45,194 nt of DNA from a bacterium (GTDB lineage: Bacteria; Vulcanimicrobiota; Vulcanimicrobiia; Vulcanimicrobiales; Vulcanimicrobiaceae). How positions within the stretch are numbered: the stretch's first letter is position 1; every line of letters begins with the position of its first letter. The stretch lies in assembly GCA_021786705.1 (NCBI GenBank), contig JAJYMV010000059.1, positions 1 to 45,194 of the forward strand, given 5' to 3'. A program made the position numbers and the translations under genes. Shown one piece after another: positions 1 to 45,194 of the stretch. Below the pieces are notes generated by a model that was not told where the DNA came from, did not search any database, and saw nothing but the letters and a program-made list of their open reading frames with translations.

Positions 1-1
1 T

Positions 2-454
2 ATTGAGGCCGGTGCGGAATCGCTAGGGGTGCATTTGTCCGAAGAGACGGCAAATATCCATCCTGAATTTGAAGCACGAGAAATTGCGCCTCCCATCTTG
101 GCTCCGATGCCCACCACGGGGCTCGAGCTGCTTACGGAGAGCGCGATCGGGCTGCTCCCGTCACTCTTTCGCGTTTCGGCTCTTCGGCGCCGGTTCACTT
201 CGATGGCGCCGAAGCTACTCGATAGGTCGCGCGGTCGAACGCGTGCTGCGGTCCTTCGATATCTTCTCGATTGCAGATTCGCCTACCGCGCACTCCTTCG
301 CGATCGCCTAGCAGCGGCGCGCGATCTCGTCGAAAGAGCGTTTGAACGCATTGGCGACGTCGCTGGTGCCGAGGATACGGAAGTGGCGGAAGTCATCGAC
401 CAACTTCATCGCGATGAGCGAGAGCTCGATGGCGTACTTTCCCGATATGCGTAG
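2..454 (+). CDS. Dynamin-like GTPase, C-terminal part (5' truncated by window edge)
   Basis: The reading frame is open to the window edge, so the gene starts outside; a GTG at 29 is only an internal codon candidate. About 150 residues are visible, almost all predicted helix, with a basic stretch around RVSALRRRF followed by long amphipathic helices rich in Arg, Glu and Leu, ending LDGVLSRYA. This matches the helical stalk found after the GTPase domain in bacterial dynamin-like proteins, which remodel membranes. The GTPase motifs would lie upstream and cannot be seen, so the call rests on helical pattern alone. The following gene overlaps its end by 8 bases. A second, complete dynamin-like gene lies at 6999-5359 on the other strand. 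Confidence 0.5.
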   Translation: MEAGAESLGVHLSEETANIHPEFEAREIAPPILAPMPTTGLELLTESAIGLLPSLFRVSALRRRFTSMAPKLLDRSRGRTRAAVLRYLLDCRFAYRALLRDRLAAARDLVERAFERIGDVAGAEDTEVAEVIDQLHRDERELDGVLSRYA

Positions 455-1127
455 GCGACTGGCCGCCGCTCTTCGCGTACTATTATCTCAAGACTCCTCG
501 CTGGTGAGGGCCCTGGAACGCAGCGTGACCGGCCCGTTCCCGGTTCAAGATGCGGCGGCCATTTTGCTCGGAAAACCTCTCTGGATAGGGCCGCTTCTTG
601 AGTATCGTGAGTATGCCGACCGACTCGAGCGTCGGCCGCACCTCTGGCGGTTCCCCCTTTTGGAGTCGGGAAAGTGGAACAGCGACCGTTGGTTGGGGTT
701 GTCATTGAGCGCTCGTATCGTACGGGCGAGGCTCGGTGCCCTCGATCGAGCGCGCGAGTTCTCCTGGTCACCGGAACCAGTTGCGATGCCCATTCGTACC
801 TTCGAAGAGGGCGTACGCGAACTTCAACGGGCAAAATTTGTAGAACGTTCATCAGATATGCAATGCGTGGCGACGGCTATTGCAACTCCGGCGGAACTAT
901 ATACGGATTTGCGGATCGTAGAAATTATTTCGCATTGGCTATACATGCTCGCGAGGGCTGACGAAATATCTCGTGACATCAGCCCGAACGAATACGACGT
1001 GCACGGCTATTCATCCGCATGCCTTCTTTGTCGTGAGCGGTGGGGCCAGCGCGATCGCTCGCCGGCGGCAGTTCCACCCTTTCACCCCGGGTGTCGCTGT
1101 TACGCCCAGCCGCGCTTCACTTTATGA
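447..1127 (+). CDS. Unknown protein with Mu gpF-like C-terminal cysteine motif
   Basis: I do not recognise the full-length protein (226 residues from the ATG at 447; an ATG at 429 is an alternative and neither has a clear ribosome site). The N-terminal two thirds are helix-rich. The C-terminus carries CLLCRERWG, then PPFHPGCRCYAQPRF. A CxxC followed by HPxCRC is the ending typical of phage Mu gpF/head-morphogenesis domains, where it could bind zinc. No other phage gene is near, so a phage origin is not implied. It overlaps the dynamin-like gene upstream by 8 bases, and its TGA overlaps the ATG of the MFS gene (ATGA at 1124-1127). That coupling supports it being a real gene of a three-gene operon. 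Confidence 0.6.
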   Translation: MRRRLAAALRVLLSQDSSLVRALERSVTGPFPVQDAAAILLGKPLWIGPLLEYREYADRLERRPHLWRFPLLESGKWNSDRWLGLSLSARIVRARLGALDRAREFSWSPEPVAMPIRTFEEGVRELQRAKFVERSSDMQCVATAIATPAELYTDLRIVEIISHWLYMLARADEISRDISPNEYDVHGYSSACLLCRERWGQRDRSPAAVPPFHPGCRCYAQPRFTL

Positions 1128-2299
1128 AGAAAGCGAATCCATTCGCATTCGTCATTCTTATCGGCGTGTTGAGCTTCTTTGCTGATTTTGCTTACGAAGG
1201 GGCGCGTAGCGTTGCCGGCCCGTTTCTCGCCTTACTCGGTGCCGGTGCGGTTGTTGTAAGCAGTATTGGCGGATTCGGCGAATTGCTGGGCTACGGAATA
1301 AGCATCATCTCCGGGCCGTTGGCGATGCGGACCAGGCAGTACTGGGGAATCGCGCTTGTCGGATACGGCATACAACTCTCCGCGGTTCCGTTGCTTACGT
1401 TTGCGAGGACATGGCCCGAGGCAGCCGGCCTCATCTTTCTGGAACGAATCGGTAGAGCGATCCGTAACCCTCCACGAGACACCATGCTCTCATTCGCCGC
1501 GAAAGAAATCGGGTATGGGTGGGGCTTCGGCGTTCATGAGGCGCTGGATCAGGCCGGCGCGCTCGTCGGGCCACTGGTGGTAGCGCTAATTCTCGTCACC
1601 GAGCATTCCTACCGCGAGGCCTTCGCGGCTCTAACCGTACCGGTAGCTTGTGTATTTATCCTGTTAGGGATCGCTCGTCACGTCTACCCGCGTCCTTTGA
1701 AGTTCGACGATACTTCACCGACTTTGCCAAGCACGTCTCTACCGCGAGTATTCTGGATCTATCTTATTGGGGCCGGGCTCGTCGCCGCCGGCTTTGCCGA
1801 CTTCGCGCTCATTTCCTATCACCTCGTTCGACATGTCCTACACGTTCCGATGTTGATACCGATCGTGTATTCGGTCGCAATGGCGGTTAGCGGCGGCGGG
1901 TCGTTACTCTTCGGGCGCCTGTTCGATCGGTTTGGGTTTCGAGTGCTGCTTCCGCTGACTCTTGTTAGCGCAGCGTTTGCTCCACTCGTTTTCCTCGGCG
2001 GATTTTGGGTCGCAATATTCGGCGCGGCGATTTGGGGGTTGGGCATTGGGGTTCATGAGTCGATTATACCCGCTGCCGTCTCGACGATGGTGTCGCCAAA
2101 ACAGCGCGCGTTTGCCTTCGGCATTTTTACGGGAGTTTATGGCGCTGCATGGTTCGCGGGAAGCGTAGTAATCGGGCTCCTATACGGGAAATCCCTCGTA
2201 CTCGTGGTCGCATTCTGTATCATAATTCAAATCACTGCGCTCCCGATCTTTGCTTGGATCGCTCGGCAGGGCTCAACAGTAAATGCGGGCGAAGGTTAA
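1124..2299 (+). CDS. MFS transporter
   Basis: A 391-residue integral membrane protein with about 12 hydrophobic segments, the usual size for a major facilitator. The start at 1124 is chosen because ATG overlaps the upstream TGA and the protein then begins MKKANPFAFVILIGVLSFF, directly in the first membrane segment; the frame is open further upstream but without a matching family N-terminus. The cytoplasmic loop LERIGRAIRNPPRDTML and the following GVHEALDQAGALVGP are typical of MFS_1 drug or metabolite exporters. The second half (VFWIYLIGAGLVAAGFADF onward) repeats the fold. Substrate cannot be read from sequence. It is the last gene of the operon with the dynamin-like and gpF-like genes and converges with the MutS-like gene, leaving only 25 bases between stops. 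Confidence 0.85.
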   Translation: MKKANPFAFVILIGVLSFFADFAYEGARSVAGPFLALLGAGAVVVSSIGGFGELLGYGISIISGPLAMRTRQYWGIALVGYGIQLSAVPLLTFARTWPEAAGLIFLERIGRAIRNPPRDTMLSFAAKEIGYGWGFGVHEALDQAGALVGPLVVALILVTEHSYREAFAALTVPVACVFILLGIARHVYPRPLKFDDTSPTLPSTSLPRVFWIYLIGAGLVAAGFADFALISYHLVRHVLHVPMLIPIVYSVAMAVSGGGSLLFGRLFDRFGFRVLLPLTLVSAAFAPLVFLGGFWVAIFGAAIWGLGIGVHESIIPAAVSTMVSPKQRAFAFGIFTGVYGAAWFAGSVVIGLLYGKSLVLVVAFCIIIQITALPIFAWIARQGSTVNAGEG

Positions 2300-2324
2300 T
2301 CCGTGAATCGACCAATGCGTATTT

Positions 2325-3821
2325 CTAAAGCGGTCCGAAAATTCGCCGATAGAGGTCTTCGCCGAAACTGGTTGGGAGTGGAGCGTCTTCCGTAAGTGAA
2401 AAATTCGAAATATCGTCACCACGTCTACGAGCTTGTAAAAAAAGACTCTCAGAACCGCGCTCCTTCGCAAGCCGGTGTGCGAATTCGTAAAGATGCGTAA
2501 CGAAAACGGTTCGCACATCGCCGTCCATGAGTGCCTCGGCGATTTGTAGCGCGATCTCAGATCCTTCCCGATCGTTGGTTGCGGCAAACGATTCGTTGAA
2601 GAGAAGGAGAGAATGGGGAGGAAGAACGTTGACAATCTCGTTCATCCTACGGAGTTCTTCGTCGAATTTGCCGCTCTCGAGGGATCGATCCTCCTCGCGC
2701 CTGAAGTGTGTGAACACCTTGGTAGCGATGGATGCGCGAAACATGCGAACCGGTACGAATAGGCCAGCGGCCATCATTAAATGAGCTATCCCAATGCTAC
2801 GAAGGAACGTCGATTTTCCCCCCTGATTCGCTCCGGTCACAACAATGATCTTTTTCCCGCTTGCGTTCGCGGTATTTCCGGAAATCGGCTGCTCCGTCTG
2901 AAGTGAGAGGGAAAGATCATAAAGATCTTCAAACTGGAGGACGAAAGTTTTACTTTCCAGGGGGACCGGAAAGAAGGTGCGGGCTCCGATCTCCTCGAGA
3001 CGGTCGTGTAAATTCATGCATGCAATATAGAACCCAAGTTCATAGCGTAAAGTCGAAAAGAACTTCAAAACATGGATAAGTGATCGCTCCAGTATGTCGG
3101 CGATGTCTCGTAGCGCTCTGTCTCGAAGATTGTCGAGAGCGCGCGCCCCGCTCTCGTCGCGAGGGTGGAGATAGTACGTGTATCCCGCAATCTTAGGTGG
3201 GAAAAGGCGTTGTAGCCAAGAGAACATCGGCGGTTGGTAAGTTCGAATCGTAAATCGATCTAGGAAATGTCCGCATCCGAGCTTGGCACTTGCCATAAAA
3301 CCGTCGCGGAAATCGACTTGTCGCAACATGTCGCGAATATCGCGAAGGTACGAAGCGGGAACTTCGGCACGAAGCATCTCGATAAAACGCTTAAAGCCGT
3401 CGGATTCAAATGCATCGGGGGATCGCTCAATAGTCGCGCAAAGTTGCTCCAACGCGTCAACGAACATTGCGAGCACCTCCCGGGACCGGCGCACGATCGG
3501 CTCGGCGCGTCGTAGGCGTACGCCCCAATAGTTACGGCCTTCGGCGGATAGTGCTTCCCCGGCAATCGAATAAAGCGACCGGACCACTTTGCGGTTTGCC
3601 AGGCAGTCACGCAGAATGCTCTGGCGATAGAGAACCTCGGACGAATCGCTGAGACCGTTGAGAAGCACGCGGGGAACGATGTCGGCGAGTACACGGTCGT
3701 GGCCGGACATGGCGTTCATTATGGCTTCAAGTCCAAGGTCGCGTACGAGGGCGTCGGCGTTCCATGGCAGCCCTTGTTCGCAGTCGGCATCCCTGTCGGG
3801 GAAAAGTAAGAACGCATTCAC
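2325..3821 (-). CDS. MutS-like ATPase B
   Basis: A 498-residue protein with the MutS core/lever region followed by a MutS-type ABC ATPase domain. Walker A is GANQGGKST near residue 333 and Walker B is LLLFNESFAATNDREG near 407; VFVTHLYEF supplies the following His switch. It lacks the MutS mismatch-recognition domain (no Phe-X-Glu N-terminus), so it is not a standard repair MutS. The usual Walker B Asp-Glu is Asn-Glu here. Its ATG overlaps the TGA of the paralogous ATPase A (ATGA at 3821-3818), so the two are translated together and probably form a heterodimer, as expected of MutS-type ATPases; that is inference. It is the last gene of the minus-strand operon. A MutS2-type role is possible, but no Smr domain is present. 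Confidence 0.8.
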   Translation of the reverse strand: MNAFLLFPDRDADCEQGLPWNADALVRDLGLEAIMNAMSGHDRVLADIVPRVLLNGLSDSSEVLYRQSILRDCLANRKVVRSLYSIAGEALSAEGRNYWGVRLRRAEPIVRRSREVLAMFVDALEQLCATIERSPDAFESDGFKRFIEMLRAEVPASYLRDIRDMLRQVDFRDGFMASAKLGCGHFLDRFTIRTYQPPMFSWLQRLFPPKIAGYTYYLHPRDESGARALDNLRDRALRDIADILERSLIHVLKFFSTLRYELGFYIACMNLHDRLEEIGARTFFPVPLESKTFVLQFEDLYDLSLSLQTEQPISGNTANASGKKIIVVTGANQGGKSTFLRSIGIAHLMMAAGLFVPVRMFRASIATKVFTHFRREEDRSLESGKFDEELRRMNEIVNVLPPHSLLLFNESFAATNDREGSEIALQIAEALMDGDVRTVFVTHLYEFAHRLAKERGSESLFLQARRRGDDISNFSLTEDAPLPTSFGEDLYRRIFGPL

Positions 3822-5362
3822 GACGTTGACCTTCCGGCGAGTCTTGCGGAGAGGAGGTCGTAAGTGAGCTCGTAGGTCTTAGCGAGTGCAAGTGCGTATG
3901 CTAATCCGTCAGCGGGTTTTCTGACTAGGCGAAACGTACGCGTATTTGAATGTGTTGGATCGACGAGGCTGACAAGACTCACCGTTTTATTACTGAGAGT
4001 AGAAAGGTCGTCAATAAATGTCACGCAAACACCGATAGCGTCCAAATCGAGTATTTTCGAAAGAATGCGCGTTCCAAGAAGCGCCGCGTCCTTGGCCGTC
4101 GTCGAAGCAAATAGTTCATTTAGAATGATTATGCTGCTTGATGTCGCTTTTTCCAAAATATCGTGAATGCGAATAAGGTCGTCCTCTAGCTTGCCGCGGG
4201 AACTACCCGGCAATTCTTCGCGTTCAAAATGAGTGTATATGGCGTCAAAAAGAAAAGTACGAGCTTCGACCCCGGCGACGCGGCATCCCAACGATGCCAA
4301 AACGTTCACTTGCCCGAAGGTGCGGGCAAATGTAGTTTTCCCACCTTGGTTTGGTCCGGAGACCACGAACATGCGTTCCTCCCCGGACAAGAACCAATCA
4401 TTGCGGACGATTGCAAATGGTTCGTGCATAGCTTGACATGCTAGGGCGCTGTCATAACCTTCCTTCACCTCAATAGGTGTGTGTGATGCGCTTACGGTCG
4501 GGAAACACGTAGGGAGGCCGGCGCTAGATAAACGTCGAGTAAAATCCGTACATGCAAGGTAAAAGTGAAGTTCACGAGTCAATCGACGAGCCGATGTTGG
4601 GAAGAAGCTATGGTGGCGATCGGCGAAACATTTTAGCCTAAAGAACGGCTGAGGATATAACCGAGCGATGTTTTCGACAGCCTTCGCCTCAATATGGTTT
4701 AGAGAGACGTACGAGGGGGGTTTCGACGAGTGTTCGGGGTATGTCGTAGGGCGAAACCGTTGAAATGTTCGCTCGACCGCGCCGGCAAGATCGCTCTCGT
4801 GCCCTCCCTCTCGAACGTTGATGCTTCCCGAGCCTATAATGATTCGAAAATCTAAAGCGTCGATGGATGCCAGCAAAGAAGCCGCGTCTTGTTCGAGAGT
4901 TATAAAATCATTGAAACTTAAATATTGCGCGAGCGCGGTGCGAAGTTGTATTAAGCCGCTCGAGGCGGGCGAGAGAACGTGCAATTGCTCGACGGCATGG
5001 CGCAAGGTCGTACTATATACGTGAGCTGCGTCTAAGATAAGGCGGTCGTGTTCGAGCGGATACGATGAGTTTGTCGCTTGTTCTAAGTGCCTTTGTACTG
5101 TTGAGAAATTATCTGAAAGATGACAAAATAGCTCGTGAACCGACACGTTCTCGACATCCTTCATTATTGCTTGTCGGTAATAGATCGCATCGACATCGGT
5201 AAGCGGAGCATAGAAAAGCGGTTCGAGACCGTACTGCTCGTGGCCGGAGAGCATTTCATGGAGAATTCGATCGAGTTGGAGATCGTAAAAATAGGTAGGT
5301 GGATCGCGAGGTTCGACCGTGGGCTCGCTAAGGGCAGGGTAGAGAAGGCTGGGAAGATTCAT
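3818..5362 (-). CDS. MutS-like ATPase A
   Basis: A 514-residue paralogue of the next gene. The frame is open upstream, but the start MNLPSLLYPALSEPTV at 5362 is preferred because its ATG overlaps the stop of the GTPase gene (ATGA at 5362-5359) and the upstream frame is low-complexity Arg-rich shadow sequence. Core and lever regions occupy residues 1-320. Walker A is GPNQGGKTT near 338, and THFEREE lies between the motifs, as in the paralogue. Walker B is IIILNELFASTTAKDA near 412, again Asn in place of Asp. It has no mismatch-binding domain, no Smr domain and no membrane segment. Obligate pairing with ATPase B is inferred from tandem coupling. The operon links it to a membrane GTPase rather than to MutL or recombination genes. 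Confidence 0.8.
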   Translation of the reverse strand: MNLPSLLYPALSEPTVEPRDPPTYFYDLQLDRILHEMLSGHEQYGLEPLFYAPLTDVDAIYYRQAIMKDVENVSVHELFCHLSDNFSTVQRHLEQATNSSYPLEHDRLILDAAHVYSTTLRHAVEQLHVLSPASSGLIQLRTALAQYLSFNDFITLEQDAASLLASIDALDFRIIIGSGSINVREGGHESDLAGAVERTFQRFRPTTYPEHSSKPPSYVSLNHIEAKAVENIARLYPQPFFRLKCFADRHHSFFPTSARRLTRELHFYLACTDFTRRLSSAGLPTCFPTVSASHTPIEVKEGYDSALACQAMHEPFAIVRNDWFLSGEERMFVVSGPNQGGKTTFARTFGQVNVLASLGCRVAGVEARTFLFDAIYTHFEREELPGSSRGKLEDDLIRIHDILEKATSSSIIILNELFASTTAKDAALLGTRILSKILDLDAIGVCVTFIDDLSTLSNKTVSLVSLVDPTHSNTRTFRLVRKPADGLAYALALAKTYELTYDLLSARLAGRSTS

Positions 5363-6999
5363 GAAACGCGGCTGACTCCATTGAGCCCCTGGCTCCCGGC
5401 TAGAACCGTGAGGCCGCGCCGTGCGGCGTTTCTTTCGTCCCCGTCGATGTAATCGCGCCGACGTGCATCGAGCTTTACGACATATCGGCGCATGTCGTCG
5501 GCGATCGTTCCATAGGCGTCCGAGGAATCGGTAATGAGGCGCAGTGCCCGCTCGGTGGTCGCGATAAGCGGAAGAACCCGTTCGAGATGCATGAGGCATA
5601 ATCCCGAATATCCTTCGTGGATACCGGAGATCGTGGCTGCAAGTTCGGCAATAGCGGTACGTTCGCTCTCGTCAAAGATTCGACATACGGGGCAACGATC
5701 GGGCGTTGCGCGAACCTTGGATACGGCGGAAGCGATCTCGGCGGGCTCGCACGGGGCGAGGGGTCGAAGTCGAGAAACAAGTGTTTCGAGGGCCTCGGCA
5801 TACGCTATGCAGCTAGCACGGGGGCTGGATAATACATCGTATTGCCAGGAATGACGTGCGCAGAAACCACCCATTCGAGCAAAAGTTTCTCGAACCGAAC
5901 GCGAGGTAACCAACTCGTACTGGTAGGTGCTGATAAAGGCAACCGCGCGCTCGGAGACTCGATCGCAGATCGAACAACCGGTAAATCGAGCGGTTTGGTT
6001 ACTCTCTTGCAAGATCGTCGAATTGTCGGCTTCATCGAGAACCCCTGCCATTCTCTCCGTCTCGATCATTTTGGCAATCTCCACCGGCTCAGGGTGTGAA
6101 GCAGAAAGTATGCTTCGCACGCGAAGGCAGGTCGAGCGGAGAAACTCGACCTGCTTTTCGTTGACGAGGAACCGGGTGAGCCGCGAAACGAATCGATCTA
6201 CGCTTGCCTCGAAACCAGGTGCCACGGAAACCGAATGAATTTCCGGTGTCGAGATGCCCGCGCCCAATAGCTGCGTTCGGAAATACGTGTCGATGTCAAG
6301 CTTGTCGCTCGCTGAAATTAAATCTTCTTTTGCGATGACAAAAAATAAGCGATGTCGATAGCGCTGGGCAAGCTCGACGAGTTCGCGCTCGTCCTCGGAA
6401 AAAGGACTGTCATAGCTGGTGACCAAGACGACTGCGTCGGCCTCCGGTATGTAGGCCAAGGTGTTGTTGCTGTTCGCTTGAATCGCGGAGCCTAGCCCCG
6501 GGGTGTCGACGATTGCGAAACCCTTACGCAGCAAAGGAGCGGGAAGTTCGATTCGAGCTTCGGCAACGCGGGTGGTGGTGGCTGTAAGGTAAGCAGGAAG
6601 ATCGTCCATTTCTATTTCAAACGATTGCTGATGACCCTCAGGTGTTATCCAAGCACGTTCGCGGCTACCGTAGATTATTTGAGTGATCGTCGCAGTTAGT
6701 GGAAGGCAGCCGACCGGTAGACGATCTGTGTGCAGAATAGCGTTTATCAGCGAACTCTTGCCGCGATTGAAGCGCCCGACCACCGCCAAATTGAACCGGT
6801 CCTCCGCAAGTTTCTTAAAAAGATCGCGAATTGTCGCCTGCAAGCCGGTGCGTTCGTCCGGAATGCGCAGAGCTGCAATTTGTAATGTATCGGCAAGCGC
6901 AAGCTTCGTTCGCTCGTACGTTGCAAGAGTCACCGCTCTAGGTTCCAATATTCGAAACGGATTCGATGAGAATCGGTCGCTCGTCGAATTCCCAGTCAT
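5359..6999 (-). CDS. Dynamin-like GTPase fused to double zinc-binding-like domain
   Basis: A 546-residue protein. The GTPase domain has G1 GRFNRGKSSL near residue 75, a switch Thr in PLTATIT, G3 DTPGLGS near 165 and a G4-like IAKED near 222. The second half is unusual: CSICDRVSERA then GGFCARHSW, and again CPVCRIFDESERT then SGLCLMHLERV. That is a tandem CxxC...GxCxxH unit known from stand-alone bacterial proteins and likely to bind two metal ions. The fusion to a dynamin-like GTPase is the notable point. Start 6999 (ATG) overlaps the previous gene by 62 bases; a GTG at 6933 lies just 4 bases after the upstream stop and is a serious alternative, which would drop 22 residues. The TGA overlaps the ATG of MutS-like A. 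Confidence 0.8.
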   Translation of the reverse strand: MTGNSTSDRFSSNPFRILEPRAVTLATYERTKLALADTLQIAALRIPDERTGLQATIRDLFKKLAEDRFNLAVVGRFNRGKSSLINAILHTDRLPVGCLPLTATITQIIYGSRERAWITPEGHQQSFEIEMDDLPAYLTATTTRVAEARIELPAPLLRKGFAIVDTPGLGSAIQANSNNTLAYIPEADAVVLVTSYDSPFSEDERELVELAQRYRHRLFFVIAKEDLISASDKLDIDTYFRTQLLGAGISTPEIHSVSVAPGFEASVDRFVSRLTRFLVNEKQVEFLRSTCLRVRSILSASHPEPVEIAKMIETERMAGVLDEADNSTILQESNQTARFTGCSICDRVSERAVAFISTYQYELVTSRSVRETFARMGGFCARHSWQYDVLSSPRASCIAYAEALETLVSRLRPLAPCEPAEIASAVSKVRATPDRCPVCRIFDESERTAIAELAATISGIHEGYSGLCLMHLERVLPLIATTERALRLITDSSDAYGTIADDMRRYVVKLDARRRDYIDGDERNAARRGLTVLAGSQGLNGVSRVS

Positions 7000-7372
7000 C
7001 GACGGGCTCGTGCTTACGGAGACGAGTCTTTAAGTCCGCGATTCGTTGTTGTAGCAGGGCGGAGCGCTCAAGGGTCGCTCGAACCTGTGAATAGGCGCCC
7101 GCGTTTCGCAGTCGCTCGATTGTTAAATTGCGGGTGCGCTCATATAATGAAAAATGTTCGGCTGCATAGTGTTGTTGCAAATCGTATAGACGCAATCGCG
7201 TATCAGTAAGGTTCCGTTCGGCTTCCAGGAGACGCCCTGCGAGTAGCGCACACTCCTCATAAAGAAGGGCATGGTTTGTGTCCTTCTGAATTGTCAAGAA
7301 ATCGGGTGAGCGTTTGATTCGTCGCGTTATCCACTCGAAGGCCGGTGCCGGTAATAGTCGTAGGACGTTCAT
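6938..7372 (-). CDS. Small coiled-coil protein of unknown function
   Basis: 144 residues from the ATG at 7372, which overlaps the phosphoesterase stop (ATGA). It begins MNVLRLLPAPAFEWITRRIK. Residues about 35-130 form a long predicted coiled coil (heptad-like Leu/Ala in LLAGRLLEAERNLTDTRLRL and ERSALLQQRIADLKTRLRKH), ending in an acidic tail EPVDDWEFDERPILIES. No catalytic motif or membrane segment is visible. I do not recognise a family. Sitting between a phosphoesterase and a dynamin-like GTPase and sharing coupled translation with both, it may be an adaptor or a partner for the GTPase helical domain; that is inference from context only. Confidence 0.65.
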   Translation of the reverse strand: MNVLRLLPAPAFEWITRRIKRSPDFLTIQKDTNHALLYEECALLAGRLLEAERNLTDTRLRLYDLQQHYAAEHFSLYERTRNLTIERLRNAGAYSQVRATLERSALLQQRIADLKTRLRKHEPVDDWEFDERPILIESVSNIGT

Positions 7373-8094
7373 ACTGGAACCGAAACGCGCATGGGTAACC
7401 GAGTACGAGGGCGGAGACTTCCTTCCGTTAACTCGCGAATACATGCGTCCTGAACATCGGAGGTAAGAGTCGTGGCGCGAATCCTCTCGATGGCGCGTTC
7501 GACATCGTATGGGACCGATTCGAACGATACATTGTCATGTTCGATCGTCACGAATGCCGCGTGTCCGCCCTTGGAACTGAAACCGACGCTCCCGGGATTA
7601 ATGATAAGTTTGTCGTGGTAGCGCCGCGCGCTTTGCCGGTGATTGTGCGCCGTTACGATGATCTGCGCTCGGGGGAAGGCGCGGGTCATTCGGTCGAGTT
7701 CATCATCGCTCGGTCCAAGATAACGATTGTAGTCTCCGGGGTAGGCATGCACCATCGCAATGCGCCGCCCGTCAACGACTGTTTCATATTCGGGAGGCAG
7801 TGATGCTAGTTGAGTTGCGCGCGCGGGTGCGAGTTTTTCGCGCGTCCAGGCTCGGCTGGCGATCCCCGCTTGCTCGAGGTGGCGAGGTAAGCGGTAAAAG
7901 GTGCCGTTTGCGACGGCGTCGTCCTCCTCGCCGCGAATGGCGAGCGCGCGCCGCTCGCGCAGCCAGTCGAGCGATTCGTTGGGTAGGGCGCCGAACGTCA
8001 CCGTATCCCCCGCGCAAAGCGTCAGGTCGGAATCGGGAAGTGCGGCGAGGGCATCGTAGTTCGCGTGAATATCGGCTACGATCAGGACTCGCAT
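7369..8094 (-). CDS. Calcineurin-like metallophosphoesterase (YfcE/MJ0936-type)
   Basis: 241 residues. Metal ligands of the family are visible: DIH at residues 8-10, GD at 29-30, a His in MVHAYPGDY, and the last His pair in TAHNH followed by NPGSVGFSS. Two positions differ from the canonical form: the GNHD motif reads RGEED at 54-58, so the usual Asn is Glu, and GHTH reads AHNH. The enzyme probably still binds two metals and cleaves phosphodiesters or phosphomonoesters, but the substrate is unknown. The start has an excellent ribosome site, AGGAGG, 5 bases before ATG. It is the first gene of the five-gene operon running to 2325. The leader directly upstream is highly structured. Confidence 0.85.
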   Translation of the reverse strand: MRVLIVADIHANYDALAALPDSDLTLCAGDTVTFGALPNESLDWLRERRALAIRGEEDDAVANGTFYRLPRHLEQAGIASRAWTREKLAPARATQLASLPPEYETVVDGRRIAMVHAYPGDYNRYLGPSDDELDRMTRAFPRAQIIVTAHNHRQSARRYHDKLIINPGSVGFSSKGGHAAFVTIEHDNVSFESVPYDVERAIERIRATTLTSDVQDACIRELTEGSLRPRTRLPMRVSVPV

Positions 8095-8099
8095 GGAAA

Positions 8100-8170
8100 C
8101 CTCCTACTGTCGATAAGCAGTAGGAGCCATTAGCCGCCTGCGGCGACGTTTTCGGCGAGCCCCATCGCCG
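8100..8170 (-). promoter_or_regulatory. Structured 5' leader hiding the Shine-Dalgarno site
   Basis: Reading the minus strand toward the phosphoesterase, three hairpins follow each other: CGGCGA/TCGCCG arms at 8170-8153, GCCGC/GCGGC at 8144-8133, and a perfect 9-base stem CTCCTACTG/CAGTAGGAG at 8126-8101 with an 8-base loop. The last arm contains five of the six bases of the AGGAGG site (8105-8100) for the gene starting at 8094, so folding would block ribosome entry. This suggests translational control by ligand, protein or temperature. No known riboswitch class is recognised. Confidence 0.55.
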
Positions 8171-8189
8171 ATGATCTATTCTATCACGT

Positions 8190-8666
8190 CTATAGATGAT
8201 TCGGCCGTTCTATGGCACGCTCCGTATCCTCGGAAAGGATATAGCGTCCTCGCTCGCCGGTCAATAGAAATATCGCGCGAGGCAGATGCATTACGACCCC
8301 CGCGCGATCGATCGATAGCCATTCGACCACTTGTTCGCCGTCTTCGGATGAGGGCCGGTGGCGGGGCGCGGGAAGAACCTCAGCATAGAAGCAAATTTCC
8401 AGGGAAGGAGCGCTCCAGCGATCGTGGCGCCTTTCTGCCAAGAACGCAATTCCATTTGCTCGCGCGTGGTAGCCGGTTTCTTCCAGTACCTCGCGGGCCG
8501 CTGGGCGGCGGTCGTCGGCGGTGCCCCATCGCCGTTTGGAGCGGAGACTTTCTCTTCTGACTACTCGTTCCTTCCGAAAGGAGCCGTGCCTCCGGGATGA
8601 GAAAGTGCGACGCCGGCGGTGGAGTTCGCCGGTAGCGCATGTCGCTACGAATAGCCTTTCGGCCAA
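8190..8666 (-). pseudogene. Decayed Nudix hydrolase
   Basis: The frame contains the second half of a Nudix box, REVLEETGY, followed by a believable Nudix C-terminal half (FYAEVLPAP..., GEQVVEWLSIDRA). Upstream, RRESLRSKRRWG resembles the strand before the box, but only about 10 residues separate that Trp from the REVLEETGY Arg where about 20 are normal. The glycines and first Glu of GX5EX7REUXEEXGU are missing. The N-terminus in this frame is Arg-rich and unlike the family; another frame reads NSTAGVALSHPGGTAP up to a stop, which looks more like a Nudix start. An internal deletion plus a frameshift is the simplest reading. A divergent but live gene is less likely because a catalytic Glu is gone. 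Confidence 0.55.
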
Positions 8667-8698
8667 TGACTCCTGGCAATGGACCGAACGCTATTGTC

Positions 8699-8704
8699 AG
8701 GAGG
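8699..8704 (+). promoter_or_regulatory. Ribosome site selecting a TTG start for hyfC1
   Basis: AGGAGG lies 5 bases before an in-frame TTG at 8710. The nearest ATG, at 8731, has no ribosome site at useful distance. The perfect match decides the start of the first gene of hyf cluster 1. Confidence 0.6.
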
Positions 8705-8709
8705 ATCTT

Positions 8710-9666
8710 TTGTTCTTCACCCCACTCGCGATGCAGTCGGCGCAGGTGTTGACCTTGCTGCTCCTGTCTCCGTTGTTGAGCGGTTGCATCGCGCGCGCCG
8801 AAGCGATCGTTGCAGGGAAGCGCGGTCCATCGATCTTCCAAGTTTATCGAGACATTCTGAAATTTTTCCGCAAACAGCCCATTAGGCCGGAGCCGTCTTC
8901 GTGGCCCTTTCGGGCCGCCCCGTACATCGCGTGCGGATGCTACGCAACGATCGCGACGTTGATCCCGGTTTTGACGACGTACCCTCTCCCGGGCGCCACG
9001 TTCGGGGATATCCTCGGTGGTGCATTTGTCTTTGCTCTCGCGGGGTTCTTCATCGCCCTTGCCGCACTCGACTCGGGTTCGCAGTATGCCGGCCTCGGAA
9101 GCAGCAGAGCCGTAATGGTTGGAATCCTTGTCGAACCGACGTTAATATTAATATTTTTCTCAGTGGCGTTTATAACAGGAACGGATTTGCCGTATGCAAT
9201 GAACGCGGCCTTGCGCCACTCGGCGGCCGACGTCCTTCGCCCTGCACACGTCCTTGCCACCGCCGCATTTTTTATGATGTTGCTCGTAGATACAGGCCGA
9301 ATTCCAATCGAAAGTTCATCGGCGACAATTGAAATGGGCATGATCGACGATGCGAGATATTTCGAACATTCGGGCGCGTGGATGGCCCTGTTGAAGTGGG
9401 GGTCTTCTATGAAACAATTCTTGTTATACGTCATTTTTATCAACGTATTGCTGCTACCCATGGGGCTGTCGTCGAGCGGCTCCGTTGGGTCGCTTCTCGT
9501 GGCGGTTGGAACTCTTTTTGCGAAGATGTTGGCCGTAGGAGCGTTCGTCGTGGCTATTGAAACAACGTTTGCCAAACTGCGCCTCTACAAAATTACGGAA
9601 TTTATCGCTACCGGCCTTCTGGTTGCCGTCCTAGCCGTGTTTGCATACGTTGTCGGGGTGGGGTGA
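8710..9666 (+). CDS. hyfC: HyfC/HycD/NuoH-like membrane subunit, cluster 1
   Basis: 318 residues from TTG 8710 (ATG 8731 is the alternative), about eight membrane segments, close to the ~320 usual for HyfC. The N-terminal loop AIVAGKRGPSIFQVYRDILK with RGPS and YRD is diagnostic of the HyfC/NuoH family, the subunit joining membrane and peripheral arms. The conserved loop that normally reads ExxRxPxDxxxTHxELTMIHE reads DTGRIPIESSSATIEMGMID, so the first Glu is Asp, the Thr-His is lost and His-Glu becomes Asp-Asp. Cluster 2 HyfC keeps the consensus. This divergence goes with the loss of metal ligands in HyfG1 and HyfI1. It is the first gene of hyf cluster 1, and its TGA overlaps the HyfE start. 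Confidence 0.88.
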   Translation: MFFTPLAMQSAQVLTLLLLSPLLSGCIARAEAIVAGKRGPSIFQVYRDILKFFRKQPIRPEPSSWPFRAAPYIACGCYATIATLIPVLTTYPLPGATFGDILGGAFVFALAGFFIALAALDSGSQYAGLGSSRAVMVGILVEPTLILIFFSVAFITGTDLPYAMNAALRHSAADVLRPAHVLATAAFFMMLLVDTGRIPIESSSATIEMGMIDDARYFEHSGAWMALLKWGSSMKQFLLYVIFINVLLLPMGLSSSGSVGSLLVAVGTLFAKMLAVGAFVVAIETTFAKLRLYKITEFIATGLLVAVLAVFAYVVGVG

Positions 9667-10334
9667 TGCTGCATCAACTTACCGTCCCTCAGGCCTTTGC
9701 GGGGACGATAGCGATGCTTTTGCTGATCGTGCAGCTGGCGCTTTTCCGCTCGGTTGTAGTTGCTGAATTTATTCGCGTGTACGCGCTTCAGTCATGGTTG
9801 GTCGCCGCCATTTGTTTCGGCGTCGGCGTTACGGAGGGGGCGTTCGATCTCATAGTGCTGGCATTTGTGACATTGCTTTTCAAAGGCATCTTGTTGCCGC
9901 GCTATATGCAAGGATTGGCTCGCGGAATATCGGCACGGATAGAGTTGCCGGCTCGAATCAACGTACTATTATCGCTGGTCCTTGCCGGGGCGCTCATAGG
10001 TCTATCGATTCTGACATCGATCCAGTTGCCGCTTCACCACGGAGCGTTCTTGCCGCGAGCCGATCTTGCCGCAGCCCTTGCGATGGTCTTTACGGGATTT
10101 CTTGTGGCGATTTTGCGCCCGAACGCGTTAGCTCAGGTCGTTGCGTTTCTGACTCTGGAGAACGGCCTGTTTTTCGGTACGATTACGCTGGCACCCGGAT
10201 TGCCATTCGTTATAGGGATACTGTTGCTCATCGACGTTCTCGTTGCCGTGGTTGTTTTTGCCGTCCTCGTGCGCGCCCTCATCGGGCAACATTCGGCGGC
10301 ATCGGTGTCGGTTTTTGAAAGTCTGCGAGGATGA
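9663..10334 (+). CDS. hyfE: HyfE-like membrane subunit, cluster 1
   Basis: 223 residues with about seven membrane segments, the size of HyfE, a small membrane subunit of hydrogenase-4-type complexes related to NuoK at its C-terminal end. The recognisable part is LRPNALAQVVAFLTLENGLF, the conserved NuoK/HyfE helix with its in-membrane Glu retained. Either GTG 9663 (GTGA overlap with hyfC) or ATG 9666 can start it. Its stop overlaps the hyfF ATG (ATGA at 10331). The expected job is a proton half-channel in the membrane arm. Nothing in it looks degenerate, unlike HyfC1. Confidence 0.85.
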   Translation: MMLHQLTVPQAFAGTIAMLLLIVQLALFRSVVVAEFIRVYALQSWLVAAICFGVGVTEGAFDLIVLAFVTLLFKGILLPRYMQGLARGISARIELPARINVLLSLVLAGALIGLSILTSIQLPLHHGAFLPRADLAAALAMVFTGFLVAILRPNALAQVVAFLTLENGLFFGTITLAPGLPFVIGILLLIDVLVAVVVFAVLVRALIGQHSAASVSVFESLRG

Positions 10335-11776
10335 GCGTGCTTCCGGCTGCCGTTATTGCTATTCCCTTTACGGCAGCGCTGTTGTCGATGTTGTTGCCGT
10401 CGCGCGTCTCACGAGTACTCACAGGTTTCGCCGGGGCGGCGACCGCAGTGTGTATAGGTTCGATGGCGCTCGCCGCGTCGAAGGGCGGAGGCAGGCTCGA
10501 CGCTGTGAGCGCGCTGTTCTTGCTCCCTGTCGGAATCGTCTACGGGGCCGTCGGCGTTTACAGTACCTGGTACGTTCGCGCCGAGTCGATTGGTTCAGAC
10601 GGGGACGAACGATATCGACGCGAATTTCTTGCACTCACTAATGCGTTCGCGTGCGCAGAAGTTGTGGTGCCGTTGTTGACAAACATGGCCGGCCTTTGGG
10701 TCGCCCTTGAAGTGACGACGATCCTAGCAGCATTGCTCGTTCGGCTTCAGGGAACCGATGCGTCCTTGGAGGCCGCGTGGAAGTATATTCTGATTGCCTC
10801 ATGCGGGCTGGCGATCGGGCTGGTAGGGGTAGTCGTTCTATACGCTGCGGGAGTCGGGCCGCTCGGCTCGCGCTATTCCCCGGAATGGGCTCAGTACATG
10901 GCGATGGCCGGTCGACTCGATCCAAACGCCGTACGGCTCGCGTTCTTGCTTGCGCTCATTGGTTTCGGCACAAAAATGGGACTGGCGCCGATGCACACTT
11001 GGCTACCCGACGCGCACGGCGCGGGACCTACCCCAACGAGCGCGATGCTTTCGGGTATATTGCTATCGGACGCCCTGTACGTGATCGTGCGATTCGCGGC
11101 CATTACTAACGATGCGGTAGGATCGGGGATGACGCGAACGCTATTCTTCGTCGTCGGGCTGCTCTCGTTGTTTGTTGGGGCGTTCTTCCTCTTGCGTCAG
11201 CGCGATATAAAGCGAATGCTGGCTTACTCAAGTATCGAACATATGGGGATCGTCGCCTGCGGCTTGGCGTTCGGGGCGCCGCTGGCCATACTTGGGGCAT
11301 TTCTCCACGTGGTGAATCACTCAGCCGCCAAGGGGCTTGCTTTTCTGAGCGCCGGGCGTATTGCCGCACGTTATCAAACGCGTGAGATCGAAAAAATATC
11401 AGGAGCGGTTGCGGTTCTACCGTTCTCGGGAACGTTATTTGCGTTCGCCGGGCTTGCGCTTGCCGGGATGCCGCCGTTCGGCATTTTTCGTAGCGAAATC
11501 ATGATTCTTGCCGGCGGATTTTCGGGCCGAAGTTGGCCGATCGCGGCTCTGGTATTAGCGCTCCTTGTCGTGGCTTTCGCCGGAATCGTCCGTTGGGTGA
11601 TGGAAGTGACGGGCGGAGATGCACCGAAAACAATGCAACGCGGCGAACGCGATATCGGCGCAATCGGGTCGATGCTGCTCATTTCCCTCGTCGTCCTTGG
11701 CCTCGGGGTTTATCTCCCCGAGCCGCTCGAACATTTGCTCGCGCGCGCGGCGTTCATTCTCGGGGGCCGGGGATGA
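10331..11776 (+). CDS. hyfF: HyfF-like antiporter-type membrane subunit, cluster 1
   Basis: 481 residues, about 14 membrane segments, belonging to the Mrp-antiporter-like subunits NuoL/M/N. The core proton-path residues are all present: Glu127 in GLWVALEVTT, Lys in GTKMGLAPMHTWLPDAH, and QRDIKRMLAYSSIEHMG with its Lys and His. It should therefore still be able to move protons if driven. The C-terminus (GMPPFGIFRSEIMIL) matches HyfF. The start overlaps the hyfE stop (ATGA) and the stop overlaps the hyfG start (ATGA at 11773). The contrast with HyfF2, which has lost the Glu, is notable. Confidence 0.9.
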   Translation: MSVLPAAVIAIPFTAALLSMLLPSRVSRVLTGFAGAATAVCIGSMALAASKGGGRLDAVSALFLLPVGIVYGAVGVYSTWYVRAESIGSDGDERYRREFLALTNAFACAEVVVPLLTNMAGLWVALEVTTILAALLVRLQGTDASLEAAWKYILIASCGLAIGLVGVVVLYAAGVGPLGSRYSPEWAQYMAMAGRLDPNAVRLAFLLALIGFGTKMGLAPMHTWLPDAHGAGPTPTSAMLSGILLSDALYVIVRFAAITNDAVGSGMTRTLFFVVGLLSLFVGAFFLLRQRDIKRMLAYSSIEHMGIVACGLAFGAPLAILGAFLHVVNHSAAKGLAFLSAGRIAARYQTREIEKISGAVAVLPFSGTLFAFAGLALAGMPPFGIFRSEIMILAGGFSGRSWPIAALVLALLVVAFAGIVRWVMEVTGGDAPKTMQRGERDIGAIGSMLLISLVVLGLGVYLPEPLEHLLARAAFILGGRG

Positions 11777-13155
11777 TAGCGCCGTCGACCCTCCAGGCGA
11801 CGGTGCAGCGACGCATCGATGCAGGTGCCAGGCTTGCATGCATCTTTGCGGATCGCGTGGGGGCCGACAACATTCTATATTATGTTATCGAAGAAAACGG
11901 GAACTTGCAGACTCTTTCGGGGCCGGTTTTCGATGCCGTACGTTCGCTCGCCGTCCGGGTTCCCGCGGCTGCATGGTACGAGCGCGAAATTAGCGAACGG
12001 TGGAACGTCCGATTCGAAAATCTACCGCCCAGTCGGCCATTAACGATTGTGGCCCCCGCCGAACAGTTGCGCGTCGTCGAGTCGTCCGAGGTGTCGACCT
12101 TACTCTATGGGCCGATTCGTTCGGGAATCGTGGAGTCGGTTCGTTGGGTTGTGGAGACGGCTGGGGAGGATTTTATTTCGGTCTATCCATCGATGTGGCT
12201 GAAGCATAGGGGGCTGGAGGCGCGTTTTGTAAACGTTCCGATCGCCCTAGCTCCGTACGTTGCCGAACACGTTTCGGGGGCGAGTGCTTCTAGCCACGCG
12301 GCGGCATTTTGCAAGACAACCGAGATACTCCTGGGAATCGAGGCGCCGGAACGCGCCCGTGCCGCTCGTGCCATCCTCGTAGAATTGGAGCGTATCCATC
12401 AACATCTTGACTCGCTGGCAAAATTGGCGGAAGATGCGTCGCTCTCCGTCGGCTCGGCACAAGTGTTTGCTGCGAAGGAACGAGTTCATCGCCTACTGTG
12501 CGAGACCACCGGTAACCGCTTCGCCCGAGGGACGATTTGCGTTGGAGGAACGCGCTTTGACGTATTCGAGTGCCTTCGCGAAGTTTGTTCGCGAGAACTT
12601 GACGATCTGCAAGAGCGCGCATTGTCGGCCATCGATCGGCTCATTTCGACGCAATCGTTTATGGATCGTTTGATTGGGACGGGTACGATCTCGCACGCTG
12701 ACGCGGCCGCCCTAGGTGGGGTTGGGCCGACGGCTCGTGGCAGCGGCGTGTCGTGCGACGCCCGAACCGGCGACGGGTATCTTTTTACGCCGTTGGATTT
12801 TCGAGAAGCGCTCGAAGGGGGCTGTGATGCGGCTGCTCGGACGCTCGTCCGCGTAGCGGAGATACGACGCTCCTTTCAACTCGTGCGTAACGCATTGGAC
12901 GCAGATCCCCGCGGCTCGTACCGCACGAGCTTTGGGCTGTCGGACGGTGAAGCGATCGCGCGCGTGGAGTCTCCGCAGGGAGAACTTTTATACTTCGTTA
13001 GGATCGATTCCGGCGCGATCGCACGTGTTGCCGTGCGCGGAGCTTCATTCGCAAATTGGCCGCTTTTTGTTCCTTCACTGAGGGGAAATATTTTTACGGA
13101 TTTTTCATTCATCGAACATTCGTTTGGAGCATTGCAGTCGGAGGTGGATCGATGA
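11773..13155 (+). CDS. hyfG: HyfG-like large subunit without NiFe cysteines, cluster 1
   Basis: 460 residues. Residues 1-95 are a NuoC-like domain (WYEREISERWNVRFENLP), and the rest is the NuoD/hydrogenase large-subunit fold (LYGPIRSGIVES, LKHRGLEARF, ELERIHQHLDSL, GGVGPTARGSGVSCD). The first NiFe motif, normally RxCGxCxxxH, reads HVSGASASSH at 166-175, so both cysteines are Ser. The C-terminal motif, normally DPCxxCxxR, reads ALQSEVDR, with Leu454 and Glu457 in place of cysteines. The protein cannot hold a NiFe centre in the known way and should not be called an active hydrogenase. Energy-converting hydrogenase-related (Ehr) complexes are known to lack these ligands. Start 11773 is set by ATGA overlap with hyfF. 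Confidence 0.88.
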   Translation: MIAPSTLQATVQRRIDAGARLACIFADRVGADNILYYVIEENGNLQTLSGPVFDAVRSLAVRVPAAAWYEREISERWNVRFENLPPSRPLTIVAPAEQLRVVESSEVSTLLYGPIRSGIVESVRWVVETAGEDFISVYPSMWLKHRGLEARFVNVPIALAPYVAEHVSGASASSHAAAFCKTTEILLGIEAPERARAARAILVELERIHQHLDSLAKLAEDASLSVGSAQVFAAKERVHRLLCETTGNRFARGTICVGGTRFDVFECLREVCSRELDDLQERALSAIDRLISTQSFMDRLIGTGTISHADAAALGGVGPTARGSGVSCDARTGDGYLFTPLDFREALEGGCDAAARTLVRVAEIRRSFQLVRNALDADPRGSYRTSFGLSDGEAIARVESPQGELLYFVRIDSGAIARVAVRGASFANWPLFVPSLRGNIFTDFSFIEHSFGALQSEVDR

Positions 13156-13907
13156 GCTGGATCGGATACGGTCTTCGTGGTGGAATACTCACGACGCATT
13201 ATCCTTATGGCGACGATCGCATGCCCGAGGCATATCGGGGCGAAATCGAGTTCGTTGAATCCGGGCATCGAATAGAGGCAGGGGAGGGAGGCGTCGCCGA
13301 CATTTGCCTGTCGCAGGCTATCGCCGAAGAATCAATCGTCTCGAAGGTCGATACGCTCCGCTGCTTTCGGTGCGGCGAGTGTACGCGTGTTGCACCCGAT
13401 CGCTTCGTCGCTCGAAATCATTTCGAAATTGCGCGGGTTGCCGGATCGCCGAGTTCCGTACTTCGAGCACTAAAGGAGCGTCTTCATTCGCTTGGCCGAT
13501 CCGTACATTTGCGCCATGTCGATGCGGGAAGCGACGGGTCGGAAGAGCAAGAACTCAACGCTATATTCAATCCTTTTTACGATGCGAATCGACTTGGAGT
13601 GTTTCTCACGGCGTCACCGAGGCACGCCGATATGCTCGTAGTTACCGGTGCGGTGACGAGGCCGATGTTGGAACCACTTCAACGTGCCTTTGCCGCCATG
13701 CCGTCGCCGAAGGTTGTTATTGCGCTTGGGACCACGGCTTGTAGCGGGGGGATATTTCGGGGTCGCCCAGAGATCGTCGGACCCGTCGATGCCGTTCTTC
13801 CGGTCGATGTGTGGATTCCCGGCTCGCCGCCGTCTCCGCTTTCCATCCTCCACGGGATATGGGTTGCCCTTGGGCGCACGCTCGCACACGGTGAGGTGGG
13901 GGTGTGA
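13152..13907 (+). CDS. hyfI: HyfH-HyfI fusion: one-cluster ferredoxin plus cluster-less NuoB-like domain
   Basis: 251 residues. Residues 1-95 are a HyfH/NuoI-like ferredoxin domain (YPYG, YRGEIEF, CFRCGECTRVAP). Residues 115-245 are the NuoB/HyfI fold (RHVDAGSDGS, TASPRHADMLVVTGAVTRPM, ALGTTACSGGIF, WIPGSPPSPL). The four proximal-cluster cysteines are all replaced: Asp128, Glu131, Thr195 and Ser225. In the ferredoxin part, Cys71, Cys74, Cys77 and Cys52 remain, while the fourth cysteine of the second motif is Ala81 and the first three of the first motif are gone. That pattern keeps exactly one of the two [4Fe-4S] sites. Start by ATGA overlap with hyfG; the stop overlaps the hyfB GTG. Confidence 0.85.
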   Translation: MSWIGYGLRGGILTTHYPYGDDRMPEAYRGEIEFVESGHRIEAGEGGVADICLSQAIAEESIVSKVDTLRCFRCGECTRVAPDRFVARNHFEIARVAGSPSSVLRALKERLHSLGRSVHLRHVDAGSDGSEEQELNAIFNPFYDANRLGVFLTASPRHADMLVVTGAVTRPMLEPLQRAFAAMPSPKVVIALGTTACSGGIFRGRPEIVGPVDAVLPVDVWIPGSPPSPLSILHGIWVALGRTLAHGEVGV

Positions 13908-15889
13908 TCTGGCTGCTCGCGGGCCTCGCCCTTAGTGCACTTGGAACGTTCGCTTCCATTTTGGTGCCGTCGTCGAGCGGACGCTTAGCGGGCTTCCTAA
14001 TGCTCGGAGCGAGCGGGATTGCAGTGCTCGTGGCGGCTACGCACGGGCTATTCGGACCCGGAGAGGCTACGCTCTTCGGAGCGGCGCAGTCCCACGTCGC
14101 GCTGCGCCTCGACTCCGTTTCGGGTTTTTTCCTAGCGGTGGTTGGCTTCGTTGCCGTGACGACCGGACTTTACGGCCTCGGCCCTCTCTCGTCCGACGAG
14201 CGGCGGAGCGGGCGGGCGGCATCGGCAAGTGCCTGCGCAATATTTTTTGCAACGATCCTGGCATGTGTTGCAAACGATATTTTCTTGTTCATTTTTGCAT
14301 GGGAAATGCTTGCACTCACATTTTATTGGGCGATTGCGTATTCCGGCACCGACGAAAGTGCCGCTCGCGCAGCGTACCTTACAATTGTTGTAACGCATGT
14401 CGCTGGCGCTTGTATCGTCGCAGCATTGCTCGTGTCGGCCCACGCGGCGGGCGGGTTCTCCGTGCAAGGTGTGGTTGCTGCCATTTCGACGATGGCGTCT
14501 CCGGGAGCGGGGGTGGTGCTAATACTGCTACTCGTCGGATTCGGGGCCAAATTCGGGTTGGTTCCGATGCACGTGTGGATGCCGCATGGATATCGTGCTG
14601 CACCATCGGTGGTCACGGCACTCATGGCCGGAGGAGCGCTTAATGTCGGGTTCTACGGCGTGACGCGTTTTGTTGTTTCCGCCTCGTCCATACCGCTTTG
14701 GGTGGGAATCGTTGCCATCCTCGCGGGTTCGCTGACGGCGTTCCTCGGAATCCTTTGGGCGTCGGCTCAACGCGACCTTCGCTCGTTGGCCGCGCTATCC
14801 AGCGTCGAAAATGGTGGCCTCATCATGACGGCTTTTGGCGTCGCAATGGTGGGCGGCGCACTTCACAACCCCCTTTTGCAGGGCTTTGCCGTTGCAGCTG
14901 CGTTCGTACAAATCGCGGCTCACGCGGTAGCAAAAAGCACGTTTTTCCTCAGTATTTCAGCGATAGGGGACGCGTGCGAGACGCGGTCGCTCGATCGGCT
15001 AGGGGGCATCGCAAGAAAACATTCCGGGCTCGCCGTAGCCGTTCTTCTATGCGGTATGTCGCTAGCCGCTTTGCCCCCGCTGGCGGGTTTTGTCGGCGAA
15101 TGGCTGATATTCGAGGCGTTGATGCAGGCTTTTCGGACGGGGAATGTAGCGTGCGAGGTGACATTTACCCTAGCCGGCGCGCTCGTCGCGCTCGCCGCTG
15201 GGACTGCAGTGGTTACGTTCACGAAGGTGTTAGGGATTGGGGTCTTCGGGGCCGCGCGAATGCAGAAACACGAACGGGGGGCCTACCCACGCTCGTTTGT
15301 GCGCTCGCTCGCCCTCGTCCTCGGTAGTCTGGCGATCGTCGGCGTCGGCATCGATGCGTCGGGCCTACTGCAATGGATTGCGGCTGCGATCGACGGCATT
15401 GCGAACGCACCGGCCGCGCTTGCAATGACCGGGGCGTTTCCGCTCGTGCAGCCTACCTTCAGCGGTTTTTCCTCGATATCGCCTGCCGGCCTCGGGGTTA
15501 GTATCGTTTTCTTCTCGGGGTTATTTTGGGTAATTTCGCGTTTGTTCCCTCGGCCGACCGGTCGCTACGGTGAGGTGTGGACATCCGGCGAATCCTATCG
15601 CCCCTGGACGCAGTACTCCGGGACGGGCTTCGTCAATCCGACCCGCGTTATTTTCGATGTGGCTTTGCGCACCGTTCGTACCGTCGACCAGGGAGAGCCC
15701 TTCCATTTTTCAAGCAATATCAGGCCTCTTCTCGATCTCCCATTCTACCGTATGCTCGTGCGTCCATTTTCTACAATTTCCCGCGTCGTTCGTGCAACAC
15801 AATCCGGGGTAATAGCCGCATATTTGTCATATATCCTTGCATTCACGATCGCCTTATTGTTGCTTTTCCCTTCGATTCGAAGATGGTAG
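13904..15889 (+). CDS. hyfB: HyfB-like antiporter-type membrane subunit, cluster 1
   Basis: 661 residues, about 16 membrane segments, NuoL/HyfB class with the long C-terminal extension (VWTSGESYRPWTQYSGTGF) typical of hydrogenase-4 component B. Glu is kept in FIFAWEMLAL and Lys in GAKFGLVPMHVW. Two other motifs are eroded: WLPRAHPxAP reads WMPHGYRAAP, and QxDLKRLLAYSSIEHxG reads QRDLRSLAALSSVENGG, losing the Lys and His. The proton path may be weakened. Start GTG overlaps the HyfI stop (GTGA). In cluster 2 hyfB is first; here it is last, so gene order was rearranged. The stop is 7 bases before uspA. Confidence 0.88.
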   Translation: MIWLLAGLALSALGTFASILVPSSSGRLAGFLMLGASGIAVLVAATHGLFGPGEATLFGAAQSHVALRLDSVSGFFLAVVGFVAVTTGLYGLGPLSSDERRSGRAASASACAIFFATILACVANDIFLFIFAWEMLALTFYWAIAYSGTDESAARAAYLTIVVTHVAGACIVAALLVSAHAAGGFSVQGVVAAISTMASPGAGVVLILLLVGFGAKFGLVPMHVWMPHGYRAAPSVVTALMAGGALNVGFYGVTRFVVSASSIPLWVGIVAILAGSLTAFLGILWASAQRDLRSLAALSSVENGGLIMTAFGVAMVGGALHNPLLQGFAVAAAFVQIAAHAVAKSTFFLSISAIGDACETRSLDRLGGIARKHSGLAVAVLLCGMSLAALPPLAGFVGEWLIFEALMQAFRTGNVACEVTFTLAGALVALAAGTAVVTFTKVLGIGVFGAARMQKHERGAYPRSFVRSLALVLGSLAIVGVGIDASGLLQWIAAAIDGIANAPAALAMTGAFPLVQPTFSGFSSISPAGLGVSIVFFSGLFWVISRLFPRPTGRYGEVWTSGESYRPWTQYSGTGFVNPTRVIFDVALRTVRTVDQGEPFHFSSNIRPLLDLPFYRMLVRPFSTISRVVRATQSGVIAAYLSYILAFTIALLLLFPSIRRW

Positions 15890-15896
15890 GTGTACG

Positions 15897-16337
15897 ATGT
15901 TTTCTCATATTGTTGTCGCCTGGGATGGCTCCGAGCACGCTCGCCACGCATTTGATTACGCACTCGGAATTGCTGAAAAATTTGAATCGCGCGTACAGCT
16001 CGTCTCGGTCACGCGACACGCCGAGCATGCCGAAACTCAGCAGGAACGTGATGATTCACGCCTGCAGGCAAGAAAATTTTACGAGCGCGTCGCCGGCGAC
16101 TGCATGGAAGCGGCAAGGCGCCGCGGGATTACCGCGGAACTGTTGGTCCTCGAGGGAGGGCACCCAGCCGAAGCCATCGTTGACACCGCGCGGCAGGTCG
16201 GCGCCGACTTAATTGTTGTTGGGCGTCGCGGCCTCTCGGGTGTCACGCGTTTTCTCATCGGAAGTGTCTCCGATCGAATTGCGCGATATGCGCATTGCCC
16301 GGTACTCGTTATAGATGGGTTCAGCGTGCCGCCGTAG
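15897..16337 (+). CDS. Universal stress protein, UspA family
   Basis: 146 residues, one Usp domain of normal length. The start MFSHIVVAWDGSEHA gives the classic first strand with the ATP-site Asp. The C-terminal ATP-binding signature is present: VGRRGLSGVTRFLIGSVSD with Gly-x2-Gly-x9-Gly-Ser, then CPVLVI. It probably binds ATP or AMP and acts as a stress or energy sensor. It follows hyfB1 by 7 bases behind GGTAGG, so it is probably co-transcribed with hyf cluster 1 and may report energy state of that complex; this link is inference. Confidence 0.88.
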   Translation: MFSHIVVAWDGSEHARHAFDYALGIAEKFESRVQLVSVTRHAEHAETQQERDDSRLQARKFYERVAGDCMEAARRRGITAELLVLEGGHPAEAIVDTARQVGADLIVVGRRGLSGVTRFLIGSVSDRIARYAHCPVLVIDGFSVPP

Positions 16338-16523
16338 GAATCAATCCGGGCATCCGCTATGCGCGTGAAGCTGACCGACTTCGTTGGACGCGAGACGCGA
16401 GGGCTCGGCCCGGTATCGAGCACGAGGATGCGAGTTTTGTCGCACTGATGCTTGGAGACCGATATGGGGCGTGGAGTCTCGCGCATGGAGGCAAAAGAGA
16501 AGCGATTCGGCGAAGGACGCGTT

Positions 16524-16679
16524 ATGAGCCGGTTTTCACAGATGAGCACCGGGGGGAAGCGCGCTTGGGCGGTGGGGATGGTGCTGTTTTTCGCGCTCCT
16601 TATTTCCGCCATAGGCTACTCTCAGTGGTATGCAATTCACGTTAATGTCCCAAGGTACGAGAAGACCGGAGCGCCGTAA
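16524..16679 (+). CDS. Small single-pass membrane protein (51 aa)
   Basis: ATG at 16524 follows a good ribosome site, GAAGGA (16512-16517). The peptide has a short Arg/Lys-containing N-terminus, one membrane helix (AWAVGMVLFFALLISAIGY) and an outside tail WYAIHVNVPRYEKTGAP, so N-in/C-out topology is expected. The Trp/Tyr-rich helix end resembles small accessory subunits of respiratory complexes, but I recognise no family. An upstream in-frame ATG at 16485 would add 13 charged residues. The 186 bases between uspA and this gene hold no other convincing gene. Confidence 0.55.
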   Translation: MSRFSQMSTGGKRAWAVGMVLFFALLISAIGYSQWYAIHVNVPRYEKTGAP

Positions 16680-16725
16680 GCCGCCCCTGCATGACAACTT
16701 TTCCAATCGCCTGCCAAGGAGCCTG

Positions 16726-16761
16726 ATGACTATGGCGGTTTTTGCCTCCCGTGGGGCTTAA
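16726..16761 (+). other. Leader peptide or frameshifted 5' end of crcB
   Basis: AAGGAG at 16716-16721 precedes ATG 16726, which opens an 11-codon frame (MTMAVFASRGA) ending with TAA at 16761, inside the crcB gene. Removing one G from the GGGG at 16753-16756 would fuse it in frame to LKSVLTVAFGG of CrcB. It is therefore a coupling leader peptide, a slippage site, or an indel error. Confidence 0.45.
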
Positions 16762-17140
16762 AAGCGTTCTGACGGTTGCCTTTGGAGGGGGACTTGGGGC
16801 AGCTGCTCGCTACATCGTCAACTACATGGTGGTCCAGCGACTTGGCCCCGGATTTCCGTTCGGCACGCTGCTCATCAACGTTACCGGGAGTTTGCTGATC
16901 GGGATCATCGCGGAACTGGCCGCCACCCGAACGTTCGGGATGCCGTCATCCGCGCGTCTCTTTCTCGCCGTCGGCGTCCTCGGGGGCTATACGACCTTCT
17001 CGACCTTCGCACTCGATACCGTGACGTTGGTCGGCGATCGGGCGTTTGCCATGGCCACACTCTATGCGCTGGGGAGCGTGCTGCTCGGCGTTCTTGCCGC
17101 CTTTGCCGGGCAGGTGCTCGTGCGCTTCGCATTGCGATAG
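16742..17140 (+). CDS. crcB: CrcB/Fluc fluoride channel
   Basis: About 130 residues, four membrane helices, the normal size of a dual-topology Fluc subunit that exports fluoride. Family motifs are complete: GGGLGAAARY, FPFGTLLINVTGSLLIG with the pore Asn, and GVLGGYTTFSTFALD with the Phe box and sodium-site residues. The start is unclear: TTG 16742 and GTG 16751 are in frame but neither has a ribosome site, whereas a good site and ATG at 16726 lie in another frame one base out of register. No fluoride riboswitch could be recognised upstream. It is the first gene of the GC-rich right part of the window. Confidence 0.9.
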   Translation: MPPVGLKSVLTVAFGGGLGAAARYIVNYMVVQRLGPGFPFGTLLINVTGSLLIGIIAELAATRTFGMPSSARLFLAVGVLGGYTTFSTFALDTVTLVGDRAFAMATLYALGSVLLGVLAAFAGQVLVRFALR

Positions 17141-17274
17141 CGCCCGCCGCTCCCTTTGCGCGCTCCTTACATGCAGGGAGCAACTCCGCGTTTTTCCGCT
17201 GAGTTATGCTGCGAGGTTCCCACAGTGGGAGCGTTTTCGTACGCTGATAGTGATGTTGAAGAAGAGGAGCATTC

Positions 17275-17646
17275 ATGCACGATCGCGATTTGCTCGAGCG
17301 AGTCGAGGCGATGAGCGCACAGGAGATCGACGGGTTGCCCGTCGGCGTGATCACCTTGGGGCTCGACGGCAAGATCCGTCGCTACAATCGCACCGAGGCT
17401 GAGATGGCGCGCCTCGATCAGAAATCACAGGTTGGGCGGAACTTCTTCACCGAAGTCGCTCCGTGCACCGCGAACCCGGAGTTCCAGGGGCGCTTCCATA
17501 CGCTCGCCGGAAAGTCGAGCGGGGGCATCGAGACCTTCGATTACACCTTCCGCTTTGCTTGGGGCGCACAGCGAGTGCACATCACCTTCGTTCGAAAAGC
17601 GGGACGCGACGATATCGACGTGTCGATCACCCGCATGTCGGTCTAG
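17275..17646 (+). CDS. pyp: Photoactive yellow protein-like PAS photoreceptor
   Basis: 123 residues, the length of PYP, a soluble blue-light sensor that binds p-coumarate through a thioester. The signature GRNFFTEVAPCTANPEF is almost identical to the Halorhodospira protein, with the chromophore Cys at 64. By alignment Tyr37 and Glu41 match the chromophore-binding Tyr42 and Glu46; Thr50 and Arg52 are replaced by Ala45 and Leu47, which may tune colour or photocycle speed. The ATG follows GAGGAG (17264-17269). No tyrosine ammonia-lyase or coumarate ligase gene is in the window, and there is no output domain, so signalling must go through a partner. A strong hairpin follows the stop. Confidence 0.9.
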   Translation: MHDRDLLERVEAMSAQEIDGLPVGVITLGLDGKIRRYNRTEAEMARLDQKSQVGRNFFTEVAPCTANPEFQGRFHTLAGKSSGGIETFDYTFRFAWGAQRVHITFVRKAGRDDIDVSITRMSV

Positions 17647-17671
17647 AATCGGCTTTTTTGAGCAACATTTG

Positions 17672-17699
17672 AGGCCGCGCTCGCAGGAGCGCGGCCTTT
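17672..17699 (+). terminator. Intrinsic-type terminator after pyp
   Basis: A perfect 11-base stem (AGGCCGCGCTC / GAGCGCGGCCT, 17672-17682 and 17687-17697) with a GCAG loop sits 26 bases after the pyp stop. Only three T follow, so it is a strong hairpin with a weak T-tract. It separates pyp from the secreted propeller gene. Confidence 0.7.
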
Positions 17700-17750
17700 C
17701 CTATCGGACTCCCCGGGCTGAATATGAAGCTCTCTTCGAGGAGGAAGCCG

Positions 17751-20700
17751 TTGTCTCGCATACGCATTCGCTGGGCGCTCGCCGCCGCAGTTCTTTTCGC
17801 TCTTAGCCTTCCCTCGCACGCGCGTGCGGCAGTCGGCGTTACCCCGGCCCCGGCGAAAGCCGCCGCGAAGGCCTCGCCGAAACCGACGCCCACACCGACG
17901 CCACCGCCGCCGTACACGCAGATGACGTGGCGCGAGATCGGCCCCGCCGCAGGAGGCGGGCGCATCACCTCGGTCGCGGGTTCTGCGACCAACGTGAAAC
18001 TCTACTTTGTCGGCTCCGCGGGCGGCGGCGTCTGGAAGACGATCAACGGCGGTTTTACCTGGACGCCGGTCTTTGCGAATCAGAAGGTCGCGGCGATCGG
18101 CGCGGTGGCGATCGATCCCAGCAATAACAATGTCGTGTGGGTCGGGACCGGCGAGAGCAATCCGCGCAACGACGTCAGCTATGGCGACGGCCTCTACAAA
18201 TCGACGAACGGCGGGATCACCTGGAAGCGGGTCGGCCTCAAAGGCGTCCGCTCGATCTCGCGCATCGCCGTCGACCCGAAAGACGGCAACCACGTGGTGG
18301 TCGCCGCGTTCGGCGACCCGTTTCGCAACAGCGTTCACCGCGGCGTCTACGTGACGTTCGACGGCGGAAAGACGTGGAAGAAGACGCTCTATCTCGCACC
18401 CGATAGTGGTGCGAGCGATCTCGCGATGGTCCCGAGCGATCCGAACGTCGTCTACGCCGGCATGTGGGAGTTCCGGCGCAAACCGTGGACCTTCCGCAGC
18501 GGCGGCCCCAACGACGGCCTCTATAAATCGGTCGACGGCGGCAAGACCTGGACGAAACTCGTCGGCAACGGTTTGCCGGCCGGAATCACCGGGCGCATCG
18601 GCCTCGCCGTCTCGCAGAGCGACCCGAATTACGTCTACGCGCTCATCGAAGCCGCGCATGGCATTCTCTGGCGCAGTGAAGATGCGGGCAAGCATTGGAA
18701 GATGGTCAGCGATAACACGCTGGTCGATCAACGTCCGTTCTACTTCACGCACATTGCCGTCGATCCGATGAATCCCAAAAAAGTCTACGCCGTCTCCGAA
18801 CTCACCTCGGTCTCGACCGACGGCGGCAAGAAATTCCGCCCGATCGCTCTCGCCGTGCACGTGGATTACCACGCGATCTGGATCGCACCGAACGATCCGT
18901 CGCGCATCATGCTCGGGGAAGACGGCGGCTACGCGCTCACCGTCGACGGCGGTGCCAATTGGTTCTTCTCGAAGAATCTTCCGATCGCACAGATCTACCA
19001 CGTCGGGCTCTCCAACGAGAATCCATACGAAGTCTGTGCCGGATTGCAAGATAACAATGCATTTTGCGGGCCGGAGAACTCGCTCGATCCCAGCGGCCTT
19101 CTCAATAAATATTGGAAGGTGAGCGTCGGCGGCGACGGCGAGTGGTCGGTCCCCGATCCCTCCGACCCGAATTATATTTGGAGCGATTCCGAAAACGGTT
19201 CGGTCGTCGTGTGGAACAAGAGAACGCAAGATCAGTGGTCCGCGCAACCCTATCTTCAGGGCGTCAAAGAGCAGTACGACCTGCGCACGAGCAAATATCG
19301 CTTCAATTGGGATTCGCCGATTGCGTTCGCTCCGTGGAACCCGCATATCGGATGGGTCGGCGGCAATGTCGTCTTCCAGAGCACCGATCGCGGTAAGAGC
19401 TTCAAAGTCATCAGCCCCGATCTCACGTTGAACATGAAATCCCACCAGATTCCATCGGGCGGCCCGATCACCCACGACGTCTCGGGCGCGGAGTATAGCG
19501 ACACGCTGCTCGATATCGAGGGCTCGCCGGTGCGTAAAGGCGAGATCTGGACCGGCGCCGACGACGGCGTCATCGGCCTCACGGTCGACGGTGGAAAGCA
19601 CTGGAAGAAAATGCTGATTCCGGGCGTTCCCCCCTATGGGCGAGTCGAAACCGTCGCTCCTTCGCCGTTCGACGCGGCGACGGCGTACGTCACCATCGAT
19701 CGCCATCGTTCGGGCGACTACAAACCCTACGTCTTCGTCACTCATAACTACGGCAAGACGTGGAACTCGATCGCGAGCAACCTGCCGAAGAACGTTTTCG
19801 TGCGGACCATCCGCCCGGATATCAGAAACTCGTCCATCCTCTATCTCGGCAACGAAACGGGAATTTTCATCTCGTTCGACGACGGGCAGAAGTGGGAGAG
19901 CTTCAAGAACGGCATGCCGACCGTATCGGTTCGCGATATTCGCATGCAGCCGACCTTCGACGATCTCGTTATCGCGACGCACGGGCGCTCGCTCTACATT
20001 ATGGACGACATGACGCCGATCCAACAACTCGCTCGCGCGCAAGCGGCGGGTGGACGGTTCTTCCCGGTCCGCGTCTCCTACCAGTACACCCTGCACGAAA
20101 ACGACGAAGGCACCTACACGGATTTTGTCGGCAATAATCCACCCTACGGCGCCATCTTCGACTACTACCAAAAGATGGCAAATGCCAAGACACCGCCCTC
20201 GTTGCAGATCTTTAACGCGCGCGGCCAACTCATGCGTTCGATCTCCGGCACCCACAAAGTCGCCGGGAAAGAGCAATCGCGGCTCCCCAACGCCGTCGGC
20301 TTGAATCGGTACGTGTGGGATTACGGCACCAACGGCGTGGCGCTCTGGAAGGGCGCGGCGAAAAAGTCGTATCAAGGCTTCCCGGAGGGACCGGCGGTTC
20401 CGCCGGGCACCTATACCGCGAAGCTCACCTTCGACGGCAAGACCTACACGCGTCGCTTCGTCGTGAAGCCCGATCCGCGCTCGAAATTCACGCAAGCCGA
20501 TTACGACCGCACGTTCGCGTTTGCGATGAAGTATGAAGCGATGTTCGGGAAGATCGACACGATGCTGAACAATCTCGATACGCTCAAGAAACAGATCGAT
20601 GCGGCACAGAAGGCCGCGACGGCGAAGAAGGCGACCGGCGTTCTCGCCGCGCTTTCGGCGCTCTCCGGTCGTCGCCAAGGCATGTTCGATATCTTGACCG

Positions 20701-20948
20701 CGAACTACCAGAACGATGAGGATTCGATCGAACGTCCGGGTGCGCTGCGCGAAGATTTCGAGCAGCTCTACTTCGCCGCTCAGAGCCTCATCACGCCGCC
20801 GACCCTTGCGTTCGCGCATCGGCTCGACGGAAAATATGCCCGCGCCCTCGGGCAATACAACGCCTTCGTCGGTACGCTCCCCGCGCTGCAAGCAGAGATG
20901 AAGGCAGCCGGGCTGACGCCGATCGCAGGAATCGGCACCGTACACTAA
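17751..20948 (+). CDS. Secreted sortilin/VPS10-type beta-propeller 1
   Basis: A 1065-residue exported protein. TTG 17751 is preferred: GAGGAGG (17738-17744) precedes it and it gives a clean signal peptide MSRIRIRWALAAAVLF...HARA. ATG 17724 lacks a ribosome site and would add nine residues. A Pro/Thr-rich linker (PKPTPTPTPPPP) follows. The body carries 11 Asp-box repeats (for example STNGGITW, TFDGGKTW, SEDAGKHW, THNYGKTW) that build a ten-bladed VPS10/BNR-like propeller. Then comes an Ig-like strand block (PPGTYTAKLTFDGKTYTRRF) and a helical C-terminal domain. No sialidase Arg triad is evident, so binding or unknown hydrolysis is more likely than sialidase activity. Three paralogues lie in the window. 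Confidence 0.88.
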   Translation: MSRIRIRWALAAAVLFALSLPSHARAAVGVTPAPAKAAAKASPKPTPTPTPPPPYTQMTWREIGPAAGGGRITSVAGSATNVKLYFVGSAGGGVWKTINGGFTWTPVFANQKVAAIGAVAIDPSNNNVVWVGTGESNPRNDVSYGDGLYKSTNGGITWKRVGLKGVRSISRIAVDPKDGNHVVVAAFGDPFRNSVHRGVYVTFDGGKTWKKTLYLAPDSGASDLAMVPSDPNVVYAGMWEFRRKPWTFRSGGPNDGLYKSVDGGKTWTKLVGNGLPAGITGRIGLAVSQSDPNYVYALIEAAHGILWRSEDAGKHWKMVSDNTLVDQRPFYFTHIAVDPMNPKKVYAVSELTSVSTDGGKKFRPIALAVHVDYHAIWIAPNDPSRIMLGEDGGYALTVDGGANWFFSKNLPIAQIYHVGLSNENPYEVCAGLQDNNAFCGPENSLDPSGLLNKYWKVSVGGDGEWSVPDPSDPNYIWSDSENGSVVVWNKRTQDQWSAQPYLQGVKEQYDLRTSKYRFNWDSPIAFAPWNPHIGWVGGNVVFQSTDRGKSFKVISPDLTLNMKSHQIPSGGPITHDVSGAEYSDTLLDIEGSPVRKGEIWTGADDGVIGLTVDGGKHWKKMLIPGVPPYGRVETVAPSPFDAATAYVTIDRHRSGDYKPYVFVTHNYGKTWNSIASNLPKNVFVRTIRPDIRNSSILYLGNETGIFISFDDGQKWESFKNGMPTVSVRDIRMQPTFDDLVIATHGRSLYIMDDMTPIQQLARAQAAGGRFFPVRVSYQYTLHENDEGTYTDFVGNNPPYGAIFDYYQKMANAKTPPSLQIFNARGQLMRSISGTHKVAGKEQSRLPNAVGLNRYVWDYGTNGVALWKGAAKKSYQGFPEGPAVPPGTYTAKLTFDGKTYTRRFVVKPDPRSKFTQADYDRTFAFAMKYEAMFGKIDTMLNNLDTLKKQIDAAQKAATAKKATGVLAALSALSGRRQGMFDILTANYQNDEDSIERPGALREDFEQLYFAAQSLITPPTLAFAHRLDGKYARALGQYNAFVGTLPALQAEMKAAGLTPIAGIGTVH

Positions 20949-20973
20949 ACGCGATACTTGTGGAGGAGAAAAG

Positions 20974-23900
20974 ATGAAGATACGGTTTCTCGCGATGGGG
21001 GCGTTGCTCGCAGCCGGAAGTTTCCTTCCGGCTGCGGCGGCGACCGCACCGTACGCACGCATGAAATGGCGGGAGATCGGCCCGGCGATCGCCGGCGGTC
21101 GCGTCTCCTCGGTGGCGGGGACGGCGCAGAACGCCGATCTCTACGTTATCGGTACCGCAGGCGGCGGAGTGTGGAAGAGTGCGAACGGCGGCGCGACCTG
21201 GAAACCGATCTTTACGAAAGAACCGACCGGAGCGATCGGCGCGGTCGCCATCGACCCGAGCAATCAGAACGTTCTTTGGGTCGGCACCGGCGAGAGCAAC
21301 CCGCGCAACGACGTCTCGTTCGGTACGGGCCTCTATAAAAGCACCAACGGCGGAAAAACGTGGGCGCGCGTCGGCCTCGCATTGACGCGGCATATCTCGC
21401 GCATCGCGATCGACCCGAAGGATCCCGAGCACGTCGTGGTCGGCGCCTCCGGCGATCCATTCGCCGATTCCGTTCATCGCGGCGTCTACGTCACGTTCGA
21501 CGGCGGAAAAACGTGGAGCAAGTCACTTTATATCGGCCCGAGCAGCGGCGCGAGCGATATTGCGATGGATCCCGCCGATCCGAATATCGTCTATGCGGGG
21601 ATGTGGCAATTTCGTCGGAAGCCGTGGACCTTTCACTCCGGCGGCCCCAACGACGGCATTTATAAATCGACCGACGGCGGAAAGACCTGGACGAAACTCG
21701 TCGGCAACGGCCTTCCCGCCGGGTACGAGGGGCGCATCGGCCTCGCCATCGCGCCGAGCGATCCGGCGCGCGTCTATGCGTTGATCGAAGCGAAGGGCGG
21801 CATTCTCTGGCGCAGCGACGACGCGGGCGCGCATTGGAAGATGATGACCGACAACACGTTGGTCGATCAACGTCCGTTCTACTTCACGCATATTGCGGTC
21901 GATCCGAAGAATGCGAACCGGGTCTACGGCGTCTCCGAAATGCTTTCGGTCAGTACCGACGGCGGCAAAAAATTCAAACGCATCGCCAAAGGCGTCCACG
22001 TCGATTATCACGCGATTTGGATCGCTCCGAACGACGGCAATCGCATCATCGTCGGCGAGGACGGCGGTTACGCCCTGACGCTCGACGGCGGTAAGGCGTG
22101 GTCGTTCGCGCGGAATCTCCCCATCGGCCAGGTCTATCACGTCGGCCTCTCCAACGGGAATCCGTATCTCGTCTGCGGCGGTTGGCAAGATAACAGCGGT
22201 TGGTGCGGGCCTTCGAACTCGCGCGATCCGCAGGGGATCAAGAACCGTCGTTGGTTCCAAGTGGTCGGCGGCGACGGCATGTGGGCCGTTCCCGATCCAA
22301 GCAACGCGAATTTCGTCGTCGCCGATCTCGAAGACGGCTATGTTAACGTCTTCAACCGAAATGCTCGGCTCTTCCGCTTTATCAATCCGTATTTCGAACC
22401 GGGGCTCTCGATCTTCGACCTCAATAAGAAACCCTATCGCTTCAACTGGGATTCGCCGATCGCGTTCGCACCGTGGAACGGGCATATCTTGTGGTACGGC
22501 GGGAATGTCGTCTTTCAAAGCACCGATCGGGGCCAAACGTGGCAACCGATCAGCCCCGACCTCACGCGTAATATCAAATCGCACCAGTTGCCCGCAGGCG
22601 GCCCGCTCGCACACGACGTTTCGGGTGCCGAGTATAGCGACACCATTCTCGATATCGAAGGCTCCTCGGCCGCACCCGGCGAGATCTGGGTTGGAACCGA
22701 CGACGGCCTCGTGCAGCTCACGCGCGACGGCGGCAAACATTGGAGCAACGTCACGCCGAAGGGCGCGCCGGAGTTCGCTCGCGTGGAAACGGTCGCTCCC
22801 TCGGCGCTCGACCCCGCGACTGCCTACGCCTCGTTCGACGATCATCGGATGGGCGATTACGCGCCGTATCTCTACGTAACGCACGACTACGGAAAAGCCT
22901 GGAAGAAAATCGTTCGTGGATTGCCGAGCGATATCTACACGCGGACGATTCGCCCCGACATCCACAACAAAAACCTGCTCTTCGCCGGAAACGAAGAGGG
23001 CATTTTTATCAGCTTCAACGGCGGCGACTCCTGGAAGCCGTTCTCGCTGAACATCCCGGCGGTATCGGTACGCGATATTCGCATTCAACCGACTTTCGAC
23101 GATCTGGTGATCGGCACGCACGGGCGCGCGATTTGGATCCTCGACGATATCGCGGCGCTGCAGAACCTCTCGGCGGCGCAATCGAAGGGAGCGATGCTCT
23201 TCCCGGTGCGCACGGCCTACGAATACATCATGCATAGCAACGACGAGAATCTGTACACGCGCTATGCGGCGAAGAACCCGCCCTACGGAGCGATCCTCGA
23301 TTTCTACCAAAAAGCTCCGCAGAAAAAGGCGCCGGTCGTCCAGGTGCTCGACGCTCGGGGGCGCGTGATTCGCACGATTTCGGGAAGCATCAAGATCGGC
23401 AAGAAGAAGATCTCGCTCGTTCCGAATAAGGCCGGCATCAATCGCGTCGTGTGGGATTTCCACGAAAACGGCGTGACGCGCTGGATGGGCGCGGCACGCA
23501 AGCAGTATCGCGGCCCGAAAGAGGGACTGACCGTTCTCCCCGGCCGTTACACGGCGCGGATCGTCCTCGACGGCCGCACCCTTACCCAGTCTTTTTCGGT
23601 GAAGCCCGATCCGCAGACGCCGTATACGCTCGCGCAGATGCGAGCCGGGTATCGAATCGGCAAACACTTCCTCGAAATGTCCGGGAAGATCAATGCGGTG
23701 CTCGATGCGCTCGACGCGCAGAAGATCGCACTTAACAAGGCCTACGCGATCGCGCGTTCCGCCGATAACGCTCCGCGCCTCGCCGCGCTCTCGGCGGCGA
23801 TGAAGGAGCACGATGCGATCTTTGCGACTTTTACCGCAAACTATCAAAACGATGAGGATTCCATCCAGCGCCCGGGCGCCCTGCGAGAAGCGGTGCCCGG

Positions 23901-24048
23901 CGGCTTCTTCCTCGGCGGAAACTCGCCGCCGACGGCATCGTTACTTGCATACGCGAGGCACCTCGATGTACGCTTTGCTGCGGCGATGGATGCATACCAT
24001 CGTTACCTGGCGACGGTTATCAAACCGCTGGGGTTGCAGATAAAGTGA
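20974..24048 (+). CDS. Secreted sortilin/VPS10-type beta-propeller 2
   Basis: 1024 residues, starting at ATG 20974 behind GGAGGAG. Signal peptide MKIRFLAMGALLAAG...AAA. It is co-linear with propeller 1 and very similar throughout (WREIGPAIAGGRVSSVAG, GTGESNPRNDVSFG, VDQRPFYFTHIAVDP, RFNWDSPIAFAPWN), with 11 Asp-boxes, the same Ig-like block and the same helical C-terminus with NYQNDEDSIQRPGALRE. It lacks the Pro-rich linker of propeller 1. It lies 25 bases after propeller 1, so the two are one transcription unit created by tandem duplication. DUF302 follows 12 bases later. Confidence 0.88.
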   Translation: MKIRFLAMGALLAAGSFLPAAAATAPYARMKWREIGPAIAGGRVSSVAGTAQNADLYVIGTAGGGVWKSANGGATWKPIFTKEPTGAIGAVAIDPSNQNVLWVGTGESNPRNDVSFGTGLYKSTNGGKTWARVGLALTRHISRIAIDPKDPEHVVVGASGDPFADSVHRGVYVTFDGGKTWSKSLYIGPSSGASDIAMDPADPNIVYAGMWQFRRKPWTFHSGGPNDGIYKSTDGGKTWTKLVGNGLPAGYEGRIGLAIAPSDPARVYALIEAKGGILWRSDDAGAHWKMMTDNTLVDQRPFYFTHIAVDPKNANRVYGVSEMLSVSTDGGKKFKRIAKGVHVDYHAIWIAPNDGNRIIVGEDGGYALTLDGGKAWSFARNLPIGQVYHVGLSNGNPYLVCGGWQDNSGWCGPSNSRDPQGIKNRRWFQVVGGDGMWAVPDPSNANFVVADLEDGYVNVFNRNARLFRFINPYFEPGLSIFDLNKKPYRFNWDSPIAFAPWNGHILWYGGNVVFQSTDRGQTWQPISPDLTRNIKSHQLPAGGPLAHDVSGAEYSDTILDIEGSSAAPGEIWVGTDDGLVQLTRDGGKHWSNVTPKGAPEFARVETVAPSALDPATAYASFDDHRMGDYAPYLYVTHDYGKAWKKIVRGLPSDIYTRTIRPDIHNKNLLFAGNEEGIFISFNGGDSWKPFSLNIPAVSVRDIRIQPTFDDLVIGTHGRAIWILDDIAALQNLSAAQSKGAMLFPVRTAYEYIMHSNDENLYTRYAAKNPPYGAILDFYQKAPQKKAPVVQVLDARGRVIRTISGSIKIGKKKISLVPNKAGINRVVWDFHENGVTRWMGAARKQYRGPKEGLTVLPGRYTARIVLDGRTLTQSFSVKPDPQTPYTLAQMRAGYRIGKHFLEMSGKINAVLDALDAQKIALNKAYAIARSADNAPRLAALSAAMKEHDAIFATFTANYQNDEDSIQRPGALREAVPGGFFLGGNSPPTASLLAYARHLDVRFAAAMDAYHRYLATVIKPLGLQIK

Positions 24049-24060
24049 GGCGAATTACTC

Positions 24061-24450
24061 GTGAAATACGGACACGAAACCGTCGTCGAAGGTAACTTCG
24101 AAGAAGTCATCGATCGCACGAAAGCCGCGCTGGCGCAGCGCGGCTTCGGCGTTTTATCCGAGATCGATGTTGCCGCGACGCTCAAGAAAAAGATCGGTGC
24201 CGATATGGAGCCCTACGTCATCCTCGGCGCCTGTAACCCGACCTTTGCCCACCAAGCGCTGCAGCGCGAGCCCGATCTCGGGCTTTTGCTGCCGTGCAAC
24301 GTCGTGGTCATGCAGAAGGACGGCAAGACCTATGTCAAGGCGATCGATGCCGGCGCAATGCTCGGCGTGACCGGGAATACCGAGCTCGTTGGGGTCGCCG
24401 ACGAGGTTGATTCCCTCCTCAAGGAGACGTTAGGCGCACTCAACGGGTGA
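24061..24450 (+). CDS. DUF302 family protein
   Basis: 129 residues matching the DUF302 fold (MKYGHETVVEGNFEEVIDRTK at the start; LKKKIGADMEPYVILGACNP; PCNVVVMQKDGKTYVKAID). The YVILGACNP segment, with its Cys, is the best conserved part of the family, and LLLPCNVVV adds a second Cys. The function is unknown; members are often next to redox, metal or sulfur genes. It starts at GTG 24061 shortly after propeller 2. The next gene is an ArsR regulator whose operator begins 15 bases after this stop. Confidence 0.85.
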   Translation: MKYGHETVVEGNFEEVIDRTKAALAQRGFGVLSEIDVAATLKKKIGADMEPYVILGACNPTFAHQALQREPDLGLLLPCNVVVMQKDGKTYVKAIDAGAMLGVTGNTELVGVADEVDSLLKETLGALNG

Positions 24451-24464
24451 TCTTGTATTCATAA

Positions 24465-24488
24465 ATCTGAATATGCTAATATTCAGAT
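24465..24488. promoter_or_regulatory. ArsR/SmtB-type operator palindrome
   Basis: A perfect 9-base inverted repeat ATCTGAATA-N6-TATTCAGAT ends directly before the GTG start of the ArsR-family gene. Its AT-rich arms with TTCA/TGAA match operators of ArsR/SmtB repressors. Because it abuts the start codon, transcription probably begins within or at its edge, giving a near-leaderless message that the repressor would block. Confidence 0.75.
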
Positions 24489-24800
24489 GTGCTTCGGAAC
24501 TTCAAGGCGGATCTCTTTAAGACGCTCGCGCATCCCGCGCGGATCCGCCTCCTCGATGCCCTTCGCGAGGGTGAAAAAACCGTCGTCGAGCTCCAACAGC
24601 TGCTCGACCTCGGCCAACCCTCGGTTTCGCAGCATCTCGCCACGCTGCGCGGCAAGGGGCTCGTCGTCGCCCGTCGCGAGGGGCTTTTCGTCCGCTATAG
24701 CGTCGCGGACCAGCGGCTCTGGGATCTCCTCGATGCCGCGCGTGATTTTTGCGACCGGCTCCTGCGCGAGCAGCGCGCGAACTTCGAAGCGCAGAGCTAG
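24489..24800 (+). CDS. ArsR-family winged-helix repressor
   Basis: 103 residues with the ArsR/SmtB winged helix: LFKTLAHPARIRLLDAL, recognition helix region LGQPSVSQHLATLRGKGLV, and wing ARREGLFVRYSV. The alpha-3 ELCVCDL metal site is absent; the motif reads VVELQQLLDL, and the only Cys is in the C-terminal helix (DFCDRLL). It is therefore not a classic arsenic or zinc sensor and may respond to redox state, sulfide or another signal. GTG 24489 has no ribosome site and abuts the operator, which fits leaderless translation. Its TAG shares a base with the GTG of hyfB2 (TAGTG), so it is the first gene of hyf cluster 2 and probably controls it. Confidence 0.85.
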   Translation: MLRNFKADLFKTLAHPARIRLLDALREGEKTVVELQQLLDLGQPSVSQHLATLRGKGLVVARREGLFVRYSVADQRLWDLLDAARDFCDRLLREQRANFEAQS

Positions 24801-26671
24801 TGCGCGGTATACGCCTCTTCGCCTCGTCGTTGCTCGCTGCGCTCTCCGTGGCCGCGCTCGCCGCCGCCGCGTTCCCCTTCGCACCCGTGGTGATGCACGC
24901 GCCGATCTTCGCGCGATATCTCGCGTTTGATTTCGCGGTAACGCCGCTCGCGCGCCCATTCCTCGTCGTTCTTGCCCTCGGCACGATCGTCGTCGCGCTC
25001 TGGAACCTCCGACGCGGCCGCGCGGCTGCGGGCATCCCTCTCGCCTGCTTTAGTGCGGCGATGCTTGGAGTGTTGCTCGCGCAATCCGTCGTTGCTTTTC
25101 TCCTGAGCTGGGAGCTGATGTCGTTGATCTCGATTGCGATCGTCGCGACCGAGAGCGAACGGAAGAGCGTTCGGCGCGCCGCGTTCGCTTACGCGTTGGT
25201 AAGCCAACTCGGCGCGTTGGCGATAACGATTGCCTTTGCGATGCTCGCAGTTCATGCCGGCAGCGGCGCATTCGCCGCAATCTCGGCGGCAGCGGCCTCG
25301 CTAACGGCCGCGCCGCGCGCTGGAATACTCGCCGGGCTCTTTATCGGCTTCGGTTCGAAAGCGGGGCTCGTTCCGCTGCAATTTTGGCTACCGCGCGCGC
25401 ACCCCGCCGCGCCGGCCAACGCGTCGGCATTGCTCTCGGGCGTGATGATCGAGCTCGCGCTTTACGCGCTGACCGTAGCGACGTTCGTGCTCGTCGCACC
25501 GGTCGGTGCGATCGCCGGGGTCATCTTGTTGCTTGCAGGGCTCGCGGGTGCGCTCCTCGGCGGGCTCTATGCGGCCGTGGAGAGCGAATTGAAGCGCTTG
25601 CTTGCGTTCAGTTCGATCGAGCATATGGGCGTCATGGTCGCAGCACTCGGCCTCGCGATCGCCGCTTCGGCTATGGGCTATCCGGTGTTGGCGACCTTGG
25701 CGCTCGTGGCGATGCTCTTTCACGCGCTCAATCACGCTTCGCTCAAAACGCTGCTCTTTCTCGGCGCGGGAACGGTGGTCGAGCGCTTGCACCACGTGAC
25801 CGATCTCGATCGCCTGCGCGGGCTCGGCAGCGGCGCACTCAAACGAAGCGCACCATTTATCCTCGTCGGATGCCTGGCGGCGGCTGCGCTGCCTCCGAGC
25901 AATGCATTCGTTTCGGAGTGGCTCGTGCTGCATGGATTTATCGATGCGACGCTCTCGGCGAACGCTGGGCTCGCAACGCTCGGCGCGCTCGGCCTCCTCG
26001 CCCTTTTGCTCGGAGGAGGGCTCGCGGCGGCGGCCTTCGTCAAACTCTTTGGAATCGCGTTCGCGGGTGCTCCCGCTCCCGCGCGCGAGAGCGAGCGCCC
26101 CGAAACGTTCGATGCATCGGTGGCGGCGTTGGCGCTCGCGGCGGCGATCGTGCTCGCGCTTGGATTCTTTCCGCTCGTCGTGCTCCATCCGCTGCTCGCG
26201 GTCGCGTCGCAGATCGTCGGAGCGCCCGCAGTCGCGCTCGGTTCAACGTTCGCCGGTGCGGCGCATCTTGCGTGGCTCGCGGCGATCCCGTTGCTATCGG
26301 CGCTGGGAGCGTGGTGGTATGGCCGGCACGCGGCGCGACGAAACGACCCCGTGTGGGCCTGCGGTTCGGCGCTACCGGCGCGCGCCTCGTATAGTGCGAC
26401 GGCGCTCACGAAACCGCTCCGCGCCATCTTCGCCTTCGCACTCTTTCCCGAACGACACCGATCGATCGTTCCGGCAACGAGCGGTGATTTTCCGACGCAG
26501 ATCGAGTACGCGGTAAGCACGCGCGATCTGACCAGCGAGGCCGCGCGCAGCGTTGCGGCGTTCTCGCAGCGCCTCGTCCGTCGGTTGCGCGTCGTACAAT
26601 CGGGACGCATGCGCGCGTACATCGCCTACGCCGCAATTGCGATAGCGATGGCGTTGGTGCTGGGACGATGA
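24800..26671 (+). CDS. hyfB: HyfB-like antiporter-type membrane subunit, cluster 2
   Basis: 623 residues from GTG 24800, overlapping the ArsR stop by one base; the longer upstream frame lies inside the regulator. About 15 membrane segments. Proton-path motifs are intact: Glu in FLLSWELMSL, Lys in GSKAGLVPLQFWLPRAHPAAP, and ESELKRLLAFSSIEHMG with Lys and His. The C-terminal extension (DPVWACGSALPARASYSATALT) is the hydrogenase-4 component B hallmark. It is better conserved than HyfB1. It ends in an ATGA overlap with hyfC2. Expected role: main proton pump module at the end of the membrane arm. Confidence 0.9.
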   Translation: MRGIRLFASSLLAALSVAALAAAAFPFAPVVMHAPIFARYLAFDFAVTPLARPFLVVLALGTIVVALWNLRRGRAAAGIPLACFSAAMLGVLLAQSVVAFLLSWELMSLISIAIVATESERKSVRRAAFAYALVSQLGALAITIAFAMLAVHAGSGAFAAISAAAASLTAAPRAGILAGLFIGFGSKAGLVPLQFWLPRAHPAAPANASALLSGVMIELALYALTVATFVLVAPVGAIAGVILLLAGLAGALLGGLYAAVESELKRLLAFSSIEHMGVMVAALGLAIAASAMGYPVLATLALVAMLFHALNHASLKTLLFLGAGTVVERLHHVTDLDRLRGLGSGALKRSAPFILVGCLAAAALPPSNAFVSEWLVLHGFIDATLSANAGLATLGALGLLALLLGGGLAAAAFVKLFGIAFAGAPAPARESERPETFDASVAALALAAAIVLALGFFPLVVLHPLLAVASQIVGAPAVALGSTFAGAAHLAWLAAIPLLSALGAWWYGRHAARRNDPVWACGSALPARASYSATALTKPLRAIFAFALFPERHRSIVPATSGDFPTQIEYAVSTRDLTSEAARSVAAFSQRLVRRLRVVQSGRMRAYIAYAAIAIAMALVLGR

Positions 26672-27495
26672 CCGTCGTTCAAATGCTCGCCGTTCTCGCA
26701 TTCGCACCGTTGTTGCAGGGCACGATCGCGAGCCTCCGGGCGCGCTTGAGCGGGCGCCCCGGCCCTCCGTTCCTACAGCCCTACCGCGATCTTGCAAAAC
26801 TCTTGCGCAAAGCGCCGCGAGCGGGGCGGAGCGCTTCCTCGGCCGGTTTTCTCGCTGCCGGCATTGCGCTGGGCAGCTCGGTCGCGATCCTGCTCTTGCT
26901 TCCCTCGATGTTCGGTGGAAACATCCGCTCGAGCGCGCTCGACGTCGTCGCACTCGTGTTGTTTTTCGCGCTCGGCCGCGCCGCGCTGGTTCTCGCCGCA
27001 CTCGATACCGGTTCGTCGTTTTCGGCGATGGCGGTGGGAAGAGAGATCGCGTTTGCCGCGGTCGTCGAAGCCCCGTTTCTCCTCGCACTCCTCGCAGCGC
27101 GTTCCACGCAGGCCTCCGCGCTGCTCGCCGGCTCCGCGCTCTTCATCGTGCTGCTCTTCGAAACCGCACGAGTGCCGGTCGACAATCAGGAGACGCATTA
27201 CGAACTCACGATGATCCACGAAGGCATGCTGTTGGAGTACGCGGGGCCCGTCTTTGCGGCGTGGCAATACGCCGCGCAGCTCCGCCAGGCCGCTATGGCG
27301 ATCCTCGTTGCCTACGTGTTGGCGGGTTCCGGGCTGCCGGCGCCGCTTTGCTTCATCGCCGTCGCAACGGCGGTTCCGTTCGTCGAAGCGTTCCAAGCGA
27401 AGATGCGCCTCTTCGAACTCCCGCATCTCGCGAGTGCGGCGACGCTCCTCGCCGTCGCTGCGTTGGGAATCGATATCATCGGAGCCGCGCGATGA
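26668..27495 (+). CDS. hyfC: HyfC/HycD/NuoH-like membrane subunit, cluster 2
   Basis: 275 residues, about seven to eight membrane segments, slightly shorter than usual. The family loop RPGPPFLQPYRDLAKLLRK near residue 33 and the full signature ETARVPVDNQETHYELTMIH are present, including every charged residue lost in HyfC1. This subunit connects the peripheral arm to the proton-moving subunits. ATGA overlaps on both sides (26668 and 27492). Confidence 0.9.
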   Translation: MTVVQMLAVLAFAPLLQGTIASLRARLSGRPGPPFLQPYRDLAKLLRKAPRAGRSASSAGFLAAGIALGSSVAILLLLPSMFGGNIRSSALDVVALVLFFALGRAALVLAALDTGSSFSAMAVGREIAFAAVVEAPFLLALLAARSTQASALLAGSALFIVLLFETARVPVDNQETHYELTMIHEGMLLEYAGPVFAAWQYAAQLRQAAMAILVAYVLAGSGLPAPLCFIAVATAVPFVEAFQAKMRLFELPHLASAATLLAVAALGIDIIGAAR

Positions 27496-28094
27496 CGTTG
27501 CTCTTTCTCTGCGCGCTCGCCGCGCTGGTCGTTGACGCGCGCATTCGTACGGCCCTGCTCGGGTACGCACTCTTCACCGGGATCGCGCTCACGTTTTCCT
27601 ATCCCGGTCTTGGGAACCCACGCGCGCTCGCCGTCTTCGTCGCGCTCGCGTTCGTGAAAGTGGTCGTCGGCCCGGTATCGATAATCTGGCTCGAAAAGCA
27701 TCGCGGCCTGCGAAACGATCTTCGCCCGTCGTTCTCGCTGCCCGGACGCATCGCCATCGTGCTGCTCGCGCTCGGGCTCGCGCACCTCGCAGGGCGGCTT
27801 CCCGCCTTTGAGGGGATTCACAATGTGGGGCTCGTCTTCTTCGCATTGGCGACCAGTATTGCGGTGGTAATCGCGCATCGCAGCCTCATCGCCAATGCAA
27901 TTGGGCTGCTCGCCTTGGGGAGCACCGTCTCCTTAGCCGCCGTCGTTTTCGTTCCGCACGTTCCGATGAGCGCCGAACTCGCCGACACCTTCGATGCGGT
28001 GCTCGCAACGCTCGTTGGCCTCGCCATCGCGCGGGAGATCGCGCGCGAGAATCCGGAGCTCGACGTTCGGGCGATGCGGGAGCTTCGCGGATGA
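27492..28094 (+). CDS. hyfE: HyfE-like membrane subunit, cluster 2
   Basis: 200 residues, about six membrane segments. The start at 27492 is fixed by ATGA overlap; the longer frame upstream is shadow of hyfC2. It aligns with HyfE1 by position and hydrophobic pattern, with a cytoplasmic loop IIWLEKHRGLRNDLRPSFSL. The NuoK-like helix here reads VVIAHRSLIANAIGLLALGS, and the in-membrane Glu seen in HyfE1 (TLEN) is not there. It is shorter and more divergent than HyfE1; identity comes from gene order plus hydrophobic profile. Confidence 0.78.
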   Translation: MTLLFLCALAALVVDARIRTALLGYALFTGIALTFSYPGLGNPRALAVFVALAFVKVVVGPVSIIWLEKHRGLRNDLRPSFSLPGRIAIVLLALGLAHLAGRLPAFEGIHNVGLVFFALATSIAVVIAHRSLIANAIGLLALGSTVSLAAVVFVPHVPMSAELADTFDAVLATLVGLAIAREIARENPELDVRAMRELRG

Positions 28095-29515
28095 TCGCCG
28101 CCCTCACGCTTTTCCCGCTCGTTGCGTTCGCGATCGCGGCGATCCCGAGGAAGCGCTCGTTGCGGCTCGCCGCGCGCGCCGCGTTCTCGGTCGCCATCGT
28201 CGCGGCGACGTTCGCGCTCGCGCCGCGCCTCGATGCGCTCTCCGCAATCTTTGCTTGCACGGTTTCGCTCTTGATGACGCTCGTCGTGCTCTTCGCCGGC
28301 GGGCTCTTTCCGTCGCCCTCGCGCGAGCATCGCCCGCCGTGGTCGCGCCCGGCGGCGTTCTTTCTTCTCGTCGGCGGCTTTTGGAGTTCGATGCTGTTCG
28401 CCGTGACGGCGACCACGTTCGTCGGGCTCTGGGCGGGTATCACCGCGACGACGCTGGCGACGACCTTCCTCGTCGCGCATCTCGGCGGACGCACGGCGCT
28501 CGAGGCGGCCTGGAAGTATCTCATACTCTGTAGCTTCGGCATCGCCGTGGCATTGATCGGCGCGTTTATGCTCGCGCGCGCCGCCGGCGATGCGGGCATC
28601 TTCACCGCCGATCGTTTTTCCTGGAGCGTGCTCGCGTTGCACGGTGCGCGCTTGAATACGCCGCTCGCCCGAACGGGACTCTTGCTGATGCTCGTCGGCT
28701 TTGCAACGAAGGCGGGGCTCGTTCCGATGCACGCATGGCTTCCCGACGCGCACGCCAAGGCGCCCGCGCCGGTCAGCGCGATGCTCTCGGGCTTATTAGT
28801 CTCCTGCGCTTTCTACGCGATCGTTCGCGTGCAGGGTGTCACCCTGCATACCGATGCGGCCCCGCTCTTCGAACACGTCTTGCGCGACGGCGGCGCGCTC
28901 TCGTTGGTGCTCGGCGCGGCACTCATGCTCGCACAGCGCGATATCAAACGGTTGCTCTCGTATTCCACCATCGAACACGCCGGGATCGTGGCGATCGCCT
29001 TAAGCCTCGCGACGCCGTTGGGATATTTCGTTGCCCTCTATCATTTGATCGACCACGCATTCGTGAAATCGCTCGCATTTTTAAGCGTCGGTGCCGTGCA
29101 GCACGAGCAAGGGAGTACCTCGATGGGGCACATTCGCGGCCTGCGGCATCGCCCTTCGGGGATCGCGCTGCTCTTTGCCGCGATCGGTTTAGGCGGCTTG
29201 CCGCCGGGCGGACTCTTTATCTCCGAATTGCTCCTGATCGTCGCCTTGGTGAGCGGAGCGCACTACGTGCTCGCGGTCGTCGCAGCGCTCGCGCTCCTCG
29301 TCGGCTTCGCCGCGCTCCTGCGCTTTGCTATCGAGAGTGCGGCGGGTACGCCGGTCGCGGCCGTCGCGCACCCCGGCCCGCGCGCGCTCCTCGGCTTTTC
29401 GGGTTTCGCGCTTTGGTGCGTTGGAGCGGGAGCGATCGCCCTCGCGATCTTTCCGTTTCTTCCGCAGGCCATGCGGCTGCTCGAGCTCTCGCGAACGTTG
29501 GCAGCCGGTGGATAA
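28091..29515 (+). CDS. hyfF: HyfF-like antiporter-type membrane subunit lacking the key Glu, cluster 2
   Basis: 474 residues, about 13 membrane segments, NuoL/M/N class. Conserved parts: ATKAGLVPMHAWLPDAHAKAP, QRDIKRLLSYSTIEHAG and the C-terminal LPPGGLFISELLLI. The membrane Glu of helix 5, Glu127 in HyfF1 (WVALEVTT), is Thr118 here (WAGITATT). That Glu is essential for pumping in NuoM-type subunits, so this subunit may be uncoupled or work differently. ATGA overlap with hyfE2 upstream; the hyfG2 GTG start overlaps its end by 8 bases. Confidence 0.9.
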   Translation: MIAALTLFPLVAFAIAAIPRKRSLRLAARAAFSVAIVAATFALAPRLDALSAIFACTVSLLMTLVVLFAGGLFPSPSREHRPPWSRPAAFFLLVGGFWSSMLFAVTATTFVGLWAGITATTLATTFLVAHLGGRTALEAAWKYLILCSFGIAVALIGAFMLARAAGDAGIFTADRFSWSVLALHGARLNTPLARTGLLLMLVGFATKAGLVPMHAWLPDAHAKAPAPVSAMLSGLLVSCAFYAIVRVQGVTLHTDAAPLFEHVLRDGGALSLVLGAALMLAQRDIKRLLSYSTIEHAGIVAIALSLATPLGYFVALYHLIDHAFVKSLAFLSVGAVQHEQGSTSMGHIRGLRHRPSGIALLFAAIGLGGLPPGGLFISELLLIVALVSGAHYVLAVVAALALLVGFAALLRFAIESAAGTPVAAVAHPGPRALLGFSGFALWCVGAGAIALAIFPFLPQAMRLLELSRTLAAGG

Positions 29516-30917
29516 TCTCTACCGCGAGCGGCAAGTCGCGCAAGCGGATCTTGCCGCTGCGCTCGATGACGCTCTGTACGATGCGCTCCCGCTCGGCTGT
29601 TACGCGACCGACCGCACGGTGCGCACGCTCTCGCTCTCGCGTGCCGGGGTGCTCGCAATGGTGACGCCCCTTCAGCCCGGGGAAGCGTGGGAATCGCTTG
29701 CGTCGCGCTATCCACTCTTCGCCAATCACGAACGCGAGATGCAGGCGATGCAGGGGATCGACGTACGCTCGAGCCCCGATCGACGACCGCTCTATTTTCG
29801 TGCCGACGCGATTCCCGAGGCGGTCGTTGCCGAGGGCCGCGGCGTGAGCGCCGTGGTGGTCGGCCCCGTGCACGCGGGGATCATCGAACCGGGGCGCTTC
29901 ACCATCAGTACCGGCGGCGAGAGCGTGGTGCATATCGACGCGCAACTTTCGTATTCGCACCGCGCGCTCGAGCCGTGGTTCGAAGGGCAATCGGTGCTCG
30001 CACTCGCGCCGCAGGTCGCTCGCGTCTGTGGAAATTGCAGCGTCGCCCGATCCTGGGCGTACGCTCGTGCGATCGAGGCGCTCGCCGGGGCCGAGCTCGA
30101 CGCCGGGACGGAATACGCGCGCTTGGCGCTCGCGGAGATGGAGCGGATCCATATCCATCTTTTCGATCTCGGAAGCATCGCCGCTGGTGCGGGATACGGC
30201 AAAGGAACGACCGCCGCGCTGGAATTGCGCGAACGGATCAACCAACTCAACCGTGTCGTCGGCGGCCATCGTTTGCTGTTCGACAGCATCGTACCCGGCG
30301 GGATCCGCCCCGGAACGTTCGCCGATCCGGGAAGTACGCGGGCGATTCTCCGCACGATCCGCGACGACGCGATGCGATTCGTCGACGCATTTCTCGCCAA
30401 GCGTTCGGTGCTGCGACGTCTCGAAGGAGCCGGTATCGTCGAACCGGCGATGGCACGCCGCTTCGGAGCGGTCGGGCCGAGCGCGCGTGCATCGGGAATC
30501 GCGTGCGACGTGCGCGCGCTCGCCCCATATGGAGCGTATCGCGAGTTCTCCTTCACCGAAGAGCGAGCGAGCGCGGGCGACGTATTCGCGCGCGGCGAGG
30601 TGCGGCGGCGCGAAATAGAGCGCTCGTTCGATCTCCTCGAACGCGCTCTCCGAGCGATGGAAGGCGTCGCACTTCCGGTGCCGACGGAACTCAGCGTACC
30701 CGAGGGCACGATCGCGACCGTCGTGGAGGGAGCTCGCGGTGCTGAAAGTATCTCGCTCTCCGTTGCGGCCGAGGGCCGTGTCGGGCGGCTGCATATCATC
30801 TCGGCCGCATACCGCAACTGGCCGCTCGTAACGCGCGCGATGGAGGGGAATATCGTGCCGGATTTCCCGCTCGTGAATAAGAGCTTCAATCTCTGCTATT
30901 CGTGTGTGGACCGCTGA
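29508..30917 (+). CDS. hyfG: HyfG-like large subunit with NiFe-type cysteines, cluster 2
   Basis: 469 residues from GTG 29508. Residues 1-95 are a NuoC-like domain (YPLFANHEREMQAMQGID), followed by the large-subunit fold (VVGPVHAGIIEPGRF, SYSHRALEPWFEG, EMERIHIHLFDL, GAVGPSARASGIACDVR). Both cysteine pairs of a [NiFe] site are present: RVCGNCSVAR with Cys174 and Cys177, and the C-terminal NLCYSCVDR with Cys463 and Cys466. Two variations stand out. The His after the first pair is Arg181, and the usual Asp-Pro before the last pair is Asn-Leu. The chain ends right after the motif, so no maturation protease cleavage is needed. No hyp maturation genes are in the window. Confidence 0.88.
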   Translation: MDNLYRERQVAQADLAAALDDALYDALPLGCYATDRTVRTLSLSRAGVLAMVTPLQPGEAWESLASRYPLFANHEREMQAMQGIDVRSSPDRRPLYFRADAIPEAVVAEGRGVSAVVVGPVHAGIIEPGRFTISTGGESVVHIDAQLSYSHRALEPWFEGQSVLALAPQVARVCGNCSVARSWAYARAIEALAGAELDAGTEYARLALAEMERIHIHLFDLGSIAAGAGYGKGTTAALELRERINQLNRVVGGHRLLFDSIVPGGIRPGTFADPGSTRAILRTIRDDAMRFVDAFLAKRSVLRRLEGAGIVEPAMARRFGAVGPSARASGIACDVRALAPYGAYREFSFTEERASAGDVFARGEVRRREIERSFDLLERALRAMEGVALPVPTELSVPEGTIATVVEGARGAESISLSVAAEGRVGRLHIISAAYRNWPLVTRAMEGNIVPDFPLVNKSFNLCYSCVDR

Positions 30918-30919
30918 CC

Positions 30920-31342
30920 GTGTCGCAAAAAAGCTTTGCCCGCTCGCTCGGCATCCGTCATTTGGTCTGCGGCAGTTGTAACGGATGCGAATTGGAGATG
31001 AACGCGCTTGCCGCGCCGCAATACGATATCTCGCAAGAAGGCTGGAACATCGTCGCCTCGCCGCGCCATGCCGATCTTCTCACCGTCACCGGACCGATGA
31101 GCGAGGCGATGCGCCTCGCCGCGCGCAGAACGCTCGATGCAACTGCGGAACCGGTCGTCGTCGTTGCCGTCGGCGATTGTGCGAGCGGTGAAGGGACGTG
31201 GTGCGGAGCGGGGAGTGCCGGCGCCGGTGCCGGGCAAGAACTCCAGGCCTCGGTCGTGGTTCGCGGTTGCCCGCCCTCGCCCGATGCGATTCGCGAGGGC
31301 TTGCGCGCCGCTGCGACATTGCTCGACGGTAGGAATTCGTAA
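30920..31342 (+). CDS. hyfI: HyfI/NuoB-like small subunit, cluster 2
   Basis: 140 residues from GTG 30920, two bases after the hyfG2 stop; GTG 30902, overlapping hyfG2, is an alternative. All proximal [4Fe-4S] ligands are present: CNGC in LVCGSCNGCELEMNAL, GDCASGEG and RGCPPSP. The fold marks SPRHADLLTVTGPMSEAM are clear. Unlike HyfI1 it has no ferredoxin domain, and no separate hyfH exists in this cluster, so electrons must reach the proximal cluster directly or through a protein encoded elsewhere. A Gly/Ala-rich loop (CGAGSAGAGAGQEL) replaces the usual segment between the third and fourth ligands. Confidence 0.88.
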   Translation: MSQKSFARSLGIRHLVCGSCNGCELEMNALAAPQYDISQEGWNIVASPRHADLLTVTGPMSEAMRLAARRTLDATAEPVVVVAVGDCASGEGTWCGAGSAGAGAGQELQASVVVRGCPPSPDAIREGLRAAATLLDGRNS

Positions 31343-31372
31343 CGGCGTTCGCCAAGTAGAGAGGTCGCCCTT

Positions 31373-34300
31373 ATGCACCTCGACCTTTCCGTACTTCAAG
31401 CATCGTTCGATGCGCCCACGCTCACGCGGGGACGCGATTATTTCGAACGTCGCCGGGTATTGCAGCTCGAAGTCGGTGCCGAGGCGATCGACGCGCGCGT
31501 CATCGGGACGCAGCAGCAGCCGTACTCGGTGCACATGCGTGCGGTCGGCTCGAACGGAACGACGCGTCTGCTCGCTCGGTGCTCCTGCCCGGTTGGAAGT
31601 AACTGCAAGCACGCCGCGGCGGTTGCGCTCGCGGCGATCGCCGCGCGGTCGACGGTGCGGAAACGCGATGCCGCCGATGGAGCGATCGAGAGCTGGATCG
31701 AGAACGTCAATGCCGTCACGGCAAATAAGCGGCGCGAGCTCCTGCGCGAACACGTGCGCTACGTCATCTCCATCGAAGAGCGATTTTTCGTGCCCTCGTT
31801 CACCCTGCAAGCCCTCGTGGTTCCGATGCTTCGTAGCGGTGGGTTGGGGACCGCTCGCCGCTACGAACTCCAGCACCTCGCCGCAGGCAGCGCGAAACAC
31901 CTGCAAGCCCTCGACCGCACGATCGGTCGCCTCGTCGGAGCGAGCGGCCTTCTCGGCGGGATGAACGCGCTCTCGCCGACCATTCTGGGTACGCTGCTCG
32001 AATTGCTCGTCGATAGCGAGCGCGTACACTGGCAGACGCTCGAGAACGAAACGTTGCGGCGCGAGGATCTCGTCGACGCGCGCATCGCGTGGCGCATCGA
32101 CGAAGACGAACGACAGCGTCCGCACCTCGCCTCGCTCCCCGGTAGCGTGCTCGTCGGCGCGATACCGCTCTGGTACGTCGATCCCGACCGCAACGTCGCC
32201 GGACGCGCACAGAGCGATCTCGCACCCGATCTCGCCGCGGTGCTCGCGGGAGCGCCTGCGATGACCGCCGAGCACGCCAAACGCGTGCAGGTGGCGTTAC
32301 GTCGCGTCTTTTCAACCGCCGCCATCGATGGCCCGCAAGCCCGCCTCGACGTGCGCGTGATCGAACGCGACCCGATTCCCGTGCTGCAACTAGGACGTTC
32401 GCGCGCCGCAGCGACGGCCGAGCTCGCGTTTCTCTACGGCGACCATCGCATCTCGCCGGAGAGCGGGGAGAGCGAATTTCGCATCGTCGAGGGCGAAGGC
32501 GGCGCGATCTGGCCGCGACAGCGCGCTTTTGAAGAACGCGCGGTCGAACGCCTGAACGCGATCGGCTTCGCGTCGGTTCCGCGCTCGTTTGAGTTTGAGA
32601 ACGAGGACCGTCGCGCGATCTTTCGCCTCGGCACCGAAGAGAGTTCGTACGCGTGGGCTCGCTTTTTGGGATATACCGCTCCGCTCTTACGCTCCGAAGG
32701 TTGGAGAGTGGAGATCGACGCGGAGTTTCCGCATGAAATCGTAGAGTTCTCCGAGGATTGGCAAGCCGATATCGAACCCGACTCGCACCGCACGGGATGG
32801 TTTGAGATCGATCTCGGCATCGAGGTCGACGGAGAGCGGATACCGCTTCTTCCGATCATCGTCGAAGCGCTCGTTGCGAACGGCATCTCGTCGACCGACG
32901 ATCTCGTCGCCATCGCCTCGCGGAGCGAGCCGATTTTCGGCCGTCTCCCGAGCGGCGCGTACGTCGCGCTCCCGCCGGCTCGCGTCGCACGCGTATTGGC
33001 GACGCTCGTCGATCTCTTCGACGGGGAGCACGCACTCGTCGAGGGCGAACGCATCGCGCTCCCCGCCGCGCGTGCGATATCGCTCGCCGAGATCGACGGC
33101 ACCGTTCTTCGGCGCGGTGCGGTCACCGAAGCCTTCGGCGGCTTTATCGATGGCCTCAACGATCTCGCCGGGCGCGCTCCGGTCCTTCCGGCCAACTTTC
33201 ACGCCGAACTGCGCCCCTACCAGCGCGACGGTGTTGCCTGGATGCAACTATTGCGCACGTACGGATTCGGAGGCGTGCTCGCCGACGATATGGGGCTGGG
33301 AAAGACCGTGCAATTGCTCGCGCACGTCGCGATGGAGAAGGCCGCGGGGCGTCTCCGTAAACCCGTCCTCATCGTCGCGCCGACGAGCGTCGTGCCGAAC
33401 TGGCGCGCCGAAATCGCGCGCTTCACCCCGGAATTACGGGTGCTCGTGCTCAGCGGCCCCGACCGCGCGCGCTACTTTGGGGAGATTGCAAACGTCGACG
33501 TCGTCTTGAGTACCTACGCACTCTTGGTGCGCGACGCCGAAGAGCTCCACGCGCACGAGTGGTCGATCGCCGTCCTCGACGAAGCGCAGGCGATCAAGAA
33601 TCCTCGAGCCAAGGCTGCGATCTCGGCTACGAAACTCCATGCCGAGCAACGGGTGGCAATGACCGGAACGCCGATCGAAAACAATCTCGAAGAACTCTGG
33701 TCGATCTACGCATTCGCACTACCGGGGCTGTTGGGAACGCGCAGTTCCTTCGCGCGATTCTTCCGGACGCCGATCGAAAAGCGGGGTGACGCTCTGCGGC
33801 GCGGTGCGCTCGGGAAGCGCCTGCACCCCTTTCTCATGCGGCGTACAAAAGAAGACGTCGCGCGCGATCTGCCGGAAAAGACCGAGATCGTCCATCGCGT
33901 CGAACTCGGCGGCGCGCAGCGCGATCTTTACGAAACGATTCGCTTGGCGATGCATAAGCGCGTTCGCGACGAAGTTGCCAAGCGCGGCCTCGCGCGCAGC
34001 CGCATCGTCGTGCTCGACGCGCTCTTAAAACTACGACAAGTATGCTGCGATCCTCGCTTGCTCGATCTCGATGCGGCACGCAGCGTCAAAGAGTCGCAGA
34101 AGCTCGACGCGCTCTTCGAGATGCTCGAAAGCCTCATCGCCGATGGTCGGCGCATCCTGCTCTTCTCGCAATTCACCTCGATGCTCGATCTCATCAAACC
34201 CGAGTTGGTGAAGCGCGATATGTCGTTCGTCGAAATTCGCGGAGCCACGCGCGACCGGGAGACGCCGGTCAAGCGCTTCCAAAATCGCGAAGTGCCGCTT

Positions 34301-34597
34301 TTTTTAATCAGTCTAAAAGCCGGCGGCACCGGGCTCAACCTCACCGCCGCCGATACGGTGATTCATTACGATCCTTGGTGGAACCCGGCGGTCGAACGGC
34401 AAGCGACCGACCGCGCGCATCGCATCGGTCAGGAGCAGCACGTCTTCGTCTATAAGCTCATCGCCGAGGGTACGGTCGAAGAGCGTATCCTCGAATTGCA
34501 AGCACGCAAAGGAGAGCTCGCCGCGAGCCAGTTCGCCGATGCAGCGACCGCTCCGCTCCCTCTCGACGCCGCCGATATCGATCGGCTCTTTAGCTAG
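31373..34597 (+). CDS. SWIM-domain SNF2/Rad54-family helicase
   Basis: 1074 residues. A SWIM zinc finger is near the N-terminus (CSCPVGSNCKH; Cys70, Cys72, Cys78, His80). A long middle region follows, then a SNF2 ATPase: ADDMGLGKT near 637, DEAQ near 732, TGTPIENNLEELWS, QFTSMLDL, and GGTGLNLTAADTV plus YDPWWNPAVERQATDRAHRI near 1010. This is the usual bacterial SWIM-SNF2 arrangement. It is a double-strand DNA translocase, possibly remodelling protein-DNA complexes or RNA polymerase. It begins 30 bases after hyfI2 behind GAGAGG, so it may be read through from hyf cluster 2. No defence partner genes (methylase, nuclease) adjoin it. Confidence 0.9.
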   Translation: MHLDLSVLQASFDAPTLTRGRDYFERRRVLQLEVGAEAIDARVIGTQQQPYSVHMRAVGSNGTTRLLARCSCPVGSNCKHAAAVALAAIAARSTVRKRDAADGAIESWIENVNAVTANKRRELLREHVRYVISIEERFFVPSFTLQALVVPMLRSGGLGTARRYELQHLAAGSAKHLQALDRTIGRLVGASGLLGGMNALSPTILGTLLELLVDSERVHWQTLENETLRREDLVDARIAWRIDEDERQRPHLASLPGSVLVGAIPLWYVDPDRNVAGRAQSDLAPDLAAVLAGAPAMTAEHAKRVQVALRRVFSTAAIDGPQARLDVRVIERDPIPVLQLGRSRAAATAELAFLYGDHRISPESGESEFRIVEGEGGAIWPRQRAFEERAVERLNAIGFASVPRSFEFENEDRRAIFRLGTEESSYAWARFLGYTAPLLRSEGWRVEIDAEFPHEIVEFSEDWQADIEPDSHRTGWFEIDLGIEVDGERIPLLPIIVEALVANGISSTDDLVAIASRSEPIFGRLPSGAYVALPPARVARVLATLVDLFDGEHALVEGERIALPAARAISLAEIDGTVLRRGAVTEAFGGFIDGLNDLAGRAPVLPANFHAELRPYQRDGVAWMQLLRTYGFGGVLADDMGLGKTVQLLAHVAMEKAAGRLRKPVLIVAPTSVVPNWRAEIARFTPELRVLVLSGPDRARYFGEIANVDVVLSTYALLVRDAEELHAHEWSIAVLDEAQAIKNPRAKAAISATKLHAEQRVAMTGTPIENNLEELWSIYAFALPGLLGTRSSFARFFRTPIEKRGDALRRGALGKRLHPFLMRRTKEDVARDLPEKTEIVHRVELGGAQRDLYETIRLAMHKRVRDEVAKRGLARSRIVVLDALLKLRQVCCDPRLLDLDAARSVKESQKLDALFEMLESLIADGRRILLFSQFTSMLDLIKPELVKRDMSFVEIRGATRDRETPVKRFQNREVPLFLISLKAGGTGLNLTAADTVIHYDPWWNPAVERQATDRAHRIGQEQHVFVYKLIAEGTVEERILELQARKGELAASQFADAATAPLPLDAADIDRLFS

Positions 34598-34599
34598 CC

Positions 34600-35499
34600 G
34601 TGTCCGCGAGCGCTCCTCGAATTCGTAGCGCGCCGATCGCGGTGCTCGCCGCCGCTCTCGCGCTCGCGGGGTGTGGCGGGGGCGGTGGAGGGAGCGCGAA
34701 CGTCCTCCCGAGTGCGGCGCCGTCGCCGGTTGCGGCGGGTGCCGCGGCGCCGCAGTACGTCGGGTATTGGGACGATTGGGAGCAAACGCCGTGGAGTGCG
34801 GTGCCTAACGGCGTGACGACGTTGATCTATGCGTTCGATTTCGTTGCCGGACACAGCGTGGTTCCCGACGGCAATGCACCGGGATACCTCACCGCCGCAG
34901 CCGTTGCCTCGCTTCACCAACGCGGCATAAAAGTGTTGCTCTCGCTCGGCGGCGGGAGCCCTTCGACGGCCTTCGTTTTCGATGGCGATACGAAGGATTT
35001 CGAGACGAACTTGATCTCCGTGCTTCAGCTGTATGGTTTCGACGGCGTCGATTTCGACGACGAATCGGGGACGCAAGCCCAACGCGTCGCCGATCTCGAA
35101 ACGCTCATTCCCGCAACGCGCGCGGCATTCGCGGCCAATGGAATCGGAAACGATCTCATAACGCTCGCGGCTTTCGACACACCGACGAGCTTTGGAGACG
35201 GCACCGTCCTGGCCGCACCCGGGGTTGCAAGCGCGCTTTCGTGGGTGAATGTGATGAGCTACGCTTACGCTTCGGCGCAGAGCGATCTCGCCGCCTACGC
35301 CCTCGTCGTTCCCCCGGCGCGGCTGATGCTCGGTAGCGATATCGACGGGGACGTCTCGCTCGCGCCGAATGCAACCCTCGAATCGCTCGCCGCATGGGTG
35401 AAGAACAATGGATACGGTGGCATGATGGTGTGGACCGTGAACGACGCCACCGCCGCCCAAAACCAAGCAATCGAAAGCGGTTTGACGACCGGGAAATAG
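34600..35499 (+). CDS. GH18 family lipoprotein (chitinase-like)
   Basis: 299 residues. Signal peptide with lipobox LALAGC (Cys25), then a Gly/Ser/Pro-rich tether and a compact GH18 barrel. The SxGG motif is in KVLLSLGGGS, and the catalytic DxxDxDxE reads DGVDFDDE at 148-155, with the acid Glu155 present, so activity on chitin or related GlcNAc polymers is plausible. The C-terminal strand MMVWTVND ends the barrel; at about 250 residues the barrel is short for the family, without an insertion domain. GTG 34600 lies two bases after the helicase stop, and the gene is followed by propeller 3. Confidence 0.85.
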   Translation: MSASAPRIRSAPIAVLAAALALAGCGGGGGGSANVLPSAAPSPVAAGAAAPQYVGYWDDWEQTPWSAVPNGVTTLIYAFDFVAGHSVVPDGNAPGYLTAAAVASLHQRGIKVLLSLGGGSPSTAFVFDGDTKDFETNLISVLQLYGFDGVDFDDESGTQAQRVADLETLIPATRAAFAANGIGNDLITLAAFDTPTSFGDGTVLAAPGVASALSWVNVMSYAYASAQSDLAAYALVVPPARLMLGSDIDGDVSLAPNATLESLAAWVKNNGYGGMMVWTVNDATAAQNQAIESGLTTGK

Positions 35500-35538
35500 C
35501 GGCGCCGCCACGTAACCTCCGGAGTTGGAGGATTTTTC

Positions 35539-38500
35539 GTGAAACGTTGGTGCTTGCTGCCGGGCGCTTTGATCGCCGCCCTCATTCCCTTCGCGACGCT
35601 CGGCGCGGCACACTCGCCGCGAACTCCGTATACCGCGATGACCTTCCGCTCGATCGGGCCCGCGATCGCCGGCGGTCGCGTACCGGCAGTCGCAGGGAGT
35701 GCGCGCGATCCCAACCTCTATTATATCGGGACGGCAGGGGGCGGCGTTTGGAAGAGCGTCAACGGCGGGGCAACGTGGAGCGATGTCTTTGCGAAAGAAC
35801 CCGTCGCATCGATCGGTGCAATCGCGATCGATCCACGCAATGCGAAGGTCGTTTGGGTCGGCACCGGAGAGAGCAACCCGCGCAACGACGTCATCCGCGG
35901 CGACGGCATTTACAAGAGTGTCGACGGTGGAAAAACCTGGAAAAACGTCGGTTTGCGTGAGAGCGGACACATCTCCGCAATCGCCGTCGATCCGACCGAT
36001 TCCAATCACGTCGTCGTTGCAGTCCTTGGCGATGTTTTTCGTAATAGCCTCCACCGCGGCGTCTACGTCACGTTCGACGGAGGGAGGACGTGGAAGAAAA
36101 CGCTCTATCTCGCTCCCGACAGCGGTGCGAGCGACCTCGCGATGGATCCTCGCAATCCCCGAATTCTCTACGTTGGAATGTGGGAATTTCGCCGCCGGCC
36201 CTGGACCTTTTCGAGCGGCGGCCCTCACGGCGGGCTCTATAAATCCATCGACGGCGGGGTGCACTGGCAACGCGTTACGGGCAACGGCTTTCCGACGGGG
36301 CTGACCGGGCGGATCGGCCTCGCAATCGCTCCGAGCAATCCGAACCGCATTTATGCATTGATCCAATCGCGCGAAGGCGTGCTCTGGCGCTCCGATGATG
36401 CAGGCGCGCATTGGACGCGGCTCTTTTCGGGGACGCTGATCGACCAGCGCCCGTTCTATTTCAGCCATCTCGCCGTCGATCCCAAGAACGAAAATCGCGT
36501 TTACACGCTCTCGATGAATCTCGCGCTGAGCAGCGACGGCGGAAAGCATTTTCGGCGTTTCGGGCGCGGCGTGCATGCCGACGCACACGCGATCTGGATC
36601 GATCCCTCCGACGGAAAGCGATTCATCATCGGTGACGACGGTGGTTTCGCGCTCACGCTCGATCGCGGAGAGCATTTCACGTTCACGCGAAATCTTCCGA
36701 TCGAACAGGTCTACCACGTCGGTCTCTCCACCGATCGTCCGTATATGGTTTGTGCGGCGCTGCAAGATAACGAAGCGTTCTGCGGCCCCTCGAATTCGCG
36801 TTCGTTCGACGGCATTACCGGGCGCGATTGGCGCGTAACGGTCGGCGGCGATGGAATGTGGGCGGTTCCCGATCCCGCGAATGCGCGGTACGTCTTCGCC
36901 GATTCGGAGGACGGCTATCTCGTACGCTACGATTGGAAGGATGAAGATTTTCGGTACGTCGGTCCGTACAACGCAACCTCGGCCGCACGCTTCGATCTCC
37001 GTCTGGCGAAATATCGCTTTAATTGGGATTCGCCGATCGCGTTCGCTCCCTGGAATCCGCACGTCATGTGGTACGGTGGGAACGTCGTCTTTCAAAGCAC
37101 GGATCGCGGCGAACATTGGGTGCCGATCAGCCCCGACTTGACGCTCGATATCAAATCGCACCAGGCGCCCTCGGGGGGACCGATTACGAAGGATGTTTTT
37201 GGGACCGAGTACTCCGACACTATTCTCGACATCGAAGGGTCGTCGGTTGCGACCGGCGAGATCTGGGTCGGAACCGACGACGGGCTCGTGCAACTCACGC
37301 GCGACGGCGGAAAAACGTGGCGCAACGTTACTCCTGTAGGGATCGCGCCGTTCGGACGCGTGGAAACGGTCGCTCCCTCGCCCTTCGCCGCCGGCACGGC
37401 ATACGCCATCGTCGATCGTCATCGCTCCGGTGACGACGCTCCCTACGCCTTCGTCACGACCGATTTCGGCGCGCACTGGCGCGAGATCGTCGCGGGAATA
37501 CCGCCGACGCAATTCGTGCGAACGATTCGCCCCGATCCCGTCAATCCGCACGTTCTCTATCTCGGAACCGACCGTGGGCTCTTTATCAGTTTCGACGGCG
37601 GAACGCGCTGGCAGAATCTGCGCAACAATATTTCGGTTGCGAGCTTTCGCGATCTTCGCATCGCCCCGCGCGAGCGCGACCTCGTCGCCGCGACGCACGG
37701 ACGGGGGATCTGGATTCTCGACGATCTCACGCCGCTCGAGCGCTTCCGCGCCGCCGAGCGCGCCGGATTCATGCTCTTCCATCCGCGCACCACCTACCGC
37801 TGGGTTTTGCACTCGAACCAAGAAGGGCTCTACGGGCGATTCTCGGGGAAGAATCCCCCGGCGGGAGCGCTGATTTCGTTCTATCAAAAAACGGCTTCGA
37901 CGACGCCGCCGACGTTGCAGATCTACGACGCGGCGGGGCGTTTGGTGCGGAGCATCGCCGGAACGCATACGGTTGCGAAGAAGAACGTGTCGCGCATTGC
38001 GAATCACCCTGGGATCAACCGCTACGTCTGGGATCTGAACGCGACGCCGGCGTTGCAATGGAAGGGAGCGGCGCCTGCGTTTCGCGTTCAGTCGGGGCCG
38101 CCGGTTCCCCCGGGGCTCTACACCCTTCGTCTCACCGCCGACGGGCATACTGCAACGACGACGGTGACGGTGAAGGCCGATCCGCGCTCGCCGTGGAGAC
38201 AGGCCGATTACGAACGCGCCTATCGCTTCAATCTTCACTACGTGCACGTGACCTCGGCGATCGATACGGTGCTCAACAATCTCGACGCGGTGGCGCGTTC
38301 GCTTGGAAAAACGGAGGCGGCGACGCACGATGCTGCGTTGCAGGCGGCGATCGTGCGTGCGATGAAGGCGCGCGACGCCGTCTTTGCCGCGTTTACCGCA
38401 AACTATCGAAACGGCGAAGATTTCGCCCTCCGTGCGGGATCGTTGCGCGAAGATCTGCCTGCCGGGCTGAGTTTCTCGCTCCACCCACCGACCGCGGCCG

Positions 38501-38652
38501 ATCTCGCGTTCGATCGCGCGTTTCAGCAACGCTACCGTGCCGCGATGTTGCGCTATGCGGCATTGCTGAAGGATGTGTTGCAGCCGTTACAGGCGCGGCT
38601 GAAGTCTGCGCATCTGCCGGCCATCGCCGGGCTTCACTCGGTCGCCCCGTGA
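35539..38652 (+). CDS. Secreted sortilin/VPS10-type beta-propeller 3
   Basis: 1037 residues, GTG 35539 behind GGAGGA-like sequence, signal peptide ending near LGAAHS. Domain order is as in propellers 1 and 2: 11 Asp-boxes (SVNGGATW, TFDGGRTW, SDDAGAHW, TTDFGAHW), Ig-like block VPPGLYTLRLTADGHTATTT, then a helical end with FTANYRNGEDFALRAGSLRE. It is closest to propellers 1 and 2 by shared motifs such as GTGESNPRNDV and RFNWDSPIAFAPWNPH. It sits between GH18 and GH114-like lipoprotein genes, which suggests a role in handling extracellular polysaccharide or cell-wall material. Confidence 0.87.
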   Translation: MKRWCLLPGALIAALIPFATLGAAHSPRTPYTAMTFRSIGPAIAGGRVPAVAGSARDPNLYYIGTAGGGVWKSVNGGATWSDVFAKEPVASIGAIAIDPRNAKVVWVGTGESNPRNDVIRGDGIYKSVDGGKTWKNVGLRESGHISAIAVDPTDSNHVVVAVLGDVFRNSLHRGVYVTFDGGRTWKKTLYLAPDSGASDLAMDPRNPRILYVGMWEFRRRPWTFSSGGPHGGLYKSIDGGVHWQRVTGNGFPTGLTGRIGLAIAPSNPNRIYALIQSREGVLWRSDDAGAHWTRLFSGTLIDQRPFYFSHLAVDPKNENRVYTLSMNLALSSDGGKHFRRFGRGVHADAHAIWIDPSDGKRFIIGDDGGFALTLDRGEHFTFTRNLPIEQVYHVGLSTDRPYMVCAALQDNEAFCGPSNSRSFDGITGRDWRVTVGGDGMWAVPDPANARYVFADSEDGYLVRYDWKDEDFRYVGPYNATSAARFDLRLAKYRFNWDSPIAFAPWNPHVMWYGGNVVFQSTDRGEHWVPISPDLTLDIKSHQAPSGGPITKDVFGTEYSDTILDIEGSSVATGEIWVGTDDGLVQLTRDGGKTWRNVTPVGIAPFGRVETVAPSPFAAGTAYAIVDRHRSGDDAPYAFVTTDFGAHWREIVAGIPPTQFVRTIRPDPVNPHVLYLGTDRGLFISFDGGTRWQNLRNNISVASFRDLRIAPRERDLVAATHGRGIWILDDLTPLERFRAAERAGFMLFHPRTTYRWVLHSNQEGLYGRFSGKNPPAGALISFYQKTASTTPPTLQIYDAAGRLVRSIAGTHTVAKKNVSRIANHPGINRYVWDLNATPALQWKGAAPAFRVQSGPPVPPGLYTLRLTADGHTATTTVTVKADPRSPWRQADYERAYRFNLHYVHVTSAIDTVLNNLDAVARSLGKTEAATHDAALQAAIVRAMKARDAVFAAFTANYRNGEDFALRAGSLREDLPAGLSFSLHPPTAADLAFDRAFQQRYRAAMLRYAALLKDVLQPLQARLKSAHLPAIAGLHSVAP

Positions 38653-38659
38653 GGGCGTA

Positions 38660-39508
38660 ATGCGCGCGAATGGGCTTCGGACAGCGTTTCTCGCAGCTGC
38701 GGCAGTCGCGCTGCTTGCCGCGTGCGGCGCTGCGGGAGCCGCGCAGAGCGCCGGGCCGCTCGCCCCGGCACCGAGCCCGAGCGCGGCGTGGTGGGCGCCG
38801 ACGCCGGGCTCGAGCTTCCAGTACGATCTCAGCGATGCGGGGCTTCCGTCGCCGGGGGCGTCAATCGAAGATCTCGATTGGGAAGCGACGAGCGCGAGCG
38901 ATGTCGCTACGCTGCACGCTGTCGGCGGACGAGCCGTCTGTTACGTTGACGCGGGGAGTTACGAAAATTGGCGCCCCGATGCCGCAAGTTTTCCAGCGGT
39001 CGTGCTCGGAGATACCTACGTCGGATATCCGAACGAACGGTGGCTCGATATCCGGCGCATCGATCTCCTCGCGCCGATTATGGACGCACGGATCGCGATT
39101 TGCCGAACGAAGGGCTTCGACGGTGTCGAATTCGATAATGTCGACGGATACGGTGCGACGACGGGATTCCCGCTGACGCTTCAAGAGGACGAAACCTATC
39201 TCGCGAACCTCGCCGCATACGCGCATGCAAACGGGCTCGCAGTCGGGCTAAAAAATGCGCCGGAGATGCTGCCGGCGATGGCGTCGACCGTCGATTTCGC
39301 GGTGAACGAGAGTTGTTGGGCGCAAGGCTGGTGCGCGCAAGATGCACCGTTGCGCGCTCAACATAAATTTATCGTCGATGTGGAATACGATGACGTCACC
39401 GGTGCGACGCAATTTACGTCGTCGTTCTGTCCCGCTGCCGCCGCGCTCGGCGATACGACGATTCTCAAGCACCCTGCGCTCGACGCGTGGATACTCACCT
39501 GTCCGTAG
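38660..39508 (+). CDS. GH114-like endo-polygalactosaminidase family lipoprotein
   Basis: 282 residues with signal peptide and lipobox LLAAC (Cys22). The core matches the TM1410/GH114 family: WWAPTPGSSFQYDLS, RAVCYVDAGSYENWRPDA, YPNERWLDIR, and the active-site strand GFDGVEFDNVDGY with Asp154, Glu157 and Asp159, then GLAVGLKNAPE. Family members cleave alpha-1,4-galactosamine polymers such as Pel-like exopolysaccharides. Four cysteines after residue 190 may form disulfides outside the cell. It begins 8 bases after propeller 3 and is probably co-transcribed. The next gene runs toward it on the other strand. Confidence 0.85.
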   Translation: MRANGLRTAFLAAAAVALLAACGAAGAAQSAGPLAPAPSPSAAWWAPTPGSSFQYDLSDAGLPSPGASIEDLDWEATSASDVATLHAVGGRAVCYVDAGSYENWRPDAASFPAVVLGDTYVGYPNERWLDIRRIDLLAPIMDARIAICRTKGFDGVEFDNVDGYGATTGFPLTLQEDETYLANLAAYAHANGLAVGLKNAPEMLPAMASTVDFAVNESCWAQGWCAQDAPLRAQHKFIVDVEYDDVTGATQFTSSFCPAAAALGDTTILKHPALDAWILTCP

Positions 39509-39522
39509 CCTCGCGCCGCGGG

Positions 39523-39945
39523 CTAGGCGGTCTTAATGCGTTTGCTGCGCCCGGTGGTATGCGGTGCTTTGCCGCGTAAGGGCTCGAAGCGCCCTCCCGA
39601 ACTCCGTGCGAGAATGACCGCACAGGGAGCGCCCGCGATCGAATCGGCGATCACGCGCTCGACGAGTTCGAAGGCTCCGTCGACGTGAATGCGCGCCGCC
39701 GCCGCAAAGCGACGGTCCGGCGCGGCTGCGAGGTGCTCGAGCCGTTCGATCAGGGCGAGGCGCGCGACGGGAGCCTCGCCTTCGAAGAGACAGAATTCGG
39801 TGCCGCGCGCGGCCGGGCGGGTACGAATCTCCCCCGCCGGTTCGCTCGTCGTACCGGTGCGCAGGAAGACGCGATCGCCCTCGCAGGTGCGGAGCGCGGC
39901 AAGAACGCCGGGCCAATGGAGACTTTGAGGAGCCGATCGCTGCAT
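39523..39945 (-). CDS. Hypothetical protein (140 aa)
   Basis: No family is recognised. The protein mixes strand-like segments (GEIRTRPAARGTEFCLFEGEA, PCAVILARSSGGRFEPL) with a helix containing PVARLALIERLEHLAAAP and ends in a basic tail GRSKRIKTA. There is no membrane segment or signal peptide. ATG 39945 lacks an obvious ribosome site. It converges with the GH114-like gene (14 bases between stops) and diverges from propeller 4, with 106 bases between the starts that must hold both promoters. Confidence 0.6.
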   Translation of the reverse strand: MQRSAPQSLHWPGVLAALRTCEGDRVFLRTGTTSEPAGEIRTRPAARGTEFCLFEGEAPVARLALIERLEHLAAAPDRRFAAAARIHVDGAFELVERVIADSIAGAPCAVILARSSGGRFEPLRGKAPHTTGRSKRIKTA

Positions 39946-40051
39946 GATGCGTGCGTCATTCGCGGAGGCGCGAGCGGCGGCCTATCGCCGGCGGGCGTGC
40001 AGATGAGATATCGAGCGTCGAAACGAAGGCTTCGCCAAAGGTAGGTGCTCG

Positions 40052-43036
40052 ATGCTGCGAACAACACGCGCGTTTCTCCTATGTGGGGCCGTCTTCGCTC
40101 TCTCCGTGGGCGCGACGCCCGTCGCTCCGCCGAAGCGGCCCTTTGCCGCGCTCGCACTTCGATCGATCGGCCCGACGACGGGACGCATCGATGCGGTTGC
40201 CGGCGTTCCGGGCGACCCATCGACGTACTATGCCGGCGGCCTCGGTGGGCTCTGGAAAACGACGAGCGCCGGAGATACCTGGAAGCCGATCTTCGATCGC
40301 GAGCCGGTGAGTTCGATCGGCGCGATCGCGGTCGCGCCCTCGAACCACAATATTCTCTACGTCGGTACGGGCGAACCGAATATTCGCAACGATATCGCTT
40401 TCGGCGATGGGATGTATCGTTCTGCGAATGCCGGAAAAACGTGGCAACGGATCGGGCTGCGCGGTAGTTCGCAAATCGCACAAATAATCGTGGATCCCCA
40501 CGACTCCAATATCGTCTATGTCGCCGCGATCGGCGACCCATTCGGCCCATCTCCGCAACGCGGCGTTTTCAAAACGATCGATGGTGGCAAGACCTGGAAG
40601 CGCGTGCTCTATCTCGATTCCTCGACCGGTGCGTCCGCCATCGCGTTCGAACCGGGGCATCCCCACACGCTTCTCGCCGGAATGTGGACCGTCCGGCGAC
40701 AGCCGTGGATGCTGACCAGCGGCGGCGCGAACGATGGAATCTACCGTTCTATCGACGGCGGTGCGACGTGGTCGCGCGTGCGCGGCAACGGCTTGCCGAC
40801 GCTGATGGGGCGCATCGGCATTGCGTTCGCACCGAGCCTCCCGACGCGCGTCTATGCGCTGATCGAGGCGCGGCACGGCGTCCTCTGGAGGAGTGACGAC
40901 GCGGGCGTGCATTGGCACCTCGTCAGCGATCGGCACGTGCTCGACCAACGGCCGTACTATTTTTCTCAGTTAGCGGTCGATCCGCGCCAAGCGAACCGCG
41001 TTTATTTCATGTCGATTTTTGCCTCCGTCACCAATAATGCCGGGAAGACGTTTTCGCGCATCGACACCGGCGGCTACGATCACCACCAGATATGGATCGA
41101 CCCAACCGATCCCAGGAGCATGATTATCGGTGCCGATGCTGGCGTGCGCATATCGCAAAACGGTGGAAAAACCTGGATCGATCCGCAGCTCATCGTCAGC
41201 GAGCCGTACCACATCGCCGTCGATAACGAGACGCCGTATCTCGTCTGCGGTGAATTCCAAGATCCCGGTGCGGCCTGCGCGCCGAGTCGCAGCTTTACCG
41301 GTGCGATCACGCCGGACCAGTGGTTCTCTCCGCAGATGGGGGAGAGCGGTTGGATCGTCTTTTCGCCCGCGAATCAGCATGAGATCTTCGGTACCGGATA
41401 CGAAGAGAACATCGAGAGTTTCAATCGCAGCACCGGAGAGGCACGGACGATTAGCCCCTGGCCCGACGATTATATCGGCGAGGGAGCGAATCGCTACAAA
41501 TACCGGGCGGCGTGGGTCGCGCCGCTCGCCGTTTCGGCGTTGCAACCGCACGCGCTCTTTTACGGCGCACAAATGGTTCTGAAAAGCATGGACGATGGGG
41601 CGACCTGGCACGCAATCTCGCCGGATCTGACGCGCAACGATCCGAGGAAACAACATGCATCGGGTCGGCCGATCACGCGCGATAATGCGGGTACCGAGGT
41701 GTACGATACGATTGCGTCGATCGCCGCGTCGTCGCGTGCGAAGGGTGAATTGTGGGTCGGCACCGACGACGGCCGCGTGTGGCTCACGCGCGACGGCGGC
41801 AAGAAATGGATCGACCTCACCAAGACCGTCCCCGGTCTACCGAAATGGGCGCGGGTAAATTACGTCGATCCCTCCCCGTTCGATCCGGCGACCGCCTATC
41901 TCGTTGCCAATAATGCCAAGCTTGGGGATCGCACGCCCTATCTCTACGTCACGCACGATTACGGGGCGCGTTGGTACTCCATCGCTTCGAATCTTCCCCG
42001 CACCTCCTACGCGCGAATGATTCGCGAAGACCCCATTCGCAAGGGCTTGCTCTACGTCGGCACCGAGACGGGGCTCTGGTATTCGGAGGATGACGGCTCG
42101 CATTGGGTGAGCCTACGGAATAATCTCGCGCATCTACCGATCTACGATTTCGTCGTACAGACGGCATTCGACGATCTCGTCGTGGCGACGCACGGGCGCG
42201 GCGTCTGGATTCTCGACGATCTTTCGCCGTTGCAGGATTTCACCGCCGCCGTTGCGGCGCGTGCTAGCTATCTCTTTCCCGTTCGAAACGCGTATCGCTG
42301 GGAAACGACCTTTGCAACGTGGGCGACGGGGGCCGGTGCGGGAGCGAACCCGCCGGCATCGGCGGATATCGACGTGTACCTGCGTGCCGTGCCGCCGAAG
42401 AACGTGCACCCGAAAATCGCCATTTACGACGGAACGCATCTGCTTCGAACGTTGACGATTTCGCACCCGACCGTCGGGGTGAATCGCGTGTGGTGGAACC
42501 TCAACGTGCAACCCGTGCCGCATATCGCCGATTACCACGCGACGCCGACCGGTTTCGTCGGGCCGACGATCGTCCCGGGCACCTATACCGTGGAACTGAC
42601 GGGACTTGGCGTGCCGCAACGTCGCGAAATTCGCGTGCTGCAGGATCCCCAATCGCACGCGACGCTCGCCTCTATGCGAGCACAATACGCGTTGGCGATG
42701 CAACTGCGGGCCGCGTATCGGCGCGTCGGCAACGAAGTGGTGCGCTTGCGTCGCCTACGGGCGAGCCTGGCACGATCGGGGAACCGGGGCGAGGTTGCAA
42801 AGGTCGATGCGGCGCTTTCGGTGCTCTACCAATCGCATACGCAGAGTTGGGAAGATACGCTGCGCGTTCCCGAGCGCCTGTACGAACGCATTGCGAACCT
42901 TGGCCAGGAGGTGCAGAGCGGTGATTATGCCCCGACGCGTGGCGAGGTGTTGCTGGCTCGAGAACTCGAGAGCGAGGTCGATGCGGCGATACGAGCCGAT
43001 ACTGCGCTTATGCGATCGGCTTCAACACGGGCTTGA
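40052..43036 (+). CDS. Secreted sortilin/VPS10-type beta-propeller 4
   Basis: 994 residues, ATG 40052, signal peptide MLRTTRAFLLCGAVFALSVG. It is the most divergent of the four paralogues: 11 Asp-boxes remain (SANAGKTW, TIDGGKTW, SDDAGVHW, THDYGARW), but conserved blocks differ (GTGEPNIRNDIAFG for GTGESNPRNDV; YKYRAAWVAPLAVS for RFNWDSPIAFAP). The Ig-like block is VPGTYTVELTGLGVPQRREI, and the helical C-terminus has QSHTQSWEDTLRVPERLYE. It has its own promoter region upstream. The last 29 bases overlap, tail to tail, with the transporter gene on the other strand. Confidence 0.87.
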   Translation: MLRTTRAFLLCGAVFALSVGATPVAPPKRPFAALALRSIGPTTGRIDAVAGVPGDPSTYYAGGLGGLWKTTSAGDTWKPIFDREPVSSIGAIAVAPSNHNILYVGTGEPNIRNDIAFGDGMYRSANAGKTWQRIGLRGSSQIAQIIVDPHDSNIVYVAAIGDPFGPSPQRGVFKTIDGGKTWKRVLYLDSSTGASAIAFEPGHPHTLLAGMWTVRRQPWMLTSGGANDGIYRSIDGGATWSRVRGNGLPTLMGRIGIAFAPSLPTRVYALIEARHGVLWRSDDAGVHWHLVSDRHVLDQRPYYFSQLAVDPRQANRVYFMSIFASVTNNAGKTFSRIDTGGYDHHQIWIDPTDPRSMIIGADAGVRISQNGGKTWIDPQLIVSEPYHIAVDNETPYLVCGEFQDPGAACAPSRSFTGAITPDQWFSPQMGESGWIVFSPANQHEIFGTGYEENIESFNRSTGEARTISPWPDDYIGEGANRYKYRAAWVAPLAVSALQPHALFYGAQMVLKSMDDGATWHAISPDLTRNDPRKQHASGRPITRDNAGTEVYDTIASIAASSRAKGELWVGTDDGRVWLTRDGGKKWIDLTKTVPGLPKWARVNYVDPSPFDPATAYLVANNAKLGDRTPYLYVTHDYGARWYSIASNLPRTSYARMIREDPIRKGLLYVGTETGLWYSEDDGSHWVSLRNNLAHLPIYDFVVQTAFDDLVVATHGRGVWILDDLSPLQDFTAAVAARASYLFPVRNAYRWETTFATWATGAGAGANPPASADIDVYLRAVPPKNVHPKIAIYDGTHLLRTLTISHPTVGVNRVWWNLNVQPVPHIADYHATPTGFVGPTIVPGTYTVELTGLGVPQRREIRVLQDPQSHATLASMRAQYALAMQLRAAYRRVGNEVVRLRRLRASLARSGNRGEVAKVDAALSVLYQSHTQSWEDTLRVPERLYERIANLGQEVQSGDYAPTRGEVLLARELESEVDAAIRADTALMRSASTRA

Positions 43037-44267
43037 ATATTCGGTCGTAGATCCAGAGCAGTAACGCAGTCGCGACGCCCGCAGCGGTAACGATGAGCCA
43101 GATCGTTGCGGGGCGGGCGCCCGCGCTTCCGTAATGCTGCAGTAAGGTGCCTCCAAACCAACCGCCGACGATCGAGCCGATGCCGATAGGGAGAAACGCA
43201 AAGCCCATGTAGGTGCCCTGCTGTCCCGGTGGAGCGAGGCGCGAGATGTACTCGTAATAGCGCGGGGACTGAATGATCTCGCCGAGCGCGAGCACGACGA
43301 GGCTGAGGATCGCCATCAGAACGCTCGCTTTTGCGGCGATCAGTAGCCAGCCCACCGAGGTGACGAGCGTTCCCAGCGTCAGCGCTTTGAAGGACGGGAT
43401 ACGCTTGGTGAGCGCGTTCATGGCGACGGTCAACGTGATGACGATCAACGGGTCGGTGATGAGAATCATGGCGGTGTTCGCGTTGGGATCGACGTAATCG
43501 TGAATGTAGATCGGCAAGATGAGGTATTGCTGCCAATAGACGATCCAATACCCCGAAAAAATGACGAGAAACAGTACGAAACGCCAATTGCCGAACACCG
43601 TAAGAAAATCGCGCGTCGTCTTCGCAAGGGAGGTCGACGATTCGTCGACGCGCGCGCGCGGTTCGCGAAAGAAAACGAGCACCACGAAAAACATGAGCGC
43701 AACGCTGAGCGCCGCAATGAGAAAAACGTCTTGCGGCGGCAGGCGTGAATGAAGCCATCCGGCGAGGAATGGGCCCATCGTGCTGCCGATGTTGACCATC
43801 GTGTAATAGATCGCGTACCCGATGGAACGGACGCTCTCTTTCGATGCGCGCGCGGTGGTGCCGACGACGGAGGGCTTCACCAGTGCTACGCCGAGTGCGG
43901 GCAAGAAGAGAATGACGCCGGCGAGCAGGCCGAGTGGAACGACGGCGCGGACCGGAGCCAACCACGGCGCGCCGATCGAGCCCACCATAAAGTACGCGCA
44001 GGTCAAAATAAAATAGGCCGCCGCGAGCGCCCGCCGGAAGCCGACGCGGTCGGCGAGCGCGCCGCCGAAGATCGCCATCACCCAAACCGCGCCGCCAAAG
44101 ATGCCGCTTAGGCTCGCGGAGAGGGCGCTGGAGAACCCGAGCGTTTGGTTGAGGTAGAGCGCGAGCGTCGAAAAGACCGCGTAGTACGAGAGCCGTTCGA
44201 AGATCTCGCTGACGTTTGCGATCCAGAACGGGCGCTCGAAGCCGCGACGAATTTCATCGATCTTCAT
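43008..44267 (-). CDS. POT/PTR2-type MFS transporter
   Basis: 419 residues with 12 predicted membrane segments. The first helix carries the POT proton-coupling motif ExxER as EIFERLSYYAVFSTLALYL, and helix 5 has YTMVNIGSTMGPFLAGW, as in peptide transporters. The loop after helix 2 (GGALADRVGFRR) is the general MFS motif. Proton-coupled uptake of di/tripeptides is the likely role, though nitrate, sugar-phosphate or drug substrates occur in relatives. The gene is probably monocistronic. Its stop overlaps the end of propeller 4. Confidence 0.82.
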   Translation of the reverse strand: MKIDEIRRGFERPFWIANVSEIFERLSYYAVFSTLALYLNQTLGFSSALSASLSGIFGGAVWVMAIFGGALADRVGFRRALAAAYFILTCAYFMVGSIGAPWLAPVRAVVPLGLLAGVILFLPALGVALVKPSVVGTTARASKESVRSIGYAIYYTMVNIGSTMGPFLAGWLHSRLPPQDVFLIAALSVALMFFVVLVFFREPRARVDESSTSLAKTTRDFLTVFGNWRFVLFLVIFSGYWIVYWQQYLILPIYIHDYVDPNANTAMILITDPLIVITLTVAMNALTKRIPSFKALTLGTLVTSVGWLLIAAKASVLMAILSLVVLALGEIIQSPRYYEYISRLAPPGQQGTYMGFAFLPIGIGSIVGGWFGGTLLQHYGSAGARPATIWLIVTAAGVATALLLWIYDRIFKPVLKPIA

Positions 44268-44637
44268 GGGGAGAGGCCGTTCCCAGCCTCACCGTTCGAT
44301 TCCCGTTTTTCGGGAGTTGAAATATAGGAGCCCGGGCACGCTTCCATATGCTGGAATGCGGCGGGGCCTGTCAATTCCTACTCGCAACATCGCGTGATTG
44401 CCGACCGCGACCAATGTACCGCCGCAACGGGAGCAGCGACGGCGGGGGCAATCGACGCGACCGCGAGAAGCACGGCACCCGCGGCAATATCCACCCACGA
44501 GACCCCGCACCTTGTGTGGTGCGCCGCCTACGAACGGTGGTATGTACCTGGAACCACCATGCAACGCATCGTTTTGATTTTCGGCGCAGCGTATCCGACC
44601 GTCTTCGGCATTCCAATCGCCGACCGTTTAAGTCGAA
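44268..44637. other. Intergenic stretch without a supported gene
   Basis: About 370 bases. Frames on both strands are Arg-rich or low-complexity and lack ribosome sites. A short hairpin TCCCG-TTTTT-CGGGA lies at 44301-44315, upstream of the transporter gene on its strand. The stretch should hold the transporter promoter and possibly the terminator of the SEC-C gene upstream of it. Confidence 0.5.
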
Positions 44638-45189
44638 CTAAACACCGCGCAGAGCTGCGCCGCAACAGCGTTTAAGTTTCTTCCCGCTGCCGCACGGGCA
44701 TGGTGCATTTCGCGAAACCGCCGGCTGTTGTCGAGGTTCGGCCGCCACTCCCAGTTCAAGTAGCACGGAGGGACGGCCTCGGTAGGCTTCCCACAACCGC
44801 ACCGTCATGATTCCAAGCGATCGTCCGATATTTTCGCGGAGGCCTTGGTCGGTGAGCCAATCACGCTTGCTCGTGTCTTCGGAGATTTGAGCGATTATCG
44901 CTAGAGGAGCCAAGAGTTCTTCAATTGTGAGTGTGGAGAGAAATGTCGTCCACTCGTCGGGATTAAGCCCCATCGCATCGACGAAACCTCGCCTCCAATC
45001 GACAATTCCATCCCCTCGCGCATCGCCTACGGCGATTGCCAGCGTCGCGTCGCCGAACCGCTCGCGCCGCCGCGCCAATTGATCCGATATTTCATTGTAT
45101 GCGTGCATTGCGCGTTGCGTGCACGCGTTGAGATCTTCGATCGATTCGTGTTGCGGGGGCAAGAAGTGCTGCAGCCATTTCGTCGGCAT
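44638..45189 (-). CDS. SEC-C motif protein (YecA/UPF0149-like)
   Basis: 183 residues if the ATG at 45189 is the start; the frame is still open to the window edge, so the protein may be longer. The N-terminal part is a helical UPF0149/YecA-like domain (GDGIVDWRRGFVDAMGLNPDEW, typical for the family). The C-terminus is a complete SEC-C zinc motif, RNAPCPCGSGKKLKRCCG, as found at the end of SecA. It probably binds zinc and may dock on the Sec machinery or ribosome; the role is not established. It is not obviously linked to its neighbours. Confidence 0.85.
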   Translation of the reverse strand: MPTKWLQHFLPPQHESIEDLNACTQRAMHAYNEISDQLARRRERFGDATLAIAVGDARGDGIVDWRRGFVDAMGLNPDEWTTFLSTLTIEELLAPLAIIAQISEDTSKRDWLTDQGLRENIGRSLGIMTVRLWEAYRGRPSVLLELGVAAEPRQQPAVSRNAPCPCGSGKKLKRCCGAALRGV

Positions 45190-45194
45190 GACCA

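Follow-up and report, generated by a model that had tools for sequence, protein, structure and literature searches.

Gene content of the locus

The window, by which we mean the whole 45,194-nucleotide stretch of DNA analysed here, carries the following features in its first 17.1 kb:

2..454, plus strand: C-terminal end of a second dynamin-like gene, matching the island dynamins of loci L036, L038, L045 and L053
429..1127, plus strand: 232-aa partner of the second dynamin with a C-terminal CxxC...HPGCRC, recurrent in island loci
1130..2299, plus strand: MFS transporter (MFS_1, 90 bits)
2325..3821, minus strand: MutS-like ATPase B, 498 aa, same architecture as A (MutS_V; Walker B N409-E410)
3818..5362, minus strand: MutS-like ATPase A, 514 aa, core/lever plus MutS_V (Walker B N415-E416)
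5359..6933, minus strand: dynamin-like GTPase with two CxxC...CxxH zinc-type modules (Dynamin_N, 87.6 bits)
6938..7372, minus strand: coiled-coil protein, 144 aa, no match in a Pfam search
7369..8094, minus strand: YfcE-like metallophosphoesterase, 241 aa (Metallophos_2, 60.3 bits)
8095..8124, minus strand: predicted expression platform of the five-gene operon (anti-Shine-Dalgarno hairpin; MFE -37.3 kcal/mol, z -2.5)
8114..8178, minus strand: fluoride riboswitch aptamer of the five-gene operon (RF01734, 46.3 bits, E 8e-10; our own model, 58.9 bits)
8606..8682, plus strand: second, divergent fluoride riboswitch, leading a complex-I-like operon (23.9 bits, E 2e-4 genome-wide; our own model, 17.8 bits)
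8719..15889, plus strand: Hyf/complex-I-like membrane complex (HyfC, HyfE, HyfF, HycE, NuoB, HyfB-like)
15894..16337, plus strand: universal stress protein (Usp, 117 bits)
16742..17140, plus strand: CrcB (Fluc) fluoride channel (PF02537, 93.5 bits)

Five co-directional ORFs on the minus strand, running from 8094 to 2325, lie where an earlier note on this DNA had placed them, and Pfam bears out the families it had assigned: Metallophos_2, Dynamin_N and, twice, MutS_V (76 bits in A and 54 bits in B). The coupled operon of a membrane-type GTPase with two MutS-type ATPases that it described is genuine, and the stress context it suggested was right. The gene junctions needed some revision: the proposed ATGA overlaps are present at 7372 and 5362, but at 3821 the A/B junction is GTGA, B starting at a GTG. 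A 62-nt overlap proposed at 6999-6938 is probably a start-codon artefact, because the homologues at locus L045 begin at the residue matching GTG 6933; the zinc-dynamin ORF opens at 6999, GTG 6933 lies 4 nt past the coiled-coil stop codon, and this GTG is the likely start of the protein. The second dynamin-like gene reported on the facing strand also exists, but the window, being a whole contig, starts inside it and so includes just its C-terminal end.

Two fluoride riboswitches and a fluoride-resistance island

A fluoride riboswitch before the operon is the key element that the earlier description lacked. The aptamer at 8114-8178(-) scores above the RF01734 gathering score of 34 bits and lies 19 nt ahead of the metallophosphoesterase gene, the first of the operon. 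Its 3' strand, CTCCTACTG, can form a perfect 9-bp duplex with CAGTAGGAG, the segment containing the Shine-Dalgarno sequence AGGAGG before ATG 8094; this pairing and the aptamer pseudoknot are mutually exclusive. The GGNG/CUCC pseudoknot is kept, as GGGGC and GCUCC can pair with one G-U. Judged by these pairings, the operon leader is a predicted translational ON switch, and the aptamer would be expected from its RNA class to bind fluoride.

The divergent copy at 8606-8682(+) scores below the RF01734 gathering score and also has an anti-Shine-Dalgarno pairing (CTCCTGGCAAT/ATTGTCAGGAG); these two are the only RF01734 matches in the 2.19-Mb assembly, and both fall within the window. No crcB other than that at 16742-17140, which closes the complex-I-like operon, was found in the genome assembly. 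The riboswitch-led operon, the divergent riboswitch and the sole crcB together therefore mark positions 1-17.1 kb as a fluoride-resistance island.

The membrane complex resembles a formate hydrogenlyase of the hydrogenase-4 type in its Hyf/Hyc-like subunits, here behind a fluoride riboswitch, but its large subunit (11773-13155) lacks any NiFe-ligand CxxC motif. The count is zero in this subunit and in 14 homologues, covering 15 fluoride loci, and an unlinked second Hyf set in the window has both CxxC nickel-ligand motifs. Identity as a formate hydrogenlyase or [NiFe] hydrogenase was rejected on the lack of NiFe ligands in the large subunit, suggesting that complexes labelled 'formate hydrogenlyase' at fluoride loci are something other than hydrogenases.

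Architecture of the MutS-like pair

A and B share the MutS_V ATPase and core/lever fold of MutS and MSH mismatch repair proteins, and Walker A is present. They lack the standard DE Walker B: the Asp is replaced by Asn (NE) in 82 of 83 A/B proteins, while Asp was found in all 49 other MutS-family proteins checked; at locus L147 Walker B is DE. Each about 500 aa long, the two consist only of core/lever and ATPase, with no Pfam match to the mismatch-recognition domain MutS_I, nor to KOW or Smr, and they end after the ATPase domain. In B only a short stretch, about residues 170-222 with two strands, resembles a clamp. A-B differs from MutS and MSH in being always paired, in lacking the mismatch domain and in its Walker-B Asn, and we rejected classical mismatch repair on the absence of domain I. 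On conjugative plasmids the pair is annotated as mismatch repair.

Another short MutS protein of core plus ATPase is KamC, named as a lysine 5,6-aminomutase reactivase, which is the top NCBIfam match of B. Scores against NF052383 (KamC) are 70.3 bits for B and 33.4 bits for A, where the cut-off is 300, and B is equally near KamC and MutS at 70 bits each. KamC differs in keeping the Walker-B Asp (L125), and no aminomutase genes were seen at the window locus. Membership of A or B in the KamC family was rejected, with scores below the cut-off and a different Walker B.

The pair and its fluoride link across bacteria

We assembled 86 non-redundant loci with an A-B pair from many phyla, assigning A and B by best BLAST match because iterated HMMs for the two merged into one another. 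At least 584 loci with such a pair exist overall, and Thermoanaerobacter and Bradyrhizobium are among the genera with relatives. A and B adjoin in essentially all of these loci, and a fluoride riboswitch is present in 66, lying sense-upstream of A within 4 kb in 56, with independent agreement from Rfam. A stands directly behind a riboswitch at 34 loci against 1.4 expected, and a dynamin does so in 16 cases against 1.0 expected; with our own model, other MutS genes used as controls reached at most 13.9 bits, and locus L040 has two riboswitches. Of the 20 loci in which no riboswitch was detected, about nine are cut at a contig end, and the others may be constitutive or carry variants below threshold. 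Within the phylum, 149 genomes were covered; MutS-B is present in 15 of them, and every one of these has the fluoride riboswitch (p=2.7e-7).

Around the pair lie genes for enolase, pyrophosphatase (PPase), His phosphatase, Usp, CrcB/CLC, Na+/H+ exchangers and dynamins, in orders reshuffled between loci; the MFS transporter family of 1130-2299 is found in 29 of the 86. DNA-repair genes are absent from the recurrent neighbours, and no defence genes were seen. The pair occurs on 48 plasmids, 21 of them conjugative; the island is patchy, with none of nine same-genus genomes carrying it.

These neighbours resemble the gene content of a knockout-tested fluoride operon, the E. cloacae FRM operon, whose report does not mention MutS (PMC5533749). 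Shared with fluoride-riboswitch resistance operons are riboswitch control, CrcB and Usp in the window, and eno, gpmA-like and PPase genes beside the relatives' A-B pair, a gene set that also adjoins the pair on a Klebsiella plasmid (L150); unlike the FRM operon, the window island has a complex-I-like pump, and enolase and PPase were not seen there. The presence of mutS genes behind the crcB/fluoride motif was already listed in 2010 (Weinberg 2010, PMC2864571), and the genes meant are very probably the same as A-B, but the main text found by search mentions neither their pairing nor the loss of a domain, and assigns them no Walker-B change, dynamin partner or function. A literature search on fluoride riboswitches with MutS or dynamin returned nothing relevant, and the dynamin link, the Walker-B signature and the Cys-less complex appear unreported in the literature searched.

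The neighbourhood search that the earlier note had proposed as a check on its five-gene grouping found all five at locus L045, in unchanged order and likewise preceded by a riboswitch, so that the outcome named there as a refutation did not occur. Their co-occurrence is far from chance: synteny is complete in L045, and seven further relatives have partial sets. The metallophosphoesterase homologues are riboswitch-led in 4 of 11 cases against a random mean of 0.21, and the coiled-coil protein is kept in nine island loci and riboswitch-led in three. The full set is confined to a few genomes, and in most bacteria the pair occurs without a dynamin: the wider conserved units are riboswitch-MutS A-MutS B and riboswitch-dynamin, and the order of the five genes reflects a merger particular to its lineage.

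The zinc-dynamin

The G1/G3 motifs of the dynamin (G80-K81 and D165-T-P-G168) are invariant in 23 of 23 proteins and its zinc-type CxxC/CxxH modules in 9 of 9; all four strong matches are found no more than about 2 kb from MutS-B. An AF2 model (pLDDT 77) has BDLP, IniA and mitofusin as its best folds. The protein shares GTPase and fold with the bacterial dynamins BDLP and IniA, the latter named for its induction by drug stress, but differs from them in its two C-terminal CxxC...CxxH modules and its MutS neighbours. In PADLOC it matched LeoA (62 bits, partial) and LeoBC (30 bits), the MutS proteins gave at most 14 bits, and among the operon proteins no LeoB or LeoC was found that would make this a LeoABC system. 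Relatives were absent from viral contigs, and phage records contained no full-length one, only partial matches.

Model and alternatives

We propose that this operon is the arm, induced by fluoride, of a fluoride-resistance island gained by horizontal transfer. When fluoride is absent, the aptamer 3' strand would mask the Shine-Dalgarno sequence of the phosphoesterase gene; binding of fluoride-Mg would let the pseudoknot form, free the Shine-Dalgarno sequence and allow the coupled operon to be translated. Our analysis shows two putative riboswitches in the island, and the divergent twin would turn on the complex-I-like ion pump, Usp and CrcB. CrcB would export fluoride and the membrane complex counter HF-borne protons, while the five-gene arm would deal with fluoride remaining inside the cell. 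In that arm the phosphoesterase may contribute phosphatase activity, and A and B would be obligate partners in a heterodimeric, ATP-driven clamp that does not recognise mismatches, in which Asn for Asp in Walker B could weaken Mg2+ coordination so that the clamp escapes trapping by fluoride-metal phosphate mimics. By analogy with other stress-induced bacterial dynamins, the zinc-dynamin would act beside the clamp, most likely at the membrane. Leaving aside what the clamp acts on, we are confident that the operon is regulated by fluoride and has a role in fluoride tolerance.

For the clamp's substrate, we tentatively rank first a fluoride-arrested machinery that would be repaired or reactivated, by analogy with the MutS-like reactivase KamC. 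The fuller proposal, a fluoride-induced repair module in which a MutS heterodimer that no longer recognises mismatches, and whose altered Mg2+ site lets it stay active in fluoride, is coupled to a membrane zinc-dynamin and restores machinery frozen by fluoride-metal phosphate mimics, is speculative.

Ranked second is damaged or acid-stressed DNA, a possible but doubtful substrate for which A-B would be a heterodimeric sliding clamp, MSH4-MSH5-like without domain I, protecting or repairing fluoride- or acid-damaged DNA or forks, with the dynamin in a separate envelope function. The match of the A/B ATPase and core/lever fold to MutS and MSH structures agrees with this, and those who first described the crcB motif conjectured from its association with mutS that the stress damages DNA (PMC2864571); against it stand the missing MutS_I domain in both proteins, the short clamp-like stretch of B, the lack of DNA-repair genes among recurrent neighbours and the unusual Walker B of both subunits.

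Third, and improbable, is a MutS2-like role in ribosome or translation rescue, separating machinery frozen by fluoride-metal complexes on translational GTPases. Fluoride-metal phosphate mimics do trap GTPases, the solved structures closest to A include MutS2 (7vuf_B, 94 bits), and MutS2 7qv3 is a fold match for B. The ribosome work of MutS2, however, is carried out by Smr and KOW domains, neither of which was found in A or B.

The MutS pair and dynamins are very unlikely to be passengers of a mobile island that happen to lie behind riboswitches and add no fluoride tolerance: the plasmid carriage and patchiness of the island would fit, but A and the dynamin are repeatedly and independently riboswitch-led, far above the roughly one case expected for each, in reshuffled gene orders. 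Some defence systems include MutS-like and dynamin proteins, and the dynamin's Leo matches point that way, but we rejected the anti-phage or envelope defence (LeoABC-like or other) that the earlier note had raised, and hold it highly unlikely, since the PADLOC matches are domain-level only, the viral scan was empty, the phage matches are partial, and most loci combine fluoride regulation with fluoride-resistance neighbours, not defence genes.

Returning to fluoride tolerance as the preferred reading, the mutS genes behind fluoride riboswitches, never explained in the literature searched since their listing, now emerge as a widespread obligate pair that has a distinctive ATPase site, often lies near dynamins with riboswitches of their own, and is mobile. 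The repair module, if true, would represent a kind of fluoride tolerance distinct from export, pH control and enzyme overproduction. More generally, a tolerance role for the pair would imply that fluoride toxicity strikes a cellular target beyond those addressed by export or enzyme overproduction.

Results

All five minus-strand open reading frames described in the earlier note between 8094 and 2325 (phosphoesterase, coiled coil, zinc-dynamin and the adjacent MutS-like ATPases A, 3818-5362, and B, 2325-3821) are present, and Pfam backs their family names. Conservation of this neighborhood is borne out by a comparison locus, L045, which keeps the exact order riboswitch-phosphoesterase-coiled coil-dynamin-A-B and in which the facing and divergent genes are likewise the same. 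The ATGA overlaps proposed at 7372 and 5362 hold, while the junction at 3821 is GTGA. The long overlap proposed at 6999-6938 most likely reflects a mis-called dynamin start: in homologous dynamins the first residue corresponds to GTG 6933, the likelier start, which lies 4 nt past the stop codon of the upstream gene. The second dynamin noted on the facing strand exists at 2-454, but only as a C-terminal fragment, because the window comprises one whole contig of a draft genome of 2.19 Mb. At 429-1127 (plus strand), a 232-aa protein without a Pfam match carries at its C terminus a CxxC...HPGCRC motif that recalls MuF-type phage head proteins, and recurs beside the second dynamin in fluoride islands.

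The assembly's only matches to RF01734, the Rfam fluoride riboswitch, are two copies in the window:

8114-8178, minus strand: fluoride riboswitch (Rfam); its end lies 19 nt upstream of the phosphoesterase start codon
8606-8682, plus strand: second copy, sub-threshold, facing the complex-I-like operon

In the first copy, the last aptamer strand, CTCCTACTG, is a perfect complement of CAGTAGGAG, the stretch holding the Shine-Dalgarno sequence, and the resulting hairpin is predicted to close off the phosphoesterase start region. The CTCC strand that pairs with the Shine-Dalgarno region also forms the 3' side of the aptamer pseudoknot, and the two states are therefore mutually exclusive; this leader is a predicted translational ON switch. 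The second copy has the same arrangement (CTCCTGGCAAT/ATTGTCAGGAG, with one G-U). Such complementarity reaches at least 7 nt in 36 of 123 aptamers from related loci, and the mean of a shuffle control reached 7 for none of the 123. In a Nudix gene at 8190-8535 (minus strand), the box region continues directly into a riboswitch fragment (8497-8533; partial model match, 31 bits), where GGCGATGGGGCACCGCC matches the L045 Nudix riboswitch at every position over 17 nt. By its sequence, this gene looks like a remnant, as if aptamer and gene had been fused by deletion.

A scan of named genomes yields at least 584 MutS-B loci, of which the best 80, chosen as best matches and not as a random sample, fall in Firmicutes, Chloroflexi, Proteobacteria, Bacteroidetes, Spirochaetes and others; A lies directly upstream of B in essentially every locus. 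With a covariance model built in this analysis, we find a riboswitch in 66 of 86 non-redundant A-B loci, sense-upstream of A within 4 kb in 56 and within 300 nt in 36. Rfam's own model confirms a subset of the positives, and about 9 of the 20 negatives end at a contig edge. Riboswitches stand directly before A 34 times and directly before the dynamin 16 times, versus 1.4 and 1.0 by random placement within the same loci. In each of seven related genomes that carry the A-B pair, fluoride riboswitches lie around it, with the same gene families in shuffled order. Recurrent neighbors elsewhere are MFS (29 loci), enolase (28), His phosphatase (21), the fluoride channel CrcB (20), Na+/H+ exchanger (15), PPase (7) and Usp. 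DUF190-type small proteins also recur near crcB and riboswitches, annotated in one comparison locus (L152 9549-10220) and judged by eye in two (L036 8518-8865, L042 3563-4392).

Among 149 genomes of the host phylum, MutS-B occurs in 15 and the riboswitch in 59, including all 15 with MutS-B (p=2.7e-7, a value that takes no account of phylogeny). Neither occurs in any of nine same-genus genomes and GC is lower in the fluoride-resistance island at 1-17.1 kb (56.7% vs 62.8%), which together suggest that the island was gained horizontally. The pair is found on 48 plasmids, 21 typed conjugative. On a Klebsiella plasmid (L150) it lies in a riboswitch-led operon beside crcB-gpmA-eno-usp-ppaC, a gene set shared with the E. 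cloacae FRM resistance operon, where knockouts show that it gives fluoride resistance (PMC5533749). On such conjugative Klebsiella plasmids (L150, NZ_CP084857.1 3263-22750), A and B in fluoride-riboswitch operons are labelled 'DNA mismatch repair protein MutS', which is misleading.

A and B are each about 500 aa, and a Pfam search finds no domain in them besides the MutS_V ATPase. An AlphaFold model of B (pLDDT 84) contains the ATPase, a helical core and a lever helix of 56 residues, with a short strand pair in place of the MutS clamp. Known structures of MutS and MSH proteins align with this model. Walker A is intact, but Asn replaces the Walker-B Asp in 31/31 A and 51/52 B sequences, whereas 49/49 other MutS-family proteins checked (MutS1, MutS2, KamC and others) keep Asp. 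Foldseek matches of B include the E. coli MutS D693N structure (3k0s), whose D693 we take to be the same Walker-B Asp; this mutant reportedly binds Mg2+ more weakly. Fluoride poisons phosphoryl-transfer enzymes as metal-fluoride mimics, and we infer that the Asn adapts the Mg2+ site to fluoride.

The window dynamin joins a BDLP/IniA-type GTPase to two C-terminal CxxC...CxxH modules. These are kept without exception in nine homologues, which come from several phyla and eight of which are direct A-B neighbors in loci that had been chosen for the pair. Independently, the zinc part alone as query gives four strong matches in the 149 genomes, each of which lies no more than about 2 kb from MutS-B. 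Weak matches fall in ORFs of ~345 aa (G072:C30:146501-147085 and G075:C26:9586-10212); these probably encode DUF6062-like proteins that stand alone, and a fluoride riboswitch is also present on G075:C26.

The complex-I-like operon (plus strand; genes of the complex at 8719-15889) closes with Usp and with the only CrcB of the genome, which has a CLC gene at another site. Fluoride loci have long been ascribed a formate hydrogenlyase (PMC2864571, PMC11139923), yet at 15 loci of this analysis the large subunit lacks any CxxC nickel-ligand motif, ruling out an ordinary NiFe hydrogenase. A second Hyf/complex-I-like set (24749-30917, plus strand), without a riboswitch, keeps both motifs (CGNC, CYSC) and may be a real group-4 hydrogenase. 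Interspersed with these hydrogenase-like genes are four long paralogous secreted repeat proteins (~1000 aa; VPS10/BNR-like by eye) at 17724-24048, 35539-38652 and 40052-43036.

Discussion

An association of mutS with the fluoride riboswitch has been known since 2010 (PMC2864571). The dynamin, the Walker-B signature and the Cys-less complex appear to be undescribed in the open-access literature searched. HF enters cells and acidifies them (PMC12831704), and the simplest reading of the Cys-less complex is an ion pump handling the protons thus carried in. Yeast screens in which endocytosis, vesicle traffic and pH control are important for fluoride tolerance (PMC7329995) offer no more than a parallel to the zinc-dynamin.

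That the five-gene operon is fluoride-regulated and belongs to a fluoride-resistance island is well supported, and it very likely has a role in fluoride tolerance. For the A-B pair itself, we hypothesize, in descending order of preference, reactivation of fluoride-arrested machinery, DNA clamping or ribosome rescue.
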